Shown here: positions 1 to 64,000 of the stretch, in pieces
Layout of the letters: every line of letters starts with the position of its first letter
Numbering within the stretch: the stretch's first letter is position 1
NCBI RefSeq assembly: GCF_001886715.1
Contig: NZ_CP018082.1
Location: forward strand, 1,612,001-1,676,000
Direction of reading: 5' to 3'
DNA: 64,000 bases
Source of the DNA: Nocardia mangyaensis
GTDB lineage: Bacteria; Actinomycetota; Actinomycetes; Mycobacteriales; Mycobacteriaceae
Made by a program: the position numbers and the translations under genes
Notes under the pieces: model-generated
Database searches by the model: none
The model's input: only the letters and a program-made list of their open reading frames with translations
What the model was told of the DNA's origin: nothing

Positions 1-46
1 TGCTACTGCGACGAGTTCTAACCCATCCACAAGAAGGAGATTGAAA

Positions 47-2149
47 ATGTTCACACTTCACGACAACAACAGCGGTGGTCACGCCGATGGCCCCGCGGTC
101 GAGGACGAACTGACCCGCAGCACCGGCAAGGCGCTGGGATCGATCATGGCCGCGGCCCGGATGTGGATCCACAACCAGCGTGGACGCAAGGTCGGGGACA
201 CGGTGCCCAAGCTCTCGCGCAAGGAGCGCAAGGAGCTGGCCGAGACGATCCAGGCCCAGGTCGGCGAGCAGAAGGTCGCCGCGGCTTGGTACTCCAAGCG
301 AGTCGATGACTACCGCTTCGAGGTCCTCGCCGCGCATGCCCGACGCAACGAGCCCGGCTACACCCCCGCTGACATCGACCGCGACGACGCGCGGCTGGCC
401 GGTATCCGGTACTCGATCGAGTCGACCCTGCACGAGCAGCAATCGCTGCCGATCGAGCGGCGCGGCCAGGTCGCGCTGGCGTTGAGCGAGGCCGACCGCA
501 ACCCCGCCCAACCGCATGGCGCGGTGTTCACGCCGATGAACGCCGAGCAGGAGCGCACAGCCAGGGCGGTCGCGGTGCAGTCCGAGACCTGGGTGGCCGG
601 TCGGCGGGAGCACAACGCCCGCTTGGTGGCCGAGCAGCGCGAGCAGGCGGCCAAGCGCGCCGAGGCCCGCCGCGAGCAGCGTCCGCCCCGGGCTTACGAC
701 GAGCTCAACGACCGCCAGCGCAACGCGGTGCAGCGCCTGCGCAGCGCTCACCTGGGTGTGAACCGGTCCGGCCAGACACTCGATCCCGAGATCGCCGAGC
801 AGGCGCGCCAGACCACACAGGAGGCGGCGTACGCGGCCGGTTTGTCTCGTCGCGAGATCGGCCACGAGATCGACTACATGGCCGAGCACACCAGCTACAC
901 CGCGACCTACGGCGTGCCCGGTGGTGTCCAGGTCCGCAACCACTACCCGGTCCGTGAGGAAGCGATCGAGCAGACAGCGCGGGAGATGGGTCGCGATCAG
1001 CGCCTGTCGCAGGATGCGGCGGTGTTCGTCGCAGTGGAGTCTCGTCCCACCGGGCTCGCCGCCGATGATGTGCAGCGCCGCAGTGCGATGGGTCCACGGG
1101 ATGAGGCGATCAGCGCGGTCGCGCGCTGGTCGCGTGAGCACGAGGTCGAGTACGCGGTCGCCGAGCCGCACGAGGTCGCGGTAGCGCGGATCGAGCCGGG
1201 GACCGGCAAGGTGCTGTCCAGTGAGATCGCCACGGTCGGCAGCGAGGCCGCCGCCATGGATTACGCACATGCCAGCGTCGACAGTGCGGCATCGAGTGCG
1301 GCCCGGATGCGGGTCGAGGTCACCGATCCACGGGAGCCGGGAACCCCGCGGTATGAGAACTATGGGCTGCCCAAGACGTTGGCCGCGGATCTGGCCGATC
1401 ATCGTGTCGGTGCACGCGAGCGGCTGCTCGGTGAGGCCGAGCTCGACCAGATGGACCTGGCCCGCGAGCACGCGAGCCTGCGCCAGCGTCACAGCCTCTC
1501 GATCGAGCACAACGGGGAGCTGACCGACCGCAACGCCGATCTGACACGGCAGCTGGCCACGATGATCGCCGAGCGCGATCAGGCGCTGGCTGACCGGGAT
1601 CGGTTCCGCGGGGAGCGTGACGAGGCGGTGCACAAGCTCGCCGAACGGGCTCCTGCCAAGGAGCGGTTCGGCAGCCCCGAGCGTCAGGCCGCGGCTGTCC
1701 GTGAGACCTCGGCCCCGTCGAGGCCCGCCCAGGAACGTGCTGCGGCACCGGAACCGGAGCGGCCCGTTCGTGACGTGATGATCACCGACCTCGCTCCGGA
1801 AGTTCGGCAGATGCTCGCGGACGAAATGCTCGCTGCCTACGAGAACACGGATTCGCCGGTGGTCCGTGAGCAGCTGGCCCGGCAGGGAGATTCCGAGACC
1901 CTCAGGGAGGGGTTGGACAAGTTCTCCGGCTGGTGGTTGACCGAGGGGGTGGTGCGGTACCGCGCGGAGCGGCAGGCCGAGGCCGGGGCCGCGAAAGACG
2001 CTGAGCGTGTGGCCGAGTCGGCTCGGGAAGCGTCGGTGCCGGTGTTCAGCGGTGTCGCCGAGCAGTCGAGCGGCGTGGCGGCTTCGTCGGGTAATGCCCT
2101 GGCCGATGCCCTGGCACGCCAGACCGAGCGCGACGGGATGGAGCGATGA
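47..2149 (+). CDS. large coiled-coil protein of the integrated element, function unknown
   Basis: A 700-residue acidic and Arg/Ala-rich soluble protein with no membrane segment. I do not recognise a catalytic domain. Residues about 455-545 form a long heptad-like coiled coil, and the region around 180-230 is also strongly charged and helical. I start at the ATG at 47 and not the in-frame TTG at 41, because the ribosome binding site GAAGGAG (33-39) is 7 bases from the ATG but only 1 base from the TTG. The stop overlaps the next ATG (ATGA), so the two genes are translationally coupled. The last 19 residues (GNALADALARQTERDGMER) closely resemble the C-terminus of the next protein. Proteins like this are typical cargo of actinobacterial plasmids; a role in transfer or partitioning is only a guess. 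Confidence 0.8.
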   Translation: MFTLHDNNSGGHADGPAVEDELTRSTGKALGSIMAAARMWIHNQRGRKVGDTVPKLSRKERKELAETIQAQVGEQKVAAAWYSKRVDDYRFEVLAAHARRNEPGYTPADIDRDDARLAGIRYSIESTLHEQQSLPIERRGQVALALSEADRNPAQPHGAVFTPMNAEQERTARAVAVQSETWVAGRREHNARLVAEQREQAAKRAEARREQRPPRAYDELNDRQRNAVQRLRSAHLGVNRSGQTLDPEIAEQARQTTQEAAYAAGLSRREIGHEIDYMAEHTSYTATYGVPGGVQVRNHYPVREEAIEQTAREMGRDQRLSQDAAVFVAVESRPTGLAADDVQRRSAMGPRDEAISAVARWSREHEVEYAVAEPHEVAVARIEPGTGKVLSSEIATVGSEAAAMDYAHASVDSAASSAARMRVEVTDPREPGTPRYENYGLPKTLAADLADHRVGARERLLGEAELDQMDLAREHASLRQRHSLSIEHNGELTDRNADLTRQLATMIAERDQALADRDRFRGERDEAVHKLAERAPAKERFGSPERQAAAVRETSAPSRPAQERAAAPEPERPVRDVMITDLAPEVRQMLADEMLAAYENTDSPVVREQLARQGDSETLREGLDKFSGWWLTEGVVRYRAERQAEAGAAKDAERVAESAREASVPVFSGVAEQSSGVAASSGNALADALARQTERDGMER

Positions 2150-3207
2150 ACCACGAGAACGAGCTCGACGACCCGTTCATCGCCCGCTACGCCGACCGGA
2201 TCGACGACGAGACCGAGGTGTTGTGGCGGGCCGATTTCGCCCGCGCGCAGGACTACTACGACCGCGGTTACGACGAGGACGCCGCCTTGCTGCCCGAAGC
2301 CCGCGCGATCGACGCCCTGTGGTCCTCAGACCCCGAGGTCGGGCCCCGGTGGCGTGAGCTCACCGAGATCCACGACGCCTGGATCCACGCCCCCGAGGCG
2401 ATGACCAGGGCCCACGAAGTGTTCATGCCGGGCGGATTGCAGCCGCCCGACATGAACGACACCCGGTGGTCATCGCACATGCAAGCACGCGAGATGACCG
2501 GCCACGGCGCCTGGCCCGGCTTCGAACCCACCCACTCCATGAGCAGCAACGAAAGGCACGAACCAATGACCGAGACTACCGACCGCAACGACCGGGCCGA
2601 CGAGGTCACCGCCGAGTCCGAGTCCGACACCGAACAGCTGATGCGCGCGGACTTCACCCACTGGGCCGCGGTCGGCTACCACCGCGATCCCGACGACTAC
2701 GACCCGGCCGATCAGATGGACCTCACCGAGCTTTCGTCGACCTGGATCAACCACGGTGAGGACCGGTGGCTCCAGGAATGGGTGACCCTGTCAGGCGCCT
2801 ACCTGGACTACCGGTACGACGGTGCCGAGGCCGCCGACGCCAAGCGGGCCCAGCTGGGCGAGACTCTCGGCCCCGTCGCTGCCCGCAGTTGGGATCAGGC
2901 CCGCGACCTGGCGGTCAACGGTATCGAGCACGACGAGCTGGGCCTGGTCGCCAACCACTACGTGACCCGGATGCCGTACGAGCGCGGCGAGGAGATCCGC
3001 GACGCGCAGCCCACGTTCCAGCACGTTCACAACATCAACGGGTATCCGTCCAGCGACGCCTCCCGCAACTGTCCGGACAAGCCGGTTCCGTCCTTCGGCG
3101 CCAGCGTGGCGGCCCGGACCAGTGCGCTGGCCGACTACCAGGGGCACGGCAACGCCATCGCCGCGGCGATGGACCGCCAGGCCGAGCGGGCAGGGGTCGA
3201 GCGGTGA
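2146..3207 (+). CDS. element protein of unknown function, possible two-gene fusion
   Basis: A 353-residue acidic protein, coupled to its upstream neighbour by an ATGA overlap and to its downstream one by GTGA. Two halves can be seen. Residues 1-140 and 141-353 each carry an L-x-RADF motif followed by an acidic, Tyr-rich stretch (LWRADFARAQDYY and LMRADFTHWAAVGY), which suggests an old duplication or fusion. The second half begins at an in-frame ATG (2566) preceded by a plausible ribosome binding site (GAAAGG), so a shorter 213-residue product could also be made. The C-terminus GNAIAAAMDRQAERAGVER matches that of the upstream protein at 12 of 19 positions. No enzymatic motif was recognised. 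Confidence 0.75.
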   Translation: MNHENELDDPFIARYADRIDDETEVLWRADFARAQDYYDRGYDEDAALLPEARAIDALWSSDPEVGPRWRELTEIHDAWIHAPEAMTRAHEVFMPGGLQPPDMNDTRWSSHMQAREMTGHGAWPGFEPTHSMSSNERHEPMTETTDRNDRADEVTAESESDTEQLMRADFTHWAAVGYHRDPDDYDPADQMDLTELSSTWINHGEDRWLQEWVTLSGAYLDYRYDGAEAADAKRAQLGETLGPVAARSWDQARDLAVNGIEHDELGLVANHYVTRMPYERGEEIRDAQPTFQHVHNINGYPSSDASRNCPDKPVPSFGASVAARTSALADYQGHGNAIAAAMDRQAERAGVER

Positions 3208-3536
3208 GCGCCGCGGCCGAGTCGACGATGCCCGCGACGGCCAGCGTCGTCGTTGTCGAGCGCGACCAGGCCGACCTGGCCCCGGTGATCGCGCTGCACC
3301 CGATGCAGCGGCCCGAGATCGGCACCGAGCAGACCGATCTACTCGCCCGGATCGCCGAGCTGGAAGCGCGGGTCGCCGATCTGCAGGACCGTAACCGGGA
3401 GCTTGCCAGCGATCTGGACAACGCCCTGGATCAGTTGTCCGGGCACGCCTTGCACGACGAGCAGGAGCGCTTGGTGCACGCCCCGACGTGGAGCCCGTGG
3501 ACAGCGTCCATGAGCCAGGAAGGACACCAGCGATGA
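3204..3536 (+). CDS. small coiled-coil protein of the integrated element
   Basis: A 110-residue protein starting at a GTG that overlaps the preceding stop (GTGA) and ending in a TGA that overlaps the next ATG (ATGA). It is the third link of a four-gene coupled chain. Residues about 46-80 (LLARIAELEARVADLQDRN and onward) form a clear leucine-heptad coiled coil. Nothing else is recognisable. An open frame extends further upstream but is only the shadow of the previous gene, so the coupled GTG is preferred. A role as adaptor or oligomerisation partner for its operon neighbours is an inference. Confidence 0.7.
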   Translation: MSAAAESTMPATASVVVVERDQADLAPVIALHPMQRPEIGTEQTDLLARIAELEARVADLQDRNRELASDLDNALDQLSGHALHDEQERLVHAPTWSPWTASMSQEGHQR

Positions 3537-4327
3537 ACCGTACAGCCGCTGTACAGCCCGTCCACCGTCCGTCTACCCGGCGGATGGACGCCGCCGAACT
3601 GACCGCGATGGCGATGACGATCGTGATCGGACTCGGCGCGTTCGTCTGGTCGTTCGCGGCCCTGACCGAGTTGTCGGTGATGGCCGGTATCGACCCGCGT
3701 CTAGCGTGGGTCGGCCCGATCTTCGTCGACGGAGCAATTGTCCAGTCCGCTGTAGCCCTGGTTTCACTGCAGCGCAGAGCCCGCCAAGGCGTCACGATCC
3801 CCGCGGCGACGAAGTGGTTCTTCTGGACCGAGCTGTTCGCCGCCGAACTGATCTCGGTGGTCGGAAATGGTCTCCACGCTGCGGAATCCGGACAGCGGAT
3901 CCTGCCCGCAGCCATCGCTGCCGGTGTCGCCGGTGCGGCTCCGCTGTTCGGTTTGGCTGCCACGCACGGGTTGTCGGCCCTGATCGAGGTCCCGCGCGCT
4001 CCCGAGCTGCCTCAGGCCGCGCCCGAGTTCGGTTCGGCGCGACTGGACAGCGATTCGACACCGGTAGACGCGGTGTGGACAGCGCTGGACACTGACCGGA
4101 CAGCACTGGACAGCGGGGCGACACCGGTTGTCGAGGCCCTGGACACCGCACCGGAGCCGGAGTCGATCGCCGACCGCGACACCGAGATCCTGCGCCGCCG
4201 CGCGGCGGGGGAGTCCACACGCACGATCGGCGCCGCGGTCGGTCTGTCGCACTCCCGCGTCGCGCAGATCATCGCCGCCGCCGAGACCGACGACGACACG
4301 GGGGAGGTGCTGAGCCTGGTTCGCTGA
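3533..4327 (+). CDS. DUF2637-type membrane protein with C-terminal helix-turn-helix
   Basis: A 264-residue protein whose N-terminal half has about four hydrophobic helices (near residues 24-44, 57-78, 97-115 and 122-146). The spacing and motifs (FAALTELSVMAGIDPRLAW, then VGNGLHAA) fit the DUF2637 family, common on actinobacterial plasmids and integrative elements. A Thr/Asp-rich linker leads to a C-terminal helix-turn-helix at about 216-250 (GESTRTIGAAVGLSHSRVAQ), so the protein probably touches both membrane and DNA. The ATG at 3533 overlaps the upstream stop and has AGGAAGGA in front; an ATG at 3488 is disfavoured. A link to plasmid transfer or replication control is inferred from family context only. 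Confidence 0.8.
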   Translation: MNRTAAVQPVHRPSTRRMDAAELTAMAMTIVIGLGAFVWSFAALTELSVMAGIDPRLAWVGPIFVDGAIVQSAVALVSLQRRARQGVTIPAATKWFFWTELFAAELISVVGNGLHAAESGQRILPAAIAAGVAGAAPLFGLAATHGLSALIEVPRAPELPQAAPEFGSARLDSDSTPVDAVWTALDTDRTALDSGATPVVEALDTAPEPESIADRDTEILRRRAAGESTRTIGAAVGLSHSRVAQIIAAAETDDDTGEVLSLVR

Positions 4328-4414
4328 CCGATCGCTACCGGGACAGGCAGTGAGCCTGCCCCGGTAGCCCAACCATCTCCGAAACACGCTCCACACGAAC
4401 GAAGGACACACACC

Positions 4415-4858
4415 ATGACCAACGCTTTGACCGACCTGGACCAGATCAACGCCGAGCTGATGACCGGCAGCGCCCGCAACCCGTTCGGCCGCGACGTCGC
4501 CCCCGGCGACGGAGTCAGCGGCGAGATCATCGCCGTGATCCGCCGCCACCGCCACAACAGCCAGGGCCAGCCGCTGTTCTGGGTCAACCGCCGCCCGCAG
4601 GTCGCCGCGACCGGTGACCCGGTGATCGACTCGCAGCTGATCCTCGAGACCGACGACCGCGCCGACGACGAAGACGACGGCCTGGCAGCGGTCACCATGG
4701 ACCGTGACGTCCAGCGCGCGATCCGCGCCGGCGTGCGCCGGGCCCGCGCCAACGGCGTCGCGATCGGCGGACGGCTCGACGGCCTACTGTTCGTCGGCCC
4801 GGCCGAGGGCGGCAACGGCCGCGTCTACGACCTGGGCAGCTACACCCCGCCCGCGTAA
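4415..4858 (+). CDS. possible OB-fold single-strand DNA-binding-like protein
   Basis: A 147-residue protein with its own ribosome binding site (GAAGGA), 87 bases after the coupled cluster. The order GVSGEIIAV, then QPLFWVNRRPQVA, then LILETD with an acidic patch, then RAIRAGVRRARANGVAIGG and LDGLLFVG resembles a family in actinophages and plasmids with a beta-rich, OB-like layout (a turn rich in LFW, a DDED patch, an AI..AV..A helix and a closing strand). I infer a role in binding single-stranded DNA during replication or transfer, at low confidence. It is the last gene before the repeat-rich region. Confidence 0.65.
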   Translation: MTNALTDLDQINAELMTGSARNPFGRDVAPGDGVSGEIIAVIRRHRHNSQGQPLFWVNRRPQVAATGDPVIDSQLILETDDRADDEDDGLAAVTMDRDVQRAIRAGVRRARANGVAIGGRLDGLLFVGPAEGGNGRVYDLGSYTPPA

Positions 4859-4953
4859 GTCCGCCGCGCAGCACCACCAGGAGCCCCTGGCCCGTGATCG
4901 GGTCGGGGGCTCCGTCGCGTTCCGGCCCGCCCGGCTCGGGATGTACTGCCGCA

Positions 4954-4966
4954 CGAGCTTCGCTCG
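4954..4966. repeat. small hairpin with GCTTCGC centre
   Basis: Perfect palindrome CGAGC-TTC-GCTCG, with centre GCTTCGC at 4957-4963. It fits the GCTXCGC central motif described for telomere palindromes of rhodococcal linear replicons. It is the first of three such hairpins in this non-coding region. Confidence 0.6.
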
Positions 4967-5052
4967 CTTGCCTCCAAGGATCAGCCTGCCGCGGTTCGGC
5001 GGTTGGGCTTGTTCCCCAACTGTTCCTCTGGCCCTTCCTCCGAAGGCTTCAC

Positions 5053-5147
5053 GAGCACGGACGGTGGGTTGCTCAAGGGTGGCCGTAGGCCATCGGCGCA
5101 GCCGACGCGACGAAGGAGCGCCCTTGAACTGCCCGCCGTCCGTGCTC
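5053..5147. repeat. imperfect 27-bp inverted repeat with inner hairpins
   Basis: The arms at 5053-5079 and 5121-5147 both begin GAGCACGGACGG when read inwards and end TCAAGGG, with about 4-5 mismatches. Two small hairpins sit between them (TGGCC-GTA-GGCCA and TCGGC-GCA-GCCGA). The CAAGGG/CCCTTG ends also occur in the inverted repeat at 5782-5832, so this may be a repeated structural unit. Confidence 0.6.
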
Positions 5148-5246
5148 ACGCTGTCACGCCGAGGAAGGGCGATCTTCTCGTGGTTTCGGCGGTCCGGTAT
5201 TCGATCTTGGTGTGGATCGAAGGCGCGAAAACCGCGCGACTATCTG

Positions 5247-5283
5247 GCGAATATCTAGCACCTGTGGGGTGCTAGATATTCGC
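5247..5283. repeat. perfect 16-bp hairpin
   Basis: The left arm GCGAATATCTAGCACC (5247-5262) is the exact reverse complement of 5268-5283, with a 5-nt loop. The arms are AT-rich for this genome and no T-run follows, so a protein-binding or origin-type site is as likely as a terminator. Confidence 0.7.
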
Positions 5284-5286
5284 GGT

Positions 5287-5471
5287 CTCAACCACCACCC
5301 CATCCATCCCGTGAGCTGCGGTTAAGGGCGGGATTTCTGCTCACTCCCCACCCCCACCCAGTTCGACATCTCATCACCCACTGCGTGTCCAATGAGATGT
5401 CGAACTGGGTGGGGGTGGGGAGCAATCAGAAATCAAAGAACAAGTGAGGGATGGATGGGGTGGTGGTTGAG
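5287..5471. repeat. 185-bp nested palindrome
   Basis: Three pairs of perfect arms share one centre: outer 24 bp (5287-5310 with 5448-5471), middle 8 bp GATTTCTG (5332-5339 with 5427-5434) and inner 31 bp (5344-5374 with 5392-5422) around a 17-nt loop. The inner and outer arms are strongly strand-biased, C/A-rich on one side and G/T-rich on the other. A single strand could fold into one long interrupted hairpin. Confidence 0.85.
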
Positions 5472-5691
5472 AGAAAAAGAAGTGGTTGGGTTGGGAGTAC
5501 ATCGGCGGGTTTGCGAGTGGGTTGCGTTGGGAGTCGGTGACGGTGGTGCTGTCAGGTGCGCGAGGCTGCGGTTTAGGGCCGCGGCTGTGGTGGCAGGTGG
5601 TGGAGTAGCGCGTGTACCGGTGGGTGCGTGGTGCGCTGGCTGGTGAGGGTGGTTCCTCGAGGTGACGCGAGTCAGGTCCCGGAGCGGGTAT

Positions 5692-5708
5692 CGCGAGCTA
5701 CGCTCGCG
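5692..5708. repeat. hairpin with GCTACGC centre
   Basis: Perfect palindrome CGCGAGC-TAC-GCTCGCG with centre GCTACGC at 5697-5703. It is the second of the three GCTXCGC-type hairpins. Confidence 0.6.
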
Positions 5709-5724
5709 CGGATCTTCGCGGAGC

Positions 5725-5889
5725 GTGGTGTTTGTCCCTCTCGGCGTGGCCTGATCTGAGGGCTATCACCTCGGCAACGAGCATCAAGGGCGCCTGCGGC
5801 GTCGCTACGCGATGGCTGCGCCACCCTTGACGCCCGCCGCCGTGGTGATCGTGTGGCCCTCAGGCCACACCGAGAGGGACAAACACCAC
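5725..5889. repeat. long imperfect inverted repeat, 46-nt arms
   Basis: The left arm 5725-5770 and right arm 5844-5889 are near-perfect reverse complements; both begin GTGGTGTTTGTCCCTCTCGG when read inwards, with a few mismatches towards the middle. The arms enclose a second inverted repeat at 5782-5832. The right arm also contains its own small palindrome (GTGTGGCC-CTCA-GGCCACAC). Confidence 0.75.
5782..5832. repeat. inner inverted repeat with GCTACGC centre
   Basis: Imperfect 24-nt arms (5782-5805 and 5809-5832) share TCAAGGG near their outer ends. The centre is TCGC-TAC-GCGA (5802-5812), the third GCTXCGC hairpin. It lies inside the 46-nt inverted repeat. Confidence 0.55.
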
Positions 5890-6183
5890 ACAGACCAGCC
5901 GCCGCGCAGACCGGAGATCACGGCCGATGGCCGTGGAAGGGCATTCCGCTCGCCGCGGGGGCAGGCCGCCCAAAAGGGGTGGGCTACGAAACGCCTGTTT
6001 GGGTCTGTCGGCCGCGGCCTTCCCCTCAGCAATCTTTGAGCAGCGAAGCCAGTTATCAGCTGGCGATTCTCCGACCGTCATTGAGAGAAGTTCGCGAATT
6101 CGCCGCGACTACCGCGCACGCCGATCTGTTTATTTGTGCTGGTCAGCTCTGTAGTGGAGCGTACCGAAACCTCTAGGCGGAGA

Positions 6184-7614
6184 TCATGGTTGGCTCTCGG
6201 ACGCATTCCAGTCGATACGGACATACTGCGGTTTGAAGCCCGGTCCACCTCGAGCCGGGAGGAGCGTCACGCGGACGTCCAGTGCTTGAAGAACCGCAAT
6301 TCGCTGCGTGACAGCAAGACTGTCCCAAACTTCGCGCGTATCACCAGCGGTGATTTCCGAAACCAGCGTGCTGTCCAATCCTGCTGTGGCTCGGCTCGCG
6401 TCTGCCTCGGCGGCTGACAGTTCGGGCTTCAGCTTTGCGGTGATTCGTGCGAGCTGCTGGGCGTCGATTTCACCGTCCGCGAAGGCATCTGCGGCGCTGT
6501 CCAGCCGGGATCGGATCGCATCGACACGGATGCGAGCATCACGACCCGCGGTGTCGTCGCTGCTCACGAAGAGGTCTCGCGCGTCCTCGCGTGCCAGTCG
6601 GGCGCAGATCACCGAGGCGACGAATTCGTCGACCCACTCGACTCGTCGTCCGACACAGCCCTGCGGCGTGTCGCAGCAATACAAGATGTGCGGGCCCCCT
6701 CGATTGACGACACGCAGGATCGACCCGCACTTTCCGCAGCGGCCGATACCGAAACTGAGGAGGTGTCGGCGGGCGCCTCCCTTGGTTGTCACCCGGGTCG
6801 GGTCGGTCAGTAGCGCTGTCACGCGGTCGTGGGCATCTCGGTCGACGATCGCGGGCCATGCTGCCGGATACTCCTGTCCGCGGTGCGTCCGGATCGCGAC
6901 ATTCATCTTGCGCAGAGCCAGCTTGCGCACTGTCGACGACATCCACTTTCCCTTCCCCGAGGGTGTGGGGGTGCCTGAGGCGTTCAGTTCTCGGACAACG
7001 TGATTCATCGACAGACCGGCCAAGAGGTCGGCCACGATGCCCCTGACCACGTCGGCGGCGATGGGATCTTCGACGTCTTCCCAGCTGATCATGTTGCCTG
7101 CGGAATCTCGTTGGTAGACACGCGTCCATCCGTATGCGTGTGAACCATTCGCCCGGCCTTCCTCTGCACGCTGCTTGGCAGCGCGGGCAATTCGTTCGCT
7201 TTTGATCTCGGACTCCGCAGAGTCGAACTCGCCAAGGATGCCCGCGTACATACGTCCGGCTGCCGAGGTCAGGTCGATATCGGACCCCTTGACCAGGGCG
7301 ATTCCGACTCTGGCCTTCGCGAGGACCTCGATCGCGTGCGCTCGCTCCTTCCGGTTACGCCAGAGCCTTGACAGGCCGTAGGCGACGATGAAATCGAACT
7401 CGCCACGAACTGCGGCTTCGAGCATCGCGTCGTAGTTCTGCCGAAATCGAGCGCCCAGCACTGAGACATCGTTGTCGATATAGGTACCGACAACCTCCCA
7501 CCCCCGGGCCTTGGCGAGCTGCTCAGAGTCCTCTCGCTGGCGCGTCACGCCCCGCTCAGTGCTGCGCGGGTCCTCCGATATGCGGCAGTAGATCGCGGCT
7601 TTGATGATGGCCAT
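6184..7614 (-). CDS. large serine recombinase (integrase)
   Basis: A 476-residue site-specific recombinase that cuts DNA through a serine nucleophile and integrates or excises the element. The N-terminal resolvase fold opens with AAIYCRISED (catalytic Ser13) and continues with the R-x-x-x-D/N..L region and YGLSRLWRNRKE. The recombinase domain follows (ARAAKQRAEEGRANGSHAYGW), then a zinc ribbon (CGKCGS and, about 20 residues on, CC and GC) and a charged helical C-terminal part. The length is normal for the family, so it looks intact. Its start codon is about 30 bases from the broken MBL gene, placing the attachment site just upstream of the gene. No excisionase is seen nearby. Confidence 0.93.
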   Translation of the reverse strand: MAIIKAAIYCRISEDPRSTERGVTRQREDSEQLAKARGWEVVGTYIDNDVSVLGARFRQNYDAMLEAAVRGEFDFIVAYGLSRLWRNRKERAHAIEVLAKARVGIALVKGSDIDLTSAAGRMYAGILGEFDSAESEIKSERIARAAKQRAEEGRANGSHAYGWTRVYQRDSAGNMISWEDVEDPIAADVVRGIVADLLAGLSMNHVVRELNASGTPTPSGKGKWMSSTVRKLALRKMNVAIRTHRGQEYPAAWPAIVDRDAHDRVTALLTDPTRVTTKGGARRHLLSFGIGRCGKCGSILRVVNRGGPHILYCCDTPQGCVGRRVEWVDEFVASVICARLAREDARDLFVSSDDTAGRDARIRVDAIRSRLDSAADAFADGEIDAQQLARITAKLKPELSAAEADASRATAGLDSTLVSEITAGDTREVWDSLAVTQRIAVLQALDVRVTLLPARGGPGFKPQYVRIDWNASESQP

Positions 7615-7650
7615 GGCTCATCTTATCCGCTATCGACCGTTGCTATTCCC
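7615..7650. other. probable attachment site (attR) junction
   Basis: Reading on the plus strand, homology to MBL-fold hydrolases begins at the codons for LFPGG (about 7643-7654); everything to the left is element sequence. The crossover must lie within this short interval between the integrase start and the hydrolase homology. The core cannot be fixed without the other junction or an empty site. Confidence 0.6.
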
Positions 7651-7828
7651 CGGCGGCGTCGGCAAAACCCACAACCCCGCCGACTTCGACACCCTCCTCA
7701 CCGACGTCACCACCAAACTCTTCGACCGCTACCCCGACGACACCGTCGTCCACCCCGGCCACGGCGACGACACCACCCTCGGCACCGACCGCCCGAACCT
7801 GCCCGAGTGGCGCGAACGCGGCTGGTGA
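7643..7828 (+). pseudogene. 3' fragment of MBL-fold metallo-hydrolase gene
   Basis: About 61 codons encode the C-terminal end of a glyoxalase II-like hydrolase: LFPGGVGKTHNPADFDTLL, then DDTVVHPGHGDDTTLG and LPEWRERGW. The metal-ligand PGHGD motif is present, but the N-terminal half with the HxHxDH motif is missing because the element interrupts the gene. The fragment ends at a normal TGA. The intact paralogue-like protein at 37612-38238 shows the same ending ([16 protein letters not shown]). The 5' part should lie beyond the left edge of the window. Confidence 0.85.
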
Positions 7829-7966
7829 GTCCCAGCGAGCCTCATCCAGCTCGGCGCACGTCATCTTCCACGCGTGGACGCTCTCGTCGAGGAGTTCACC
7901 GGACCGGAACCGGCCGGTGACCGCTGGCATCATCGGGCGTAGGGGCGACCTGGCAGACTGATCAGG

Positions 7967-8659
7967 ATGAAGTCGGGTTTCTCGCGAACGGCAGCACCTG
8001 CGGCGAATTCCCGGCATCCGCGCGGGCTCGTTTCCTCGATCTCGGTGTGGATGGCCCGGTTGATCGTCGGCGCTGTGCTGATGGGGTTGATTCTGGTCGC
8101 CGGAACCGCGGTCCGGGTGTGGCAGGTGGCCCGGATCGACAACTACACCCCCGCCGACGCGATCGTGGTACTCGGCGCGGCCCAGTACTCCGGGACGCCG
8201 TCGTCGGTGTTCGAGGCCAGGCTGTACCAGGCGGGCCGGCTCTATGAGGCCGGGGTCGCGCCGATGGTGATCACCGTCGGCGGCAAACAGGAGGGCGACC
8301 TCTACACCGAGGCCGCCTCGGGCAAGCGCTACCTCGAGAACGCGGGCGTGCCCAGCGATCACATCCTCGCCGTGGAAACCGGCTCCGACACCCTGCGCAG
8401 CATCGAAGCCGTCGCCGACGCCATGGGCGCGCGCGGGATGTCATCGGCCGTACTCGTCTCCGATCCGTGGCATTCACTGCGGACCCGGACGATGGCACGC
8501 GACGCCGGTCTGCGCGCGTGGACCGCACCCACCCGCACCGGTCCGGCCGTCTACACCAGGGAATCGCAGTTCCACGGCATCGCCCGCGAAACCGGCGCGC
8601 TGCTGTGGTATCAGCTCACCCACTTCTCGGCAGATTTCTCTTACACGGCGGGACAGTGA
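7967..8659 (+). CDS. YdcF/SanA-like DUF218 membrane protein
   Basis: A 230-residue protein with one N-terminal membrane helix (about 29-50) followed by a DUF218 domain. Motifs are ADAIVVLGAAQYSGTPSS, FEARLYQAGRLYEAG, ITVGGKQEGD, EAASGKRYLENAGVP and VLVSDPWHSLR, matching the YdcF/ElyC/SanA fold. Family members act at the cell envelope, though their substrates are mostly unknown. The ATG at 7967 lies 6 bases before dgt's leader, and the stop is 6 bases before the dgt ATG, so the two genes are probably co-transcribed. The upstream 138 bases hold nothing recognisable. Confidence 0.85.
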   Translation: MKSGFSRTAAPAANSRHPRGLVSSISVWMARLIVGAVLMGLILVAGTAVRVWQVARIDNYTPADAIVVLGAAQYSGTPSSVFEARLYQAGRLYEAGVAPMVITVGGKQEGDLYTEAASGKRYLENAGVPSDHILAVETGSDTLRSIEAVADAMGARGMSSAVLVSDPWHSLRTRTMARDAGLRAWTAPTRTGPAVYTRESQFHGIARETGALLWYQLTHFSADFSYTAGQ

Positions 8660-8665
8660 GATCCG

Positions 8666-9919
8666 ATGACCGACAGCTACACCCCGCACGACCGGGAACG
8701 CATGGTCCACGAACCGGGCAAGACCGCGTGGCCCGGCGCCGCGGACCGCGGCCACCGCAGTGAGTTCTCCCGCGACCGCGCCCGCGTCCTGCACTCCGCC
8801 GCCCTGCGCCGCCTCGCCGACAAGACCCAGGTCATGGGCCCGCGCGAGGGCGACACCCCGCGCACCCGCCTCACTCATTCACTCGAGGTCGCCCAGATCG
8901 GGCGCAGCATCGCCGACGGTGTCGGCGCCGACCCCGACCTGGTCGACCTGGCCGGGCTCGCCCACGACATCGGCCACCCGCCCTACGGCCACAACGGTGA
9001 ACGCGCGCTCGACGAATTCGCCGACGAGTACGGCGGTTTCGAGGGCAACGCGCAGAACCTGCGCATCCTGACCCGCCTCGAACCCAAGGTCCTCGACGCG
9101 GCGGGGGAGAGCGCCGGGCTCAACATCACTCGCGCCGCCCTCGACGCCACCATCAAATACCCGTGGGGCAGAAGCGGTTCCGGCACCAAGTTCGGCGCCT
9201 ACGACGACGACCTCGAACGCCTGGCCTGGGTCCGCAAGGACGCCCCCGAGCGCGTCCAGAGCCTGGAATGCCAGATCATGGACTGGTCCGACGACGTCGC
9301 CTACTCCGTGCACGACGTAGAAGACGGCGTGATCGTCGGCCGCATCGACCTGCGCGCCCTGGCCGACCCCGCCGAGCAAGCCGCACTCGCCGAACAGGGC
9401 CACGGCCAGCACCCCGACCAGTCGATCGAGGCGCTCGCCGCCGCCGCCCAGCGGCTGTCCGAACTCGACGTGGTAGCCGATGCCGTGGACTACGACGGCA
9501 CCTTCGCGTCCTCGGTCGCGTTGAAGCGGCTCACCAGCGAGCTGGTCGGCCGCTTCGCGACGGCGGCCATCGCGGCCACCCACGAGCGCTACGGCCCCGG
9601 CCCGCTCATCCGCTACGAGGCCAACCTGGTCGTGCCGCCGATCGTGGCCGCCGAGGTCGCCGTGCTCAAGACCGTCGCCCTGCGCTACGTGCGCTCCGAC
9701 CGCGGCCACCTGGCCCGCCAGCAGACCCAGCGCGAGCGCGTGCAGGCCGTCGCCGACCGCCTGCTCACCACCGCGCCGGCTCACCTCGACGACCAGATGC
9801 TGCCCTGGTGGAACGCCGCCACCGACGACCCCGCCCGCGTGCGCGTGGTGATCGACCAGATCGCCTCCTACACCGAGAGCCGCTTCGAGCGCGTCGCCGC
9901 CTCGCTGGACTGCCGCTGA
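8666..9919 (+). CDS. dgt: deoxyguanosinetriphosphate triphosphohydrolase-like protein
   Basis: A 417-residue HD-domain phosphohydrolase that hydrolyses dGTP or other dNTPs to the nucleoside and triphosphate. It shows the family order [19 protein letters not shown], then [13 protein letters not shown], then the metal-binding HD pair in [15 protein letters not shown] (His100-Asp101), and later [22 protein letters not shown]. The length is as expected for actinobacterial Dgt. It sits directly before dnaG, an arrangement seen widely in actinobacteria, linking dNTP control to replication. Confidence 0.95.
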
Positions 9920-9942
9920 GCCCGACCGACTAGACTTCCCAC

Positions 9943-11874
9943 GTGGCCGGACGAATCCCAGATCGCGATATCGCGGCGATCCGTGACCGGGTCCGGATCG
10001 AAGACGTCGTCGGTGAGTACGTGGCGCTCAAGCGCGCGGGCGCCGACTCCATCAAAGGCCTGTGCCCGTTCCACGACGAGAAGTCGCCGTCGTTCCACGT
10101 GCGCCCCAACCACGGCCTGTTCCACTGCTTCGGGTGCGGTGAGGGCGGGGACGTCTACAAGTTCCTGCAGCAGATCGAGCACATCGGTTTCGTCGAGGCC
10201 GTCGAGCAGATGGCCGACCGCATCGGTTACCAGATCAACTACGAGGGCGGTGGCACCTCGGTCCAGCGCGACCGCGGCACCCGCTCCCGTCTGGTCGCCG
10301 CCAATGCCGCCGCGCACGAGTTCTACGTCGCGCAACTGCGCGAACCCGAGGCCGAGGCGGCCCGCGCCTACCTGACCGAGCGCAACTTCGACGCCGCCGC
10401 CGCCCAGCAGTTCGGCTGTGGCTACGCGCCCGGCGGCTGGGACGTGCTCACCAAGCACCTGCTCCGCAAGGGCTTCGAATTCAAGGAGCTGGAAGCGGCC
10501 GGACTGTCCAAGCAGGGCAAACGCGGCCCGATCGACCGGTTCCATCGCCGCCTGCTCTGGCCGATCCGCAACCTGGGCGGCGAGGTGATCGGCTTCGGCG
10601 CGCGCAAGCTCTTCGACGACGACACCATGCCCGGCAAGTACGTGAACACGCCGGAGACGTTGCTGTACAAGAAGTCTCAGGTGCTGTTCGGCCTCGACCA
10701 CGCCAAGCGCGACATCGCCAAGGGCCACCAGGCCGTCGTCGTCGAGGGCTACACCGACGTCATGGCGATGCACCTGGCCGGGGTCAAGACCGCCGTCGCC
10801 TCCTGCGGCACCGCCTTCGGCGAGGAACACCTCCAGGTGCTGCGCAGGCTGCTGATGGACGACAACTTCTGGCGCGGCGAGATCATCTACACCTTCGACG
10901 GCGACGCCGCCGGGCAAGCCGCCGCGCTCAAGGCCTTCAGCGGCGATCAGCGCCTGGCCGGCCAGACCTACATCGCCGTCGCCCCCGACGGCCAAGACCC
11001 GTGCGAGCTCCGTCAGCACTCCGGTGACGCCGCCGTACGCGACCTGGTTGCGCGACGAACCCCGCTCTACGAGTTCGTGATTCGCGGTCTGCTCGCCGAA
11101 CACAATCTCGACGATGTCGAGGGCCGGGTCGAGGCCTTGCGGCGCACGGTGCCCGTGGTCGCGCAGATCAAGGACAACGCCACCCGCAAGGGCTACGCGA
11201 CCAAACTGGCGGGCTGGGTCGGCTGGGACGACATCCAGCTCGTCGTGCGTCGCGTCGGCGAGGAAGCGCGCAAGAACCGCACCGGCACGAACGGCAAGCC
11301 CACGCCCGGCGGGAAGGTCGGTGCCGCACCGGTTTCCGCGCCTCGCGCCGACGAGGGTTCCTCGGTGCGCCCCGCCCCGAACGATCCGGTGCTGCTGGCT
11401 CAGCGTCAAACCCTCAGCGCCGCACTGCAATACCCCGGCATCGCCGGGGTGGCCTTCGACGCCATCGACACCGCCGCCTTCACTCACCCCGCCTACGTGG
11501 CCGTGCGGATCATGATCGCCCAGGCGGGCGGCACGGCCTCCGGTCTCGGCGGCGCCGAGTGGGTGGCCGCCGTCGCCGACCACACCGACGACCTGATGAT
11601 CCGCGCCCTGGTCTCCGAGCTGGCCAACGAGCAGCTGCCGGTGCGCTCCCAGAACGACACCCCGCGCTTCATCACCGCCATCCTCGCCCGCACCCAGGAA
11701 GCCTGGGTCGGCCGTCAGATCGCCGAGCTGAAATCCAAGCTCCAGCGCCTCTCGGCCAGCGAGGAGCCCGACACCTACATGACCCTGTTCGGCGACCTGG
11801 TGGCGCTCGAGCAGTACCGCAAGAGCCTCGCCGCGCAGGCCATGGGCAACGAGGGCTACGCGGCGGGCGCCTGA
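9943..11874 (+). CDS. dnaG: DNA primase
   Basis: A 643-residue primase that makes RNA primers at the replication fork. The CHC2 zinc finger is at Cys41, His44, Cys62 and Cys65 (LCPFHDEKSPSF and LFHCFGCGEGGDV). The core carries FGARKL and NTPETLLYKKS, and the TOPRIM metal-binding motifs are VVVEGYTDVMAMH and YTFDGDAAGQ. A linker at about 440-480 leads to a C-terminal helical domain for DnaB binding. The start is a GTG at 9943, 23 bases after dgt. The gene is complete and typical. Confidence 0.97.
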   Translation: MAGRIPDRDIAAIRDRVRIEDVVGEYVALKRAGADSIKGLCPFHDEKSPSFHVRPNHGLFHCFGCGEGGDVYKFLQQIEHIGFVEAVEQMADRIGYQINYEGGGTSVQRDRGTRSRLVAANAAAHEFYVAQLREPEAEAARAYLTERNFDAAAAQQFGCGYAPGGWDVLTKHLLRKGFEFKELEAAGLSKQGKRGPIDRFHRRLLWPIRNLGGEVIGFGARKLFDDDTMPGKYVNTPETLLYKKSQVLFGLDHAKRDIAKGHQAVVVEGYTDVMAMHLAGVKTAVASCGTAFGEEHLQVLRRLLMDDNFWRGEIIYTFDGDAAGQAAALKAFSGDQRLAGQTYIAVAPDGQDPCELRQHSGDAAVRDLVARRTPLYEFVIRGLLAEHNLDDVEGRVEALRRTVPVVAQIKDNATRKGYATKLAGWVGWDDIQLVVRRVGEEARKNRTGTNGKPTPGGKVGAAPVSAPRADEGSSVRPAPNDPVLLAQRQTLSAALQYPGIAGVAFDAIDTAAFTHPAYVAVRIMIAQAGGTASGLGGAEWVAAVADHTDDLMIRALVSELANEQLPVRSQNDTPRFITAILARTQEAWVGRQIAELKSKLQRLSASEEPDTYMTLFGDLVALEQYRKSLAAQAMGNEGYAAGA

Positions 11875-11875
11875 C

Positions 11876-12121
11876 TCAGCGGCGCAGCTGGTTGTGCGGC
11901 ACGAGCACCGTGGTTCGCTCGTCCAACGGCACCATCGGCTCCAGTTTCTGCTGCGTGCTCAACTTGTCCGACAGCTTCTGCCGGCCCACCGACACCAGCT
12001 TCTTCGTCACCGGACTCCCCGTGACCGCCCGCGTCGCCGCACTGATCTGCTCGTAGCGCGCGCGCCCGGCCTTGGTGCCCAGCACATACCCGGCCGCTAC
12101 GCCGATGATCAACCGCAGCAT
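11876..12121 (-). CDS. small YtxH-like membrane-associated protein
   Basis: An 81-residue protein convergent with dnaG; the stop codons are one base apart. The N-terminus MLRLIIGVAAGYVLGTKAGRARYEQI is a glycine-zipper-like hydrophobic segment followed by the GTKAGR motif of YtxH-type proteins, then a basic amphipathic helix. It probably sits at the membrane. Function is unknown, and such genes are common next to dnaG in related genera. Confidence 0.8.
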   Translation of the reverse strand: MLRLIIGVAAGYVLGTKAGRARYEQISAATRAVTGSPVTKKLVSVGRQKLSDKLSTQQKLEPMVPLDERTTVLVPHNQLRR

Positions 12122-12331
12122 CTGATGGAGCTCCTCCCACGTTCGTGTGCCGCCTCATCCTGCCCCACCCGCCCCACCCATGTCGATCCGCCCACGGTTC
12201 GTCGACACATCGTTATACGCCGCATGTCCGCAGGTAGCAGCCCGATTTGGGAACCCGCAACCCCATGCGCTAAAGTTTCATCTCGGTCAGCCCGCCAAGG
12301 CAGACCGCCTGAGTCTACCGACCCAGGGCAT

Positions 12332-12404
12332 TCCCCTATAGCTCAATTGGCAGAGCAGCCGACTGTTAATCGGCAGGTTTCTGGTTCGAGTCCAGATGGG
12401 GGAG
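12332..12404 (+). tRNA. tRNA-Asn (anticodon GTT)
   Basis: The cloverleaf folds by eye. The acceptor stem is TCCCCTA with TGGGGGA (one G-T pair), the anticodon stem GCCGA/TCGGC has loop CTGTTAA (GTT at 12365-12367), and the T arm is CTGG-TTCGAGT-CCAG. The discriminator is G and the CCA end is not encoded. A terminator follows at 12414. Confidence 0.95.
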
Positions 12405-12413
12405 CGCATTAAG

Positions 12414-12461
12414 AAGAGGTTCTGACCTGCGTTTTTTCGCACGTGTTGGAATCTCTTTTTT
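12414..12461 (+). terminator. probable terminator of tRNA-Asn
   Basis: AAGAGGTTC (12414-12422) pairs with GAATCTCTT (12449-12457; one G-T pair), followed by a run of T. The loop holds a second small stem around TTTTTT. This is the expected intrinsic terminator after the tRNA. Confidence 0.6.
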
Positions 12462-12898
12462 GTGTTGTGCTACTGGTGCGACGCTCTCACCTGGTCTTTT
12501 GCGCGACTCGACTGTCCTACCCGCCCAGTTTCGGGATCAAGTCTGGTGATACGTGGGAAAACTGCCTCTGAGCTGCGAAACCATCACGATAAGACAGGTC
12601 TTCTACGATGTGCAACACGAAATCGACACGTTTTGGATTGCACGAGCAGCCGACACCGTGCCCGTTCTGGAAACGAAGCGGCGTAGATGCGGCACCGCAG
12701 TGCCGATGACGGAACACCATGCTCGATGAACTCGATCCACTCCTCGGCGTCGACCGCGCGGACTCGTCGATCCGTCACCATGGTCGCGCGCACTCCATGG
12801 ACGAAGTGCCACCTCGACAGCCGCCCTCGGTGTCTTTCACGATCTGGTAGCCGCCGGGCAACGACGACCAGGGCAGAATCGTCGGGCAGAATCGGTGG
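12462..12898. other. non-coding stretch, no gene supported
   Basis: Several short open frames occur on both strands but none has a ribosome binding site or a recognisable product. It could contain the lost N-terminal part of the next gene, but I see no SWIM-type cysteine/histidine pattern in any frame. Confidence 0.5.
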
Positions 12899-14095
12899 GT
12901 GTCTGACCTCGCCGTTGCCGTGCTGCCGTTGATCCGTACCCGCGCTGACCTGCATCACCGAAGCGCGGCCACCGCTCATGGCCGGCCGATGCAGCACGCG
13001 GTTGACCTACTTGCCGACGCGTTCGATTCCGACCCAGCGGCGGTATTCGCGGTCACGCAGAAGGCCCTGGCGAGCGCGATCAAGCTCATCGCCCGCGCTG
13101 ATGATTCCAGCGGGGTCATGGGCAGTGCGATCCGGGACTTGCTCGATATCCACGCGCGTTCGGCCGCGGTCGCGCGGGTGCCGGTGTCGAAGCTGGTGGC
13201 GTGGATGATCGCGTTCCAGTTCGAGGGCGAGGTTGACTACTTCGAGCTGGATCCAGTCGCCTATGCCGGTGCTCTGGGCGAGGACGGCATGGCGTCCTAT
13301 CGCGACCGAATCCGGCAGTTGGAGGCCGACCTCGGGCCCGGTTCGGCACGGCGGTTCTTTGTGGAATGGAACCTGCGGCGGTTAGCGGTGGTCGCGGGCG
13401 ACGTGGATGCGATCATCGCTACCCACGCGCGAGATCGTCGAGTCGCAGCGTGGTTTACCGACACCGCGCGTGCATTGGCCGAGGTCGGTGAAGTCGAGCT
13501 GGCGATCGATTGGGCCAGGCAGGCTGCCGATTTCGATCGCGGGCACCAAGCCCAGGAGGGCGCGCAGTACTGGTGTGAGTTGCTGGGCGAGTATCGCGTC
13601 GGTGAAGAACTCCCAGCTCGCGTGGAGGTGTTCACGCGGTGGCCGTCCTCGACGACCGCGGCCCGCTTGTACATGTGCGCTGGTGAGCTGTGGCCGCGAT
13701 ATCGCGATGATGTGCTGGCGCGGTTGGCATTCAGCGCCAGGGAAACTGTGCTGTTCGCGTTGGGGAGCTTGGGTGATGTCGAGTTGGCCTGGGACGCGGC
13801 CCATGCGCTCAACCTCACCAGTGTCGATGTGTGGGACCGGCTGGTTGCCGCGTATGAGCCCGTTGACCCCGCCGCGGTCGTTCCGGTGCTCGCCGATTTG
13901 GTTACCGCGGAACTCGCCCACACAGGTGTACGCCACTATCAGGTGGCGGCCCGCTACTTGCACAGAATGCGCGCGCTCGCCGCAGGCACCCCACAGGCCG
14001 CCGAGGTCGATCACTTGATCGGTGAATTACGTGAGAAACACCGTCGACGGCCGCGGCTCCAGCAGGAGTTCGACCGGGTCGGATTGCCTCGATAG
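12899..14095 (+). CDS. helical protein resembling C-terminal part of SWIM zinc-finger family proteins
   Basis: A 398-residue helical protein read from a GTG. The pattern ADDSSGVMGSAIRDLLDIHAR, then VDYFELDPVAYAGALGE and RRRPRLQQEFDRVGLP resembles the C-terminal portion of actinobacterial SWIM zinc-finger family proteins, made of paired helices. The N-terminal SWIM domain (CxC...CxH) expected in full-length members is missing, so the gene may be truncated, or it may belong to a SWIM-less subfamily. It lies 166 bases before another gene of the same orientation that is often its neighbour. No catalytic motif is visible. Confidence 0.65.
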   Translation: MSDLAVAVLPLIRTRADLHHRSAATAHGRPMQHAVDLLADAFDSDPAAVFAVTQKALASAIKLIARADDSSGVMGSAIRDLLDIHARSAAVARVPVSKLVAWMIAFQFEGEVDYFELDPVAYAGALGEDGMASYRDRIRQLEADLGPGSARRFFVEWNLRRLAVVAGDVDAIIATHARDRRVAAWFTDTARALAEVGEVELAIDWARQAADFDRGHQAQEGAQYWCELLGEYRVGEELPARVEVFTRWPSSTTAARLYMCAGELWPRYRDDVLARLAFSARETVLFALGSLGDVELAWDAAHALNLTSVDVWDRLVAAYEPVDPAAVVPVLADLVTAELAHTGVRHYQVAARYLHRMRALAAGTPQAAEVDHLIGELREKHRRRPRLQQEFDRVGLPR

Positions 14096-14260
14096 CCAGG
14101 GCTTGTCAGCACACGGCGGGTGCGGACCCCGCGACCCGCCGAACCGGCGCCGCGTTCGTGAAGTCGCTGACGCCCGCACTTTGTCGGGGCGTTGTCGCGG
14201 AGCAAAGCTGTGGAATTACATTGCCCCACAACGGTAGTTCGAGAACAGGGTGCGTGACCG

Positions 14261-15118
14261 GTGAGCGAATACCAGTACTACGAGTTCATGGCTGTCGATC
14301 GGCCACTGAACGCCGATCAGCAGACGGAGCTGCGGGAGTTGTCGACGCGGGCGGTGATTACCAGCACGAGCTTTGTCAACGAGTACCACTGGGGTTCGTT
14401 TCGTGGTGCGCCTGATCGGATGATGGATCGGTATTTCGACGCGCATCTGTATCTGGCGAACTGGGGGTCGCGGCGGGTCATGCTGCGCTTGCCGAAGAAG
14501 TTGCTCAGGGCCGACACCGTCGAGCGGTACCTGCTCGACGAGCACGTCGAGGCGCGATCGGTGGGCAAGCATCTTGTCATCGACCTGCGCAGTGAGGATG
14601 AGGAGTGCGACTGGAATCACGATGCCGAGTCGTGGCTGCCCGCCATTGTGGGGGTGCGGGGGGAGTTGGCGGCCGGTGATCTGCGGCCGTTGTATCTTGC
14701 GTGGTTGGCTGGGTATGGGTCGTGGGAGCGCGATGAGTGGGCGTTCGATCGCGATCATGACGACGAGCCCGAACCGCCGGTGCCTGCGGGGTTGGGTACG
14801 TTGACCGGCCCCCAGCGAGCATTGGCCGATTTCCTTCGCCTGGACGAGGATCTGTTGCACGTCGCCGCAACCGCGTCAGCGCCGTTGCCGCCGGTGGCCG
14901 ATGATCCGGGTGCGCTGGGTCGGTGGATCGCCAGTCTCGCGGTGGAGGAGAAAGACCGGCTATTGGCGCGGGTTGTTGGTGATGAGGCGGCCCAGGTGCG
15001 GATGGAGTTGTGGCAGCGTTTTCGTGGTGGCGTGGTCGATCAACCGTCGACGGCGAGCACGCGGACTGTCGCGGACTTGCTCGACGGTGTGGCACGGTAC
15101 CGGGCAGAGCGTGAATAG
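14261..15118 (+). CDS. conserved protein of unknown function (SWIM-partner type)
   Basis: A 285-residue soluble protein. The N-terminus (EYQYYEFMAVDRPLNADQQ, then TSFVNEYHWGSFRGAPDRMM, then YFDAHLYLANWGSRR) matches a family I know as conserved hypothetical proteins found beside SWIM zinc-finger genes. It is acidic with no membrane segment. The start codon is a GTG shortly after a weak ribosome binding site. A shared function with the upstream gene is likely but unknown. Confidence 0.75.
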   Translation: MSEYQYYEFMAVDRPLNADQQTELRELSTRAVITSTSFVNEYHWGSFRGAPDRMMDRYFDAHLYLANWGSRRVMLRLPKKLLRADTVERYLLDEHVEARSVGKHLVIDLRSEDEECDWNHDAESWLPAIVGVRGELAAGDLRPLYLAWLAGYGSWERDEWAFDRDHDDEPEPPVPAGLGTLTGPQRALADFLRLDEDLLHVAATASAPLPPVADDPGALGRWIASLAVEEKDRLLARVVGDEAAQVRMELWQRFRGGVVDQPSTASTRTVADLLDGVARYRAERE

Positions 15119-15461
15119 CGGGAGGATCTTGTTCGTTTGGCCGAGCGTGACCGCATCATGTGCCCACAGCGGCTCTTCTTCGAACTCCGCTCGCCGGATC
15201 CCGCGTGCCGCGCATAGTCGGTGGATCATGTAGGGCGACAGCAGTTCACCGATGACCAACATCTGCGTGGTGGGGTGTCGGTCCTCGGCGCGACCGCTGC
15301 GGTCGAAGACCTACCCGGTTGGCCGAGGTTCGATATCTCAGTGGGTGGGCGGCGCGCGTGCGGCTTGCTATCTGGGATCAATTGCGCGCCAGCGGGATCC
15401 GATCTCGCAGCCGTGACGCCGGCACCTCTGGAGGCAGATGGGCTGGACGTTCGGATTGCTC
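15119..15461. other. intergenic, nothing recognised
   Basis: No gene is supported. A minus-strand open frame entering from 15262 begins plausibly (MLVIGELLSPYMIHRLCAAR) but soon runs antisense into the upstream gene, so at most it is a short relic. Confidence 0.4.
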
Positions 15462-15833
15462 CTAATCCTGGGTCCGTGGCGTTCTCGGCCAGGCCACTAT
15501 CTGGGTCGGCCTGATCTCGACGCGGTCGGCATCGTCGAACGCCGCCACAATGGATTCCAGGTGTGTTTCGAACACGGCGAGCAGATCGTTGTTGCTGATG
15601 TTTCCCATCGCTACGACCAGAAGGCGGCGGGGTTGGCCGTGTAGTTGGTGCGAGATCCGGAAGTCGGCGTCCTTCGACACCACCACGCGGTCCTCAGCGT
15701 CGGCTTCCTTGGTGACCTGGTCGTCGGTGGTGCGGTTTCCTGCGGGCAACTGCGTTGTGTGCCGCGTCGTGTCCGGCGTCGCCTAGGAACCGGGCCAGTC
15801 GTGCCGGGAGTTGCGCGTCGACCAGGACTTCAC
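15462..15833 (-). pseudogene. DUF5615 (PIN-like, Mut7-C type) toxin, frameshifted
   Basis: Two minus-strand frames together encode one DUF5615-type toxin. The first gives LVDAQLPARLARFLGDAGHDAAH and the second LPAGNRTTDDQVTKEA, then DRVVVSKDADFRISH, with the conserved SKDADF. The frame changes near 15757-15760, consistent with two lost bases in a GHDAVHTTQLPAGN-type sequence. A second fault lies at the start: the GTG overlapping the antitoxin stop (15833) is out of frame by one base with the LVDAQ reading, as if one T of a TTC codon had been lost. The toxin is therefore inactive unless these are sequencing errors. Confidence 0.75.
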
Positions 15834-16063
15834 GCGGCGTTGACAGTGACGACGGTGTGTCCGCCTGCCGCGAGAGCACCGAACTCCAGCGCGGCGAGGA
15901 GGTCGTCGGATTCCAGGTCCGGGTAGTCGTCGAGGATCTCTTCGCGGCTCATGCCCGAAGCCATCATCTCGAGGATGTTCTGCACCGGCATCCGAAGTCC
16001 GCGCACTACCGGCTGACCATGGCAGATCTGCGGATCCGAGGTGATGCGATCGAGGCGCGACAT
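15830..16063 (-). CDS. DUF433 antitoxin-like protein
   Basis: A 77-residue protein (MSRLDRITSDPQICHGQPV, then RMPVQNILEMMASGMSREEI and LDDYPDLESDDLLAALEFG) of the DUF433 family, the usual antitoxin partner of DUF5615 toxins. The start at 16063 gives the family's normal length; an upstream in-frame ATG at 16072 is also possible. It is intact, while its toxin is frameshifted. The gene order antitoxin-toxin with a GTGA overlap is typical of the module. It would act as DNA-binding autorepressor and toxin neutraliser. Confidence 0.8.
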   Translation of the reverse strand: MSRLDRITSDPQICHGQPVVRGLRMPVQNILEMMASGMSREEILDDYPDLESDDLLAALEFGALAAGGHTVVTVNAA

Positions 16064-16297
16064 AGGCACCATCGTAGCCTTGACCATGAGATCTCTGCTA
16101 GCGATCATCGCTGACAGGGGGTTCTGTGCCCGTCGTGATCGGGGCGCCACCCGTGACTACAACGACATCCGTACGCGAGGCCACACGCGTGGTGCCGCGA
16201 GACGGACACGCCGCCGCGGCGAAGTGCCTCCCTAGGACCTGGCCGGGTGTGGATCAGACCTAGCGTCCGCGCGTTGAAACAGTGAAGGTTCGATCTA

Positions 16298-17483
16298 GTG
16301 CCTCGTCAGGCAACGTTCGTTAGGTAATCCGGATGCCGGATCTTGGATCCGACGGCGAAGTCGCGGATCGGTCCGGCGTGCTGGTTGCGCCAGCGGATGT
16401 AGTTGCCGATCGCGGTGTCTTGCTCGTCGTGGCTGCGGTGGTCGGTGCCGTTGAGCGCGAAATACCGCAGCGCGGCGAACTCGCACTCGATCCGATTCAA
16501 CCAGGACGAATAGGCAGGCACGAACACCAACTCGACCGCGTTGGCCACGCACCATTCCCGCACCTCACGGCGTTTGTGCACCGAGTAGTTGTCCAGAATC
16601 AAGTACAGCTTGTCGCCGGGCCAGCGGGCCCGCAGCGACGTGAGGAACGCCAGGAACTCGGTCCAGCGCTTCCGGTCACGGATCCGGTAATAGAGCAGGC
16701 CCGTCGCCAGATCGAGGCCGCCGAACATGTGCCGCACCCCCTGGGTGCGGTTGTAGGGCGCGCGCAACCGATTCGGGCGTCGCCGCGGAAACCAGCCACG
16801 TCCAGCACGCGGTTGCAGGTTCAGCGGCCCGAACTCATCGACACAGACCACCCGCCCGTCAGCGGGTGGATTGTCGTAGAGCTCGAGCACCCGTGCCATC
16901 TTCGCCGCGAAATCGGGGTCGTTGCTGGCCTTCCAGGTTTTGGTGGCCTGCCACGACACCCCGCCGGCCTTCAAGATCTGACGCAGAGTCTCGCGGCTGA
17001 TATCAACAATCCCGTTGAGCACCAACACATCCCACAGCTTGGACAGACTCCACGTCGAAAACGGCCAACCCAGGCTCAGGGGGCAGCACCGGGCGATCTG
17101 ACAGATCCGTTCACGCATCTTCGGATCAGTCTTGCTCGGCCTGCCCCCGCTCCATTTTGGGTCCAGAGCACCAAACCCATGCTCGTTGAAGTCGTGAATC
17201 ACTTGCCGCACATAGGGTTCCGAGACCTGCATCAACTTCGCGATCAGCCCGACAGGCTGCCGCTGCGCCGACGCCATCACCACGATCGCCCGCCTCGCTC
17301 TGACCGGCACCTTGCTGGTCTTGGCGATCCGCGCCACCCGCCGCCCCTCTTCCGGGAACAACGGCCGCACAAACACATCCGGCTTCCGGCCCACGACACC
17401 ACCTCCACCGGCAGCATCACCCGACCCGCCGGCCAGAGCAAGCCGACACCCGATTACCGCAGCAACCTATCCAGACAAGGCAC
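16298..17483. mobile_element. IS630-family insertion sequence
   Basis: The element is 1186 bp with terminal inverted repeats of about 20 bp (left GTGCCTCGTCAGGCAACGTT; right, read inwards, GTGCCTTGTCTGGATAGGTT) matching at about 14-15 of 20 positions. It is flanked by TA at 16296-16297 and 17484-17485, the target duplication of IS630/Tc1-mariner elements. It carries one transposase gene with an intact frame, so it may still be active. Confidence 0.88.
16306..17394 (-). CDS. IS630-family transposase
   Basis: A 362-residue DDE transposase. The N-terminal helix-turn-helix region (ARRAIVVMASAQRQPVGLIA, then MQVSEPYVRQVIHDFNEHG) binds the ends, followed by a winged-helix part (SRETLRQILKAGGVSWQATK). 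The catalytic acidic residues are in VVCVDEFGPL, LILDNYSVHK and YSSWLNRIECEFA, the D-D-E order of IS630. It starts at a GTG at 17394. It nearly fills its element and has no internal stop or shift. Confidence 0.93.
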   Translation of the reverse strand: MGRKPDVFVRPLFPEEGRRVARIAKTSKVPVRARRAIVVMASAQRQPVGLIAKLMQVSEPYVRQVIHDFNEHGFGALDPKWSGGRPSKTDPKMRERICQIARCCPLSLGWPFSTWSLSKLWDVLVLNGIVDISRETLRQILKAGGVSWQATKTWKASNDPDFAAKMARVLELYDNPPADGRVVCVDEFGPLNLQPRAGRGWFPRRRPNRLRAPYNRTQGVRHMFGGLDLATGLLYYRIRDRKRWTEFLAFLTSLRARWPGDKLYLILDNYSVHKRREVREWCVANAVELVFVPAYSSWLNRIECEFAALRYFALNGTDHRSHDEQDTAIGNYIRWRNQHAGPIRDFAVGSKIRHPDYLTNVA

Positions 17484-17673
17484 TAGTTCGCGGCTTCGTC
17501 GCCGAACGTGACCTGCAGCTGACCGTCGCGGCTTTGACCCAGACGTGCATGGTGCTTTGGTCTGGCCCCAGCCTTCGCGCCTGACGGCGGTCCACCATCG
17601 CGACTGTTTGTATAGGTCACGACCATCCGCCCTGGGTTCGCAGGTGGTCGACCAGCCCGTCCAGGGTGACTTG

Positions 17674-17940
17674 TGCCGCCGTCCTGGTGCTCACCACCTC
17701 GACGACGACTCCACCGTCCAGGAGGCTTTCGCCGCGGGCGCGAGCGGTTCCCTGCTCGAACACGCCGCACCCGCCGACCTGGTCGCCGCCATCCGGCGCT
17801 GCGCCGCGGGTGACAGCTGGCTCAACCCCGCCATCGTCGGCGGTGTCCTCGGCGCCCTGCGTTGCGCCGGCCGCCGCACGGTGAGCGCACCCAGGCTGCT
17901 CGCGACCCTGACCGCCCGGGAGCGAGAAGTGCTGGTACTC
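17674..17940 (+). pseudogene. NarL/LuxR response regulator, 5' fragment
   Basis: AAVLVLTT in one frame is followed, after a one-base loss near 17698 (CACCTCGAC for CACCTTCGAC), by DDDSTVQEAFAAGASGSLLE, ADLVAAIRRCAAGDSWLNPA and LTAREREVLVL in the next. This is the end of a receiver domain and the beginning of a LuxR helix-turn-helix. The first half of the receiver is missing on the left (IS630 lies 190 bp away). The homology stops at 17940 exactly where the fragment at 26169 picks up. Confidence 0.85.
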
Positions 17941-18648
17941 CATGTACTCACCTGCGCCCATCCTCCAGTTGGTGTCGTTGTCAAGAGCGGACAGCGTTGG
18001 ACCGGTTGGCGGCGTTAGGCGATTGATCTGCGGATATGCCGGAACCCTGCCAAGCGTGGCATGGTACATCGGCTACTAGCGTTGGCGTAGTCGAACGTCG
18101 TTGCTCGACGTCAGCCATTAAATGGCAGGATTGATGACAAGTACAGCGCGGTCATCAGCAATCTGCTGGACAAGGTCCCCCCGCTATGCCGCCCACGGGG
18201 CGGCATCGTCTGTCCGGCTGCCACAGGAAGTGAGCCCGAAGGCCTGGGACAGGCCATTTCGAGAAGCTGCGCGCCGCCGGGTGCTCGCTGCTGTGGCTCC
18301 GGCCGACAGCAAACCGAACTCGCTGGAGGGGTGAACGTGCACCTGGCCGCCACGGCCGCCGCTATCGGCCGCACCGCCGCCGCTGTACGCGCCACCAAGC
18401 CCCGCGCTGCCCCGGGCGCCAAACTGCGACCGGGGCAACAGAACCGAGGGCTGCCACCGCCCCCAAAAGAGCAATCCGAGGCTCACCGGAGAGAAATCCC
18501 GTAGTCGGCGGTGCGCGCAGCAACCCATGCGTCTTGGGACTGGAGGCAAGGTTTGTTTCCACTTAACCTAATTGCGGTGACCTTCAGGAACTCCCTCTGA
18601 CAGCCTATGCGGGCGGAAGCCGGACGCCACAAGTTGACGGGACCGAAT
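17941..18648. other. left flank of the insert, no gene supported
   Basis: No frame has both a ribosome binding site and a recognisable product. A short GTG frame at about 18331 encodes an Ala/Pro-rich peptide of uncertain reality. ACGTCG-TTGCT-CGACGT at about 18098 is a small hairpin. The stretch looks like decayed sequence. Confidence 0.4.
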
Positions 18649-18843
18649 TCAGAGGGCGCCCAGGCATGCCATTACGACCAGGACGAAGGCCGAAGTTCCG
18701 GCGAAGCCAATGCCGCCATCACGGATCGTTTCGGTGATAGGCCCGCCACCGAAGTGGGTGAGGAGACCGTTGACGATGCCGACGATGATGCCGAGCAACA
18801 GTGCGATGGCGATCATCAGCGCTTTGCGCAGAATGGGATGCAT
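18649..18843 (-). CDS. 64-residue two-helix membrane protein
   Basis: It starts at the ATG at 18843 with AGGAG seven to eight bases upstream; the longer upstream frame has no support. Two hydrophobic helices (about residues 8-28, LMIAIALLLGIIVGIVNGLL, and 45-63, GFAGTSAFVLVVMACLG) are separated by a short Gly/Thr-rich loop. There is no signal peptide or catalytic motif. It is divergent from the CHAT-STAND-TPR gene across 184 bp. It could be a membrane partner or effector of that protein, but this rests on position only. Confidence 0.75.
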   Translation of the reverse strand: MHPILRKALMIAIALLLGIIVGIVNGLLTHFGGGPITETIRDGGIGFAGTSAFVLVVMACLGAL

Positions 18844-18982
18844 GACTGGATCTCCTGGGTTGGTTTTGAGCTGGGATTGATATCCAGCACAGCCCGCGCC
18901 ATGACGTTCCGGCGAGCGCCGAGATTCGCTAAAGTCACTGAATGCGCATGTCAGGGAGCGATTTTGGGGCATCCAACTTCTC

Positions 18983-19018
18983 ACGAGCCGCGGCGAGTCG
19001 CCGCGACTCGCGGCTCGT
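18983..19018. promoter_or_regulatory. strong hairpin just before the CHAT-STAND-TPR start
   Basis: Arms at 18983-19000 and 19004-19018 pair over 15 bp (ACGAGCC...) with a 3-base bulge and a CCG loop, ending 9 bases before the ATG at 19028. No Shine-Dalgarno is visible, so the hairpin may control translation or serve as an operator for the divergent pair. Confidence 0.55.
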
Positions 19019-19027
19019 CGAAACGCG

Positions 19028-22000
19028 ATGATGGCCGAGGACGGTGCGCGAGAGAAGTTCTTCACCGAACTGGATCGCCTGCGATCGGCGGCGCGGCCAC
19101 CGACCGCGAGGCGCCCACCTACGGTGCAGACGATCGCCCGCGAAACCAAGGTGTCGGAGGGGACGCTACGTAACTGGTTTCCCACCGATCCTGGTCAACA
19201 TCGCACGGTGTCACGCAACGACGACCAGCTGATCAGGGTGGTGGAGTACTTTCTGCGCACTGCGGGACGTCTGGCCACACATGCGGGCATGGACCGCCGT
19301 ACCCGAGAGGACTGGCTGGTGTTGCGTGACGCGGCCGCCGCCACCGAACTCTCACTGTCGGGGTCCGGACGCCACGACAGCGTCGCTACGCGTATCTCCG
19401 GGTTCGGTCCGCGTTCATCGTCCGGCGCGGTGGAGGTGGTGCTGACTGTGACCGACAATCGGGTGTGGTTGCACGGCACAGACGTCGACGTGACCGCCGA
19501 GCACACCGGCGTGCGTCCGGGGTTGGTGAATGCGATCGCCGAGATCGGCAATGCACGGGCGCGGCTGCGGCGCTCGGCATTTGCACGAGCCGAGCTGGCG
19601 GGCTTGGCCTCGGAAACTGGCTCCTATTCGGTGTCGCTGCGGCGTGCGGGAAAGCTGGTTGCCGACTCCTTTCTTCCGTCGCCGGTGTCGGTGGCACTCA
19701 CGCAGATACTCGCCGACGCCGTCGCCGCGCACCTGCCGGTCAGGCTCGGGATCGAGACAGGACCGTTCGCTGGATTGCCGTGGGAGACAATGCCCGATCC
19801 CCTTACCCAACGGCCGCTCGTACTGCACCCGCTGGTCACGGTCTACCGGCATATCCCCGCCCAGCCAGTTCGTACAATCCCTGGTCCCTTGCGGATTCTG
19901 GTGGCGATCGCGGCCACCGACAGGGGCAGCGGGCCGGGGTTGGATCACGAGCGGGAACTGCGCAATGTGCTATCTGCAGTGCGGGGTGCTCGCGAGCGCG
20001 ACGCGGAGGTCCGCATCGTCGAATTCGCCACCACCGTCGCAATCAGGGCCGAACTGGCTCGGTCTCCCACGCACATCTTGCACCTGTCTAGCCACGGCAA
20101 GACTGGATGCCTGCTGCTCGAGAACGACAACGGCACGGCCCGCGAGGTAGACGCAGAAACATTTGTCGCGGAAGCGATCCCACCCGGGTCGATGCCTCCG
20201 GTGATCAGTCTGGCCTCCAGTCATACAGACGCCGACACAGCCGCACCGTCGTTCGCCGCCGCGCTGATCGCCCACGGTGCCAGCGCGGTGATCGGCACCG
20301 AAACCTCAGTGACCGATCGTTATGCCACCGCATTGTTCGCCCGCGTCTACCAGGAACTCACCCAGAATCAGTTCCCGGATGTAGTCGCTGCGGTCGCCGA
20401 CGCACGCCGTACCATCCACCAACAATTGTCCACCTCGACCGACCCCACCGACGCCCTGCTGGCGAGCATGGACGAGTGGAATGTCGTGACCGTACTTGCG
20501 GGCAACGGCGCTGTCAGTGTGTACGACCCGGCAGTATCCGAATCGGTTCCGCGCCTTGACACCGTGAGGGTGCCGGGATTGCTGACTCGTGGGGTCGGGG
20601 AGTTCGTCGGACGACGCCACGAACAACGTAGGCTTCCCGCTGAACTGGCAGGAAACCGATACGCAGGCATCGTGCTGCACGGCATCGGAGGCGTCGGTAA
20701 GACAGCCCTGGCCGCCCATATCGTTCGCCGTCAACGGTTCGCCGTAGTGATCGCGGTGGTCACCGGCGAGACCACCATCGACGGCGTCTTGTCAGTGGTC
20801 GCCGACACCATACGCAGGCATTGCCTGATCGACGACGGTGCCTCGCGGGACCCCCGCGTGCTGCGGGCGGCCAACCTTGCCTCGGCCACCACCGAGTCGT
20901 GGCAGAACCGTTTGGATGCGCTGCGAGCATTCGTTTTCGACCAACTGCCGGTGCTGGTGGTGCTGGACAACTTCGACGACAACCTCACCAGCACAAGCAC
21001 ACTGTCCGATCCACAGTTGGCGGCGCTGCTGTCGGCGTGGCTTGCCGATCCGGGAGATAGCCGACTGATCGTCACCTCCCGCTACCCATTCGTACTCCCC
21101 GACAACGCTCACCATCGACTGTTGTCACATCAGATCGGGCCCTTATCGCGGGCGGAAACGTTCAAGCTGATCTGGGCCTTGCCCGCGCTGGACCGGCTCA
21201 CCGCCGACGAGCTGGATCGCGTCTGGCGGCTCGTTGGCGGCCATCCGCGGAGCTTGGAATACCTCGATGCCCTGCTCAACAACCAGATCGGCCGCTACCA
21301 CGAGATCACCCATCGGCTCGAGAACGCCATCACGCACAATCCCGTGGCACGACCCGCGCTCACCGCACATACTCTCGACACCGCTCTCGCAACCATCGTC
21401 GCACTCATCGCCGATGACATCCTGCTCGACCAGCTACTCGGCCGGCTTACCCCTGCCGCGAATCGGTTGCTGATCGGTGCTTCGGTCTATCGAGAGCCGG
21501 TTGAGAACAACGCGTTGCTCTACCAGATCGGCACCCACGACCCCAGCGCCGCCCGGCAACCGGACTACCGGGCACTGCGCCACACGATCACCGCCGCCAC
21601 CGCCCAACACCACACCGATCTCACGCCGACCGCATTCGACCTCGACGCGCTTCCACAACACATATCCGACGAGATTGCGCCCGCGGTAATCGCTGACGAC
21701 ACCGAGCCGCATCCACCGATCTCGACCGATCTCGACATCGATGAGCTTGTCCATGAGTTGACCTCCCACAACCTGCTCACCATCGATCCGGAGAGCGGGC
21801 GGGTATTCGTGCATCGCTCGACCTTCTCGGCACTCGAGAGGTCCCTCGCGCACGATCAACGTGACGACATCGTCGCCGCGCACCGTCGCGCGGCCGGGTA
21901 CTGGGTCTGGCGCGTGGCGGCCTGGCCACAGGATCGTGACGCCGACCTGCACGACCGACTGGAAGCCCGCTTCCATTACAGGCAAGCCTCCAACATCGCC

Positions 22001-23206
22001 GCAGCACACGACCTCACCCTGGCCGTCTGCGACCGCCTGCACACCATCGGAGCGTGGGATCACGAAATCACCCTCATCCACGACACCCTCCGCCATCTAC
22101 CAGCCGAAGCACCTGAACGCGCTCACTGGCTACGCCAGCTCGGCATGATCGCTCAACAGCGAGGCGACTACGAGGAAGCCGAACGCCGATACCAGCGCGC
22201 CCTCACCATCGGAGAAGAACAAGGCAACCGCGCAGGCGTCGCCGCCGGCCACCACCAGCTCGGCATGATCGCCCAACTGCGAGGCGACTACGAAGAGGCC
22301 GAACGCCGATACCAGCGCGCCCTCACCATCGGAGAAGAACAAGGCAACCGCGCAGGCGTCGCCGCCGGCCACCACCAGCTCGGCATGATCGCCCAACTGC
22401 GAGGCGACTACGAGGAAGCAGAACACCGATACCAGCGCTCGCTCGCGGCAAAGAAGAAACTCGGTGACCGCGCCGGAATAGCCACGAGCTACGGGCAACT
22501 CGGTGCGCTGGCCCAAGAGCAAGGCGACTTCACCGAAGCCGAACACCGATACCGTCGTGCCCTGACCATCAAACACGAACTCGGTGACCGCGCCGGAATA
22601 GCCACGAGCTACGGGCAACTCGGTGCGCTGGCCCAAGAGCAAGGCGACTTCACCGAAGCTGAACAGCAATGCCAGCGTGCGCTGACCATCAAACACGAAC
22701 TCGGTGACCGCGTCGGAATAGCCGCCGGTTACGGTCAGCTCGGTGTGCTGGCTCAGTTGCGGGGTGACTACACCGAAGCCGAATACCAATACCGGCGCGC
22801 TCTCGCTCTCGCCGGAGAACTCGGCTACCGCGCCGGAATAGCCGGCATCTACCACCAGTTCGGTGCGCTGGCTCAGTTGCGGGGTGACTACACCGAAGCC
22901 GAATACCAATACCGGCGCGCTCTCACCCTGGCCGAAGCACTCGGCTACCGTGCCGGAATAGCCACCACGATCACTTCCCTCGGATCACTCGCGCTTCAGC
23001 AGGATCACCTGTTTGAAGCAGTGCAGTGGCAAATCCAAGCCTGGCGCCTACACACCGAAATGGCGTTAGGGGCCGCCGCGGTACTCAACCTGGATGCGCT
23101 TCGACAACTGCGAGGCGGGATCGGTGTGGAACTCATCCTTGAAGTAGCACACCAGATCCTCGACCCGGCCCAGGCAAGAGCTCTTGAGGATCTGCTCGAC
23201 CAATAG
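19028..23206 (+). CDS. HTH-CHAT-STAND NTPase-TPR protein
   Basis: A 1392-residue multidomain protein. Residues about 1-105 are helical with a helix-turn-helix-like stretch (TIARETKVSEGTLRNWF). Residues about 120-495 match a CHAT caspase-like domain with HILHLSSHG (His356). The expected catalytic Cys position reads LASSHT (Ser398). An NB-ARC/STAND ATPase follows: Walker A GIGGVGKTA at 552-560, Walker B VLVVLDNFDD (Asp647) and sensor RLIVTSRYPF. Residues 1037-1316 are seven 40-residue TPR units. Such proteins are ATP-driven sensors in signalling, programmed cell death or phage defence; that role is inferred. The start is ATG 19028 or 19031. Confidence 0.85.
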   Translation: MMAEDGAREKFFTELDRLRSAARPPTARRPPTVQTIARETKVSEGTLRNWFPTDPGQHRTVSRNDDQLIRVVEYFLRTAGRLATHAGMDRRTREDWLVLRDAAAATELSLSGSGRHDSVATRISGFGPRSSSGAVEVVLTVTDNRVWLHGTDVDVTAEHTGVRPGLVNAIAEIGNARARLRRSAFARAELAGLASETGSYSVSLRRAGKLVADSFLPSPVSVALTQILADAVAAHLPVRLGIETGPFAGLPWETMPDPLTQRPLVLHPLVTVYRHIPAQPVRTIPGPLRILVAIAATDRGSGPGLDHERELRNVLSAVRGARERDAEVRIVEFATTVAIRAELARSPTHILHLSSHGKTGCLLLENDNGTAREVDAETFVAEAIPPGSMPPVISLASSHTDADTAAPSFAAALIAHGASAVIGTETSVTDRYATALFARVYQELTQNQFPDVVAAVADARRTIHQQLSTSTDPTDALLASMDEWNVVTVLAGNGAVSVYDPAVSESVPRLDTVRVPGLLTRGVGEFVGRRHEQRRLPAELAGNRYAGIVLHGIGGVGKTALAAHIVRRQRFAVVIAVVTGETTIDGVLSVVADTIRRHCLIDDGASRDPRVLRAANLASATTESWQNRLDALRAFVFDQLPVLVVLDNFDDNLTSTSTLSDPQLAALLSAWLADPGDSRLIVTSRYPFVLPDNAHHRLLSHQIGPLSRAETFKLIWALPALDRLTADELDRVWRLVGGHPRSLEYLDALLNNQIGRYHEITHRLENAITHNPVARPALTAHTLDTALATIVALIADDILLDQLLGRLTPAANRLLIGASVYREPVENNALLYQIGTHDPSAARQPDYRALRHTITAATAQHHTDLTPTAFDLDALPQHISDEIAPAVIADDTEPHPPISTDLDIDELVHELTSHNLLTIDPESGRVFVHRSTFSALERSLAHDQRDDIVAAHRRAAGYWVWRVAAWPQDRDADLHDRLEARFHYRQASNIAAAHDLTLAVCDRLHTIGAWDHEITLIHDTLRHLPAEAPERAHWLRQLGMIAQQRGDYEEAERRYQRALTIGEEQGNRAGVAAGHHQLGMIAQLRGDYEEAERRYQRALTIGEEQGNRAGVAAGHHQLGMIAQLRGDYEEAEHRYQRSLAAKKKLGDRAGIATSYGQLGALAQEQGDFTEAEHRYRRALTIKHELGDRAGIATSYGQLGALAQEQGDFTEAEQQCQRALTIKHELGDRVGIAAGYGQLGVLAQLRGDYTEAEYQYRRALALAGELGYRAGIAGIYHQFGALAQLRGDYTEAEYQYRRALTLAEALGYRAGIATTITSLGSLALQQDHLFEAVQWQIQAWRLHTEMALGAAAVLNLDALRQLRGGIGVELILEVAHQILDPAQARALEDLLDQ
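22136..22975 (+). repeat. seven tandem 120-bp units encoding TPRs
   Basis: Units begin at 22136, 22256, 22376, 22496, 22616, 22736 and 22856, each coding 40 residues starting QLG or QFG and containing GDY/F-x-EAE. Units 1 and 2 differ at very few bases, as do 4 and 5, and the first halves of 6 and 7, showing recent duplication or gene conversion. Confidence 0.9.
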
Positions 23207-23317
23207 CCATAGCCCCACAGTCGCCCTCGTCTCACCACCAGAGCGATGCCAGCGAACCAGACGAGCGACTCCCAATTCGCATCGTTACTGGATCGAACAA
23301 GGATCCGGCATCCCTTT

Positions 23318-24115
23318 TCATGGCTTGCGTGCGACAGCGCCGTAGGACGAAATCGATTGCTCGATGCCCCCCGAGCCCGCCTTGTTGCGCCATTCGGTGA
23401 TCGGACCGAAGCCCGGCTCGACAAACTCGAAACCGTCGAAGACCGCGCGGATCGCCTCCTGGGTGCGCGGAACATACGGCACACCTCCGGACTTCGTGTA
23501 CTCCTCACACAGGGTCACATATGCCTGACTGTCGGGAGTTCCGTCCCACAGCACCAGATAGCTGCCCGAAGGAGTCGCATCCATGACGGTGCGCACGATG
23601 TGCAGCATGTCCTCATAGCTGCGGGCATGACCGAGGACACCCATGAACATCACTCCGACCGGCTGGCTGAAATTCAAGATGTTGCGCGCGTCGGCAATGA
23701 CTCGGTCCGGATCATGGAAATCGCAATTGAAGTAGGCGGTAACACCCTCGTCGGTGGTACTGGTCAGCAAGGCACGCGAGTGAATGAGCGCAAGCGGATC
23801 GTTGTCGATGTAGACGACCTTGGACTCCGATGCCACCGACTGGGCGACCTCATGGGTGTTCTGCATGGTGGGAAGGCCGGCGCCAACGTCGAGAAACTGA
23901 CGGATCCCAACCTCACCGGCCAGGTATCGCACCACCCGAACGAGGAACTGGCGTGACTGAACAGACACGGTCGCGATGTCTGGGTCGATCTTCAGACTCG
24001 CCTCTCCGACAACACGATCCACCTCATAGAAGTCCTTACCGCCCATCCAGAAGTTCCAGATCCGCGCAGAAGACGGAATATCAGTGCGGATCATCGCTTC
24101 GTACTCACCGGTCAT
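23318..24115 (-). CDS. DUF574-type S-adenosylmethionine methyltransferase
   Basis: A 265-residue protein of the actinobacterial DUF574 methyltransferase family. It opens with the typical SSARIWNFWMGGKDFYEVDR signature, then the SAM-binding GxGxG-like FLDVGAGLPTMQNTHEV, VVYIDNDPLAL, and FMGVLGHARSYEDM. ATG 24115 is chosen because it has AGGAG upstream and gives the family's usual N-terminus; the longer frame to 24259 is rejected. Family members are numerous in actinomycetes and few have known substrates. It lies within the 8.2-kb insert, convergent with the CHAT gene. Confidence 0.88.
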   Translation of the reverse strand: MTGEYEAMIRTDIPSSARIWNFWMGGKDFYEVDRVVGEASLKIDPDIATVSVQSRQFLVRVVRYLAGEVGIRQFLDVGAGLPTMQNTHEVAQSVASESKVVYIDNDPLALIHSRALLTSTTDEGVTAYFNCDFHDPDRVIADARNILNFSQPVGVMFMGVLGHARSYEDMLHIVRTVMDATPSGSYLVLWDGTPDSQAYVTLCEEYTKSGGVPYVPRTQEAIRAVFDGFEFVEPGFGPITEWRNKAGSGGIEQSISSYGAVARKP

Positions 24116-24849
24116 GAGGGTAATCTCCTGGTTCAGTGCCGCCGGACAACAGTGCGTGGATGGCCGGTGGCGGCGGGCCACCGATGTCCCTCGTGGCCAC
24201 CGCTGAACAGACTCCTCGGTTACGCGCATAGGAGACCGAAGAGCGTGCTGTGCATTCACAAGGACAAGTCCGCGTGTCTCCGAGTGCGTTTGGCTCGATG
24301 TTCAGTGGCCAACCTTAACCCGGTTTTCACTCGATTGCCATGTGTCGTGATCGGTTGTCCTGCAATATGTTCCACTCATGGCCTACGAGCAGTCGAAACA
24401 TCCTGTGCCCAACGAGTTACGTGCGAGGATCGCCCCTGCTACACAGCAAATCGCGCATCTGGCCGAGGGTGGCTCCGCGTCGGCCGAGGGCGAGAGACGT
24501 TCGTGCCGACCGGCAGGCGTGCCTGGCAGACGCTGCCCCATCGTTCTGCGGCACCCGTGCCGATCGCCCACCGGAGACTCACTTACACGGTCCATGCGTT
24601 GAATTCGCCCCACACACCGCCGGGATCCCGACGCTTGGCGACCAACTACCGGGAGTGACACCGGCGGCGAGTCGCGCGACATTCATCTGTCCCCTTAACC
24701 GAAACATTGTCGGCTACGGAATACTGACTGTGAACGAAATCAAGCGATTCGTGAGTAGCGTGACTAATTTGTATCCACCTAGCGCAAGTCGCCAGGTTGG
24801 CTATCGAACGGACCACACCGTAACAATTTACACAAGAAGGGAACTTGAA
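24116..24849. other. 734-bp divergent intergenic region
   Basis: No gene is supported. The part nearest the LLM gene (about 24690-24850) is clearly richer in A and T than the rest and probably holds its promoter, but I cannot pick a convincing -35/-10 pair. Confidence 0.4.
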
Positions 24850-25959
24850 ATGAAGGTCGGATTCTTCATGCAGCCGATTCACCCGCCAGGAACATTCGTG
24901 GCCGAGGGTATTGCACAGGACCTCGATGAGATCGAATTTCTCGACTCGCTTGGTGTCGACGAGGCATGGTTTGGTGAACACCTCACCGCAAAGACGGAGC
25001 CGTGGCCAGCTGGTGACCTGATCATATCGCAGGCCATCCCGCGGACGAAGAACATCAAACTCTGCTCCGGAGGATATGTTCCCCACTTCTATCATCCTGC
25101 GGCACTGGCATTCCGGATCATGCAACTCGATCACATGGCGCAGGGCCGGTACATATGCGGCATAGCCGCCGGTACGATCCCCGGCGATTTCAAGCTCACG
25201 AACGTCGACAATCTCTCCGGTCAGCACCGGGAAATGCAGGCCGAGGCAATCGAGATAATGAAAATGATCTGGACCTCGCACCTCGACGGCGAGTGGGAAT
25301 TCAAGGGCAAGTTTTGGCAGGTCCGGAATCCCGGCCATGGGCTATTGATGGGTGAAGACCCGACCCGATGCGCCTACGGCTTCGGCCCGTTCTGGAAGCC
25401 GTATCAGGATCCGCATCCACCGATCGCCATCGCAGGTATTTCTCCCAACAGCGCCAGCATCAAGTTTGCCGGCGAGGGCGGTTACATTCCACTGAGTGTG
25501 TTCTTCAACGCGCGCTTCCTGACCGGCCACTGGGATACCTACGCCACCGCAGCACGGGAAAACGGCCACACTGTCGACCGCAGCATTTGGCGTGTGAACC
25601 GCGAGATTTTCGTCGCCGATACCGACGCAGAAGCACGAAACTTCGTCCGGAACAGCCTTCAAGCCGAGGTTTGGCAGAAACACTTTCTCGTATTCATGGC
25701 CGCTATCGGCTGGCTGGACTACCTGAAACACGATGACTCCGTGCACGACTCAGATATCACCGTCGACTACCTGATGGATCATCTGTGGATCGTCGGTTCA
25801 CCAGACACCGTCCGCCAGCGCCTGGAGGACCTGTACGGAGAAATCGGTGGATTCGGAACAGTGCTGCCCACCAAATATGGTCACATGGGCAAGCGGAAGC
25901 AGATGTGGAACAGTCATAAACTGCTGATGGAGGAGGTCATGCCAAAAATGTCAGTTTGA
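24850..25959 (+). CDS. LLM-class flavin-dependent oxidoreductase
   Basis: A 369-residue luciferase-like monooxygenase. The N-terminus MKVGFFMQPIHPPG starts the TIM barrel; VDEAWFGEHLTAK, PAALAFRIMQLDHMAQGRYICGIAAG and the C-terminal IVGSPDTVRQRLEDL match FMN-dependent family members that oxidise small organics. The ATG at 24850 follows AGAAGGGA; a much longer upstream frame lacks support. Codon use looks less GC-biased than in neighbouring core genes (AAA, ATA and AAT are frequent), in line with transfer. The substrate is unknown. Confidence 0.88.
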   Translation: MKVGFFMQPIHPPGTFVAEGIAQDLDEIEFLDSLGVDEAWFGEHLTAKTEPWPAGDLIISQAIPRTKNIKLCSGGYVPHFYHPAALAFRIMQLDHMAQGRYICGIAAGTIPGDFKLTNVDNLSGQHREMQAEAIEIMKMIWTSHLDGEWEFKGKFWQVRNPGHGLLMGEDPTRCAYGFGPFWKPYQDPHPPIAIAGISPNSASIKFAGEGGYIPLSVFFNARFLTGHWDTYATAARENGHTVDRSIWRVNREIFVADTDAEARNFVRNSLQAEVWQKHFLVFMAAIGWLDYLKHDDSVHDSDITVDYLMDHLWIVGSPDTVRQRLEDLYGEIGGFGTVLPTKYGHMGKRKQMWNSHKLLMEEVMPKMSV

Positions 25960-26013
25960 AACGATGTCACAGATAACAAGAGGGGGCGGTAGACTTCAGC
26001 CGCTTGAGTGATA

Positions 26014-26058
26014 GGCACCACCTCCATCGGCAGCACCGCTGCCGATGGAGGTGGTGCC
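26014..26058. terminator. perfect 21-bp hairpin after the LLM gene
   Basis: The arm 26014-26034 (GGCACCACCTCCATCGGCAG and one more base) is the exact reverse complement of 26038-26058 around an ACC loop, 55 bp past the stop. No T-run follows, but the stem is strong enough to act as a transcription barrier. Confidence 0.6.
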
Positions 26059-26168
26059 GCCTGGGCATTAGCCACTGTGCATCGACGTGCCAACATCCAT
26101 GACACCAGATGCCAACCAAATCTGGGAATGTGAGTGAACCTCCCAACGCCACCTACCGCCGGTAACTC

Positions 26169-26324
26169 ATGGCACTCGGACGGTCCAACACCGAAATCAG
26201 TGCCGAACTGTTCATCAGCGAGGCAGTCACCCGCACCCACGTCGCCCAGGTGATCACGAAGACCGGATCCCGCGACCGAACCCAGGCCGTTGGCCTCGCG
26301 TATCAGAGCGGGCTGATGCGGTGA
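26169..26324 (+). pseudogene. NarL/LuxR response regulator, 3' fragment
   Basis: Fifty-one codons encode MALGRSNTEISAELFISEAV, THVAQVITKTGSRDRTQAVG and LAYQSGLMR, the last three helices of a LuxR helix-turn-helix including the DNA-recognition helix. It continues the fragment ending at 17940. Read alone it begins by chance with an ATG. The insert must have separated the two halves. Confidence 0.85.
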
Positions 26325-26358
26325 GGACCGCCGCCGAACCAGCGGACGCGCCCGTGCG

Positions 26359-27717
26359 TCAATCGAGCTGTTCGAGTTCGGCCAGGGATTCCTCCAGCCC
26401 GAGGAGGAGCCGCTGCAGGTGGGGGACGGCGCGGCGGCAGCCGACGATGCCGAAGTGCATGCTGCCACCGGAGCTGATGGTGGTGATGTTGACGGCTTGG
26501 CCGTCGAGCGGGATCGACGCGGGATAGAAGGCTTCGAGTCGGACTCCGTTCCAGTATTTCGGCTTCTCGTCGCCGGGGACATTCGAGATGACGATGTTGA
26601 ACGGCGGTCGGCCGTTGTCGTGCCGCCAGGGCAGCGACGGCAACGCCAGGCCGGCCACGTTCACCGCCGACAGGCCGAGCACCTGCAGTGGAGTCAACCG
26701 CGACATGGTCGACTTCGTCCGGACCATCGACTCGCGGATGCGCGCCAGGCGAGCGTGCGGGTCGGGTTCGTCGGTGCCGAGATCGCACAGTGCCGCGCCG
26801 ACCGCATTGCCGCCGTCGGCCGGTCCCGTCTCGGTCCCGCGCAGCGACACCGGGACCATCGCGATCAGCGGACGCTCGGGCAGCACGTCCTCGGCGAGCA
26901 GATATCGGCGCAGGGCACCCGCGCACAGGGCGAGGACCAGATCGTTGAGCGTGACGCCGGTCGTCGCGGTGACGGCCCGCAATCGAGACAGCGGCCACGA
27001 CTGCGCGGCGAACCGTCGGCCGCCGCTGATCGGCACGTTGAACATGGTGTGCGGCGCGCGGAACGGCAGCGGGCCCGGCGTGCGCCGTGTGAGTTCGAGG
27101 GTTCCCGAGATCGCCTCCGGCACCGAACCGACGGTCCGGGAGATCGACCGCACCGCGCCGGTCAGGTCGGACAATCCTGTCGACTTCTGTTGTCTGCGTT
27201 GCCGTTCCGCCCGCCACGGTGGTCGACAGTCGCGGGCCACCGGATCCGACGCCAATGTGCGCTGCCAGGTCCGCACAGCCGCGACGCCGTCCATCAGCGC
27301 GTGATGCGTCTTGGCGTACATGGCCACACGGCCATCGGCCAGGCCCTCGATCACGTACACCTCCCACAGCGGGCGGTGCCGGTCCAGTAGTGCACCGTGC
27401 AGCATCGACACCAGCTCCAGCAGTTCCCGCACGCGTCCGGGCGCGGGCAGGGACAGTAGCCGGACGTGGAAGTCGAGTTCGACGTCGTCGTCGAGGTCCC
27501 ACCGCAGCAGGGAGAACGCGCCGAGCGAACGCCCCGGCCGCCGCCGGAACATCGACGCCACCGTGCCGTCGCCGCGCACCATGTCCTCGTACAGCGTCCG
27601 AGCGAAATCGTCGGCACGGTCGGTCTTTTCGAACAATGCCAGCCCGCCGACGTGCATCGGATGCTCACGCGACTCCATCGCCAGGAACATCGCGTCCATC
27701 GGGGGCATGTAGGTCAT
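26359..27717 (-). CDS. wax ester synthase/diacylglycerol acyltransferase (WS/DGAT)
   Basis: A 452-residue acyltransferase that joins fatty acyl-CoA to diacylglycerol or an alcohol, making storage triacylglycerol or wax esters. The catalytic HHxxxDG motif is intact (His138-His139...Asp143-Gly144 in KTHHALMDGVAA). Other family signatures are PPMDAMFLAMESREHPMHVG, RPLWEVYVIEGL, PLIAMVPVSLR and the late NIVISNVPG. The ATG at 27717 has AAGGA upstream; the frame extending to 28227 is rejected. Such enzymes are numerous in nocardiae and mycobacteria. Confidence 0.93.
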   Translation of the reverse strand: MTYMPPMDAMFLAMESREHPMHVGGLALFEKTDRADDFARTLYEDMVRGDGTVASMFRRRPGRSLGAFSLLRWDLDDDVELDFHVRLLSLPAPGRVRELLELVSMLHGALLDRHRPLWEVYVIEGLADGRVAMYAKTHHALMDGVAAVRTWQRTLASDPVARDCRPPWRAERQRRQQKSTGLSDLTGAVRSISRTVGSVPEAISGTLELTRRTPGPLPFRAPHTMFNVPISGGRRFAAQSWPLSRLRAVTATTGVTLNDLVLALCAGALRRYLLAEDVLPERPLIAMVPVSLRGTETGPADGGNAVGAALCDLGTDEPDPHARLARIRESMVRTKSTMSRLTPLQVLGLSAVNVAGLALPSLPWRHDNGRPPFNIVISNVPGDEKPKYWNGVRLEAFYPASIPLDGQAVNITTISSGGSMHFGIVGCRRAVPHLQRLLLGLEESLAELEQLD

Positions 27718-28238
27718 GGTGGTCCTTCCCTGACGGCCGACCTGATCTTCCCACCCTCGCAGGAGCCACCGCAGCGATTCGTGCCCATGGTGTGCAGGGA
27801 CGTCAGCGGTTGTCCACGGCACCGCGCTCTGACCACGGCAGCCTGCGCGGCGACTCCGGCGCCGATTCGCGGCTCTGTGAGCGACGACGGGATCATTGAC
27901 CAGGCGAGCGCTTCCCCTGTGCCCGATGTGTGCCTTCGGTGCGTGCGAGGACCCCGCGGCGAACCCTGCACCGCCTGAAACACGGCCGGGCGGGACGCCG
28001 CCGCGGCGGTTTGCAGCGGGATGGTCACAGCGGGTTCGTCTGGTGGATATGAGTGGCAATTGTGTTCGGTAACGAATTTTCCGCACAAACTTCTTCGTAC
28101 GGGAGAGATCGGGCCTGGTGGTTGGTGTGAGGTCGGCTTGCTCTCGAAATGCCTGTTCAACTCCGGTAACGTGAATATTCCGACTGGTTTCGGATCGTGG
28201 TCCGGGGCGGTTTGTCAAAGGTGACATGTGAGGTTGTT
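27718..28238. other. 521-bp divergent intergenic region
   Basis: It lies between the WS/DGAT gene (minus) and the serine hydrolase (plus) and should hold both promoters. I see no gene and no strong palindrome. Confidence 0.4.
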
Positions 28239-29465
28239 ATGCGTGGAGCATCGTCTCGTCCGGTGCTGTCGCACACCGCTGTTCGCGGTAGTGCCGCTCC
28301 CCGGTTCCAGGATGCTGTCGACCGGTTCGGGCGGTTGTTCGAGGGTGGGCGTGGCGGGGGTGCGCTGGCGGTATACCTGCATGGGCGGCGGGTTGTCGAT
28401 GTGTGGACGGGGTGTGCGGATGCGGCGGGGGAGGTGCCGTGGGGGGAGAACACCGGCGCGCTGTCGTACTCGACCTCCAAGGGTGTGACCTCGACGGTTC
28501 TGCACGTGCTCGCCGGGCGGGGGCTGGTGGACTATCGGGCGCCGGTCGCGGAGTACTGGCCCGAGTTCGGGGTCAAGGGGAAGGCGGGGATCACCGTCGC
28601 CGAGGCGATGAGTCATCGGGCGGGATTGTCGCGGATCGGTGTGTTCGCGCGCAACGCCGATGAGCTCGCCGATCATCAGCTGATCGAGGAACGGCTCGCC
28701 GCCGCGGCGCCGGACCGGTTCCGTGGCTTCCCGGCCTATCACGCGATCTCCTACGGCACCCTCATCGCCGGGATCGCCAGGGCGGTGACCGGCAAGAGCA
28801 TGGGCGAGCTGTACCGGACGGAACTGGCCGAACCGCTCGGGATCGACGGGCTGCATCTCGGAACACCGGGACCCGGCTCGACCACCACCGTCGCCGGAAC
28901 CCACGGTTCGACGACTCCGCTGGGAATTCCCCAGGCCGACATGATGATTCGGCTGGCGGCCCGCACGCCGGTGCCCGGCGCGGGATTCCTGCGCTCGATC
29001 TACACCGAGGGCATCGATCGGCTGGCACTGGGCACCGAGCCCGCCATCCTTCGTGGTGAAATGCCTGGCGCGAACGGTGTGTTCACCGCGCGCTCGCTGG
29101 CCGCGGTCTACAACGTGATCGCCACCGAGTCGCCGCTGCTGTCGCGGGGCCGGGTGCGCGCGATGGCGCGGTTGCAGTCGGTGCTGCCCGATCGCAATCT
29201 GCTGTTGCCGATGGGTTGGCGGCTCGGCTACCACTCCTGGCCGGTCATGGGCGCGCCGAACGCGTTCGGGCACATCGGGTTCGCCGGTTCTGGTGGCTGG
29301 GTGGATCCGGCCTCGGGACTGGCCGTGGGGTTCGTGCACAACTGGGCGCCGGAAGCGCTGTCGCTGCCGCGTGACCAGTTCGTGCTGCTCGGTCTGCTGA
29401 CCGCGGTGGTACGGGGCGCCGGTGCGGAAGCGGGCGATCCGGTCGAGCTGCCGGTGGCAGTCTGA
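28239..29465 (+). CDS. serine beta-lactamase-like hydrolase/esterase
   Basis: A 408-residue protein of the class C beta-lactamase/EstB esterase fold. The nucleophile motif SxxK is Ser78-Lys81 (SYSTSKGVTS), with the second motif in HAISYGTLIAG and a C-terminal GHIGFAGSGGWVDP in the KTG-like position. There is no signal peptide, so it is probably a cytoplasmic esterase or amidase and not a drug-resistance enzyme. I use ATG 28239; an upstream start at 28197 is possible. Confidence 0.85.
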   Translation: MRGASSRPVLSHTAVRGSAAPRFQDAVDRFGRLFEGGRGGGALAVYLHGRRVVDVWTGCADAAGEVPWGENTGALSYSTSKGVTSTVLHVLAGRGLVDYRAPVAEYWPEFGVKGKAGITVAEAMSHRAGLSRIGVFARNADELADHQLIEERLAAAAPDRFRGFPAYHAISYGTLIAGIARAVTGKSMGELYRTELAEPLGIDGLHLGTPGPGSTTTVAGTHGSTTPLGIPQADMMIRLAARTPVPGAGFLRSIYTEGIDRLALGTEPAILRGEMPGANGVFTARSLAAVYNVIATESPLLSRGRVRAMARLQSVLPDRNLLLPMGWRLGYHSWPVMGAPNAFGHIGFAGSGGWVDPASGLAVGFVHNWAPEALSLPRDQFVLLGLLTAVVRGAGAEAGDPVELPVAV

Positions 29466-29631
29466 CCTACCCGGCGACGAGCGTTACCGCTCCGTCCCTC
29501 GTACAGTGAGTGGAACCACTGAGTTCCAGAAGGAATCGGTGGAGCCGTGTGGAATTCGGTGCACAGACGCACGCACACGGCTGTGATCGGACACCGGGGC
29601 CGAGTGCGGTTCCGGTCAGGAAGGACCCTGG

Positions 29632-30942
29632 ATGACCGTCAATGCCGACGTCTTCGATGAATCCGCGCCGGTGGAGCCGCTGCGGTTCGACCACCCCGGC
29701 CAACCGCGACGTCCCGAGGACGACCCGTTCCACACCCCGCCGCGTGGCTGGGAGGCGACGGCGCCCGGTGCGATTCTGCACACGCGACGGGTCACGATCG
29801 CCGCGTTCGGACTGGTCCGGCAGTCGTTCACCGCGTGGCAATTGCTCTACCGCACCACCGATCTCGATGATCGACCCGATACGACGGTGGTCACCGTGCT
29901 GGTGCCCGAGGGGGTCGCCGGTCGTCCCGAGCGGGTGCTCAGTTTCCAGTGCGCCATCGACGCGGTGTCGTCGCAGTGTTTTCCGTCCTACGCGCTGCGG
30001 CAGGGGGCGCGCGCCCTGGGGGCGGTGCCGCAGTTCGAGATCTTCCTGATCGGCGCCGCGCTCGACCGCGGCTGGATCGTCGCCGTGCCCGATCACGAGG
30101 GGATGCTCGGGGTGTTCGGCGCCCCGCGCGAACCGGGGTATCGCTCGCTCGACGGGATCAGGGCCACACTGGGTTTCGGCGAATTGGGCCTCGACCCGGC
30201 CACGCCGGTCGGATTGTTCGGCTACTCCGGTGGCGGTATGGCGACCTCGTGGACCGCTGAGATGGCGGGTACGTATGCGCCGGAACTGACCATCGTCGGC
30301 GCGGCGGCCGGATCGCCGGTCGGTGATCCCGCCTCGACCTTCCTGCGGCTCAACGGCTCGGTGTTCTCGGGCTTACCCGGCATGGTCGTGGCCGGCCTAC
30401 GCCGCGTCTCACCCGCCCTCGACGCCGCCCTCAGTGACGCCACCCCCGACGCGCAACGGCGGCTGACGGACCTGACCGAGCGGACCACCGTCGGCGCGGT
30501 GCTGCGCGCACCGCGGATGGACTGGGACACCATGACCACCAAGCCGCTGGCCGATGTGCTGGCCGAGCCGGAGATCGTGGAACTCATGCGGAGCCTGCAA
30601 CTGGGCCTGCACACCCCGACCATGCCGATGCTGGTCGTGCAGAGTGTCGCCGACCCGCTGATCTCGGTGGACGATGTGGACGGTCAGGTGCAGCGCTACC
30701 GGGCCGCCGGGGCCCACGTCACGTATCTGCGTGATCGTCTCAGTGAGCACATCACCTTGGCGGTCTTCGCCGCTCCGCTGATGTTCGACTGGCTCGACGA
30801 CCGCTTCGCCGGTCGCCCACTGCCCGAATCGACGACGAGTACCGTCACCACCGTCCTGACTCGCCGCGGCACCGTGCCCGGCCTGTTGCGCTTCCTCCGG
30901 GTCTGCCTACGCATGCTGGGCGGACGAGGCGTTCCCGCCTGA
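29632..30942 (+). CDS. secretory-lipase (LIP) family hydrolase
   Basis: A 436-residue alpha/beta hydrolase of the LIP/triacylglycerol lipase family. The nucleophile elbow is GLFGYSGGGMATSW, preceded by GWIVAVPDHEGMLGVF, and the late DPLISVDDV...HITLAV supplies acid and histidine. Most family members are secreted, but this one shows no N-terminal signal peptide, so it may act inside the cell or be exported otherwise. It follows the serine hydrolase in the same direction with a 166-bp gap. Confidence 0.88.
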   Translation: MTVNADVFDESAPVEPLRFDHPGQPRRPEDDPFHTPPRGWEATAPGAILHTRRVTIAAFGLVRQSFTAWQLLYRTTDLDDRPDTTVVTVLVPEGVAGRPERVLSFQCAIDAVSSQCFPSYALRQGARALGAVPQFEIFLIGAALDRGWIVAVPDHEGMLGVFGAPREPGYRSLDGIRATLGFGELGLDPATPVGLFGYSGGGMATSWTAEMAGTYAPELTIVGAAAGSPVGDPASTFLRLNGSVFSGLPGMVVAGLRRVSPALDAALSDATPDAQRRLTDLTERTTVGAVLRAPRMDWDTMTTKPLADVLAEPEIVELMRSLQLGLHTPTMPMLVVQSVADPLISVDDVDGQVQRYRAAGAHVTYLRDRLSEHITLAVFAAPLMFDWLDDRFAGRPLPESTTSTVTTVLTRRGTVPGLLRFLRVCLRMLGGRGVPA

Positions 30943-31380
30943 GCTCAGCGGGGTCCGCCCTGGTGGCGCGTAGTCATGTGCGGGAGCAGCGGTCCGCACG
31001 TGACCGGGGTCGCTCCGCCTCGGAAGACTTCTGCTGATATCCCGAACCGGTGATTCGCTCCACCACGCTCGCGCGACAGCGAGCACCGAAAGACGTTGTA
31101 CGGCACCGTAATTGAACAAGCGCCCATTTGTCAGGGTTGGATTTCCGGTCTCAGCTGCGACGACGAAAGATGTTGCGGCGAAGGGCCGTTGACGGGGGTA
31201 TGGCCACGGCTGTGACCTCGGCCACTGAATCTGTGCGTAACCTTTGGTTACAGGCAGTTGATGTGCCAGACTCCGAAGGGCAACGCGGTCGACGTAGTGA
31301 TCGGCCAATCGTGACCGAATTGGCAAGGGGGCCAACGGTTCACCCGGTGAGTTTGTTCGTTTATCAGTGACTCGAGTGCA
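30943..31380. other. intergenic, no gene supported
   Basis: A short plus-strand frame at 31128-31370 exists but has no ribosome binding site or family signature. The region likely holds the promoter of the kinase-aminotransferase operon. Confidence 0.4.
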
Positions 31381-31416
31381 CGGATCGAGCGTTTCGTCGT
31401 GGAAACGCTCGATCCG
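31381..31416. promoter_or_regulatory. 15-bp perfect hairpin upstream of the kinase-aminotransferase operon
   Basis: CGGATCGAGCGTTTC (31381-31395) pairs exactly with 31402-31416 around a GTCGTG loop, 20 bp before the ATG at 31437. It could be an operator or a leader attenuator. A hairpin with the same loop sequence precedes the CocE gene at 41402-41421. Confidence 0.6.
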
Positions 31417-31436
31417 GCGTGCGCTGAGGAGGGGTT

Positions 31437-34082
31437 ATGACGACTGTCGTGAAGAAGAAGACGAGCTCACCCGCTCGTGAAGTCGCCCGTTTGGCCACCT
31501 GGTTCCCTTATTACGGAACCCGTGGTTACCGGCAGTTCCGGCGTACCGGGGACAAAGCCGTGGTGACGTCGAATCTCCGGGAATTCCTGGTCCGAATGGG
31601 GCCGATGTACACCAAGGCCGGCCAGATTCTCGGCACGCAGACCGGATTGTTCGACAGCGACGCCATCACCGAATTCCGCGCGCTGTTCGCCGATATGCCC
31701 GCGATGTCGCCGGTCGAATCGACCCTGCTGCTCGGCACCGCGGGCAACGATGAGCTCAATCGCAGGCTGGTCGACTTCGACCCCGTCGCGATCGCGGCGG
31801 GCACCGTCGCCCAGGTGCACCGTGGGCGGCTCGACACCGGCCAGATCGTCGCCGTCAAGATCGTGAAATCCGGTGTGCGCGAGCGGCTCGTCGCGAGCAC
31901 CCAGGCGACCAGCGCCATGCTGACCACGCTGCAGAAACTCATTCCGCTCGCCCGGTCCTACGACGCGGTGAGCCACTTCGCCGAGCTGCGTCCGTTCCTG
32001 GTCGACCAGTGCGACATGCGCATCGAGGCGCAGCGCCAGGGCCGGGTCAGGGAGAACTTCCGGGCGCATCCGTTCGTGCGGGTTCCCGAGGTGTACCCGG
32101 AGCTGTGCTCCGAGGACGTGCTGGTCATGGAATTCATCGACGACGCGATTCCGGGCACCGAATACGACAAGTGCACCTACCCGCGCGGTGAGCTCGCGCG
32201 CCGCCTGCAGGACATCATCTACACGATGGCGTTCTTCCACGGTGAATTCCACGTCGACCCGCATCCGGGCAATGTGATGTTCACCGACGACGGCCAGATC
32301 ATCATGCTCGACTACGGGCTGGTCGGCACCCTGTCCGAAGACAGCAAATGGAACCTGGCCGCCTTCTATTACGCGTGCATTCACCGTGAATGGGACAAAG
32401 CCGTCGAACGTTTCGTCGAGGCTTTCACGGTACCGCCCGAGGGCGCGACCGGTTTTCCCGACGACCGTCGTGATCAACTGACCGCGGTCCTGAAATACCA
32501 CTTCGAGGACAAGAGCGACTCGTGGTCGACAATGGGCTTCTTCGACGACGCGACAAAGGTACTGCGCGCGGCGAATTGGCGACTCACCACCGAATTCACA
32601 CTGCTGGGGCTGGCCTTCCTGACCGGTGAGGGCTTCGTCAGCGCGGTGGACCCCGACATCGACGTCTGGGCCAACGCGCGCAAGTTCACCGACCGGTTCT
32701 CGCCGTTCATGAGCGCCGAGCTCAAGGAGTTGTTCGACGTCGAGATCGCCGGGCACATGCCGCAGGCGATGGCGATCAAGAACGACGGAGAGCGCGCGCT
32801 GATCGCCCAGATCCACATGGATCGCTACATGCTGCCCAGCGAGTACCCGCTGATCGTCGACACCGCCGAGGGCAGCCGGATCACCGACATCGACGGCAAC
32901 AGCTACATCGACCTGTCCAGCGGTTTCGGCCCGCACATCCTGGGCTACCGGCCCAAGCCCGTCGTCGACGCGGTCGAGGAGGCCGTCCGCAAGGGCGCGG
33001 TCAACGCGATCGGCAACCGCGCCGAACTCGAGCTCGCCTCGATCATCGCCGAGGCGTTCGGCGGCGACCGCAATGTGGTCTTCACCAACTCCGGTACCGA
33101 GTCGGTGCTCACCGCCTCCCGCATCGCCCGCGCGTTCACCGGCAAGGACGTGGTCGGCAAGTTCGAAGGCCACTATCACGGCTGGTCCGATCAGGGCATG
33201 GTGTCGTCCTGGTTCCGCTACAGCGGTGACCCGAAAGAGCCGACGCCGGTGAGTAATTCGGCCGGTGCGCAGCGCGGTGTCGTCGAGAACACGCTGGTGT
33301 TCCAGTACGGTGCGGACTACTCGCTCGAGCGGATCCGGCGGCACGCCGCGACGCTGGCCGCGGTGGTCATCGAGCCGATGCCGTCGATGAACCTCGACTA
33401 CGACCCGGAGTTCCTGCGCAAGCTGCGGCAGGTGTGCGACGAGTGCGGGGTGGTGCTGATCTTCGACGAGGTGGTCAGCGGCTTCCGGGTGACCTATGGC
33501 GGCGTGCAGACGCTGGCCGGTGTCGAGCCGGACCTGACCTGTCTGGGCAAGATCGTCGGCGGGGGCCTGCCCGGCGGCGCTGTCGTCGGCAGCGGCCGGG
33601 TCATGCAGTCGGCGCGCACGACCAACGATCCGTTCGAGGACTTCGCCACCAGGGCGTTCTGCGGCGGCACCACCAGCGGAAACTCGGTCTCGACCGCCGC
33701 GGGCGCGGCCGTGCTCACCTACCTGCGCGACAATCCGGCGGTGTACAGCGAACTCGACGCCAAGACCGACTACCTGCGCGAGGCCTTGCAGAAGATCGCC
33801 GACGAGGAGGAGGTCGGGGCGCAGGTGCGCGGAAAGCACACTGTGTTCAGCATCGGCTTCGAGTACTCCAAGCCCGCGCTGGCCCGCGACCAGGCGGCAG
33901 GCAGCCACGTCAAGGCGATGCTGGCGCTGGCCTACTACATGCGTCTGAACGGGGTGTATCTGCCCGAGCTGCACACCATCATGCTCGGCGACGCGCACAG
34001 CTACGAAGACCTCGACCTCGTCGCCGCGGCGTTCCGCAAGAGCATCCGCGAGATGAAGCAGCAGAATTTCTTCTCGTTCTGA
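31437..34082 (+). CDS. ABC1 (AarF/UbiB) kinase-class III aminotransferase fusion
   Basis: An 881-residue fusion. Residues about 1-440 are an ABC1 atypical kinase: KAGQILGTQ motif near 60, VAVKIVKSG lysine, HVDPHPGNV (His272-Asp274-His276-Asn279) and LDYGLVG metal motif, all intact. Residues about 468-870 are a PLP-dependent class III aminotransferase like glutamate-1-semialdehyde aminomutase: VVFTNSGTESV, HYHGWSDQG, LIFDEVVSGFR and the PLP lysine Lys705 in CLGKIVGGGLPGG. A strong ribosome binding site (GAGGAGGG) precedes ATG 31437. The stop overlaps the MMPL start. The substrate is unknown; ABC1 proteins elsewhere support lipid or quinone biosynthesis. Confidence 0.9.
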   Translation: MTTVVKKKTSSPAREVARLATWFPYYGTRGYRQFRRTGDKAVVTSNLREFLVRMGPMYTKAGQILGTQTGLFDSDAITEFRALFADMPAMSPVESTLLLGTAGNDELNRRLVDFDPVAIAAGTVAQVHRGRLDTGQIVAVKIVKSGVRERLVASTQATSAMLTTLQKLIPLARSYDAVSHFAELRPFLVDQCDMRIEAQRQGRVRENFRAHPFVRVPEVYPELCSEDVLVMEFIDDAIPGTEYDKCTYPRGELARRLQDIIYTMAFFHGEFHVDPHPGNVMFTDDGQIIMLDYGLVGTLSEDSKWNLAAFYYACIHREWDKAVERFVEAFTVPPEGATGFPDDRRDQLTAVLKYHFEDKSDSWSTMGFFDDATKVLRAANWRLTTEFTLLGLAFLTGEGFVSAVDPDIDVWANARKFTDRFSPFMSAELKELFDVEIAGHMPQAMAIKNDGERALIAQIHMDRYMLPSEYPLIVDTAEGSRITDIDGNSYIDLSSGFGPHILGYRPKPVVDAVEEAVRKGAVNAIGNRAELELASIIAEAFGGDRNVVFTNSGTESVLTASRIARAFTGKDVVGKFEGHYHGWSDQGMVSSWFRYSGDPKEPTPVSNSAGAQRGVVENTLVFQYGADYSLERIRRHAATLAAVVIEPMPSMNLDYDPEFLRKLRQVCDECGVVLIFDEVVSGFRVTYGGVQTLAGVEPDLTCLGKIVGGGLPGGAVVGSGRVMQSARTTNDPFEDFATRAFCGGTTSGNSVSTAAGAAVLTYLRDNPAVYSELDAKTDYLREALQKIADEEEVGAQVRGKHTVFSIGFEYSKPALARDQAAGSHVKAMLALAYYMRLNGVYLPELHTIMLGDAHSYEDLDLVAAAFRKSIREMKQQNFFSF

Positions 34083-36406
34083 TGAGTACGCACACGCTGA
34101 GCAAGTCAGCACCACAGCAGAGCGCACCCACCGGTGGAGGCCGCGGTGAACCTCGCGGCCTCGCCGCCGGCTGGGCGCGGTGGTGCTACCGGCTACGCTG
34201 GCTGATCCTCGGGTGCTGGGCGATCATCGCGGTCGTCGGCGGCATCCAGTACACGGTGCTGGAAACCCACCTGAGCCTGCCCGACTACTCGATTTCGGGT
34301 TCCGAATCAGCGACGGCCACCGAGGTGTTGGCGCAGCGGTTCCCGCGGATCGGCGCCGAGCAGGTGGCGGTGGTGGTGTCGGCGGGCGAGGGGCGACTGG
34401 TCGAGGCGGCGGTCGGCCCGATCGTCGAAGCCGTGCGGGGCGTGCCCGGCATCGGCGACATCCTCGACCCGACCACCGCCCAGGTCGGTCCGCAATTGGC
34501 CACCGCCGATCGCCGCACGGCGATGATCCTGGTGGCCCTCAGCGGTGAGGTGGCCGAGCGTGACCTGGCCACCGATCGCATCGAGGCCGCGGTGGCCGGG
34601 GTCGAACTGCCGGTGGGGGTCACCGCCGATCTGACCGGGGAGACGCCACTGAACAAGGCGCTGGCCGATGTCGAGCGCGAGGACCAGGTCAGGGCCGAGA
34701 TCATCGGGCTGAGCCTGGCGATCCTGCTGCTGGTCTGGGGGCTGCGGTCGCTGCTCGCCTCGGGCCTGGCGGTGGTGTCGGCGATTCTCGGTGTGGCGCT
34801 GAGCAGTTGCGGCATCGCCGTCATCGCCGGCTCGCTCGGCATGTCGCAGTTCGCGCTGGTGGTCGCGACGATCATCGGCCTCGGGGTGGGCATCGACTAC
34901 GCGCTGTTCATCATCAGCAGGTTCCGCGAGGAACTCGCCGAGCGCGCGGACACCTCGCAGGCCACGGTGCTCGTCGCGCTGACGCGCGCCCTGCAGACCT
35001 CGGGGCACACCGTGATCATCTCCGGCGTCATCGTGATGGTGTCGCTGTGCTCGATCATGATCATCGACGGCCCGGTGTTCCGCGAGATCGCCATCGCCGC
35101 GGGACTTGTCGTGCTGTGCTCGATGTTCGCCGCGGTCACCGCGCTACCCGCCTTGCTCGCGGTGCTGGCGCCCCGGCTCGCCGCGCGCCCGCACCGATCC
35201 GACACGAAGACCGACCCGACGACCGGCCGGTGGTATCGCTGGGTCACGCTGGTGCAGCGTCGGCCCGCCGCATGGGGTGTCCCGACCTTCCTGCTGCTGA
35301 TCCTGTTGGCCGTGCCGGTCACCGGGATGAAGCTGGGCTTGGACCTGGGCATCGGCACCCTCTCGGAGACCCCGGCGGGTCGCGGCTACGCGACCGCGGC
35401 CGATGCCTTCGGCGGATCGGCCGTCGCCCCGATCTACCTGTCGGCGTGCGTGGGGGAGTGGCGGACGCTGAACAACGGCGATGCCACCCGGGTGCGCGGC
35501 TACCTCGACGGGCTGGAAGGCAACGGGGGCGTGCTGTCGACGGCATCGGTCTTCGATGTCGCGCCAACGGATTTCGAGTCCCTGGCCGGCGGACCGGTCG
35601 GACGGGCCGTCAGTGGTTCGCTGATCGACGATGCCGAGCGCCCGCGCTGCCTGCTGGCGTTGGTGCAGCCCGCCCATCCGGTCGACGCACCCGAAACCGG
35701 TGCCCTGGTGGACCAGCTGCGCGGCGATGCGGCGGCTTTGGCGGCCAACGGGATTCAGGTGCACATCGGCGGAATGTCGGCGCAGTACCGGGATCTCGCC
35801 GAGGAGACCTCCGCGATGCTGCCGCTGGTCGTGCTGCTCGTGCTGGTTCTGTCGCTGATCTACCTGGTGATCACCCTGCGCAGCGTCGTCATCCCGATCA
35901 AGGCGATTGCGTTGAACGCGCTGGCGACCGCCGCCGCCCTCGGCGCCACGATCGCGGTCTTCCAATTCGGGTACGGCGAATCACTGTTCGCGTTCACGAG
36001 TGTGGGCAGTATCCAGGCGTTCCTGCCGGTGGCCATGTTCGCGGTGCTGTTCGGGCTGTCGATGGACTACGAGGTGTTCATGGTGCGCCGGATCAGGGAG
36101 GAGTACCTGCTCTGCGGCGACACCGCCGAAGCGGTGCGCCGCGCCATGGCCAGGGTCGCGCCGCAGATCACGATCGCGGGGCTGATCATGATCGCGGTCT
36201 TCGGTTCGCTGGTGGTCGCCGATGTGCTCGAACTCAAGCAGATCGGGTTCGGCCTCGCCGTGGCCATCGCGATCGACATCTCGCTGATCCGGCTGATCAT
36301 GGTGCCGGTGCTCATGTCGTTGGCCGACGGATGGAACTGGTGGTTTCCGGGTAGCCAGAAGCCGACGGCGGCGCCGAGCGGCGCGCCGAGGGAAGGGAGT
36401 CGTTGA
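34082..36406 (+). CDS. MMPL/RND-family lipid transporter
   Basis: A 774-residue inner-membrane exporter of the MmpL type. It has an N-terminal helix (WLILGCWAIIAVVGGIQYTV), two periplasmic domains and two blocks of membrane helices. Conserved features are VGIDYALFIISRFREEL and, in the second half, GLSMDYEVFMVRRIREEY, the repeated D-Y pairs needed for proton coupling. In mycolata these pumps export complex lipids. The ATG at 34082 overlaps the previous stop, so it is co-translated with the kinase-aminotransferase and probably exports that operon's product. The long frame upstream is a shadow. Confidence 0.92.
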   Translation: MSTHTLSKSAPQQSAPTGGGRGEPRGLAAGWARWCYRLRWLILGCWAIIAVVGGIQYTVLETHLSLPDYSISGSESATATEVLAQRFPRIGAEQVAVVVSAGEGRLVEAAVGPIVEAVRGVPGIGDILDPTTAQVGPQLATADRRTAMILVALSGEVAERDLATDRIEAAVAGVELPVGVTADLTGETPLNKALADVEREDQVRAEIIGLSLAILLLVWGLRSLLASGLAVVSAILGVALSSCGIAVIAGSLGMSQFALVVATIIGLGVGIDYALFIISRFREELAERADTSQATVLVALTRALQTSGHTVIISGVIVMVSLCSIMIIDGPVFREIAIAAGLVVLCSMFAAVTALPALLAVLAPRLAARPHRSDTKTDPTTGRWYRWVTLVQRRPAAWGVPTFLLLILLAVPVTGMKLGLDLGIGTLSETPAGRGYATAADAFGGSAVAPIYLSACVGEWRTLNNGDATRVRGYLDGLEGNGGVLSTASVFDVAPTDFESLAGGPVGRAVSGSLIDDAERPRCLLALVQPAHPVDAPETGALVDQLRGDAAALAANGIQVHIGGMSAQYRDLAEETSAMLPLVVLLVLVLSLIYLVITLRSVVIPIKAIALNALATAAALGATIAVFQFGYGESLFAFTSVGSIQAFLPVAMFAVLFGLSMDYEVFMVRRIREEYLLCGDTAEAVRRAMARVAPQITIAGLIMIAVFGSLVVADVLELKQIGFGLAVAIAIDISLIRLIMVPVLMSLADGWNWWFPGSQKPTAAPSGAPREGSR

Positions 36407-37608
36407 TGCGTGTGCTGGTGCTGGGTGGGGCGGGCGAGATCGGCCGGGCCGCGGCGCGAATGCTCGCCGCGCACGAGGATGTCGAGCAGGTGGTGATCGG
36501 CGATCTGTCCGAGTCGAACGCGCGGGCGGTCGCCGAGGCACTCGGGGCGCAGGCGCGTCAGATCGACGTCACCGAGCACGACCGGCTGGTGGCGCTGGTC
36601 CGCGAGCACGACATCGTGGTCAACACCGTCGGCCCGTACTTCCGGTTCGGGCCCGGCATCCTGGCCGCCGCCATCGAGGCCGGGCGCGACTACGTCGACG
36701 TCTGTGACGATCCGGCGCCGACCGCGACCATGCTCGACATGCACGAGCAGGCCGTGGCCAACGGGGTCACCGCGGTGATCGGTATGGGCGCCAGTCCCGG
36801 CGTCGCGAATCTGCTCGCCCGCCAGGCGATCAGCGGGCTCGACCGGGCCGACTCCGTGGTCACCGGCTGGAACCTGCTGATGGCCCAGCCCGCCCAGCGG
36901 TCCTGGCAGCCGAGCGCGGCGATCGTGCACGGCATCGAGCAGGTGAGCACGCCCATCCCGGTGATTCGCGGCAACGAGCAGGTGCGCGAGAAGCCACTGA
37001 CGAAGACGACCGTCGACTACCCGGGGATCGGTTCGGGGACCGGCTGGACCTTCGGCCACCCCGAACCGGTGACCCTGTTCCACACCTACCCCGGCCTCGT
37101 CGACTGTGTGAATCTCGCGGTCGCCCCGCCGCATGTCATCGGCCCGCTCACCGCGCTCGGCACGGCCGTGCGCTCCGGGTTCCTCTCCCGGGCCCGTGCC
37201 GCTTCCGTCGCCGCGGTCGTCGAGAACCTCCTGCCCAGCTCCCCGCTCGCGGCCCTGGACAACTGCGCCCTGCCGCCGCTGTTCGCGACCGCCACCGGCA
37301 CCCTCGACGGCGAACCCGCCACCATCGGCTGCGCGCTGGGCCAATTCCCCGGCCTGACCATGGCGGAGGCCACCGGAATCCCACTGGCGGTGGGCACTGT
37401 CCTGCACCCGAAGCAGCCGGGCGTCCACCCGCCGGAAGCCGTCTTCGACCCCGAAGAATTCTTCCGCGCCCTCGCCCCACACTGCCTGGGGAATCCCCGC
37501 CCCGAGTCGATGGTCGTGACCACCAACAGTCAGTGGTCATCCGAGCGCAACGCCCGCGCCCTCGACACCGGCTCCCTCGTCACCGCCCTCCTGCGCCACA
37601 AGCGCTGA
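36406..37608 (+). CDS. saccharopine dehydrogenase-family oxidoreductase
   Basis: A 400-residue NAD(P)-binding protein: Rossmann motif VLVLGGAGEIGRAAARML, then IDVTEHDRLV, DIVVNTVGPYFRFG, GRDYVDVCDDPAPT and GMGASPGVANLLARQA, typical of the saccharopine dehydrogenase/trans-acting enoyl reductase group. Members act on amino acids or on lipid intermediates. The ATG at 36406 sits 6 bases after GGAAGGGAG and overlaps the MMPL stop; the TTG at 36403 is less well spaced. As third gene of the operon it likely reduces or modifies the exported compound. Confidence 0.88.
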   Translation: MRVLVLGGAGEIGRAAARMLAAHEDVEQVVIGDLSESNARAVAEALGAQARQIDVTEHDRLVALVREHDIVVNTVGPYFRFGPGILAAAIEAGRDYVDVCDDPAPTATMLDMHEQAVANGVTAVIGMGASPGVANLLARQAISGLDRADSVVTGWNLLMAQPAQRSWQPSAAIVHGIEQVSTPIPVIRGNEQVREKPLTKTTVDYPGIGSGTGWTFGHPEPVTLFHTYPGLVDCVNLAVAPPHVIGPLTALGTAVRSGFLSRARAASVAAVVENLLPSSPLAALDNCALPPLFATATGTLDGEPATIGCALGQFPGLTMAEATGIPLAVGTVLHPKQPGVHPPEAVFDPEEFFRALAPHCLGNPRPESMVVTTNSQWSSERNARALDTGSLVTALLRHKR

Positions 37609-37611
37609 TGC

Positions 37612-38238
37612 TCAGTGCCCGCGGGCGATCCAGTCGGCCAGCGCGGGGCGTTCGGTGCCGATGGTGGTGGTGTCGCCGTGGCCGGTGTGGACGACGGTGT
37701 CGTCGGGGAGGGCGAAGAGGCGGTCGCGGATGGAGTCGATGATCGTGTCGAAGTCGGAGAAGGAGCGGCCGGTGGCACCGGGGCCGCCTGCGAAGAGGGT
37801 GTCGCCGGTGAACAGGGCGGACAGGTCGGGGACGTGCAGCGAGACCGAACCGGGGGAGTGGCCCGGTGTGTGGAGAAGGTCGATGTCGGTGCCCGCCAAC
37901 GTGATCCGGGTGGTGTCGGCGAGGGAGCGGTAGTCGGTGTCGGGGTGGGTCATCCGCCACAGGGGCTCGTCGCCGGGGTGCAGCAGGATCGGGGCGTCGA
38001 AGCGGTCGGCGAGATCCGGGGCGACGGTGACGTGGTCGTTGTGTCCGTGCGTGCACAGGATGGCCGAGACCGTGCGGTCGCCGACAGCGGCGGCGATGGC
38101 GGCGGCGTCGTGGGCGGCATCGATGACGAGCACCTCGGCGTCGTCACCGATCAGCCAGACATTGTTGTCGACATCCCAGGTGCCCCCGTCGAGGCTGAAA
38201 GTGCCCGAGGTGACGACGCGTTCGATGCGCGGGTTCAC
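37612..38238 (-). CDS. MBL-fold hydrolase of the mycothiol pathway
   Basis: A 208-residue metallo-beta-lactamase-fold hydrolase (glyoxalase II type). The metal motif is CTHGHNDHV; further ligands lie in [19 protein letters not shown] and VVHTGHGD. It is coupled to mscR by a GTGA overlap (GTG at 38238), which in actinobacteria points to hydrolysis of S-formylmycothiol, the product of MscR, or of other mycothiol thioesters. It ends 4 bases past the convergent saccharopine dehydrogenase gene. Confidence 0.88.
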
Positions 38239-39320
38239 CACACCACCACCGACCGCAGCACCTTGCCCTCGCCCATGGCGGCGAAGGACTGTTCGACGTC
38301 GTCGATGCCGATGCGCTCGGTGACGAACCGGTCCAGCGGCAGGCGCCCTTGCCGGTAGAGGTCGATCAGTGTCGGGAAGTCGCGTTCGGGCAGGCAGTCG
38401 CCGTACCAGGAGGACTTCAGCGCGCCGCCGTGGGAGAACAGGTCGATCAGCGGCATGTCGAGGGTCATGTCCGGGGTCGGGACGCCGACCAGGACCACGG
38501 TGCCCGCGAGGTCGCGGCCGTAGAAGGCCTGCTTCCAGGTCTCGGGACGGCCGACCGCGTCGATCACCACGTCGGCGCCGAACTCGTCGGTGAGCTCCTT
38601 GATCCGCTCGACCACGTCCTCGACGCTCGCGTCGATCGTATGAGTGGCGCCGAAGTCCTTGGCCCACTCCAGTTTTCGTGGATCACGGTCGATCGCGATG
38701 ATGGTGCCCGCACCGGCCAAGGCGGCACCGGCGATGGCGGCGTCACCGACCCCGCCGCAGCCGATCACCGCGACGCTGTCACCGCGCGAGACCGCGCCGG
38801 TGTTCACCGCCGCGCCGATCCCGGCCATCACGCCGCAGCCGAGCAGTCCGGCCACGGCGGGATCGGTGTCGGGATCGACCCTGGTGCACTGTTTTTCGTG
38901 CACGAGGGTCTTGTCGGCGAAGGCGCCGACGCCGAGCGCCGGGGTGAGCGGGGTCCCGTCGGTGAGCGTCATCGGGGTGCTGGCGTTGTGAGTGTCGAAG
39001 CAGTACCACGGGCGTCCGCGGCGACAGGCTCGGCATTCGCCGCAGACCGCGCGCCAGTTGAGCACGACGAAATCACCGGCGGTCACGTGGGTGACGGCGG
39101 AACCGACCGTTTCGACCACACCGGCGGCCTCGTGGCCGAGCAGGAACGGGAACTCGTCGTTGATCCCGCCCTGGCGATAGTGCAGGTCGGTGTGGCAGAC
39201 CCCGCATGCCTGGACGCGGACGACCACATCGTGCGGTCCCGGATCCGGGATCACGATGTCGACGGTCTCGACCGGGGCATCCTGCGCTCGGGCGATGACT
39301 CCGCGGACGGTGTCGGGCAT
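38235..39320 (-). CDS. mscR: S-(hydroxymethyl)mycothiol dehydrogenase
   Basis: A 361-residue zinc-dependent class III alcohol dehydrogenase that oxidises the formaldehyde-mycothiol adduct with NAD. Catalytic zinc site [14 protein letters not shown] and GHEAAGVV, structural zinc site [15 protein letters not shown], Rossmann motif [15 protein letters not shown]. The N-terminal [20 protein letters not shown] is typical of actinobacterial MscR/AdhE2. The ATG at 39320 has AGGAGG upstream. It is the first gene of a two-gene operon with the MBL hydrolase. Confidence 0.93.
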
Positions 39321-39379
39321 GCGGACCTCCTGTGGGTTGGCGTGGTCTGCCACCCACGCTAGCGGGGTCGCCCGGTCGA

Positions 39380-39598
39380 TCAGTCCGGGATGGGTGGGAT
39401 CTCTCCGGTCGGGGTGCCGAGTTCGTCGCGGATGTGGTGCTCGACGAGCAGGGGAACGAAGTCGCGGACGTGTGCCTTGGCGAAGTGGTCGTAGGTGTGG
39501 CGGACGATGTCGGCGATCTCGGCGGGGGCGATGGTCGGGTACCGGATGGTCAACCGTTCGATGACCTCGTCGAGCTGCTGGTTCTCGTGAGTAGTCAT
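39380..39598 (-). CDS. small three-helix-bundle protein
   Basis: A 72-residue acidic helical protein ([50 protein letters not shown]). The pattern matches the three-helix dimerisation domain found alone or fused to ArsC-like proteins in actinobacteria. It precedes mscR by 59 bp in the same direction and may be co-transcribed. Function is unknown. Confidence 0.8.
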
Positions 39599-39711
39599 AT
39601 TCCAGGGTTACTCCGGGAGGCGCGTCGGTCAACCACGGCGGGCGAGGTCGTGGATGGCTGGCGAGCGGATCCGCCGGAGTTCGGGCGTCGCGCAGGACTA
39701 CCCTCGGCGGC

Positions 39712-40629
39712 ATGCCCGCGGCCGAATTGTTCCTCGAACCCATGATCGGCCGCCCGGCGGGCAAGATCGGCTACTTCACCGGCAGATCGGGCTTCGATCA
39801 CTTCGCCGAGGCCTATCGCGCGGGACTGGCGTTGTTGCCGAGACCCGATGCGGTGGCCGCCGTTCCGACCTCGTTCGGGCCGGTCCGCGCCTACCGTTTC
39901 GGCCCCGGCGGTGACATGCCGGTGGTGTTGCTGTCCGGCCGCCAGGCCTGCACCCCGATGTGGCGGGCCAACCTGCCGGGACTGTCGGCCCGGCACACGG
40001 TCTGGTCGGTGGACAGCATCGGTGAGCCGGGCGCGAGCACTCAGGTCCGCGAGCTGACCGACGGCGCCGACCAGGCGACCTGGGTCGAGGAGACCCTGGC
40101 CGGACTCGGTCTGTCGCGTGCTCACCTGCTCGGCGCCAGTATCGGCGCGAACCTGGCGGTGCAGACCGCACTGCACCGCCCCGATCGCCTCGCCTCGATC
40201 ACCCTGCTCGATCCGGCTAACACCTTCGCGCGGCTGAGCTGGAAGATGATCGTCGTTTCGTTGGGCAGTGTGGTGCCGGGTATGCCCGCGGCAGTGCGCA
40301 ACCGACTGCTCAGCTGGATATCCGGTGGGGCACAGGCTGATTCGGTGCCGGAGGGGCAGCTCATCGCCGCCGGGATGAAGTACTACCGAGGCGCCCAGCC
40401 GCTGCTGGGGCGCCCCACCGAAGACCAGTTGCGCGCGCTCGCCGTGCCGACGCTCGCCCTGTTCGCCGGCCGCAGCATCGTCCACGACGCCGACCGGGCC
40501 GCCGCCACCGCGCGCCTGATCCCGGACGCTCAGGTGGAGGTGTGGCCGCAGGCCTCGCACGCGATCAACGGCGAATACCCGGATCGGATCGCCGAGCGGT
40601 TCGCCGAGTTCGTCGACGGGATTCGTTAG
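39712..40629 (+). CDS. alpha/beta-fold hydrolase
   Basis: A 305-residue hydrolase with oxyanion-region [20 protein letters not shown], nucleophile elbow [13 protein letters not shown], and a closing His in [20 protein letters not shown]. It has no signal peptide. It converges with the TetR gene, with the stop codons overlapping by four bases. The substrate is unknown. Confidence 0.85.
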
Positions 40630-41285
40630 CCCTGCTCGCCGGTCGAACCGATGCGGGCCAGCACGGCACCCACCACCAGGCAGGCGCTGTCGACGACCTC
40701 GGGTAGCGGTTCCCGGTAGCCCGAGAGCACCCATTTCTGGGCGATGATCAAGATCGCGCCGACCAGTCCGAGGATCAGCATCCGCACGCTGACGGAAGGA
40801 TGGTCGGTCAGATCCAGGTGCGGGGTGATCAGGGCCAGGCAGATGTCGACCAGCGCGTCGAGCACATCGTGGTAGGCGTGGTCGACGGCGGGACTCACCC
40901 CGAGGATCTCGAAGAAGGCGATCCGCGGGACTCGGGGATCGTCGGCGATGAGCTGGAAGTAGGCCGTGAGGGCCACCCGCACCCGGGTGTCGAGATCGGC
41001 CTCGACATCGCCCATCCCGACATGGATGGCCTCGAGCATGCGCGCGGTGACCTCGCGGTACACCTCCAGCAGGAGATCCTCACTGTCGGTGAAGGATTCG
41101 TAGAAGTACCGCTTGCCGACGCCCGCTGTGCCGCAGATGGTGGTGACCGTGGTGGCCCGGTAACCCTCGGTGCCGAACGCCTCGGTGGCCGCCTCGACCA
41201 GCCGGGCGCGTCGTTCCCGCTGACGCTGTCCGGGCGCGGCGCCCCGGTACCTGCGGCCGTCGGCGTCGAGATCAGGGGCGTTCAC
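40626..41285 (-). CDS. TetR-family transcriptional regulator
   Basis: A 219-residue regulator. The DNA-binding domain is RARLVEAATEAFGTEGYRAT followed by the recognition region TICGTAGVGKRYFYESFTD; the rest is a helical ligand-binding domain. It starts at a GTG at 41285. It is divergent from the CocE-like hydrolase gene; the intergenic region holds a perfect AGAACATGTTCT palindrome as likely operator. Confidence 0.87.
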   Translation of the reverse strand: MNAPDLDADGRRYRGAAPGQRQRERRARLVEAATEAFGTEGYRATTVTTICGTAGVGKRYFYESFTDSEDLLLEVYREVTARMLEAIHVGMGDVEADLDTRVRVALTAYFQLIADDPRVPRIAFFEILGVSPAVDHAYHDVLDALVDICLALITPHLDLTDHPSVSVRMLILGLVGAILIIAQKWVLSGYREPLPEVVDSACLVVGAVLARIGSTGEQG

Positions 41286-41350
41286 GGTGCCAATTCTCGC
41301 AGTGCCGGGCGTGAGCCGGTGCGGCGGCTGGTGGTTGTCTGCCGTGATGG

Positions 41351-41362
41351 AGAACATGTTCT
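41351..41362. promoter_or_regulatory. candidate TetR operator AGAACATGTTCT
   Basis: A perfect 12-bp palindrome 66 bp upstream of the TetR start and 84 bp upstream of the CocE-like start. Its symmetry and central placement fit autoregulation and control of the hydrolase. A second hairpin, CGGGAAC-GTCGTG-GTTCCCG (41402-41421), lies nearer the hydrolase. Confidence 0.5.
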
Positions 41363-41445
41363 TGCCATATAGCGTGACCCAAGCTACGTTACTTTCCGGT
41401 ACGGGAACGTCGTGGTTCCCGATGGTGGAGGGCTGAGACCGAAGC

Positions 41446-43479
41446 ATGATCAAACATCGAGGGCGACTGTCCGCGCTGGTCGCATCTGTCGTCGTGTTCG
41501 CGGGTGCGGTGGCATCGGCCCCGGTCGGGCAGGCCGCGCCGGCCGCCGAGGGGCTCGACGCGCAGTTCGTCGCCACCCACAACGGACCGCAGCAGTACCC
41601 GAATGTGTTCATCGAGTGGGACGTTCCGATCACGATGAGTGACGGAACAGTATTGAAAGCCAACGTCTATCACCCGGCGGGTGCCGACGGTCAGCCGATC
41701 GCCGAGCCGACGCCGACGATCGTCAACATGACGCCCTACACCAAGCTCGTCTCCAACATCGCCGACTCGGCACTCTCGGTGCCCGGCCTGTCGGAGGTGC
41801 TGATGCCGGTGCTGCAGAACCTCGATTTCTCCGCGTTCGGTTACAGCAGCCTCAGCGACATGATGAACGCGCTGCCCGGGGGTGCGGGGCGTACCTTCGG
41901 CGTCGACCGCAATCTCATCCGTGGCGGCTACACGCAGGTCGTCGTCGACGTGCGCGGCACCGGCTTCTCGCAGGGTGTCTGGCAGGTGTTCGGCGAACGC
42001 GAACAGCTCGACGGTGTCGAGGTCGTCGACTGGGCGGCCGAACAGGGCTGGTCCAACGGCAAGATCGGGATGAGCGGCATCTCCTATTCGGGGATCAACC
42101 AGCTGCACACCGCGCAGCGTCAGCCCGAGGCGCTGAAGGCGATCTTCCCGATCGTGCCCGGCAGCGACCTCATCCGTGATGTCGCCGCCCCGGGTGGCGC
42201 GCTCGGCATCGGCTTCATCCCCGCCTGGTTGCTCGCCGTCGACGGCGCCAAGCTGTTGCCTGACATGGTCTCGATCCTCACCGGCAGGTTCGACTGGACC
42301 TGGCTGGCCGACCGCGTCCGCGATCCGTTCACCTTCTTCAATGTCCTCATCGCCGCGCTCACCACGCCGAGCATCGACCAGATCCCGCCGGAGTTGGCCA
42401 CGATCCTCGACGACGAGAGCTCCTTGCGCACGTCCTGGGTCGGCAAGCCGGACCAGGTCCAGGTGCCCACGTTCATCTACGGCGGCTGGCACGACATCTT
42501 CACCTACTCGTCCCCGCGCATCTACAACGCCGTCGACGTGCCCGCCGAGCAGAAGAAGCTCATCATGGGCAACGTCTATCACGTGACGGTGAGCTCGGGT
42601 CTCGGCCGGCCGGGGGCGCCCGCGCCGCTGGAAGCGTTGCAGCGCGCGTGGTTCGACAAGTGGCTCAAGGGAATCGACAACGGCATCGACCGCTACGACC
42701 CGGTCACCCTGTGGCAGCAGGGCAGTGAGCAGTGGACCACCGATGTCGCGTTCCCCCGCCCGGGCATGCAGCACCGGCGGCTGTACCTGGACCCGGCCTC
42801 CTCCGGGACCGCGCCGGGCGCCAGGTTCGACGGCAGTCTGGTCGGCGAGCCGGGTGGGGCGCAGCGGGTCTCGGTCGATCCGAGTCTGGCCACCATCTGT
42901 TCCCGTGATGCCGCGCAGGGCACGGCGGGTCTGGTTCCGCTGCCGGACGTCTGCATCAAGGACGCCCGGATCAGCGAGGGTGCCGCGCTGACCTTCACCA
43001 CCGCCCCGGTGACCCAGCCGACCCGCATCTCCGGCTCCATCGCCGCGCACCTGAACACCGTGCTCGACACCACCGACGGCTACTGGACGGTGACCGTGAA
43101 CGACGTCGCGCCCGACGGCCGCTCGACGGTCTGGTCGCAGGGGCAGCTGATGGCCTCGCTGCGCACGGTCGACGAGGCCAACTCGACGCGCTCACCCAAC
43201 GGCGACTACACCGATCCGTACCCGTACCTCACCCTGGCCACGCGGCAACCGGTGGTGCCGGGCGAGCCGACCATCATCGACATCGGCATCAGGGCCACCG
43301 ACGGTGTCCTGCTGCCGGGCCACCGTCTTCGGGTCGACGTCTTCGCGGGCAACTTCCCCAGCGGAATCCCGCTGCGGCCGTTGCTCAACGAGAGCGGCCT
43401 GCGCACCCAGCACCTCGAACTCGACCCGTCCCGTCCGAGCTGGATCAATGTCCCGATGGACACCGACCCCGGCTGGTGA
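41446..43479 (+). CDS. secreted CocE/NonD-family (S15 peptidase-like) hydrolase
   Basis: A 677-residue protein with a Sec signal peptide (residues 1 to about 31, basic start, ALVASVVVFAGAVASA core, cleavage near GQA-AP). The alpha/beta hydrolase has nucleophile Ser213 in GMSGISYSGINQ, acid and His regions around GWHDIFTYSSPR and MGNVYHVTVSSGL, and a C-terminal jelly-roll domain (RLYLDP, then RISGSIAAHLNT, LRVDVFAGNFP). Family members cleave X-Pro peptides, esters or acylated antibiotics outside the cell. Probably controlled by the divergent TetR. Confidence 0.9.
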   Translation: MIKHRGRLSALVASVVVFAGAVASAPVGQAAPAAEGLDAQFVATHNGPQQYPNVFIEWDVPITMSDGTVLKANVYHPAGADGQPIAEPTPTIVNMTPYTKLVSNIADSALSVPGLSEVLMPVLQNLDFSAFGYSSLSDMMNALPGGAGRTFGVDRNLIRGGYTQVVVDVRGTGFSQGVWQVFGEREQLDGVEVVDWAAEQGWSNGKIGMSGISYSGINQLHTAQRQPEALKAIFPIVPGSDLIRDVAAPGGALGIGFIPAWLLAVDGAKLLPDMVSILTGRFDWTWLADRVRDPFTFFNVLIAALTTPSIDQIPPELATILDDESSLRTSWVGKPDQVQVPTFIYGGWHDIFTYSSPRIYNAVDVPAEQKKLIMGNVYHVTVSSGLGRPGAPAPLEALQRAWFDKWLKGIDNGIDRYDPVTLWQQGSEQWTTDVAFPRPGMQHRRLYLDPASSGTAPGARFDGSLVGEPGGAQRVSVDPSLATICSRDAAQGTAGLVPLPDVCIKDARISEGAALTFTTAPVTQPTRISGSIAAHLNTVLDTTDGYWTVTVNDVAPDGRSTVWSQGQLMASLRTVDEANSTRSPNGDYTDPYPYLTLATRQPVVPGEPTIIDIGIRATDGVLLPGHRLRVDVFAGNFPSGIPLRPLLNESGLRTQHLELDPSRPSWINVPMDTDPGW

Positions 43480-43599
43480 TCCCCGCTCGCCCCGCCTCGA
43501 ACAACCGGGGCAGGGGCTGCGGTTGATCATCGCGCGGCGTCGGTCAGGTCGGGGGCCCGGGTCACCGGCGTTGTCGGCATTGTCACGGCGCGAGCCGTC

Positions 43600-43940
43600 T
43601 CAGCTCCCGGCGCGCAGGAGCGGGTCCAGTTCGCCGGCGTAGAAGTCGAGGAAGGCGTCCATGTCCGGACCCGCGTTCATCAGGACGACTCGGTCGTACC
43701 CCGCGTCGGTGTATTCGCGTACCGCCTTGACATAGCGGTCGGGATTGGGCAACTCGCTCATCACCTTCCAGCCGCCGACCGACCACCGGTTCGTCGACAG
43801 TGCCGCCTCGGCGCCCTCCTCCTCGGTCGGCGCGAACGCCACACCCAGTTCGGCATATCGCGGCCCCTGCCCAGCCGCCTGCCGATAGGCCTGCACGAGT
43901 TCGGGCACCCCTCGGCTGCCAATTTGAATCCGATCTGCAT
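43600..43940 (-). pseudogene. F420/LLM oxidoreductase remnant with internal deletion
   Basis: From the ATG at 43940 the first codons read MQIGFKLAAEG, the normal start of an F420-dependent LLM-family enzyme. After about 11 residues the sequence jumps, out of frame, to the C-terminal third (PELVQAYRQAAGQG, FAPTEEEGAEAALSTNRWSVGG, YDRVVLMNAGPDMDAFLDFY), which stays open to 43600. Most of the barrel, about two thirds of the protein, has been deleted. The shorter open frame beginning at 43908 is not a gene in its own right. Confidence 0.8.
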
Positions 43941-43959
43941 GGCGAACCTTTCGCGGTAC

Positions 43960-44292
43960 TCAGTCGCGGCCCAGGGCGTGGGCGAGTTCCTGCTTGTTCA
44001 TCTTCGAGCGGCCGTCGATGTTGCGACGGCGTGCCTCGTTGTAGAGCTGGTCGCGGGTCAGGCCGCGCGGTCCCTTGCGGTGCGCGCGCTGACCACCGCG
44101 GCGGGAGGGCGAGGTATCGGTGCGGGACAGGTGGCTCGAGGTCTCGGCTTCGCCCTTCTGGGCACGGGTCTTGTTCACCGTGCGCGCCGCGATCTCCTCG
44201 GCGCGCTTCTCGCTGGTGCCGCGGTCGCGTTCGGACTTCTTGATGTCCTTGTACTGGCGTTCCCGCTTGGCACTCCATGCTTGCTGCGGCAC
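43960..44292 (-). CDS. small basic protein with Rho-N/SAP-like C-terminus
   Basis: A 110-residue, highly charged protein starting at a GTG with GAGGAGG upstream. The N-terminal part (AWSAKRERQYKDIKKSERDRG, EEIAARTVNKTRAQKGEA) and the C-terminal LTRDQLYNEARRRNIDGRSK with MNKQELAHAL match proteins often labelled plasmid stabilization protein; the tail resembles a Rho N-terminal/SAP-like nucleic-acid-binding helix pair. Function is unproven. Confidence 0.75.
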   Translation of the reverse strand: MPQQAWSAKRERQYKDIKKSERDRGTSEKRAEEIAARTVNKTRAQKGEAETSSHLSRTDTSPSRRGGQRAHRKGPRGLTRDQLYNEARRRNIDGRSKMNKQELAHALGRD

Positions 44293-44424
44293 GACTGCCT
44301 CCTCGGATCGGGTGGACGTTCGTTGGGCGGCTACCCGGGGACCGTCGACGGAAACAAGGCTGCCCCGATCGGTTGGCGGTGGCACCCGTGCGGCAGGAGC
44401 CACCGACAGGGGAATCGATCGTGG

Positions 44425-44481
44425 TCAGGCGATCAGGTTGGTGAAGAACTGCCAGACAACCTGTAAGAAATCGACAATCAT
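44425..44481 (-). CDS. 18-residue hydrophobic peptide ORF
   Basis: ATG 44481 to TGA 44425 encodes MIVDFLQVVWQFFTNLIA. A near-consensus ribosome binding site AAAGGAGG lies 9 bases upstream (44491-44498). The peptide is an amphipathic to hydrophobic helix with two aromatic faces. It could be a secreted or membrane-active micropeptide, a toxin of a small toxin-antitoxin pair, or a leader peptide; being so short, it could also be chance. It sits in an otherwise non-coding gap next to a decayed region. Confidence 0.45.
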   Translation of the reverse strand: MIVDFLQVVWQFFTNLIA

Positions 44482-44649
44482 GACCCAGCACCTCCTTTCA
44501 TCGACGTCCGGTTGGTTACCGGTCGGCGTTCAGGTTTGCGGCAGAGTTTCCGTCGCATACCTGCAGATGGCTGGGATTCAACCCGTCACTTTGTGACTAC
44601 CCGAAATCAGCTGGCAATAACCTGGCTATCCAACTCCAGGCGCACTGTC

Positions 44650-44950
44650 GTGGTGAGTAGCACGGTCATTCGCACACGGATCGGTGAGCTGGCGGTGACC
44701 ACCGTGATCATCGCCCGGCTCCCGCCCGAGGAAGCGCGGGTCTGGCTCGGTCACCGCTCGACCAACCTGCACCACCTCGGCGAGGATCCGCTGCGGGTGC
44801 TGATCGGCAGCGCTTTCTGGACCGACGGCGGTGGGTGGTTCGCTACGCCGTGCTGTTCACGGTCTTGCATGCCAACGCCGAACGCCGGCTCGGCACGCTG
44901 CGCTGGCTGGTGGTGGTATTCGCTCACGCGGGGGCGGGGCGCTCCTCGGA
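44650..44950 (+). pseudogene. rhomboid-like membrane protein remnant
   Basis: One frame reads PPEEARVWLGHRSTNLHHLG, DPLRVLIGSAFWTDGGGW; after a one-base loss near 44838 the next frame continues VRYAVLFTVLHANAERRLGT, LRWLVVVFAHAGA. This is the mid-part of the actinobacterial rhomboid-like (Rhomboid_2) family. The N-terminal helix is degraded, and the C-terminal half is missing before the YdcF-like fragment begins. Confidence 0.7.
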
Positions 44951-45060
44951 ACTCGGCGGTGACCCTGGGCAGGTTTGCCCGCCGGGCATCGAAGCGCCGA
45001 CCACTCGTGTGAGCCCAGTCGCCGCCGAGTGGCCCGATGCGCTGGGCCGGGTGATCTTGC

Positions 45061-45640
45061 TGGCGGTCGGAGTGGCTGCTGGGTGTGTTCGTGGTGCGCT
45101 TCCGGGGCGACCGGCGCGGATTCGGCAATGGAGTGCTGTTGCTGCTCGGGCTTCTGTGCGTCGGTGGGGCACTCGTTTCCTCGGGCGCCGAGAGTTCAGG
45201 GCCGCAGGTGCTGGTCCTGCTGGTCCTCGGACTCGGTCTCGCGCTGCTCGTGCCGTACGTGCTGCTGGTGGTCGCGTTCGCCGCGCGATGGGTGGTACTG
45301 GGCACCGTCTTGGTCGCGGTCGTTCTCGTCGCGTCCTATCTCGGCTTCCTGCTGGTGGCCTTCCTGCTCTATTCGCTGGTCTACGGCTGGACCACCCGGG
45401 CCGAAGGCGCGATCGCGATCGTCGTGCACGGCTCCGGTCTGCTCGGTGGCCGAGTGTCGCCGCTGCTGGCGAGCAGACTGGACCGGGCGCTGGGTCTCTG
45501 GCGCGCCGACCGCCCGTTACTACCTGCCGAGCGCATTGCCGCGCGAGGATGTCGGCGTCCTGGCCGAACGCAAGTGGTTCACCATCGCCGCCTGCGGGAT
45601 TCTGGCGGCACTGCCGCTCGCGGTGGCGGTCGCCGCGTGA
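45061..45640 (+). pseudogene. YdcF-family membrane protein remnant with internal deletion
   Basis: The frame at about 45061-45520 encodes several membrane helices (LLLLGLLCVGGALVSSG, VLVLLVLGLGLALLVPYVLL) and the start of a DUF218 domain (AIAIVVHGSGLLGGRVSPLL, then SRLDRALGLWR). It then shifts frame directly to a YdcF-type C-terminus (ARYYLPSALPRED, then ERKWFTIAACGILAALPLAV). Most of the DUF218 domain is gone, so the protein cannot be functional. Confidence 0.7.
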
Positions 45641-45677
45641 TGGCGGGCGAATCCAAAATAGGTGTTACCTGGAATAC

Positions 45678-45689
45678 TACATAGATGTA
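45678..45689. promoter_or_regulatory. candidate operator TACATAGATGTA
   Basis: An AT-rich palindrome TACAT-AG-ATGTA in a GC-rich context, 82 bp upstream of the metal-dependent hydrolase operon. It looks like a TetR- or IclR-type site; the regulator is not in the immediate neighbourhood. Confidence 0.35.
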
Positions 45690-45770
45690 TCATTGCCCTA
45701 CCGCAGGAATCGGCGCACCGCTGCGCCGCAGCGCTCGCAGGAGCTCTGCGCGGGAGGACGAGGAGTACCG

Positions 45771-46673
45771 ATGAAGTTACTTCGCCGGGCCGCGCGGCGA
45801 CCGGACACCGATCCGGGTCAGGTCGCGCTGCAGGCTCGCAATGTGACCTTCGACTGGTCGGACGTGGCGCTGCACTGGATGCCCGCCGAGCCGGTGGCCA
45901 GCCATCTGATCAGCGCGCTGAACATGCTCCTGCCGGAGGGCGAGCGCATGTTCTGCGCGACCTATCGCGAAGCGCTGCCTTTCGTCAAGGACGAGAAGCT
46001 GCGCGAGGACATGCTCGGCTTCATCGGGCAGGAATCGATGCACGCGAGCACCCATGAGAAGGTGCTCGGCGAGGTGTTCGCCGCGCACGGCATCGATCCG
46101 GGGCCGTATGTGCGCCAGATGGAATACCTGTTCCGCAAGACGCTGGGTCCGCGCGGTGGCGATGATCGAGTGGTCCGCCAGATGCTGGTGGAACGGATTG
46201 CCTTCATCGCCTGCCTCGAGCACTTCTTCGCCTGGCTCGGCGACTGGGTCCTCAACGCCGATCTGGAGAAGTTCGGCGCCGACCCGCGCATGGCCGATCT
46301 GTTCCGCTGGCACGGTGCCGAGGAGGTCGAGCACCGCAATGTCGCCCACGACGTGGCGGTGTACTTCGGCGTCGGCTATGTGCGCCGGTGCGCGTCGATG
46401 ATCCTGGTGTTCCCGATCTTCCTCACACTGGTGGTGCGCGGGACCCGGTTCCTCGTCCAGCAGGACCCGGAGCTGCCCGATCACGGCTACCCGCGCCTGC
46501 TCGGCAAGGTGTTCGGCGCCATGTGGCGGGGCGCGCTGCCCGGTGTACCGTCGCTGCTGGTCAGCGCGCTGTCGACGTTCCAGCCCGGCTACAACCCGGA
46601 CAGTGTCGGCTCGACCGCTCAGTCCGTCGCCTACCTGGCGAAATCGCCGGCGGCCCGTGCGGCGGCTTCGTGA
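45771..46673 (+). CDS. metal-dependent hydrolase (PF10118-like)
   Basis: A 300-residue protein of the PF10118 family, helical with ferritin-like metal motifs: EGERMFCATYREALPF, FIGQESMHASTHEKV and, later, HGAEEVEHRNVAHDV. A hydrophobic stretch (ASMILVFPIFLTLVV) suggests membrane association. The ATG at 45771 follows GAGGAG. It is the first gene of a three-gene operon; its TGA overlaps the next GTG. Whether it hydrolyses or oxygenates its substrate is uncertain, because the E/H pattern also resembles di-iron enzymes. Confidence 0.85.
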   Translation: MKLLRRAARRPDTDPGQVALQARNVTFDWSDVALHWMPAEPVASHLISALNMLLPEGERMFCATYREALPFVKDEKLREDMLGFIGQESMHASTHEKVLGEVFAAHGIDPGPYVRQMEYLFRKTLGPRGGDDRVVRQMLVERIAFIACLEHFFAWLGDWVLNADLEKFGADPRMADLFRWHGAEEVEHRNVAHDVAVYFGVGYVRRCASMILVFPIFLTLVVRGTRFLVQQDPELPDHGYPRLLGKVFGAMWRGALPGVPSLLVSALSTFQPGYNPDSVGSTAQSVAYLAKSPAARAAAS

Positions 46674-47767
46674 CCACCCACGACTTCCCCGCCGACCTCT
46701 ACGGCAAGCACCGCCGCGATCCGGGGATCAGGGTCCTCGACGCCATCGCGACCACCCGGCTGCGCTGGAGCGCGCTGGTCAATCGCGGTGACCTGGCCCG
46801 GCTGCGCGCTGACGACCGCCGGTTCCCGGTGGTGGTGACCGAGCGGCGGATCGAGGCCCACGACCAGGATGTGGTGAGCCTGCGCCTGCAAGCGCCGGAC
46901 GGCCGCGTCCTGCCGCGCTGGCGTCCCGGTGCGCATCTGGATCTGGAACTGCCCTCGGGCCGGTTGCGCCAGTACTCGCTGTGCGGCGACCCCGCCGACG
47001 AGCGCGCCTACCGCGTCGCCGTGCGCCGGATCCCCGAGGGGGGCGGCGGTTCGGCCGAGGTGCACGACGACCTGCCCGTCGGCAGCCGGGTCGTGGTGCG
47101 CGGGCCGCGCAACGCGTTCCCGTTCGCCGTGCCCGGCCACGGATCGCCCGCCCAGCGCCTGCACTTCGTCGCCGGTGGGATCGGAATCACCCCGATCCTG
47201 CCGATGGCCCGGCTCGCGCATCGGCTCGGTGTGCCGTGGACGCTGGTCTACAGCGGCCGCAGCCGCGACACCATCCCGTTCCTGGACGAGATCGAGAGCT
47301 TCGGCGCGCGCGTGGTGGTACGCACCGACGACGAACACGGTCTGCCCGACGCAGCCGCGCTGCTGCCCGGCGTCGGCCCCGGCACCGCCGTCTACGCCTG
47401 CGGACCTACCCCGATGACCTCGGCCATCGTCGCCGCCGTGCGCGCGCTGCCCGAGGTGGAATTGCACTACGAACGGTTCTCCCCGCCGCCGATCGTCGAC
47501 GGCACCGCGTTCGAGATCGAATTCGCCTCCACCGGCGAGGTGGTGACGGTGCCCGCCGACCGCACCGTCCTCGACGCCATCCTCGAGTCGCGTCCCGATC
47601 AGCCCTACTCGTGCAGGCAGGGCTTCTGCCGCACCTGTGTGGTGCGGGTGCGCTCGGGCGAACCAGACCATCGCGAGACCGTGCTCTCCGATGCCGACCA
47701 CGCCGCGGGTGAGCTGCTCGCCTGCGTATCTCGTTCCCACGGTGAGCGATTGGTGCTCGATCTGTGA
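46670..47767 (+). CDS. PDR/VanB-type flavin and 2Fe-2S reductase
   Basis: A 365-residue phthalate-dioxygenase-reductase-type protein. Flavin domain: RPGAHLDLELPSGRLRQYSL. NAD domain: HFVAGGIGITPILPMARLA and YACGPTPM. C-terminal plant-type ferredoxin with four cysteines: YSCRQGFCRTC and LLACVS. It passes electrons from NAD(P)H to an oxygenase, most simply to the preceding metal protein with which it is translationally coupled (GTG at 46670). Confidence 0.92.
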   Translation: MTTHDFPADLYGKHRRDPGIRVLDAIATTRLRWSALVNRGDLARLRADDRRFPVVVTERRIEAHDQDVVSLRLQAPDGRVLPRWRPGAHLDLELPSGRLRQYSLCGDPADERAYRVAVRRIPEGGGGSAEVHDDLPVGSRVVVRGPRNAFPFAVPGHGSPAQRLHFVAGGIGITPILPMARLAHRLGVPWTLVYSGRSRDTIPFLDEIESFGARVVVRTDDEHGLPDAAALLPGVGPGTAVYACGPTPMTSAIVAAVRALPEVELHYERFSPPPIVDGTAFEIEFASTGEVVTVPADRTVLDAILESRPDQPYSCRQGFCRTCVVRVRSGEPDHRETVLSDADHAAGELLACVSRSHGERLVLDL

Positions 47768-47799
47768 GTTCGATTCCGGGACAAGGAGTCCGAAAGACC

Positions 47800-49572
47800 A
47801 TGACCATCGACAGCCCCCAGGTCGCGAATGAGCGTGTCGTCCGTAGCGGCGACTTCGACATCGCGGTGTACGAATACGGAAATCCCGCCGCCGACACCAT
47901 CGTGCTCGTGCACGGCTGGCCCGACACCCATCATCTGTGGGACACCGTGATCCCGCTGCTGTCCGAGCGTTTCCACGTGGTCGCCTACGACACCCGCGGC
48001 CACGGCGCTTCCACCCGCACCCAGCGCACCGCCGACTTCCGCCTCGACGAACTCGCCCGCGACTTCTACGCCGTCCTCGACGCGGTGAGCCCCGACCGTC
48101 CCGTGCACGTGCTCGCCCACGACTGGGGTTCGGTGCAGGTCTGGGAGGCGGTGTGCGAGCCGCAGGCCGCCGCGCGGGTCGCCTCGTTCACCTCGGTCTC
48201 GGGCCCCAATCTCGACCACCTGGCCAGCTGGGTGCGTGACCGCCTGTCGCGGCCGACGCCGCGCAATGTGTGGCAGCCGGTGACCCAGCTGCTGTCCTCG
48301 GCCTACACCTTCTTCTTCATGACCCCGGTGCTGCCGCGCGTCACCTTCGGCGCCATCGGGACCGAAAAGCTGTGGCAGCGCGCCGTTTCCCTGATGAACG
48401 ACACCCCGGCCGACAATGTCAAGCTCGGGCCGACCTTCCGGCGCGACATGGTCGACGGGCTGCTGATCTACCGCGCGAACATCGTCGCGCGCATGCTCTC
48501 CCCGCGTGAACGGCGCACCGAGGTGCCGGTGCAGCTGATCGTCGCCGGGCGCGATGTCGCGGTGCGGCCCGCCGGCTATGACGACTCGGGCAAGTGGACC
48601 GACCGGCTGTGGCGTCGCGATGTGCCCGCCGGGCACTGGATGCCGTTCTCGCATCCGGAACTGCTCGCCACCGCGACCACCGAACTGATCGAGGCCCTCG
48701 ACGGCGCCGGGGTCGCACGCGGCCTGGCCAGGGCCGAAGTCGGCCGCACTCGACGGGAATTCGACGACAACCTGGTGGTCGTCACCGGTGCGGGCAGCGG
48801 CATCGGCCGCGAGACCGCGCTCGCCTTCGCTCGCCTCGGCGCCGAACTGGTGATCTCCGATGTCAACGAGCTCGCCGCCAAGCAGACCGCCGAACTCGTC
48901 GCCGCCGAAGGTGGTGTGGCGCATTCCTATTCGCTCGACGTGTCGAACGAGGAGGCGGTGCGCGCGCATGCCGAGGCGGTGATCGCGGCGCACGGCGTGC
49001 CCGACATCCTGATCAACAACGCCGGAGTCGGCCAGGCCGGCGGGTTCCTCGACACCCCGTCCGAGGAGTTCGACCGGGTGCTGCGGATCAACCTGGGCGG
49101 CGTGGTCAACGGCTGCCGGGCCTTCGGTTCCGCGATGGCCGAGCGTGGCCTGGGCGGACACATCGTGAACCTGTCCAGCATGGCCGCCTACAGCCCGCAG
49201 CGTGACATGGCCGCCTACGCCACCAGCAAGTCGGCCGTGTTCATGTTCTCCGACTGCTTGCGCGCCGAACTGGCCGAGCGCGGCATCTCGGTCTCGACCG
49301 TGTGCCCCGGCATCGTGCACACCAATATCGTCGCCACCACCCGGATCTCGGGTGTCTCCGCCGAGGAGGAGGCCGCCGCGCAGCAGAAATTCGACAAGCT
49401 GTACCAGCGGCGCGGCTACACCCCCGACAAGGTCGCCACCCAGATCGTGAAGGCGGTGCGCACCGGTCGTGACATCGTCCCGGTGACGCCGGAATCGTGG
49501 CTGCAGTACCGGATCAACCGGATCGCCCCCGGCGCGGTGCGTTTCGCCGCCCGGCGGATGAAGCTGGTCTAG
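47800..49572 (+). CDS. ephD: EphD-like epoxide hydrolase/short-chain dehydrogenase fusion
   Basis: A 590-residue fusion. The N-terminal half is an alpha/beta hydrolase of the epoxide hydrolase type (VLVHGWPDTHHLWD, nucleophile Asp in LAHDWGSVQVW, late His in PAGHWMPFSHPE). The C-terminal half is an SDR with VVVTGAGSGIGRETAL, INNAGVG, a Ser-Tyr-Lys set in LSSMAAY and YATSK. Domain order and length equal mycobacterial EphD (about 590 residues), which modifies mycolic acids. ATG 47800 is preferred to GTG 47764 because AAGGAG lies in between. Operon partner of the two preceding genes. Confidence 0.9.
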   Translation: MTIDSPQVANERVVRSGDFDIAVYEYGNPAADTIVLVHGWPDTHHLWDTVIPLLSERFHVVAYDTRGHGASTRTQRTADFRLDELARDFYAVLDAVSPDRPVHVLAHDWGSVQVWEAVCEPQAAARVASFTSVSGPNLDHLASWVRDRLSRPTPRNVWQPVTQLLSSAYTFFFMTPVLPRVTFGAIGTEKLWQRAVSLMNDTPADNVKLGPTFRRDMVDGLLIYRANIVARMLSPRERRTEVPVQLIVAGRDVAVRPAGYDDSGKWTDRLWRRDVPAGHWMPFSHPELLATATTELIEALDGAGVARGLARAEVGRTRREFDDNLVVVTGAGSGIGRETALAFARLGAELVISDVNELAAKQTAELVAAEGGVAHSYSLDVSNEEAVRAHAEAVIAAHGVPDILINNAGVGQAGGFLDTPSEEFDRVLRINLGGVVNGCRAFGSAMAERGLGGHIVNLSSMAAYSPQRDMAAYATSKSAVFMFSDCLRAELAERGISVSTVCPGIVHTNIVATTRISGVSAEEEAAAQQKFDKLYQRRGYTPDKVATQIVKAVRTGRDIVPVTPESWLQYRINRIAPGAVRFAARRMKLV

Positions 49573-49579
49573 GCGGCGC

Positions 49580-50080
49580 TCACGCCCGGCGCAGTTGCTT
49601 CTCCACGGCGGCGACGTGCCGGGCGTCGACGCCCCAGGGCTGCTCGACGCCGACGGCGCGGTCCAGGTCCCACAGCACACACCGCTCGTCCGGTCGCGCC
49701 ACCATCGACCAGGCGACCACCGTGCGGCCGAGCTGTTCGGCCATCGACCCGTGTTCGTCGGTCTCGCCTGCCCCGTCGGGGTAGTGGTGCAGGAAGCGGC
49801 CGTAGGCGCGGGCGCAGAAGTCGGCGTAGAGCCGGGTGCACAGGATGAAGCCGTGCCAGGCCTCGTCGACCGCGTGCGAGGGCATGCCGATCACCTGATC
49901 GTCACGCAGGGCCGCGCCGCAGCAGCGCAACCATTGGCGCAGACCGGATTCCACGAGTTCGCGGGGTCGCCACGGGCAGGTCTTGAAGATCGCCTCGGGC
50001 AGGCACACGTCGGTGACGGCGCGGTCGACCCGGTTCAGGTCGACCGCACGCGGGCCGAATCGGGGGATCGAGAGCGCCAT
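49580..50080 (-). CDS. conserved hypothetical protein
   Basis: A 166-residue soluble protein with GMPSHAVDEAWHGFILCTRL and YADFCARAYGRFLHHYPDG, a His/Trp-rich pattern seen in a conserved actinobacterial family without known function. It starts at ATG 50080 and converges with ephD. Confidence 0.75.
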   Translation of the reverse strand: MALSIPRFGPRAVDLNRVDRAVTDVCLPEAIFKTCPWRPRELVESGLRQWLRCCGAALRDDQVIGMPSHAVDEAWHGFILCTRLYADFCARAYGRFLHHYPDGAGETDEHGSMAEQLGRTVVAWSMVARPDERCVLWDLDRAVGVEQPWGVDARHVAAVEKQLRRA

Positions 50081-50146
50081 GAATTCACTGTAAGGCCCCT
50101 GGGTGACGGGCTGCCTTCGGTCCGCGCGGCGGTTAGCCTGACAGGT

Positions 50147-50521
50147 ATGTCGTCGCTGGTGATCCTTGTCGTGCTGTTGGCCGTGATCGTTCCGGTCCTC
50201 GTCGTGGTCGTCGTGCTGTTGGTCCGTCGGGCGAACAGGCCGCGCGGCGGTGGGTATGGCGCGAATGACCACGGCGGCGGCTGGGTGGCGGGGATGGCCG
50301 GGACCGCTCTGTACGTCGATGGAGCCTCGGGGCACGATCACAGTGATCGAGGCGGGAGCAGCGGGTCCGAGGGTGGCAGCGGTCTCGGCTGTGGTGGCGG
50401 GAGCTCCAGCAGTGGCGGCGGGGGTAGCTCCAGCAGTGGCGGCGGGGGTAGCTCCAGCAGTAGCGGCGGGGGTAGCTCCAGCAGCTGTGGTGGCGGGAGC
50501 AGCTGCGGTGGCGGTTCCTGA
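50147..50521 (+). CDS. membrane-anchored Gly/Ser/Cys-rich protein
   Basis: A 124-residue protein. One N-terminal membrane helix (LVILVVLLAVIVPVLVVVVV) is followed by basic residues and a C-terminal tail of nearly pure Gly and Ser with four cysteines. The tail is made of GGGSSSS-type repeats at the DNA level (GGTAGCTCCAGCAG units, about 50392-50518). This resembles the low-complexity Gly/Ser/Cys tails of TIGR04222- and DUF4190-like membrane proteins. Length is probably variable between strains. Confidence 0.7.
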   Translation: MSSLVILVVLLAVIVPVLVVVVVLLVRRANRPRGGGYGANDHGGGWVAGMAGTALYVDGASGHDHSDRGGSSGSEGGSGLGCGGGSSSSGGGGSSSSGGGGSSSSSGGGSSSSCGGGSSCGGGS

Positions 50522-50610
50522 TGATGTGATCCCCCCGGCAGCGGCCTTGACCTGAACCCTGCTCGAGGTTTCATGCTTGGACGAGTCCCGTGAACGAAGG
50601 AGTCGTGCCC

Positions 50611-51615
50611 ATGCGTGCAGTACAGGTCAAAGAGTTCGGTGGTCCCGAAGTGCTCGAGGTGCTGGAAGTAGCGGCGCCGCAACCGGGTTCGGGTGAGGTG
50701 GTGGTCGATGTCGAGGTCGCTGACGTGATGTTCCTCGATACCCGGCTGCGCGGTGGTTGGGGTCAGGACTTCTTCCCGCTGACCCTGCCGTATGTGCCCG
50801 GTGGGGCGATCGCCGGTGTCGTCAGCGCAGTCGGCGCCGAGGTCGACGACCAGTGGTTGGGCAAGCGCGTCGTCACCCAGACCGCGTCCAGTGGCATCGG
50901 CGGCGGTGTGCCCACCGGTGGCTACGCCGAGCAGGCGCTGGCCAAGGCCGCCACCCTGGTCGAGATCGCGCAGGGCGTGACCACGCAGCAGGCCGTGGCG
51001 CTGGCTCACGACGGCCGCACCGCGCTCGCCGTCTTCGACCGGGCGGCCGTGCGGCCGGACTCCTGGGTGCTGGTCACCGCGGCGGCCGGTGGACTCGGCA
51101 CGCTGCTCATCCAGCTGTCGGCCGCGGCCGGTGCCAAGGTCGTCGCCGCGGCTCGTGGTGTCGAAAAGCTCGCGCTCGCAACGCGATTGGGTGCCCACGC
51201 CGTTGTCGACTACTCTGTCGTCGGCTGGGACGAGCGGGTTCGCGAGATCACCGGCGGTGGCGCGGACGTCGTGTTCGACGGCGCGGGTGGTGACATCGGC
51301 GCGCTGGGGTTGGCGGTGACCGCCGACAACGGGGTGTTCCTCGGATACGGTTCCGCCGCAGGAGAGTTCGGTACCGGTGACGCGGAGGTCGCTGGTGTGC
51401 GTGGTGTCACAGTAGTCGACCTGTTCGCCGCCGTCGGCGCGGTGACCGACTGGCTGGCCATCGCCCGGCGCGCCCAGGCCGAAGTTGCCGCCGGCAGGCT
51501 GGAAGTCGTTGTTGGGCAGGCGTTCCCGCTCGATCAGGTGAAGCGAGCACATGCCGCGATCGAAGACCGCTCGGCGCTGGGCCGTACCGTCTTGACGATT
51601 GGCGCGACATTGTAA
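50611..51615 (+). CDS. zinc-type quinone oxidoreductase (MDR family)
   Basis: A 334-residue medium-chain reductase. MRAVQVKEFGGPEVLEV start, VPGGAIAGVVSAVG, and the NADPH-binding VTAAAGGLGTLLIQLSAAAG; no catalytic zinc cysteines, so it is a quinone/enone reductase type. The ATG at 50611 follows GAAGGAG with 8-base spacing; the earlier GTG at 50590 is less likely. Confidence 0.9.
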   Translation: MRAVQVKEFGGPEVLEVLEVAAPQPGSGEVVVDVEVADVMFLDTRLRGGWGQDFFPLTLPYVPGGAIAGVVSAVGAEVDDQWLGKRVVTQTASSGIGGGVPTGGYAEQALAKAATLVEIAQGVTTQQAVALAHDGRTALAVFDRAAVRPDSWVLVTAAAGGLGTLLIQLSAAAGAKVVAAARGVEKLALATRLGAHAVVDYSVVGWDERVREITGGGADVVFDGAGGDIGALGLAVTADNGVFLGYGSAAGEFGTGDAEVAGVRGVTVVDLFAAVGAVTDWLAIARRAQAEVAAGRLEVVVGQAFPLDQVKRAHAAIEDRSALGRTVLTIGATL

Positions 51616-51650
51616 CTTAATGTGCGCCACAACGGAATACACGTTAAGTT
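51614..51650. promoter_or_regulatory. 11-bp inverted repeat, candidate operator
   Basis: AACTTAATGTG (51614-51624) and CACGTTAAGTT (51640-51650) are reverse complements with one mismatch, in an AT-rich gap. The site begins inside the stop codon of the reductase and ends 6 bases before the start of the 50-residue gene. Confidence 0.45.
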
Positions 51651-51656
51651 CAATCT

Positions 51657-51809
51657 GTGCAGGGACTCATTGTCGTCGTGGTCATCGCCGCGGTTCTGTT
51701 GTTGGTCGCCCTCGTGATCAAGGTGGCCAGCAACCCAGGGGGATCCATCGACCGTCGCGTCGGCGAAGAACGCGCGCCGCGACGGCGTGAAGATGTCGAG
51801 AATTTTTAG
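51657..51809 (+). CDS. 50-residue single-helix membrane protein
   Basis: GTG 51657 to TAG 51809. The N-terminal helix LIVVVVIAAVLLLVALVIKV is followed by a basic/acidic tail (SIDRRVGEERAPRRREDVE). No ribosome binding site is visible; it may be leaderless, with transcription starting just after the 51614-51650 inverted repeat. Codon use and the clean helix-plus-charged-tail design support a real gene. Confidence 0.6.
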   Translation: MQGLIVVVVIAAVLLLVALVIKVASNPGGSIDRRVGEERAPRRREDVENF

Positions 51810-52078
51810 CTGCCAACTGGTTTCGGTTCGGCATCACCTACGGTGATCGGTCGCCGCGTCATCCCCACGCGGGCGCGGGGACCGATCGCCGTGGAGTGCG
51901 TTCACCGACGCCCGGCCTCGCCGGTGTGGCCCTCGGATTCCCGGCCGACCACGTCCCCGACCACCCGCCGCCGTCCCCTCCTATCGGCCCCCGAACACCC
52001 CGTTCCCCGGCTCGCCGAGTGGTCAGCGCCGCGCCCCACCGGGTACGATCCCACTCGCCCGCGGGTGCACCGCGGCCA

Positions 52079-52152
52079 GGGGCGGTAGCTCAGTCGGTTA
52101 GAGCCGCGGACTCATAATCCGCTGGTCGTGGGTTCGAGCCCCACCCGCCCCA
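52079..52152 (+). tRNA. tRNA-Met (anticodon CAT)
   Basis: Acceptor GGGGCGG pairs with CCGCCCC (52145-52151), anticodon stem GCGGA/TCCGC with loop CTCATAA (CAT at 52113-52115), T arm GTGGG-TTCGAGC-CCCAC, discriminator A. The stem and loop look like elongator Met; a lysidine-modified Ile tRNA cannot be excluded by anticodon alone. Confidence 0.92.
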
Positions 52153-52491
52153 CCGTCGTGGCGATGCCCTTCCTCTCGGGATGTGGTGGCGTCGTAGTCG
52201 CTGCGGGCGGCCTCGACTTTCGCGAGGTTGTCGTTGGCCCATTCTCCGAGAGCTGCGAAAACCGGGTCAGGCACCTTCGAGGATGCGCCGTTCGAGCTTG
52301 CCGAAGCGCTGTCGGCCGACATGGTCCAGGCTCCACGGGATCGGCGTGGTCCAGCGGCTGACGATATCGATGACCGGCCATGGCCGGTCGCCGCCACGGT
52401 GCTGCGCGAGCCGGGTCATGGCGGCTACGCCTATGACTGACCGGGGCAACGACCATCTCTCCTCGGGAGATGTCGCCGCGTTCGGATAGGA
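52153..52491. other. decayed region after tRNA-Met
   Basis: Minus-strand fragments in two frames (RPWPVIDIVSRWTTPIPWSL, FGKLERRILEGA, and FAALGEWANDNLAKVEAARS) look like pieces of one broken gene, product unknown. No intact gene is supported. Confidence 0.4.
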
Positions 52492-54021
52492 CTACCGATC
52501 GGCGATGGAGCAGGCGAGGTAGAGGTCGACTCGGTCTCGGGTGATGGCGAGGTTGCGGCCGGTCAGGTGTTCTATGCGTTGGATGCGGTAGTGGAGGGTG
52601 CTGACGTGGATGTGGAGGGTAGTGGCGGTGGTTCGCCAGGCGCAGTTGGCGTCGAGGAAGGCGTGCAGGGTGGGGAGCAGGTCGGTGTGGTGTTCGGCGT
52701 CGTAGCGTTCGAGGGGGCCGAGTAGACGGGTACGGTAGGCCGCGCGGATCTCGGCGGGGACGCCGGCCAGCAGGCGCAGGTGGGAATCGAGCTCGCGAGC
52801 GGTGACAAGGGCGAGGCGGTGGGGACTCTCGGTGGCCAGTTGGGCGGCGTGCCGAGATGCCTGGAGAGCCCCGGTCAGTGCGGCAGGGCCGTCGGCAGTT
52901 GCGCTGAGGCCGAACGTGATTCGGCCGCCGAGGGCCGCGGGTTCGAGGTCGCTCAGGCGAGCACGCAGAAGCTCGGCCACGCGGGTCTCGTCCAGGTCGA
53001 CGCCGGTCGAGGCGATGACGGTCAACCCGTCCGCGCCGCCCGCGAGGACGGCGCGACTGTCGGGGTCGGTGTCGAGAACGCTTTCGATCAGGTCGGCCGC
53101 CAGGTCCCAGGGTCGCACCATCCCGCTGGTCAGCGCGGTAAGGACGAGTAACGGCCGGTCGGGGTCGAGGCGGGCCGCGCGCAGGCGGGCGGTGATCGAG
53201 CCGGTGGGTGCGCCCTGATCGATGAGATCGACCATTTCGGCGTGCAGGTGCTGTTCGGTACGGCGGCGCTCGTCGCGCCGAGCGCCGCCCAGAGCGAGCA
53301 ATTGTGCTGTCTGCTCGGCGGATTCGCGCTCGAGCGGGTCGTCGAGCGCGCCGTGGATGACGAGATGCCCGGCGCCCTGACTGCGTCGGCCGATCGGGTG
53401 GACGGTGAAGCCGTCGACCACAGTCGGCAGCTGGTCGGCCAGCTGACTCGCCACCGCGAGGTGAAACCGGGTGGGTGCGGGCAGGGTGTCGGCGGCGCCT
53501 GCGAGCACCCGCCCGGCAGGGGAGACCGCCCAGCATTCGCGTCCGATATCGGTGGCCAGCATCGCCACCAGACCGCCCAGGTCGGCGCCTTCGACCAGGG
53601 CCTGAACCAGGCGACGATGGCGGCCGAGCACCTCGGACAGTTCACGACCACGCTCGCGGTTCAAGCGTTCGATCACGGTGCGCGAGAGCACACCGTAGCT
53701 GAGTTCGGCGGGGGCGGCCAGCACGGCGATGCCGCGGTCGGCGCAGGCACGGACCAGCGCGGATGGCACATGGCCGAGCAAAATGTCGCCGGCGACCAGG
53801 GCTGCCGCGCCACCGGCGGCCAGTGAGGCGGCGAAGGTCTCGCAGTCGGCGTCGGTGCGGTACCACCCCTCGCTCGTCAGGACCAGCTCGCCGCCGGTGA
53901 GGAAGGCAGCGGGCTCGAGCAGGTCGGTGGTGTAGACCCAGCGCAGTTCGCGGTCGAGTTCGCCAGGGGCCAGCAGCGTCAACCGCGCCTGTTCCATCGT
54001 CAACAGGTCGGACACTCGCAC
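52492..54021 (-). CDS. PucR-family transcriptional regulator
   Basis: A 509-residue regulator. The N-terminal PucR domain (VSDLLTMEQARLTLLAPGE, LVLTSEGWYRTD) binds purine-type ligands, and the C-terminal CdaR-like helix-turn-helix is intact (LHIHVSTLHYRIQRIEHLTG, then VDLYLACSI). Start GTG 54021 with GAGGAG at nine bases. It is divergent from a permease-deaminase pair, which it most likely activates in response to a nucleobase or its breakdown product. Confidence 0.9.
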   Translation of the reverse strand: MRVSDLLTMEQARLTLLAPGELDRELRWVYTTDLLEPAAFLTGGELVLTSEGWYRTDADCETFAASLAAGGAAALVAGDILLGHVPSALVRACADRGIAVLAAPAELSYGVLSRTVIERLNRERGRELSEVLGRHRRLVQALVEGADLGGLVAMLATDIGRECWAVSPAGRVLAGAADTLPAPTRFHLAVASQLADQLPTVVDGFTVHPIGRRSQGAGHLVIHGALDDPLERESAEQTAQLLALGGARRDERRRTEQHLHAEMVDLIDQGAPTGSITARLRAARLDPDRPLLVLTALTSGMVRPWDLAADLIESVLDTDPDSRAVLAGGADGLTVIASTGVDLDETRVAELLRARLSDLEPAALGGRITFGLSATADGPAALTGALQASRHAAQLATESPHRLALVTARELDSHLRLLAGVPAEIRAAYRTRLLGPLERYDAEHHTDLLPTLHAFLDANCAWRTTATTLHIHVSTLHYRIQRIEHLTGRNLAITRDRVDLYLACSIADR

Positions 54022-54179
54022 GAAACAAATCTCCTCGGGTCTCGAACGATCATAGGAATTCGGTGCTCGGATCGGCCTCAGGTTCGCACATCCGACACCT
54101 GTTCGGCCAGGTGAATCCATTGATCTACTGGATGCACTGCGCAGCCACACTTCCTACGAATCATCGAAAGGGCTTTCTC

Positions 54180-55565
54180 ATGGCCCGAACACCTCCGATC
54201 GTCGGCAGACTCGCCGACAGCGCTCGCGCAGCCACCACCGTGGAAGCCGCGGGCATCGAACCGATTCCCGAACGGGAGCGTCGCGGTGGGCCGGGGGCGT
54301 CGTTCACCCTCTGGTTCAGCTCCAATGTCCAGTTCTCCACCCTCAGTGCGGGCATGCTCGCCACCGCGGCTTTCGGCCTCGGCTGGGTCCAGGCGATGCT
54401 CGCCATCACGATCGGCTCGGCGATCGGCGCGGCCGCGATCGGCATCACCTCGACTTTCGGGCCACGCACCGGAGTCGGTCTGCTCGTGCAGACCAGGGGA
54501 CCGCTGGGGCGCGTCGGCGCGATCGCACCGGCGGTGCTGGTCTTCCTGAAGGCCTGTGCCTGGTTCGCGGTGAACTCCGTGCTCGGCACCTTCGCCGTGC
54601 AGACCCTGCTCGGCGGCGGTTTCACCAGCGCGTTCGCGATTGTGACGATCGCGCAGATCGTCATCGCCCTGGTCGGCTACAGCTTCATCCACACCGTGCA
54701 GAAGGCGATGGCAGTGGCGCTGCCGGTGCTGTTCATCGGGGTCTCGGTCTACGGCTTCACGCAGAGCGATCTGGGTTCGGGCTTCGACGCCGAGCAGGCC
54801 GGTGCGCTCGGGTTCGTCGGCGCGTTCGCGCTGACCGTCGCCGTGCACGCCTCGCGGGCGCTGAGTTTCTCGACCTATGCTGCCGACTACACCAGGTACA
54901 TGCCCGCCGACACCTCTCCGCGACGATTGTTCGCCTGCGCGTTCACCGGCACACTGCTCGGCTCGGTGTGGATCGGTGGACTGGGCGCGGCCATCGGCAC
55001 GCTGGCCTTCATCGGCACCCCGACCGATCTGGTCACCGAGGTGCTGCCCGGCGTGCTGGCCGCTGTCACCATGCTGGCGCTCGGCATCTCGACCATCACC
55101 TCCAGCTGCCTGGACTGCTATTCCGGCGCGTTGGCCTGGCTGACCGCCGGGGTGCGGATGACGCGCTGGCAGGCGGTGCTCGTGGTGGGGGCGATCGGCG
55201 CCACCCTCGGCTGGCTCACCGGCCAGGGCGACTACTGGGAGTCGTTCCAGAATTTCCTGATCCTGCTGGGCAATTGGATCGCGCCGTGGTTCGCCGTCGT
55301 CCTGGTCGACCGGTTCCTGGTGCGCGGACCCGTCCGTCCACCGAGTCGTTTCGGACCGGGATTCGTCGCCTGGCTGCTCGGCGTGGCGGCAGCGGTGCCG
55401 TTCATGAGCCAGCCCGGTGTGTTCACCGGTCCGATCGCCGAGCGGTGGCCCGCACTCGGCGCGTCCGCCGTGGTCGTCGCGTTCGTGACGGCTGGACTCG
55501 TGCACGCTCTACTGACGCGGGTCGCGCGTCCCGAAACCCGTTCTTCGAAGGAGATCCCCGCATGA
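54180..55565 (+). CDS. purine-cytosine permease family (NCS1) transporter
   Basis: A 461-residue NCS1 permease with about 12 membrane helices. GASFTLWFSSNVQFSTLSAG, FGPRTGVGLLVQTRGPLG and ADYTRYMPADTSPRR are conserved in cytosine/purine permeases. The ATG at 54180 follows AAAGG. The stop overlaps the deaminase ATG, so uptake and deamination are made together. Confidence 0.92.
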   Translation: MARTPPIVGRLADSARAATTVEAAGIEPIPERERRGGPGASFTLWFSSNVQFSTLSAGMLATAAFGLGWVQAMLAITIGSAIGAAAIGITSTFGPRTGVGLLVQTRGPLGRVGAIAPAVLVFLKACAWFAVNSVLGTFAVQTLLGGGFTSAFAIVTIAQIVIALVGYSFIHTVQKAMAVALPVLFIGVSVYGFTQSDLGSGFDAEQAGALGFVGAFALTVAVHASRALSFSTYAADYTRYMPADTSPRRLFACAFTGTLLGSVWIGGLGAAIGTLAFIGTPTDLVTEVLPGVLAAVTMLALGISTITSSCLDCYSGALAWLTAGVRMTRWQAVLVVGAIGATLGWLTGQGDYWESFQNFLILLGNWIAPWFAVVLVDRFLVRGPVRPPSRFGPGFVAWLLGVAAAVPFMSQPGVFTGPIAERWPALGASAVVVAFVTAGLVHALLTRVARPETRSSKEIPA

Positions 55566-56044
55566 CCACCCTGACCGCCGCCGACCGCGCACTGCTCGAC
55601 ACCGCCGTCGCGATCGCCCGCCGTTCCCGCGAGCACGGCAACCACCCTTTCGGGGCGCTGCTCGCCGGATCTGACGGCGCTGTGCTGCTGGAGGCGGAGA
55701 ACACCGTCGCCACCGAACGCGACGCGACCGGTCACGCCGAGACGAATCTGGTGCGGCTGTCCACCGCCGCCTACGAGCCCGAATTCCTGCGCGGCTGCAC
55801 GCTCTACACCAGCACCGAACCGTGCGCCATGTGTGCTGGGGCGATCTACTGGTCGGGCATCGGTCGCGTCGTCTACGCGCTCGGCGAGGACGAATTGCTC
55901 GCCCTGACCGGTGCGAACCCGGAGAACCCGACCATGGCTCTGCCGTGTCGCACCGTGTTCGCCGCGGGCCAGCGTGAACTCCTGGTTCTCGGGCCCGTCG
56001 ACCTGCCTCGGGCGCGGGCGGTTCACGACGGATTCTGGACCTGA
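55562..56044 (+). CDS. nucleoside/nucleobase deaminase
   Basis: A 160-residue zinc deaminase of the cytidine/guanine deaminase-like fold. Zinc site His and catalytic Glu in GHAETNLVRL, and the cysteine pair in TSTEPCAMCAGAIYWSG. Coupled to the permease by ATGA. It resembles guanine deaminase and cytosine deaminase-type small enzymes; the neighbouring NCS1 permease makes cytosine or a purine the likely substrate. Confidence 0.9.
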   Translation: MTTLTAADRALLDTAVAIARRSREHGNHPFGALLAGSDGAVLLEAENTVATERDATGHAETNLVRLSTAAYEPEFLRGCTLYTSTEPCAMCAGAIYWSGIGRVVYALGEDELLALTGANPENPTMALPCRTVFAAGQRELLVLGPVDLPRARAVHDGFWT

Positions 56045-56201
56045 TCGGTCCGGCGTCGGCACTGCCCTGCGGGCCCGCGAGATCGGCGCCGCCGGAAGAT
56101 GGCCCCGGTCCGGTGCCCGGTGGTCGGCCGCGCCGCAGCTGTCGACCGGGGGCAGGCGGCGCATCCCGCGGTCCACTCAGCCGATCCGGCGCCCGGATCG
56201 C

Positions 56202-56762
56202 CTAGGGCGCCAGTGCTTTGCGCAGGGTGCGCAGGCAGTTCTGGAGGGTCAGGTGGCGGGACATGCCGGTGTCGTCGTTGACCGAGATCCACGCGATGTA
56301 GGCGAAGGACCAGATCAGGTTCTCGATCCAGCGGGTGTCGAGTTCGGCGTCGAGTTCGCCGGCGTCGCGGCCGCGATCGATGGTGGCGCGCAGTTCCCGT
56401 TCGGTGGGGTTGTCCTCCCAGCCCGACCAGGTGGTGAACACCGGATTGTCCAGTGCCAGCAGCATCTGCTGACCGGCCAGATCGAAGAACTCGACGCAGA
56501 GCCGTTCGAGGGCGTCGAGGGTGGGGCCTTCGTGCAGGCGGGCCCGTGCCTGGGCGGCGGTCAGCTTGTCGCGGGTGTCGGCGGCGATGGCGACGATCAG
56601 GTCGTTGCGCTCGGGGAAGTACCGGTGCACGGTCGTGCGGCCGACCCCGGCCTCGGCGGCGACATCGGCGAGCGAGGCGGACAAGTCCCTGGTGAGGATT
56701 CGCACCGCGGCATCGAGGATCGTGCGCCGGGTCCGTTCTTGCGCGGGGGTGCTGACGCTCAT
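56202..56762 (-). CDS. TetR-family transcriptional regulator
   Basis: A 186-residue regulator: DNA-binding ILDAAVRILTRDLSASLADV and AEAGVGRTTVHRYFPERNDL, with a helical C-terminal ligand domain (WIENLIWSFAYIAWISV). ATG 56762. Divergent from the ABC exporter, with the TGGAACA-GCTG-TGTTCCA palindrome between them; likely the repressor of that exporter. Confidence 0.88.
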   Translation of the reverse strand: MSVSTPAQERTRRTILDAAVRILTRDLSASLADVAAEAGVGRTTVHRYFPERNDLIVAIAADTRDKLTAAQARARLHEGPTLDALERLCVEFFDLAGQQMLLALDNPVFTTWSGWEDNPTERELRATIDRGRDAGELDAELDTRWIENLIWSFAYIAWISVNDDTGMSRHLTLQNCLRTLRKALAP

Positions 56763-56810
56763 GTCGGTATGGTAACTGCGGTCTCCGAAAAAGAACTACA
56801 TTGACCATAA

Positions 56811-56828
56811 TGGAACAGCTGTGTTCCA
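56811..56828. promoter_or_regulatory. candidate TetR operator TGGAACAGCTGTGTTCCA
   Basis: Perfect 7-bp arms around GCTG, 49 bp upstream of the TetR start and 9 bp before ATG 56837. It overlaps alternative upstream starts of the ABC gene (TTG 56801, ATG 56810), which argues that translation begins at 56837. Confidence 0.55.
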
Positions 56829-56836
56829 CTGAGTGG

Positions 56837-58579
56837 ATGAACGCTGGCGAGACGATCCAGAGATTCCCCCGGTTGCGGCTGCTGTGGTCGTTCGCCCGGC
56901 CGTACCCGGGGCCGCTCGCGCTCGGCCTGGTGTGCGCGCTGGCCGGTTCGGCGATGGGACTGGCGACACCGCTGGTCACCAAGTGGATCCTGGACTCGTT
57001 GGGCGCGGGTGCCGGACTGACCGGTCCTGTCTTCGCGCTGCTCGCGCTGACGGTGGTCGGCATCGGTTTCGGCTACTGGCAGTGGACACTGCTCGGTACG
57101 CTCGGTGAACGCGTCGTGCTCAGCGCGCGCGAACGGATGGTGCGGCGGTTCCTCACCGCGACCATCCCGGCCGCGACCCGTCGTCCCGCGGGGGAAATGG
57201 TCACCCGCGTGACCTCCGACACCGTGCTGCTGCGCGAGGCCGCGACCTCCTCGATCATCGGCCTGATCAACGGCACGGTCATGCTGGCCGGTTCGCTGAT
57301 CCTGATGGCCGTGCTCGATCTGACGCTGTTCTCCACCACGGTCGTCGCCGTCGTGGTCGTCGCGGTGCTGTTCGCCACGCTGATGCCCGCGATCGCGAAG
57401 GCGCAGACACAGGCCCAGGCGCATGTGGGGCAACTCGGCGGCACACTCGAGGGCGCGCTGCGGGCCCTGCGCACGGTCAAGGCCAGTGGCGCGGAGCGGC
57501 GCCAGGCCGAGCAGATCATGACCGATGCCAAGGAGTCCGCACGGCACAGCGTGATCGCGGTGCGGCGCGAGGCGATGGCGTGGTCGGTCTCCTGGACCGG
57601 CGTGCAGTTGGCGATCATCGCGATCCTCGCGGTGGGGGCCTGGCGGGTCGGTGAGGATCTGATGACGGTCTCGACGCTGATCGCCTTCCTGCTGTACGCG
57701 TTCGGGCTGATGTCGCCCATCGGCGAACTCACCCAGAATGTCACCGCCATGCAGGCCGGCATCGCCGCCGCCGAGCGCATCCGCGAGGTCGAGTCGATGC
57801 CTGTGGAGCCGCACACCGCGGCCGCCCCGCGCGGTCCGGCCGGACCCGCGGACGGTCCGGTGCTCGAACTGCGCGGCGTGACCGCCGGCTATGGACCCGA
57901 CCGCCCGGCCGCCGTGCATGCGCTGGACCTGGCGATCCCGCGACGCGGGCACACCGCGATCGTCGGACCGTCCGGTGCGGGCAAGACGACGGTGCTCTCG
58001 CTGATCCTGCGGTTCCTCGAACCCCAGAACGGGGAGGTGCTGCTCGACGGCCGCCCCTACCGCGAGTACACCCACGCCGAGATCCGGGAACGGCTCGCCT
58101 ACGTCGAACAGGACACCCCGGTGGTGCCGGGCAGCATCGGCGACAACATCCGCTACGCGCGCCCGGACGCCACCGACGACGAGGTCCGACGCGTCCTCGC
58201 CACCGTGCACCTGTCCGATCGGGTCGACTCGCTCGACGAACCGCTGTCGCCGACCACGGTCTCCGGCGGCGAGCGCCAGCGCATCGCCCTGGCCCGCGCG
58301 CTGCTGCGCCGCCCCGACGTGTTGCTGCTCGACGAGGCCACCGCCCAGCTCGACGGAGTCACCGAGGCGACCGTGCACGATTGCGTCCGCGGCATGGCCG
58401 AGCACGGCGCGGTGGTGACCATCGCGCACCGGCTGTCCACGATCCTGGACGCGGACACGATCATCGTGATGGAGGACGGCCGGATCCGCGCGGCGGGTGA
58501 CCACCGGAGCCTGCTCGCCACCGACGAGCTGTACGCGAATCTCGTCGAGGCGCTCCGCCTGACCGATCCGGTCGGCTGA
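56837..58579 (+). CDS. ABC exporter, fused permease and ATPase
   Basis: A 580-residue half-transporter. Six membrane helices (WSFARPYPGPLALGLVCALA and onward; MVTRVTSDTVLLREA is the usual coupling region) precede an ATPase with Walker A IVGPSGAGKTTVLSL, signature TTVSGGERQRIALARALL, Walker B DVLLLDEATAQLD and H-loop TIAHRLST. Probably a homodimeric multidrug or lipid exporter controlled by the divergent TetR. Confidence 0.92.
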   Translation: MNAGETIQRFPRLRLLWSFARPYPGPLALGLVCALAGSAMGLATPLVTKWILDSLGAGAGLTGPVFALLALTVVGIGFGYWQWTLLGTLGERVVLSARERMVRRFLTATIPAATRRPAGEMVTRVTSDTVLLREAATSSIIGLINGTVMLAGSLILMAVLDLTLFSTTVVAVVVVAVLFATLMPAIAKAQTQAQAHVGQLGGTLEGALRALRTVKASGAERRQAEQIMTDAKESARHSVIAVRREAMAWSVSWTGVQLAIIAILAVGAWRVGEDLMTVSTLIAFLLYAFGLMSPIGELTQNVTAMQAGIAAAERIREVESMPVEPHTAAAPRGPAGPADGPVLELRGVTAGYGPDRPAAVHALDLAIPRRGHTAIVGPSGAGKTTVLSLILRFLEPQNGEVLLDGRPYREYTHAEIRERLAYVEQDTPVVPGSIGDNIRYARPDATDDEVRRVLATVHLSDRVDSLDEPLSPTTVSGGERQRIALARALLRRPDVLLLDEATAQLDGVTEATVHDCVRGMAEHGAVVTIAHRLSTILDADTIIVMEDGRIRAAGDHRSLLATDELYANLVEALRLTDPVG

Positions 58580-58599
58580 ATCGGGTTCTCGCCCAGCGG

Positions 58600-58631
58600 T
58601 GCTCGGCGATGACATTTGTCATCGCCGAGCA
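58600..58631. promoter_or_regulatory. 32-bp perfect palindrome ahead of the ABC-TCS operon
   Basis: TGCTCGGCGATGACA (58600-58614), TT, then its exact reverse complement (58617-58631), 72 bp before ATG 58704. The core ATGACA-TT-TGTCAT resembles operators of NarL/DesR-type response regulators that control linked ABC genes, so the operon's own regulator may bind it. It could also terminate the preceding ABC gene. Confidence 0.55.
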
Positions 58632-58703
58632 GTGCGGAACTCATCGGTAATCGGTGATCGCGCGTACTACTGGTGACGGCCCGGATCGCGGACCGTAGTA
58701 CCC

Positions 58704-59651
58704 ATGAGAAACACGCAACCCGACATCATCACCGCCCGGGGGCTGCGCCGGACCTACGGTCGCGGCGAGACCGCCTTCGAAGCCGTCACCGGGGTGGACC
58801 TCGACATCGCCGAGGGGGAGGTCTTCGCGCTGCTCGGCACCAACGGCGCGGGCAAGACCTCGACACTGGACATGCTGGAGGGGCTCGTCGCGCCCTCGGC
58901 CGGTCAGGTCGAGGTGTTCGGTCTCGATCCGCTGCGGCACCGCGCCGAGGTGCGGCCGCGGTTGGGCATCATGTTGCAGTCCGGTGGGCTGCCCGCCGAG
59001 CTGACCGTCGCCGAGACGCTGGAGATGTGGCGCGGGACCTGCACCAATCCGACGACCGCCGACGTCGTCCTCGCTCAGGTCGGGTTGTCGGACCGGGCGG
59101 GCGTGCGGGTCGGCTCACTGTCGGGTGGCGAGCAGCGCCGCGTCGACATGGCCTGCGCGCTGCTCGGCCGGCCGCGGCTGCTGTTCCTCGACGAGCCGAC
59201 GACCGGACTCGATCCGGAGAGCAGGCGCGGTACCTGGAAGCTGCTCGCCGACCTCAAGGCGTCCGGGGTGACGATGGTGCTCACCACGCACTACCTCGAC
59301 GAGGCCGAAGAGCTCGCCGACCGGATCGCGATCATGCACAAGGGCGCGATCGCGCGCAACGGAACACTGCGCGAACTCGTCGACGACCACCCGGCCCGGA
59401 TCGCCTTCGACCATCCCGGCCTGCCGATGCCCCCGCTGCCCGGCGCGCGGATCGACGCGCAGGCCACCGTCACCATCAGCACCAACGACCTGCAGGGACA
59501 CCTGTTCGAGCTGCTCGCCTGGGCCCGCGAGACCGGGGTCCGGCTGACCGGGCTCGAGGCGCGCGCCGCCTCGCTGGAATCGGTCTTCCTCGACATCGCG
59601 GGCGGCGAGCGCGAAGGCACCACCGCCGAACTGATCGGAGCACAACGATGA
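58704..59651 (+). CDS. ABC-2 type transporter ATPase
   Basis: A 315-residue ATPase: Walker A LLGTNGAGKTSTLDML, Q-loop GIMLQSGGLP, signature SLSGGEQRRVDMACALL, Walker B LLFLDEPTTGLDPES and TTHYLDEAEEL of the DrrA/NodI group. A C-terminal extension is typical for drug-resistance ATPases. Coupled to the permease by ATGA. Confidence 0.93.
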   Translation: MRNTQPDIITARGLRRTYGRGETAFEAVTGVDLDIAEGEVFALLGTNGAGKTSTLDMLEGLVAPSAGQVEVFGLDPLRHRAEVRPRLGIMLQSGGLPAELTVAETLEMWRGTCTNPTTADVVLAQVGLSDRAGVRVGSLSGGEQRRVDMACALLGRPRLLFLDEPTTGLDPESRRGTWKLLADLKASGVTMVLTTHYLDEAEELADRIAIMHKGAIARNGTLRELVDDHPARIAFDHPGLPMPPLPGARIDAQATVTISTNDLQGHLFELLAWARETGVRLTGLEARAASLESVFLDIAGGEREGTTAELIGAQR

Positions 59652-60457
59652 CCACCGCCACCCCCGCGGCCGGATTCCGCCGCCGCCCCCTCGCCTCGCT
59701 CGGCAAGGCCGAATACCTCCAGTTCCGGCGCAACAAGACGCTGGTCTACACCGCGACGGTCTTCCCGGTCGGCATCGCGCTGTTCGTGTACTTCGTCGGC
59801 CGCAGTGACGCCGGATCGACACCGGCCATCGCGGCCATGACCTTCGAGATGCTCGCGGTGATGGCGCTGCTGTTCGTGCAGTACTACTCGGTGCTGTCGA
59901 TGGTCACGACGCGCCGCGGCGAGGGCGTGCTCAAACGGCTGCGCACCGGCGAGGCCACCGACTGGCAGATCCAGGCCGCGCCGACGATCCCCGGCGTGGT
60001 GGTGACCTTCGTCTGCACCGCCATCGTCGCGGCGATCGTGTACGGCACCGGCACCCCGGCGCCGGTCAATCCGGTCGCGATGGTGCTCGCCCTGCTCGGC
60101 GGCATCGTGCTGTTCTCCCTGCTCGCCCTGGCGACCAGCGCGGTCACCAAGAACGCCGAGGCCGCGCAGGTCACCTCGCTGCCGGTGATGACGCTGGCGA
60201 TGCTGGGGATGGCCTTCGTGCGTGACTTCCTGCCCGATCGGCTGGCCACAGTGGCCGATTGGACGCCGTTCGCCGCCGTCTCCGACCTGATCTACCTCGG
60301 CGCGGCCGGCCAGTACGCGGGCAGCGTGGACGACCCGGCGATGAGCTTCGCCGACACCGTCACCGAATCCGCCCGCCCGTTTGCGACACTGGCGGTATGG
60401 ATCGTCGCGGCCCTCGTGCTGACCCGCAGGAGCTTCCGCTGGGACGACCGCGGATGA
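59648..60457 (+). CDS. ABC-2 type transporter permease
   Basis: A 269-residue membrane protein with about six helices (VYTATVFPVGIALFVYFVG, TFEMLAVMALLFVQYYSVL, and onward) and the cytosolic RRGEGVLKRLRTGEATDWQI seen in ABC-2 permeases. It overlaps both neighbours by ATGA, so it is co-translated with the ATPase and the histidine kinase. Confidence 0.9.
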   Translation: MTTATPAAGFRRRPLASLGKAEYLQFRRNKTLVYTATVFPVGIALFVYFVGRSDAGSTPAIAAMTFEMLAVMALLFVQYYSVLSMVTTRRGEGVLKRLRTGEATDWQIQAAPTIPGVVVTFVCTAIVAAIVYGTGTPAPVNPVAMVLALLGGIVLFSLLALATSAVTKNAEAAQVTSLPVMTLAMLGMAFVRDFLPDRLATVADWTPFAAVSDLIYLGAAGQYAGSVDDPAMSFADTVTESARPFATLAVWIVAALVLTRRSFRWDDRG

Positions 60458-61596
60458 GTCAGTTGGTCACGTGGTGGCGTGCGCTGTCGGGTCCGGCCAA
60501 GTTCCGGCTCTACACCCGGCTCACCTTCCACGTGGCCATCGTCGTGGTCGTGGTGGCGATGATCGCCACGGTCGCGGCGCCGTGGTCGATGGTGATGATC
60601 GTGTTCGCCGGTCTGGTCACCCTCGTCGCGATGGACGCCCAGCCCGATCTGGCCACCTTCTCCACCGTGGCGTCGCGCCGGTGGGCGGCGACGGCGCTCA
60701 CCGTGACGCTGTCGGTGCTGTGGCTGGTCGCCGCGGTGATGGTCCGGGTGGCCACCGACGAGGCGGCCGCCGACGAGGCACGCACGGTCGGCATGTTCGC
60801 CATGCTGCTGGCCACGCTGGCCCTGGTGCCTTTCCTCCGGCACAAGTGGCGGGTCCTGCTCGTCATCAGCCTGGCCACCGGCCTGGTCTTCGGCCAATCC
60901 TGGATGTCCGGATTGCTGCTGGCGGCGGTGGTCGCCGCCACCGGATTCTTCGTCGCAGGGACGACGCTGCTCACGGTGTGGGGACTGCGGGTCGTCGACG
61001 AGCTCGAGCACGCGAAACGGGTGGAAGCCGAACTGCAGGTCGCCGAGGAACGGTTGCGGTTCGCCCGCGACCTGCACGACGTGGTCGGCCGCGGCTTCTC
61101 GGCGATCGCGGTCAAGAGCGAACTGGCGGTGGCCCTGTCGCGCGCCGGAGACACCGAGCGCGCGACCGCGGAGATGGACGAGGTCAAAACGCTCGCGGTG
61201 GAATCGATGGGGCAGATGCGCACGCTGGTGCGCGGCTACCGCAACATCGACCTGCGGGGTGAGGTGGCGGGGGCGCGGTCGCTGCTGTCGGCGGTGGGCT
61301 GTCGGCTCGTCGTCGAGGGCGATGCCGCGAAGGTGCCGCAGCGCAATCACGAGGTCGCCGCGTGGGTGGTGCGCGAGGGCACGACCAATATCGTGGAACA
61401 CTCCTCGGCGACCACCGCGACGCTGACACTCGGTGCTGCGGGAATGTCGCTGCGTAACAACCGACCCCACGGGACAGCCGGTGAGCGTTCCGGATTGCGT
61501 GGGCTGGCCGAGCGGCTGGCCGCGGTCGGTGCCGACCTCGACGTCGTCGCGTCCGACGACGATTTCACCCTGGAAATCCATTGGGAGAATTCATGA
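60454..61596 (+). CDS. sensor histidine kinase (NarL/DesK type)
   Basis: A 380-residue kinase with about five N-terminal membrane helices and a HisKA_3 dimerisation domain carrying phospho-acceptor His208 (RFARDLHDVVGRGFSAIAVK). The ATPase domain is short: VREGTTNIVEHSSATTATLTL and GERSGLRGLAERL. It is coupled to permease and regulator. It probably senses membrane state or a drug handled by the linked ABC pump. Confidence 0.9.
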   Translation: MSQLVTWWRALSGPAKFRLYTRLTFHVAIVVVVVAMIATVAAPWSMVMIVFAGLVTLVAMDAQPDLATFSTVASRRWAATALTVTLSVLWLVAAVMVRVATDEAAADEARTVGMFAMLLATLALVPFLRHKWRVLLVISLATGLVFGQSWMSGLLLAAVVAATGFFVAGTTLLTVWGLRVVDELEHAKRVEAELQVAEERLRFARDLHDVVGRGFSAIAVKSELAVALSRAGDTERATAEMDEVKTLAVESMGQMRTLVRGYRNIDLRGEVAGARSLLSAVGCRLVVEGDAAKVPQRNHEVAAWVVREGTTNIVEHSSATTATLTLGAAGMSLRNNRPHGTAGERSGLRGLAERLAAVGADLDVVASDDDFTLEIHWENS

Positions 61597-62213
61597 TTCC
61601 CGTCCTCCTCGCCGACGACGAGACGCTCATCCGCGCGGCCTTGGCGACCATGCTCGGTCTGGAGGCCGATCTCGAGGTGGTGGCGCACGTCGGTTCGGGC
61701 GAGGAGCTGCTGGCGCTGTGGCGGCGCCGTGCCGAGCAGGACGCGCCGGTCGCGGTGGCTGTCATCGATCTGCAGATGCCGGGTATCGATGGCATCGATA
61801 CCGCTGTCGAGCTGCAGCGCATCACCCCCGGCGCGGGCACCCTGATCGTCACCAGTCATGGTCGCCCCGGCTATCTCAAGCGAGCACTCGCGGCGGGCGT
61901 GCGCGGCTTCCTGCCCAAGACCACCTCGGCGGCCACGCTCGCGGAGGTGATCCGCACGGTCCACCAGGGCGGTCGCTACGTCGATCCCGAGCTGGCGGCC
62001 GAGGCCATCAGCGCTGGTGACACCGTTCTCACCGCCCGCGAGGCCGATGTGCTCGAGTTCGCCGCCGATGGCGCCTCGGTCGAGGACATCGCCAAACGCG
62101 CCCACCTCTCGCCGGGCACCACCCGCAACTATCTGTCCTCGGCGATGAGCAAACTCGGTGTCGCCAACCGCTACGAAGCCGCGCTCAAAGCCAGGGAGAA
62201 GGGCTGGATCTAG
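61593..62213 (+). CDS. NarL/LuxR-family response regulator
   Basis: A 206-residue regulator: receiver with LLADDETLIRAAL, phospho-acceptor Asp59 in AVIDLQMPGIDG, conserved Lys in GFLPKTTS; LuxR helix-turn-helix LTAREADVLEFAADGASVED, AHLSPGTTRNYLSSAMSKLG. ATG 61593 overlaps the kinase stop; the TTG at 61581 is not needed. Last gene of the ABC-TCS operon. Confidence 0.92.
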   Translation: MIPVLLADDETLIRAALATMLGLEADLEVVAHVGSGEELLALWRRRAEQDAPVAVAVIDLQMPGIDGIDTAVELQRITPGAGTLIVTSHGRPGYLKRALAAGVRGFLPKTTSAATLAEVIRTVHQGGRYVDPELAAEAISAGDTVLTAREADVLEFAADGASVEDIAKRAHLSPGTTRNYLSSAMSKLGVANRYEAALKAREKGWI

Positions 62214-62239
62214 GCGGGGAACAGGCCGCCACGAAGGTC

Positions 62240-62268
62240 TTGGACGATGGGCGATACGCCCGTATAGT
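62240..62268 (+). promoter_or_regulatory. candidate promoter of the flavinylation operon
   Basis: TTGGAC (62240-62245) and TATAGT (62263-62268) are separated by 17 bp, a good sigma-A-type match. The spacer holds the palindrome GGGCGATACGCCC. It lies 30 bp upstream of the GTG at 62299. Confidence 0.5.
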
Positions 62269-62298
62269 TCCGCTTAGCCCAACCTGAGGAGCTGTGCG

Positions 62299-62727
62299 GT
62301 GACCGACTCTCGGGCCAAGTCCATGCTGCTGACCCCTGTCGCGGCGGGCGCCTTTCTGCTGAGCGCCTGCGGTGGTGCCGACGACACGGCCGCCGAACCG
62401 ACTCCCAGTGCCACGAAAGAGGAGTCGGGCGTCTACACCCCGGGCGAGTACCAGGCCGAGGGCAGCTACCAGACACCGGCCGGGACCCAAAAGGTGGGTG
62501 TCACCATGAGTCTCGCTGCCGACGGCACGGTCGACGCGGTGCGGGTCGACCCTCGGGGCACCGGCGGATCGCTGGCCTTTCAGGCGCGCTTCGTCGGCGG
62601 CATCGCCAACGAAGTGGTGGGCAAGAGGATCGACGAGCTCAATGTCACGAAGGTCTCTGGATCATCGCTGACCAGCGGCGGATTCAACGCCGCGATCGAG
62701 ACGATCAAGAATGAGGCCGCTGCCTGA
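62299..62727 (+). CDS. FMN-binding-domain lipoprotein
   Basis: A 142-residue lipoprotein with a lipobox LLSAC (Cys24) after a short signal sequence and an Asp/Thr/Glu-rich linker. The C-terminal domain (YQTPAGTQKVGVTMSLAADG, then KVSGSSLTSGGFNAAIETIK) resembles the FMN_bind domain, which receives covalent FMN on a Ser/Thr of an SGxxxTS-like site by ApbE. GTG start with GAGGAG. Overlaps apbE by 17 bp. Outer-membrane-side electron carrier by inference. Confidence 0.8.
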   Translation: MTDSRAKSMLLTPVAAGAFLLSACGGADDTAAEPTPSATKEESGVYTPGEYQAEGSYQTPAGTQKVGVTMSLAADGTVDAVRVDPRGTGGSLAFQARFVGGIANEVVGKRIDELNVTKVSGSSLTSGGFNAAIETIKNEAAA

Positions 62728-63577
62728 GCAGTGGCGGTTCGAGGCCATCGGCACCGGTTGGCAGATCGATACCGCCGTTGCGCTCGGCGAATCCGACCGC
62801 GCGGCGGTCCGGGCCTGCCTCGACAGTTTCGATCGCCGATGGTCGCGCTTTCGCGATGACGGTGACATCGCCGCGCTGCGCACGGGCGCGTCGGTCGACT
62901 TCGGCCCGGACGCGTCGCCGCTGTTGGCCCTCTACGACCATCTGTACGAACTCACCGCCGGTGCGATCAACCCGCTGATCGGTGGCGGGCTCGAAATGCT
63001 CGGCTACGACGCGAACTATCGGCTGCGCCCGATCGGTGTGCCGACTCCCGCGCCGCAGTGGACGCTCGCGCGCCGCGAGGGAGCGGTCCTCACCGTGCCC
63101 CCGGGTGCGGTGCTCGACATCGGCGCGGTCGGCAAGGGCTATCTGGTCGACCTGGTGGCGGCGGTGCTCGCCGATCGCGGGCATCGCAGTGTCATCGACG
63201 CGGGTGGTGATCTGCTCAACGCTTCCGCTGATCCCGTGCGCGTCGCCCTGGAACACCCGGACGACGCGACCATGGCCGTCGGGGTGCTGGAGCTGGCGCC
63301 CGGACGCGCGGTGTGCGGGTCCGCGGTGAACCGCCGAGCCTGGGGCGAGGGCCTGCATCACGTGCTCGATGCCCGCACCGGCCGCCCGATCACCGGAGTC
63401 GTGGCCACCTGGGCGGTCGCCGACAGCGCCGCTGTCGCCGATGCCGCTGCCACGGCGGCCTTTTTCGTGCACCCGTCGCGACTCACCGACGACCCCGCGT
63501 GGCCGCGCACCGAGGTCGTCGTGATCGATCGATCCGGTGCGGTGTCGGCGGCATTCACCGGAGAGGTGTTCGCATGA
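62711..63577 (+). CDS. apbE: FAD:protein FMN transferase
   Basis: A 288-residue ApbE-type flavin transferase: DFGPDASPLLALYDHLYELT, VLDIGAVGKGYLVDLVAAVL, HRSVIDAGGDLLNAS and SADSAAVADAAATAAF-type C-terminal motif. It attaches FMN to Ser/Thr of extracytoplasmic proteins, here most likely the preceding lipoprotein. No signal peptide is obvious, so it may work in the cytoplasm or be exported unusually. ATGA overlap with the next gene. Confidence 0.9.
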   Translation: MRPLPEQWRFEAIGTGWQIDTAVALGESDRAAVRACLDSFDRRWSRFRDDGDIAALRTGASVDFGPDASPLLALYDHLYELTAGAINPLIGGGLEMLGYDANYRLRPIGVPTPAPQWTLARREGAVLTVPPGAVLDIGAVGKGYLVDLVAAVLADRGHRSVIDAGGDLLNASADPVRVALEHPDDATMAVGVLELAPGRAVCGSAVNRRAWGEGLHHVLDARTGRPITGVVATWAVADSAAVADAAATAAFFVHPSRLTDDPAWPRTEVVVIDRSGAVSAAFTGEVFA

Positions 63578-64000
63578 TCCGCAGTCTGCTGGGCAAGGTC
63601 ACGATGTATCGGCTCGTGACGCTGGTGCTCGCCGGGCTCGCCGTCATCGCGTTGATCCAGGCGCTGACCGGACAGCTCGACTCGACGATCTTCGTCCCGC
63701 TCGACATGCTGGCCACCGCCGCCGTCCTGATCGCGGCCTCGGTCGCGGCCAGCGTGGTGCTGGCCCGGATCTGGCGGCGCCGAGCCCACGTCGAATCCGC
63801 GGTGATCACCGCGCTGCTGCTGTGGTTCCTCTACTGGCCCACCGCAGATCCAGGCGAACTCGCCTGGCTCGGCCTGGTGGCGGTGCTGGCCAACGCCTCG
63901 AAGTATCTGCTGGCCTGGCGGGGCAGGCACATGTTCAATCCGGTGGCCGCCGGTGTGGTGGCGGCGCTGCTGCTCGGTGAACTGCTCGGCGATGACACGC
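63574..64000 (+). CDS. RnfD/NqrB-like membrane oxidoreductase, N-terminal part
   Basis: It starts at ATG 63574 overlapping the apbE stop and remains open to the window end (142 codons seen). At least four hydrophobic helices and the NqrB/RnfD motif ANASKYLLAWRGRHMFNPVA are visible. In actinobacteria this type is often fused to a reductase module, so more coding sequence likely follows. With ApbE and the FMN lipoprotein it forms an electron-transfer system across the membrane. Confidence 0.85.
   Translation, partial: MIRSLLGKVTMYRLVTLVLAGLAVIALIQALTGQLDSTIFVPLDMLATAAVLIAASVAASVVLARIWRRRAHVESAVITALLLWFLYWPTADPGELAWLGLVAVLANASKYLLAWRGRHMFNPVAAGVVAALLLGELLGDDT

Follow-up and report, generated by a model that had tools for sequence, protein, structure and literature searches.

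Several described systems share parts of their design with a divergent gene pair in the window, by which we mean the whole 64-kb stretch of Nocardia DNA that was analyzed. The PADLOC family STAND_TPR (PDLC01173) is an ATPase fused to an Xre-HTH and TPRs, associated with cas1-less I-E systems of Streptomyces. Like it, the large protein of the pair joins HTH, NTPase and repeats in one chain, but its body also has a CHAT domain, and the STAND_TPR description is without a divergent two-helix gene or a heptamer operator. STAND regulators of the SARP-LAL/MalT type, such as PimR, likewise combine a DNA-binding head, an NTPase and repeats, and the PimR operator, as the available portion of the source describes it, has three heptamers with a spacing of about one helical turn (PMC5930380). 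The putative operator in the window also consists of three heptamers, in 10-bp phase. It differs from the SARP-LAL case in that phase (10-bp against 11-bp) and in that CGASTCG is itself a near-palindrome; in addition, the head was not recognised as SARP, and its target would be a small membrane protein.

Other described systems couple a small gene, or an HTH, to a larger protein. In EACC1-caspase systems, which are prevalent in actinobacteria, a small membrane protein lies beside a large caspase-like protein of variable domains; according to the available portion of the same paper, EACC1 carries alpha+beta extensions on a single membrane helix, and its gene lies 5' of the caspase gene (PMC7159879). 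Unlike this arrangement, the window has two helices (in the model), divergent genes and an HTH as the constant part. In TRADD-N and ternary conflict proteins, the HTH is exchanged with peptidases and other effectors, and the HTH of TRADD-N proteins is read by the authors as a transcriptional response; the available portions of these papers name no cognate operator or target gene (PMC8195603, PMC7159879). Unlike those proteins, the window has no TRADD-N, MoxR or VMAP among the Pfam matches listed for its nine proteins scanned. XRE-DUF397 pairs, an HTH gene with a dedicated small gene, are discussed as toxin-antitoxin in the excerpts available (PMC6262351, PMC10364602, PMC7159879), whereas the partner here is a predicted membrane protein and not DUF397 (no Pfam match at E <= 0.1), and the HTH is fused to a receptor ATPase. 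Finally, the NLR-like system lypABC of Caulobacter is kept down by CdxB, an HTH repressor that is separate from it, in the part of the source available (PMC13236601), whereas the repressor-like part here would be the receptor itself. We found no description of the head/small-gene pair in the open-license papers searched.

Results

Domains of the large protein

The large gene and the parts of its product were placed as follows.

19028..23206, plus strand: HTH-CHAT-NTPase-TPR protein of 1392 aa (ORF call, Pfam)
19028..19366, plus strand: N-terminal HTH head, residues 1-113; conservation with the small gene concerns this part (searches, model)
19757..20434, plus strand: CHAT domain, residues 244-469, with His356 kept and Ser398 at the Cys position (Pfam, alignment)
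20600..21166, plus strand: STAND-type NTPase domain, residues 525-713; its Walker A motif, GIGGVGKT, is at 552-559 (Pfam, motif)
22128..22963, plus strand: TPR array, encoded by 120-bp tandem repeats (seven copies, with 97% identity between the first and second)

Pfam recognized CHAT (PF12770) at E 6.6e-12, with 45.9 bits against a cutoff of 24, and the TPRs at E 2.5e-46. Matches to AAA_16, NACHT and NB-ARC at residues 525-713 (31.4, 21.2 and 17.2 bits; E 3e-7 to 3e-3) were all below the Pfam cutoffs, and AAA_16 was above its cutoff in two body relatives (L075 and L076). A P-loop NTPase is followed by sensor repeats, which is what defines a STAND NTPase receptor. For residues 1-120 there was no Pfam match among those listed (25 of 29 families). 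An AlphaFold2 model of the head has five helices (pLDDT 85.8) and is helix-turn-helix-like; Foldseek with this model gave no significant match. The NCBIfam AfsR match spans residues 990-1260 only. PADLOC-DB 2.0.0 matches of the protein at E <= 0.1 were limited to TPR, C3a156 and BovA, weak apart from TPR, with no match to STAND_TPR at that threshold. The HTH-CHAT-STAND-TPR order named in the original prediction was borne out by Pfam and the head model, with the NTPase matches below their cutoffs, and its likeness to the architecture of NTP-dependent conflict receptors was supported.

The same prediction had spoken of a caspase-like domain, which holds for the presence of CHAT and of His356 and not for the catalytic His and Cys pair. 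Ser398 stands in the Cys column of the alignment, so the CHAT domain is probably not an active cysteine protease. Among 10 relatives, nine have Cys in this column, and L076 has lost both catalytic residues. Lacking that cysteine, the domain in the window protein is probably a remnant with a structural or regulatory role.

The small gene and its distribution

The start codon of the small gene is separated by 184 bp from that of the large gene, which it faces away from.

18652..18843, minus strand: 64-aa protein with two predicted membrane helices, residues 3-31 and 36-61 (model, relatives, dN/dS)

The protein gave a two-helix AlphaFold-type model (pLDDT 95.6) and matched nothing in Pfam, PADLOC or NCBIfam at E <= 0.1. 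All 22 aligned members of its family are 61-65 aa long, and dN/dS was 0.12-0.53 between the window gene and six relatives and 0.12-0.67 across 21 pairs of small-gene copies. Judged by these ratios, the small gene is under purifying selection and is a genuine coding sequence, as had been supposed for the divergent two-helix protein and as its relatives and model also indicate.

A profile of the family (A1) found 50 places (53 rows) in 31 of 150 Nocardia genomes, among the matches listed. Among the candidates scored, a family-level search of 221 genomes gave one match outside Nocardia (E 5e-5) and a phylum-level search of 346 genomes gave none; both searches scored part of their candidates and may miss weak relatives of the small protein. 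By these searches the family appears confined almost wholly to Nocardia. At 16 of the 50 places there is a strong match to the head, and at five the small gene has another partner, a type I methylase that carries a fused specificity domain. The small gene lies directly 5' of this methylase-specificity protein in 5/5 close loci (including the query's own) and in 0/7 distant ones. We fetched and inspected 42 of the 50 places, leaving out eight low-scoring ones (G143:C98, G017:C94:67, G076, G072 twice, G115, G095:C72:10117 and G027:C9); the other 21 places fetched had no partner common to all.

The small gene is paired with the HTH head

We searched 98 Nocardia genomes with residues 1-1000 of the window protein. 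Six matches, in G061, G033, G056 (two), G095 and G026, covered the head only, ending at residue 105-122, and a separate search with the 64-aa protein placed a small gene near all six. Five of these are divergent and adjacent; in the sixth, the small gene is codirectional and about 2.5 kb past the HTH segment. Bodies 48-71% identical to that of the window protein, in G062, G093 and G085, align from about residue 121-133 on, and none of the 10 stretches fetched around body relatives contained the small gene.

A profile of the head (A2) gave 74 matches at E <= 1e-6 in 150 genomes, among the matches listed, with pairing judged by coordinates. Within this list the small gene was within 3 kb of 16/17 matches with E <= 1e-20 (15 divergent and close, and one, L064, codirectional) and of 0/57 weaker ones, 10 of which were fetched. 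Because 14 of the pairs among the 17 strong matches had been used to build A2, the fair test is the single-sequence search (6/6) together with the three strong matches outside the build set, of which G099 and G139 are paired and G057 is unpaired. The divergent pairs (n=15, including the window) have 167-215 bp between small gene and HTH segment, and the distances among heads correlate with those among small proteins (Mantel r 0.59, p 0.0001). From these comparisons we are highly confident that the small gene goes with the HTH head and not with the CHAT-NTPase-TPR body. The two-gene pairing that had been proposed is conserved in this sense, with the head and not with the body; homologues of the large gene, which were to be surveyed for absence of the small gene, lack it where they share the body and have it where they share the head. 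At G057, the head is without a small gene and without a heptamer in the 300 bp upstream.

Receptor bodies and the effector slot

When the 400 residues that follow the head are compared by BLAST, the 16 paired proteins fall into 7 body groups, so that 15/16 paired heads are fused to bodies other than the window's. The groups are CHAT (the window only), a GPSKAGKT-type P-loop with TPR (4), NB-ARC/AAA with TPR (6), an NPHP3_N-type NTPase (2) and three single types, which include L157, with weak WD40-like matches, and L081, without a recognised NTPase. In 9/16 pairs, the tandem repeats of the arrays are visible in the DNA. At L081, the head stands on a short protein without an NTPase match.

Pfam found Trypsin_2 at the start of three of the six body relatives scanned (L075, L076 and L077; E 3e-4 to 1e-6), with a score above cutoff in L076 alone. 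L078 is trypsin-like by sequence, and the triad H, D, S is visible in L075-L078, which makes four body relatives with a trypsin-like domain in the place of the window's HTH; L079, L080 and L085 had neither Trypsin_2 (Pfam) nor the HTH head at the N-terminus. The common sequence restarts at one motif, LTVTDNRVW, window residues 133-147. With a trypsin-like domain in the head's place and a shared motif after it, the head occupies an effector slot.

A putative operator between the genes

Locus comparison and scanning of the DNA between the two genes yielded the following elements.

18884..18894, no strand assigned: CCAGCACAGCC, near the small gene (locus comparison)
18930..18935, plus strand: TAAAGT, a possible -10 box for the large gene
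18939..18955, plus strand: TGAATGCGCATGTCAGG, a putative promoter or operator element (locus comparison)
18984..19010, plus strand: putative operator of three CGASTCG heptamers at 10-bp spacing, the first copy with one mismatch

CCAGCACAGCC is identical in 3/7 close loci and similar in others; TGAATGCGCATGTCAGG is identical in 6/7 of the closest loci and one base off in L057. A sigma-70 scan recognized no promoter. The heptamer emerged from a scan of all 7-mers, made with no prior choice over the 15 divergent intergenic regions (L064 left out): the top 7-mer, CGAGTCG/CGACTCG, occurs in 15/15 regions against 0.94 expected, although seven of the 15 are close relatives and so not independent. There are 34 copies in 2,864 bp of intergenic DNA and 41 in 130,463 bp of flank. 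At least two heptamers are present in 12/15 regions, and of the 19 intervals between them, 11 measure 10 bp and 3 measure 20 bp. The heptamers sit just upstream of the HTH domain; at L064, two lie upstream of its small gene.

Allowing at most one mismatch, the triple site occurs at 11 places in the 150 genomes, 10 of them between head/small-gene pairs, the loci from which the pattern had been drawn. The eleventh (G101) is among overlapping ORFs, in a genome where no head match reached E <= 1e-6. A reversed control matched at 10 places as well, 8 of which fall in a single genome; it is thus their position, and not how many there are, that distinguishes the sites. A heptamer was also upstream of 6/11 fetched heads without a small gene (6/10 weaker matches, and not G057), which indicates that the heptamer goes with the head.

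The frame that runs through TGAATGCGCATGTCAGG and the heptamers into the HTH is open in 6/7 close loci, and from this frame the large protein may have an N-terminal extension through the sites. Differences by codon position are 166/142/155 in the site stretch and, in the three closest loci, 54/46/93 in the HTH. The lack of codon-position bias across the site stretch points to its being kept as DNA and not as protein. We consider it likely that the heptamers are the operator of the head. Because they adjoin the large gene, autoregulation is on firmer ground than control of the small gene, although we consider head-controlled expression of the small gene reasonably probable.

Genomic setting

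The pair lies on a variable stretch whose left edge is the last base of a tRNA gene.

12332..12405, plus strand: tRNA-Asn, its last base the left edge of the variable stretch carrying the module (DNA comparison)

In 9/10 relatives the DNA match ends at 12405, and beyond this base no match was listed in the fetched stretches, which reach 5 to 17 kb past the tRNA. From this edge to the end of the large gene is 10.8 kb. No right edge of the stretch was found, and the 64-kb window has no second copy of the tRNA-Asn 3' end. Since the variable stretch begins at 12405, the 8.2-kb insertion of the original prediction was not confirmed. A transposase gene is present on the stretch.

The expected enrichment in defense islands could not be shown. 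In PADLOC, 79 neighbor proteins of the 16 pairs were set against 126 proteins from 15 comparison loci, which were picked by hand from three genomes; the neighbors had 21 PADLOC families with one member each, against 61, including Cas3, Cas8e and Cas11e, in the comparison set. Two of the paired proteins, L058 and L082, match PADLOC STAND_TPR from within the HTH on.

Discussion

The head, the sites and the small gene recur as one unit in sequence comparison while the receptor body changes. We propose, at about even chances, that the locus would act as a self-repressing switch, in which a threat sensed by the TPR array leads to expression of the membrane protein. Until then, the head would occupy all three heptamers, along a single face of the DNA, and hold both genes down. 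A trigger sensed by the TPR array would set off assembly of the NTPase; this ATP-driven gathering of activated receptors would alter the DNA binding of the head, so that the divergent promoter is either released or activated and the small protein is made. Sequence evidence bears on the first of these steps, and the later ones are inferred. The small protein might then act in the membrane by depolarisation, a pore or growth arrest, and we lean slightly toward calling it a membrane effector. More tentatively, the trigger might be a phage or another mobile element; defense against such elements is a plausible role that falls somewhat short of probable.

The locus could instead be an ordinary signal-gated regulator of the MalT/SARP-LAL kind, responding to a metabolite or to envelope stress, with the small protein serving envelope physiology. 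Such a regulator would account for an HTH with NTPase and TPR, for three heptamers about one helical turn apart as in the available description of the PimR operator (PMC5930380) and for surroundings in which no defense enrichment was shown. What makes it rather unlikely is that the small gene is patchy (31/150 genomes, among the matches listed) and that whole bodies are exchanged, including a trypsin-like relative; moreover, the DNA-visible tandem repeats of 9/16 pairs fit conflict systems better, and the methylase-specificity neighbors fit them better than housekeeping control. It is improbable, too, that the head binds and inactivates the small membrane protein while repressing the locus, as type II HTH antitoxins do: apart from its short ends, the small protein consists almost wholly of membrane helix and offers little cytoplasmic part to bind, the small gene and HTH segment of L064 share a strand but lie about 2.5 kb apart, and small genes are also found without a head.

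The presence of a CHAT domain with a small membrane gene adjacent, and the coupling of a small membrane protein to a caspase-like protein in EACC1-caspase systems (PMC7159879, in the portion available), would suit an active caspase-like CHAT-NB-ARC-TPR protease with the small protein as its substrate, partner or effector. The replacement of Cys by Ser398, the lack of a small gene at all 10 body relatives fetched and the fusion of 15/16 paired heads to other bodies make this very improbable, and the earlier suggestion of a protease partner fell on the same two points, Ser398 for Cys and body relatives without the small gene. Mere chance neighbors on a variable stretch beside tRNA-Asn, in a region that is variable and has a transposase gene, would hardly recur as a pair in 15 further loci or have, in 15/15 divergent cases, both the 167-215 bp spacing and a heptamer, and we give this explanation next to no weight.

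Returning to the self-repressing switch, a wider form of it would be a plug-in transcriptional cartridge, in which the head, the phased operator and a tiny membrane killer are swapped onto unrelated NLR-like receptors. We consider this speculative and doubtful, as we do its further part, that the same membrane-protein family has also been recruited to methylase-based systems. If the cartridge were real, a receptor of the protease type would become one whose output is cell death or arrest, brought about by transcription of its own membrane effector. What was known before, in the portions of the sources available, was an HTH among the effectors of immune-type receptors, with no operator or target gene named; here the head, the putative operator and a candidate target stand together, in 16 loci with 7 body types. 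Because these three are kept together, receptor output becomes testable with a promoter, a 110-residue domain and a 64-residue protein. If the proposal is true, bacterial innate-immune-type receptors would be able to act via transcription of a membrane effector, and their outputs would be exchanged as cassettes.

Among the wider set of small-gene places, some small-gene relatives adjoin defense-type genes. A broken small-gene copy lies near a Hachiman-type helicase (L161), and an MkoA-like helicase adjoins one of the methylase loci (L151).

Genomic contexts of relatives of the small gene and of the large gene

In five loci (L065, L067, L069, L151 and L160), a relative of the small gene, which encodes a 64-aa protein with two predicted membrane helices, lies upstream of and codirectional with a gene for a type I methylase-specificity protein. 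This arrangement was observed for all close relatives (5/5), as against 0/7 distant ones. Helicase-type genes or matches were recorded at two loci, in one of which (L161) the small gene is frame-broken and about 0.7 kb separates it from the helicase match:

L151, 6452–9301, minus strand: MkoA-like helicase, adjoining the small gene and methylase locus
L161, 5587–5774: frame-broken small gene
L161, 6448–10029: Hachiman HmaA match, almost full-length

In five further loci (L062, L063, L154, L155 and L156), the small protein belongs to a divergent subfamily and has no HTH partner; these loci appear to share one conserved chromosomal neighbourhood. The heptamer CGASTCG, the putative operator repeat between the small gene and the large gene, also occurs directly upstream of HTH receptor genes that have no small membrane gene (L170–L174 and L177), with three copies each in L170–L172 at spacings of 10 and 11 bp. 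For the body of the large protein (the part after the N-terminal HTH head), the relative in L076 retains a trypsin-like domain, and its CHAT domain lacks both the His and the Cys.

Left edge of the variable stretch and other features of the window

The 3' end of a tRNA-Asn gene, where similarity to 9/10 relatives ends, is a likely integration site; a second copy of this tRNA end was not found within the 64-kb window. Besides the small gene and the large gene, the following features were annotated in this part of the window:

12332–12405: tRNA-Asn
15465–16150, minus strand: DUF433 and DUF5615 genes, a toxin-antitoxin-like pair
16306–17394, minus strand: IS630-family transposase gene, located on the variable stretch
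23321–24259, minus strand: S-adenosyl methyltransferase (Methyltransf_19 family), next to the large gene and encoded opposite to it

On visual inspection, the DUF5615 portion seems to extend over two reading frames.

At the left end of the window (1–7614), identities were assigned by ORF reading alone:

6184–7614: serine-recombinase-like integrase

Large ORFs lie upstream of this integrase; together they look like a second integrative element, adjoined by genes that read as dgt and dnaG.
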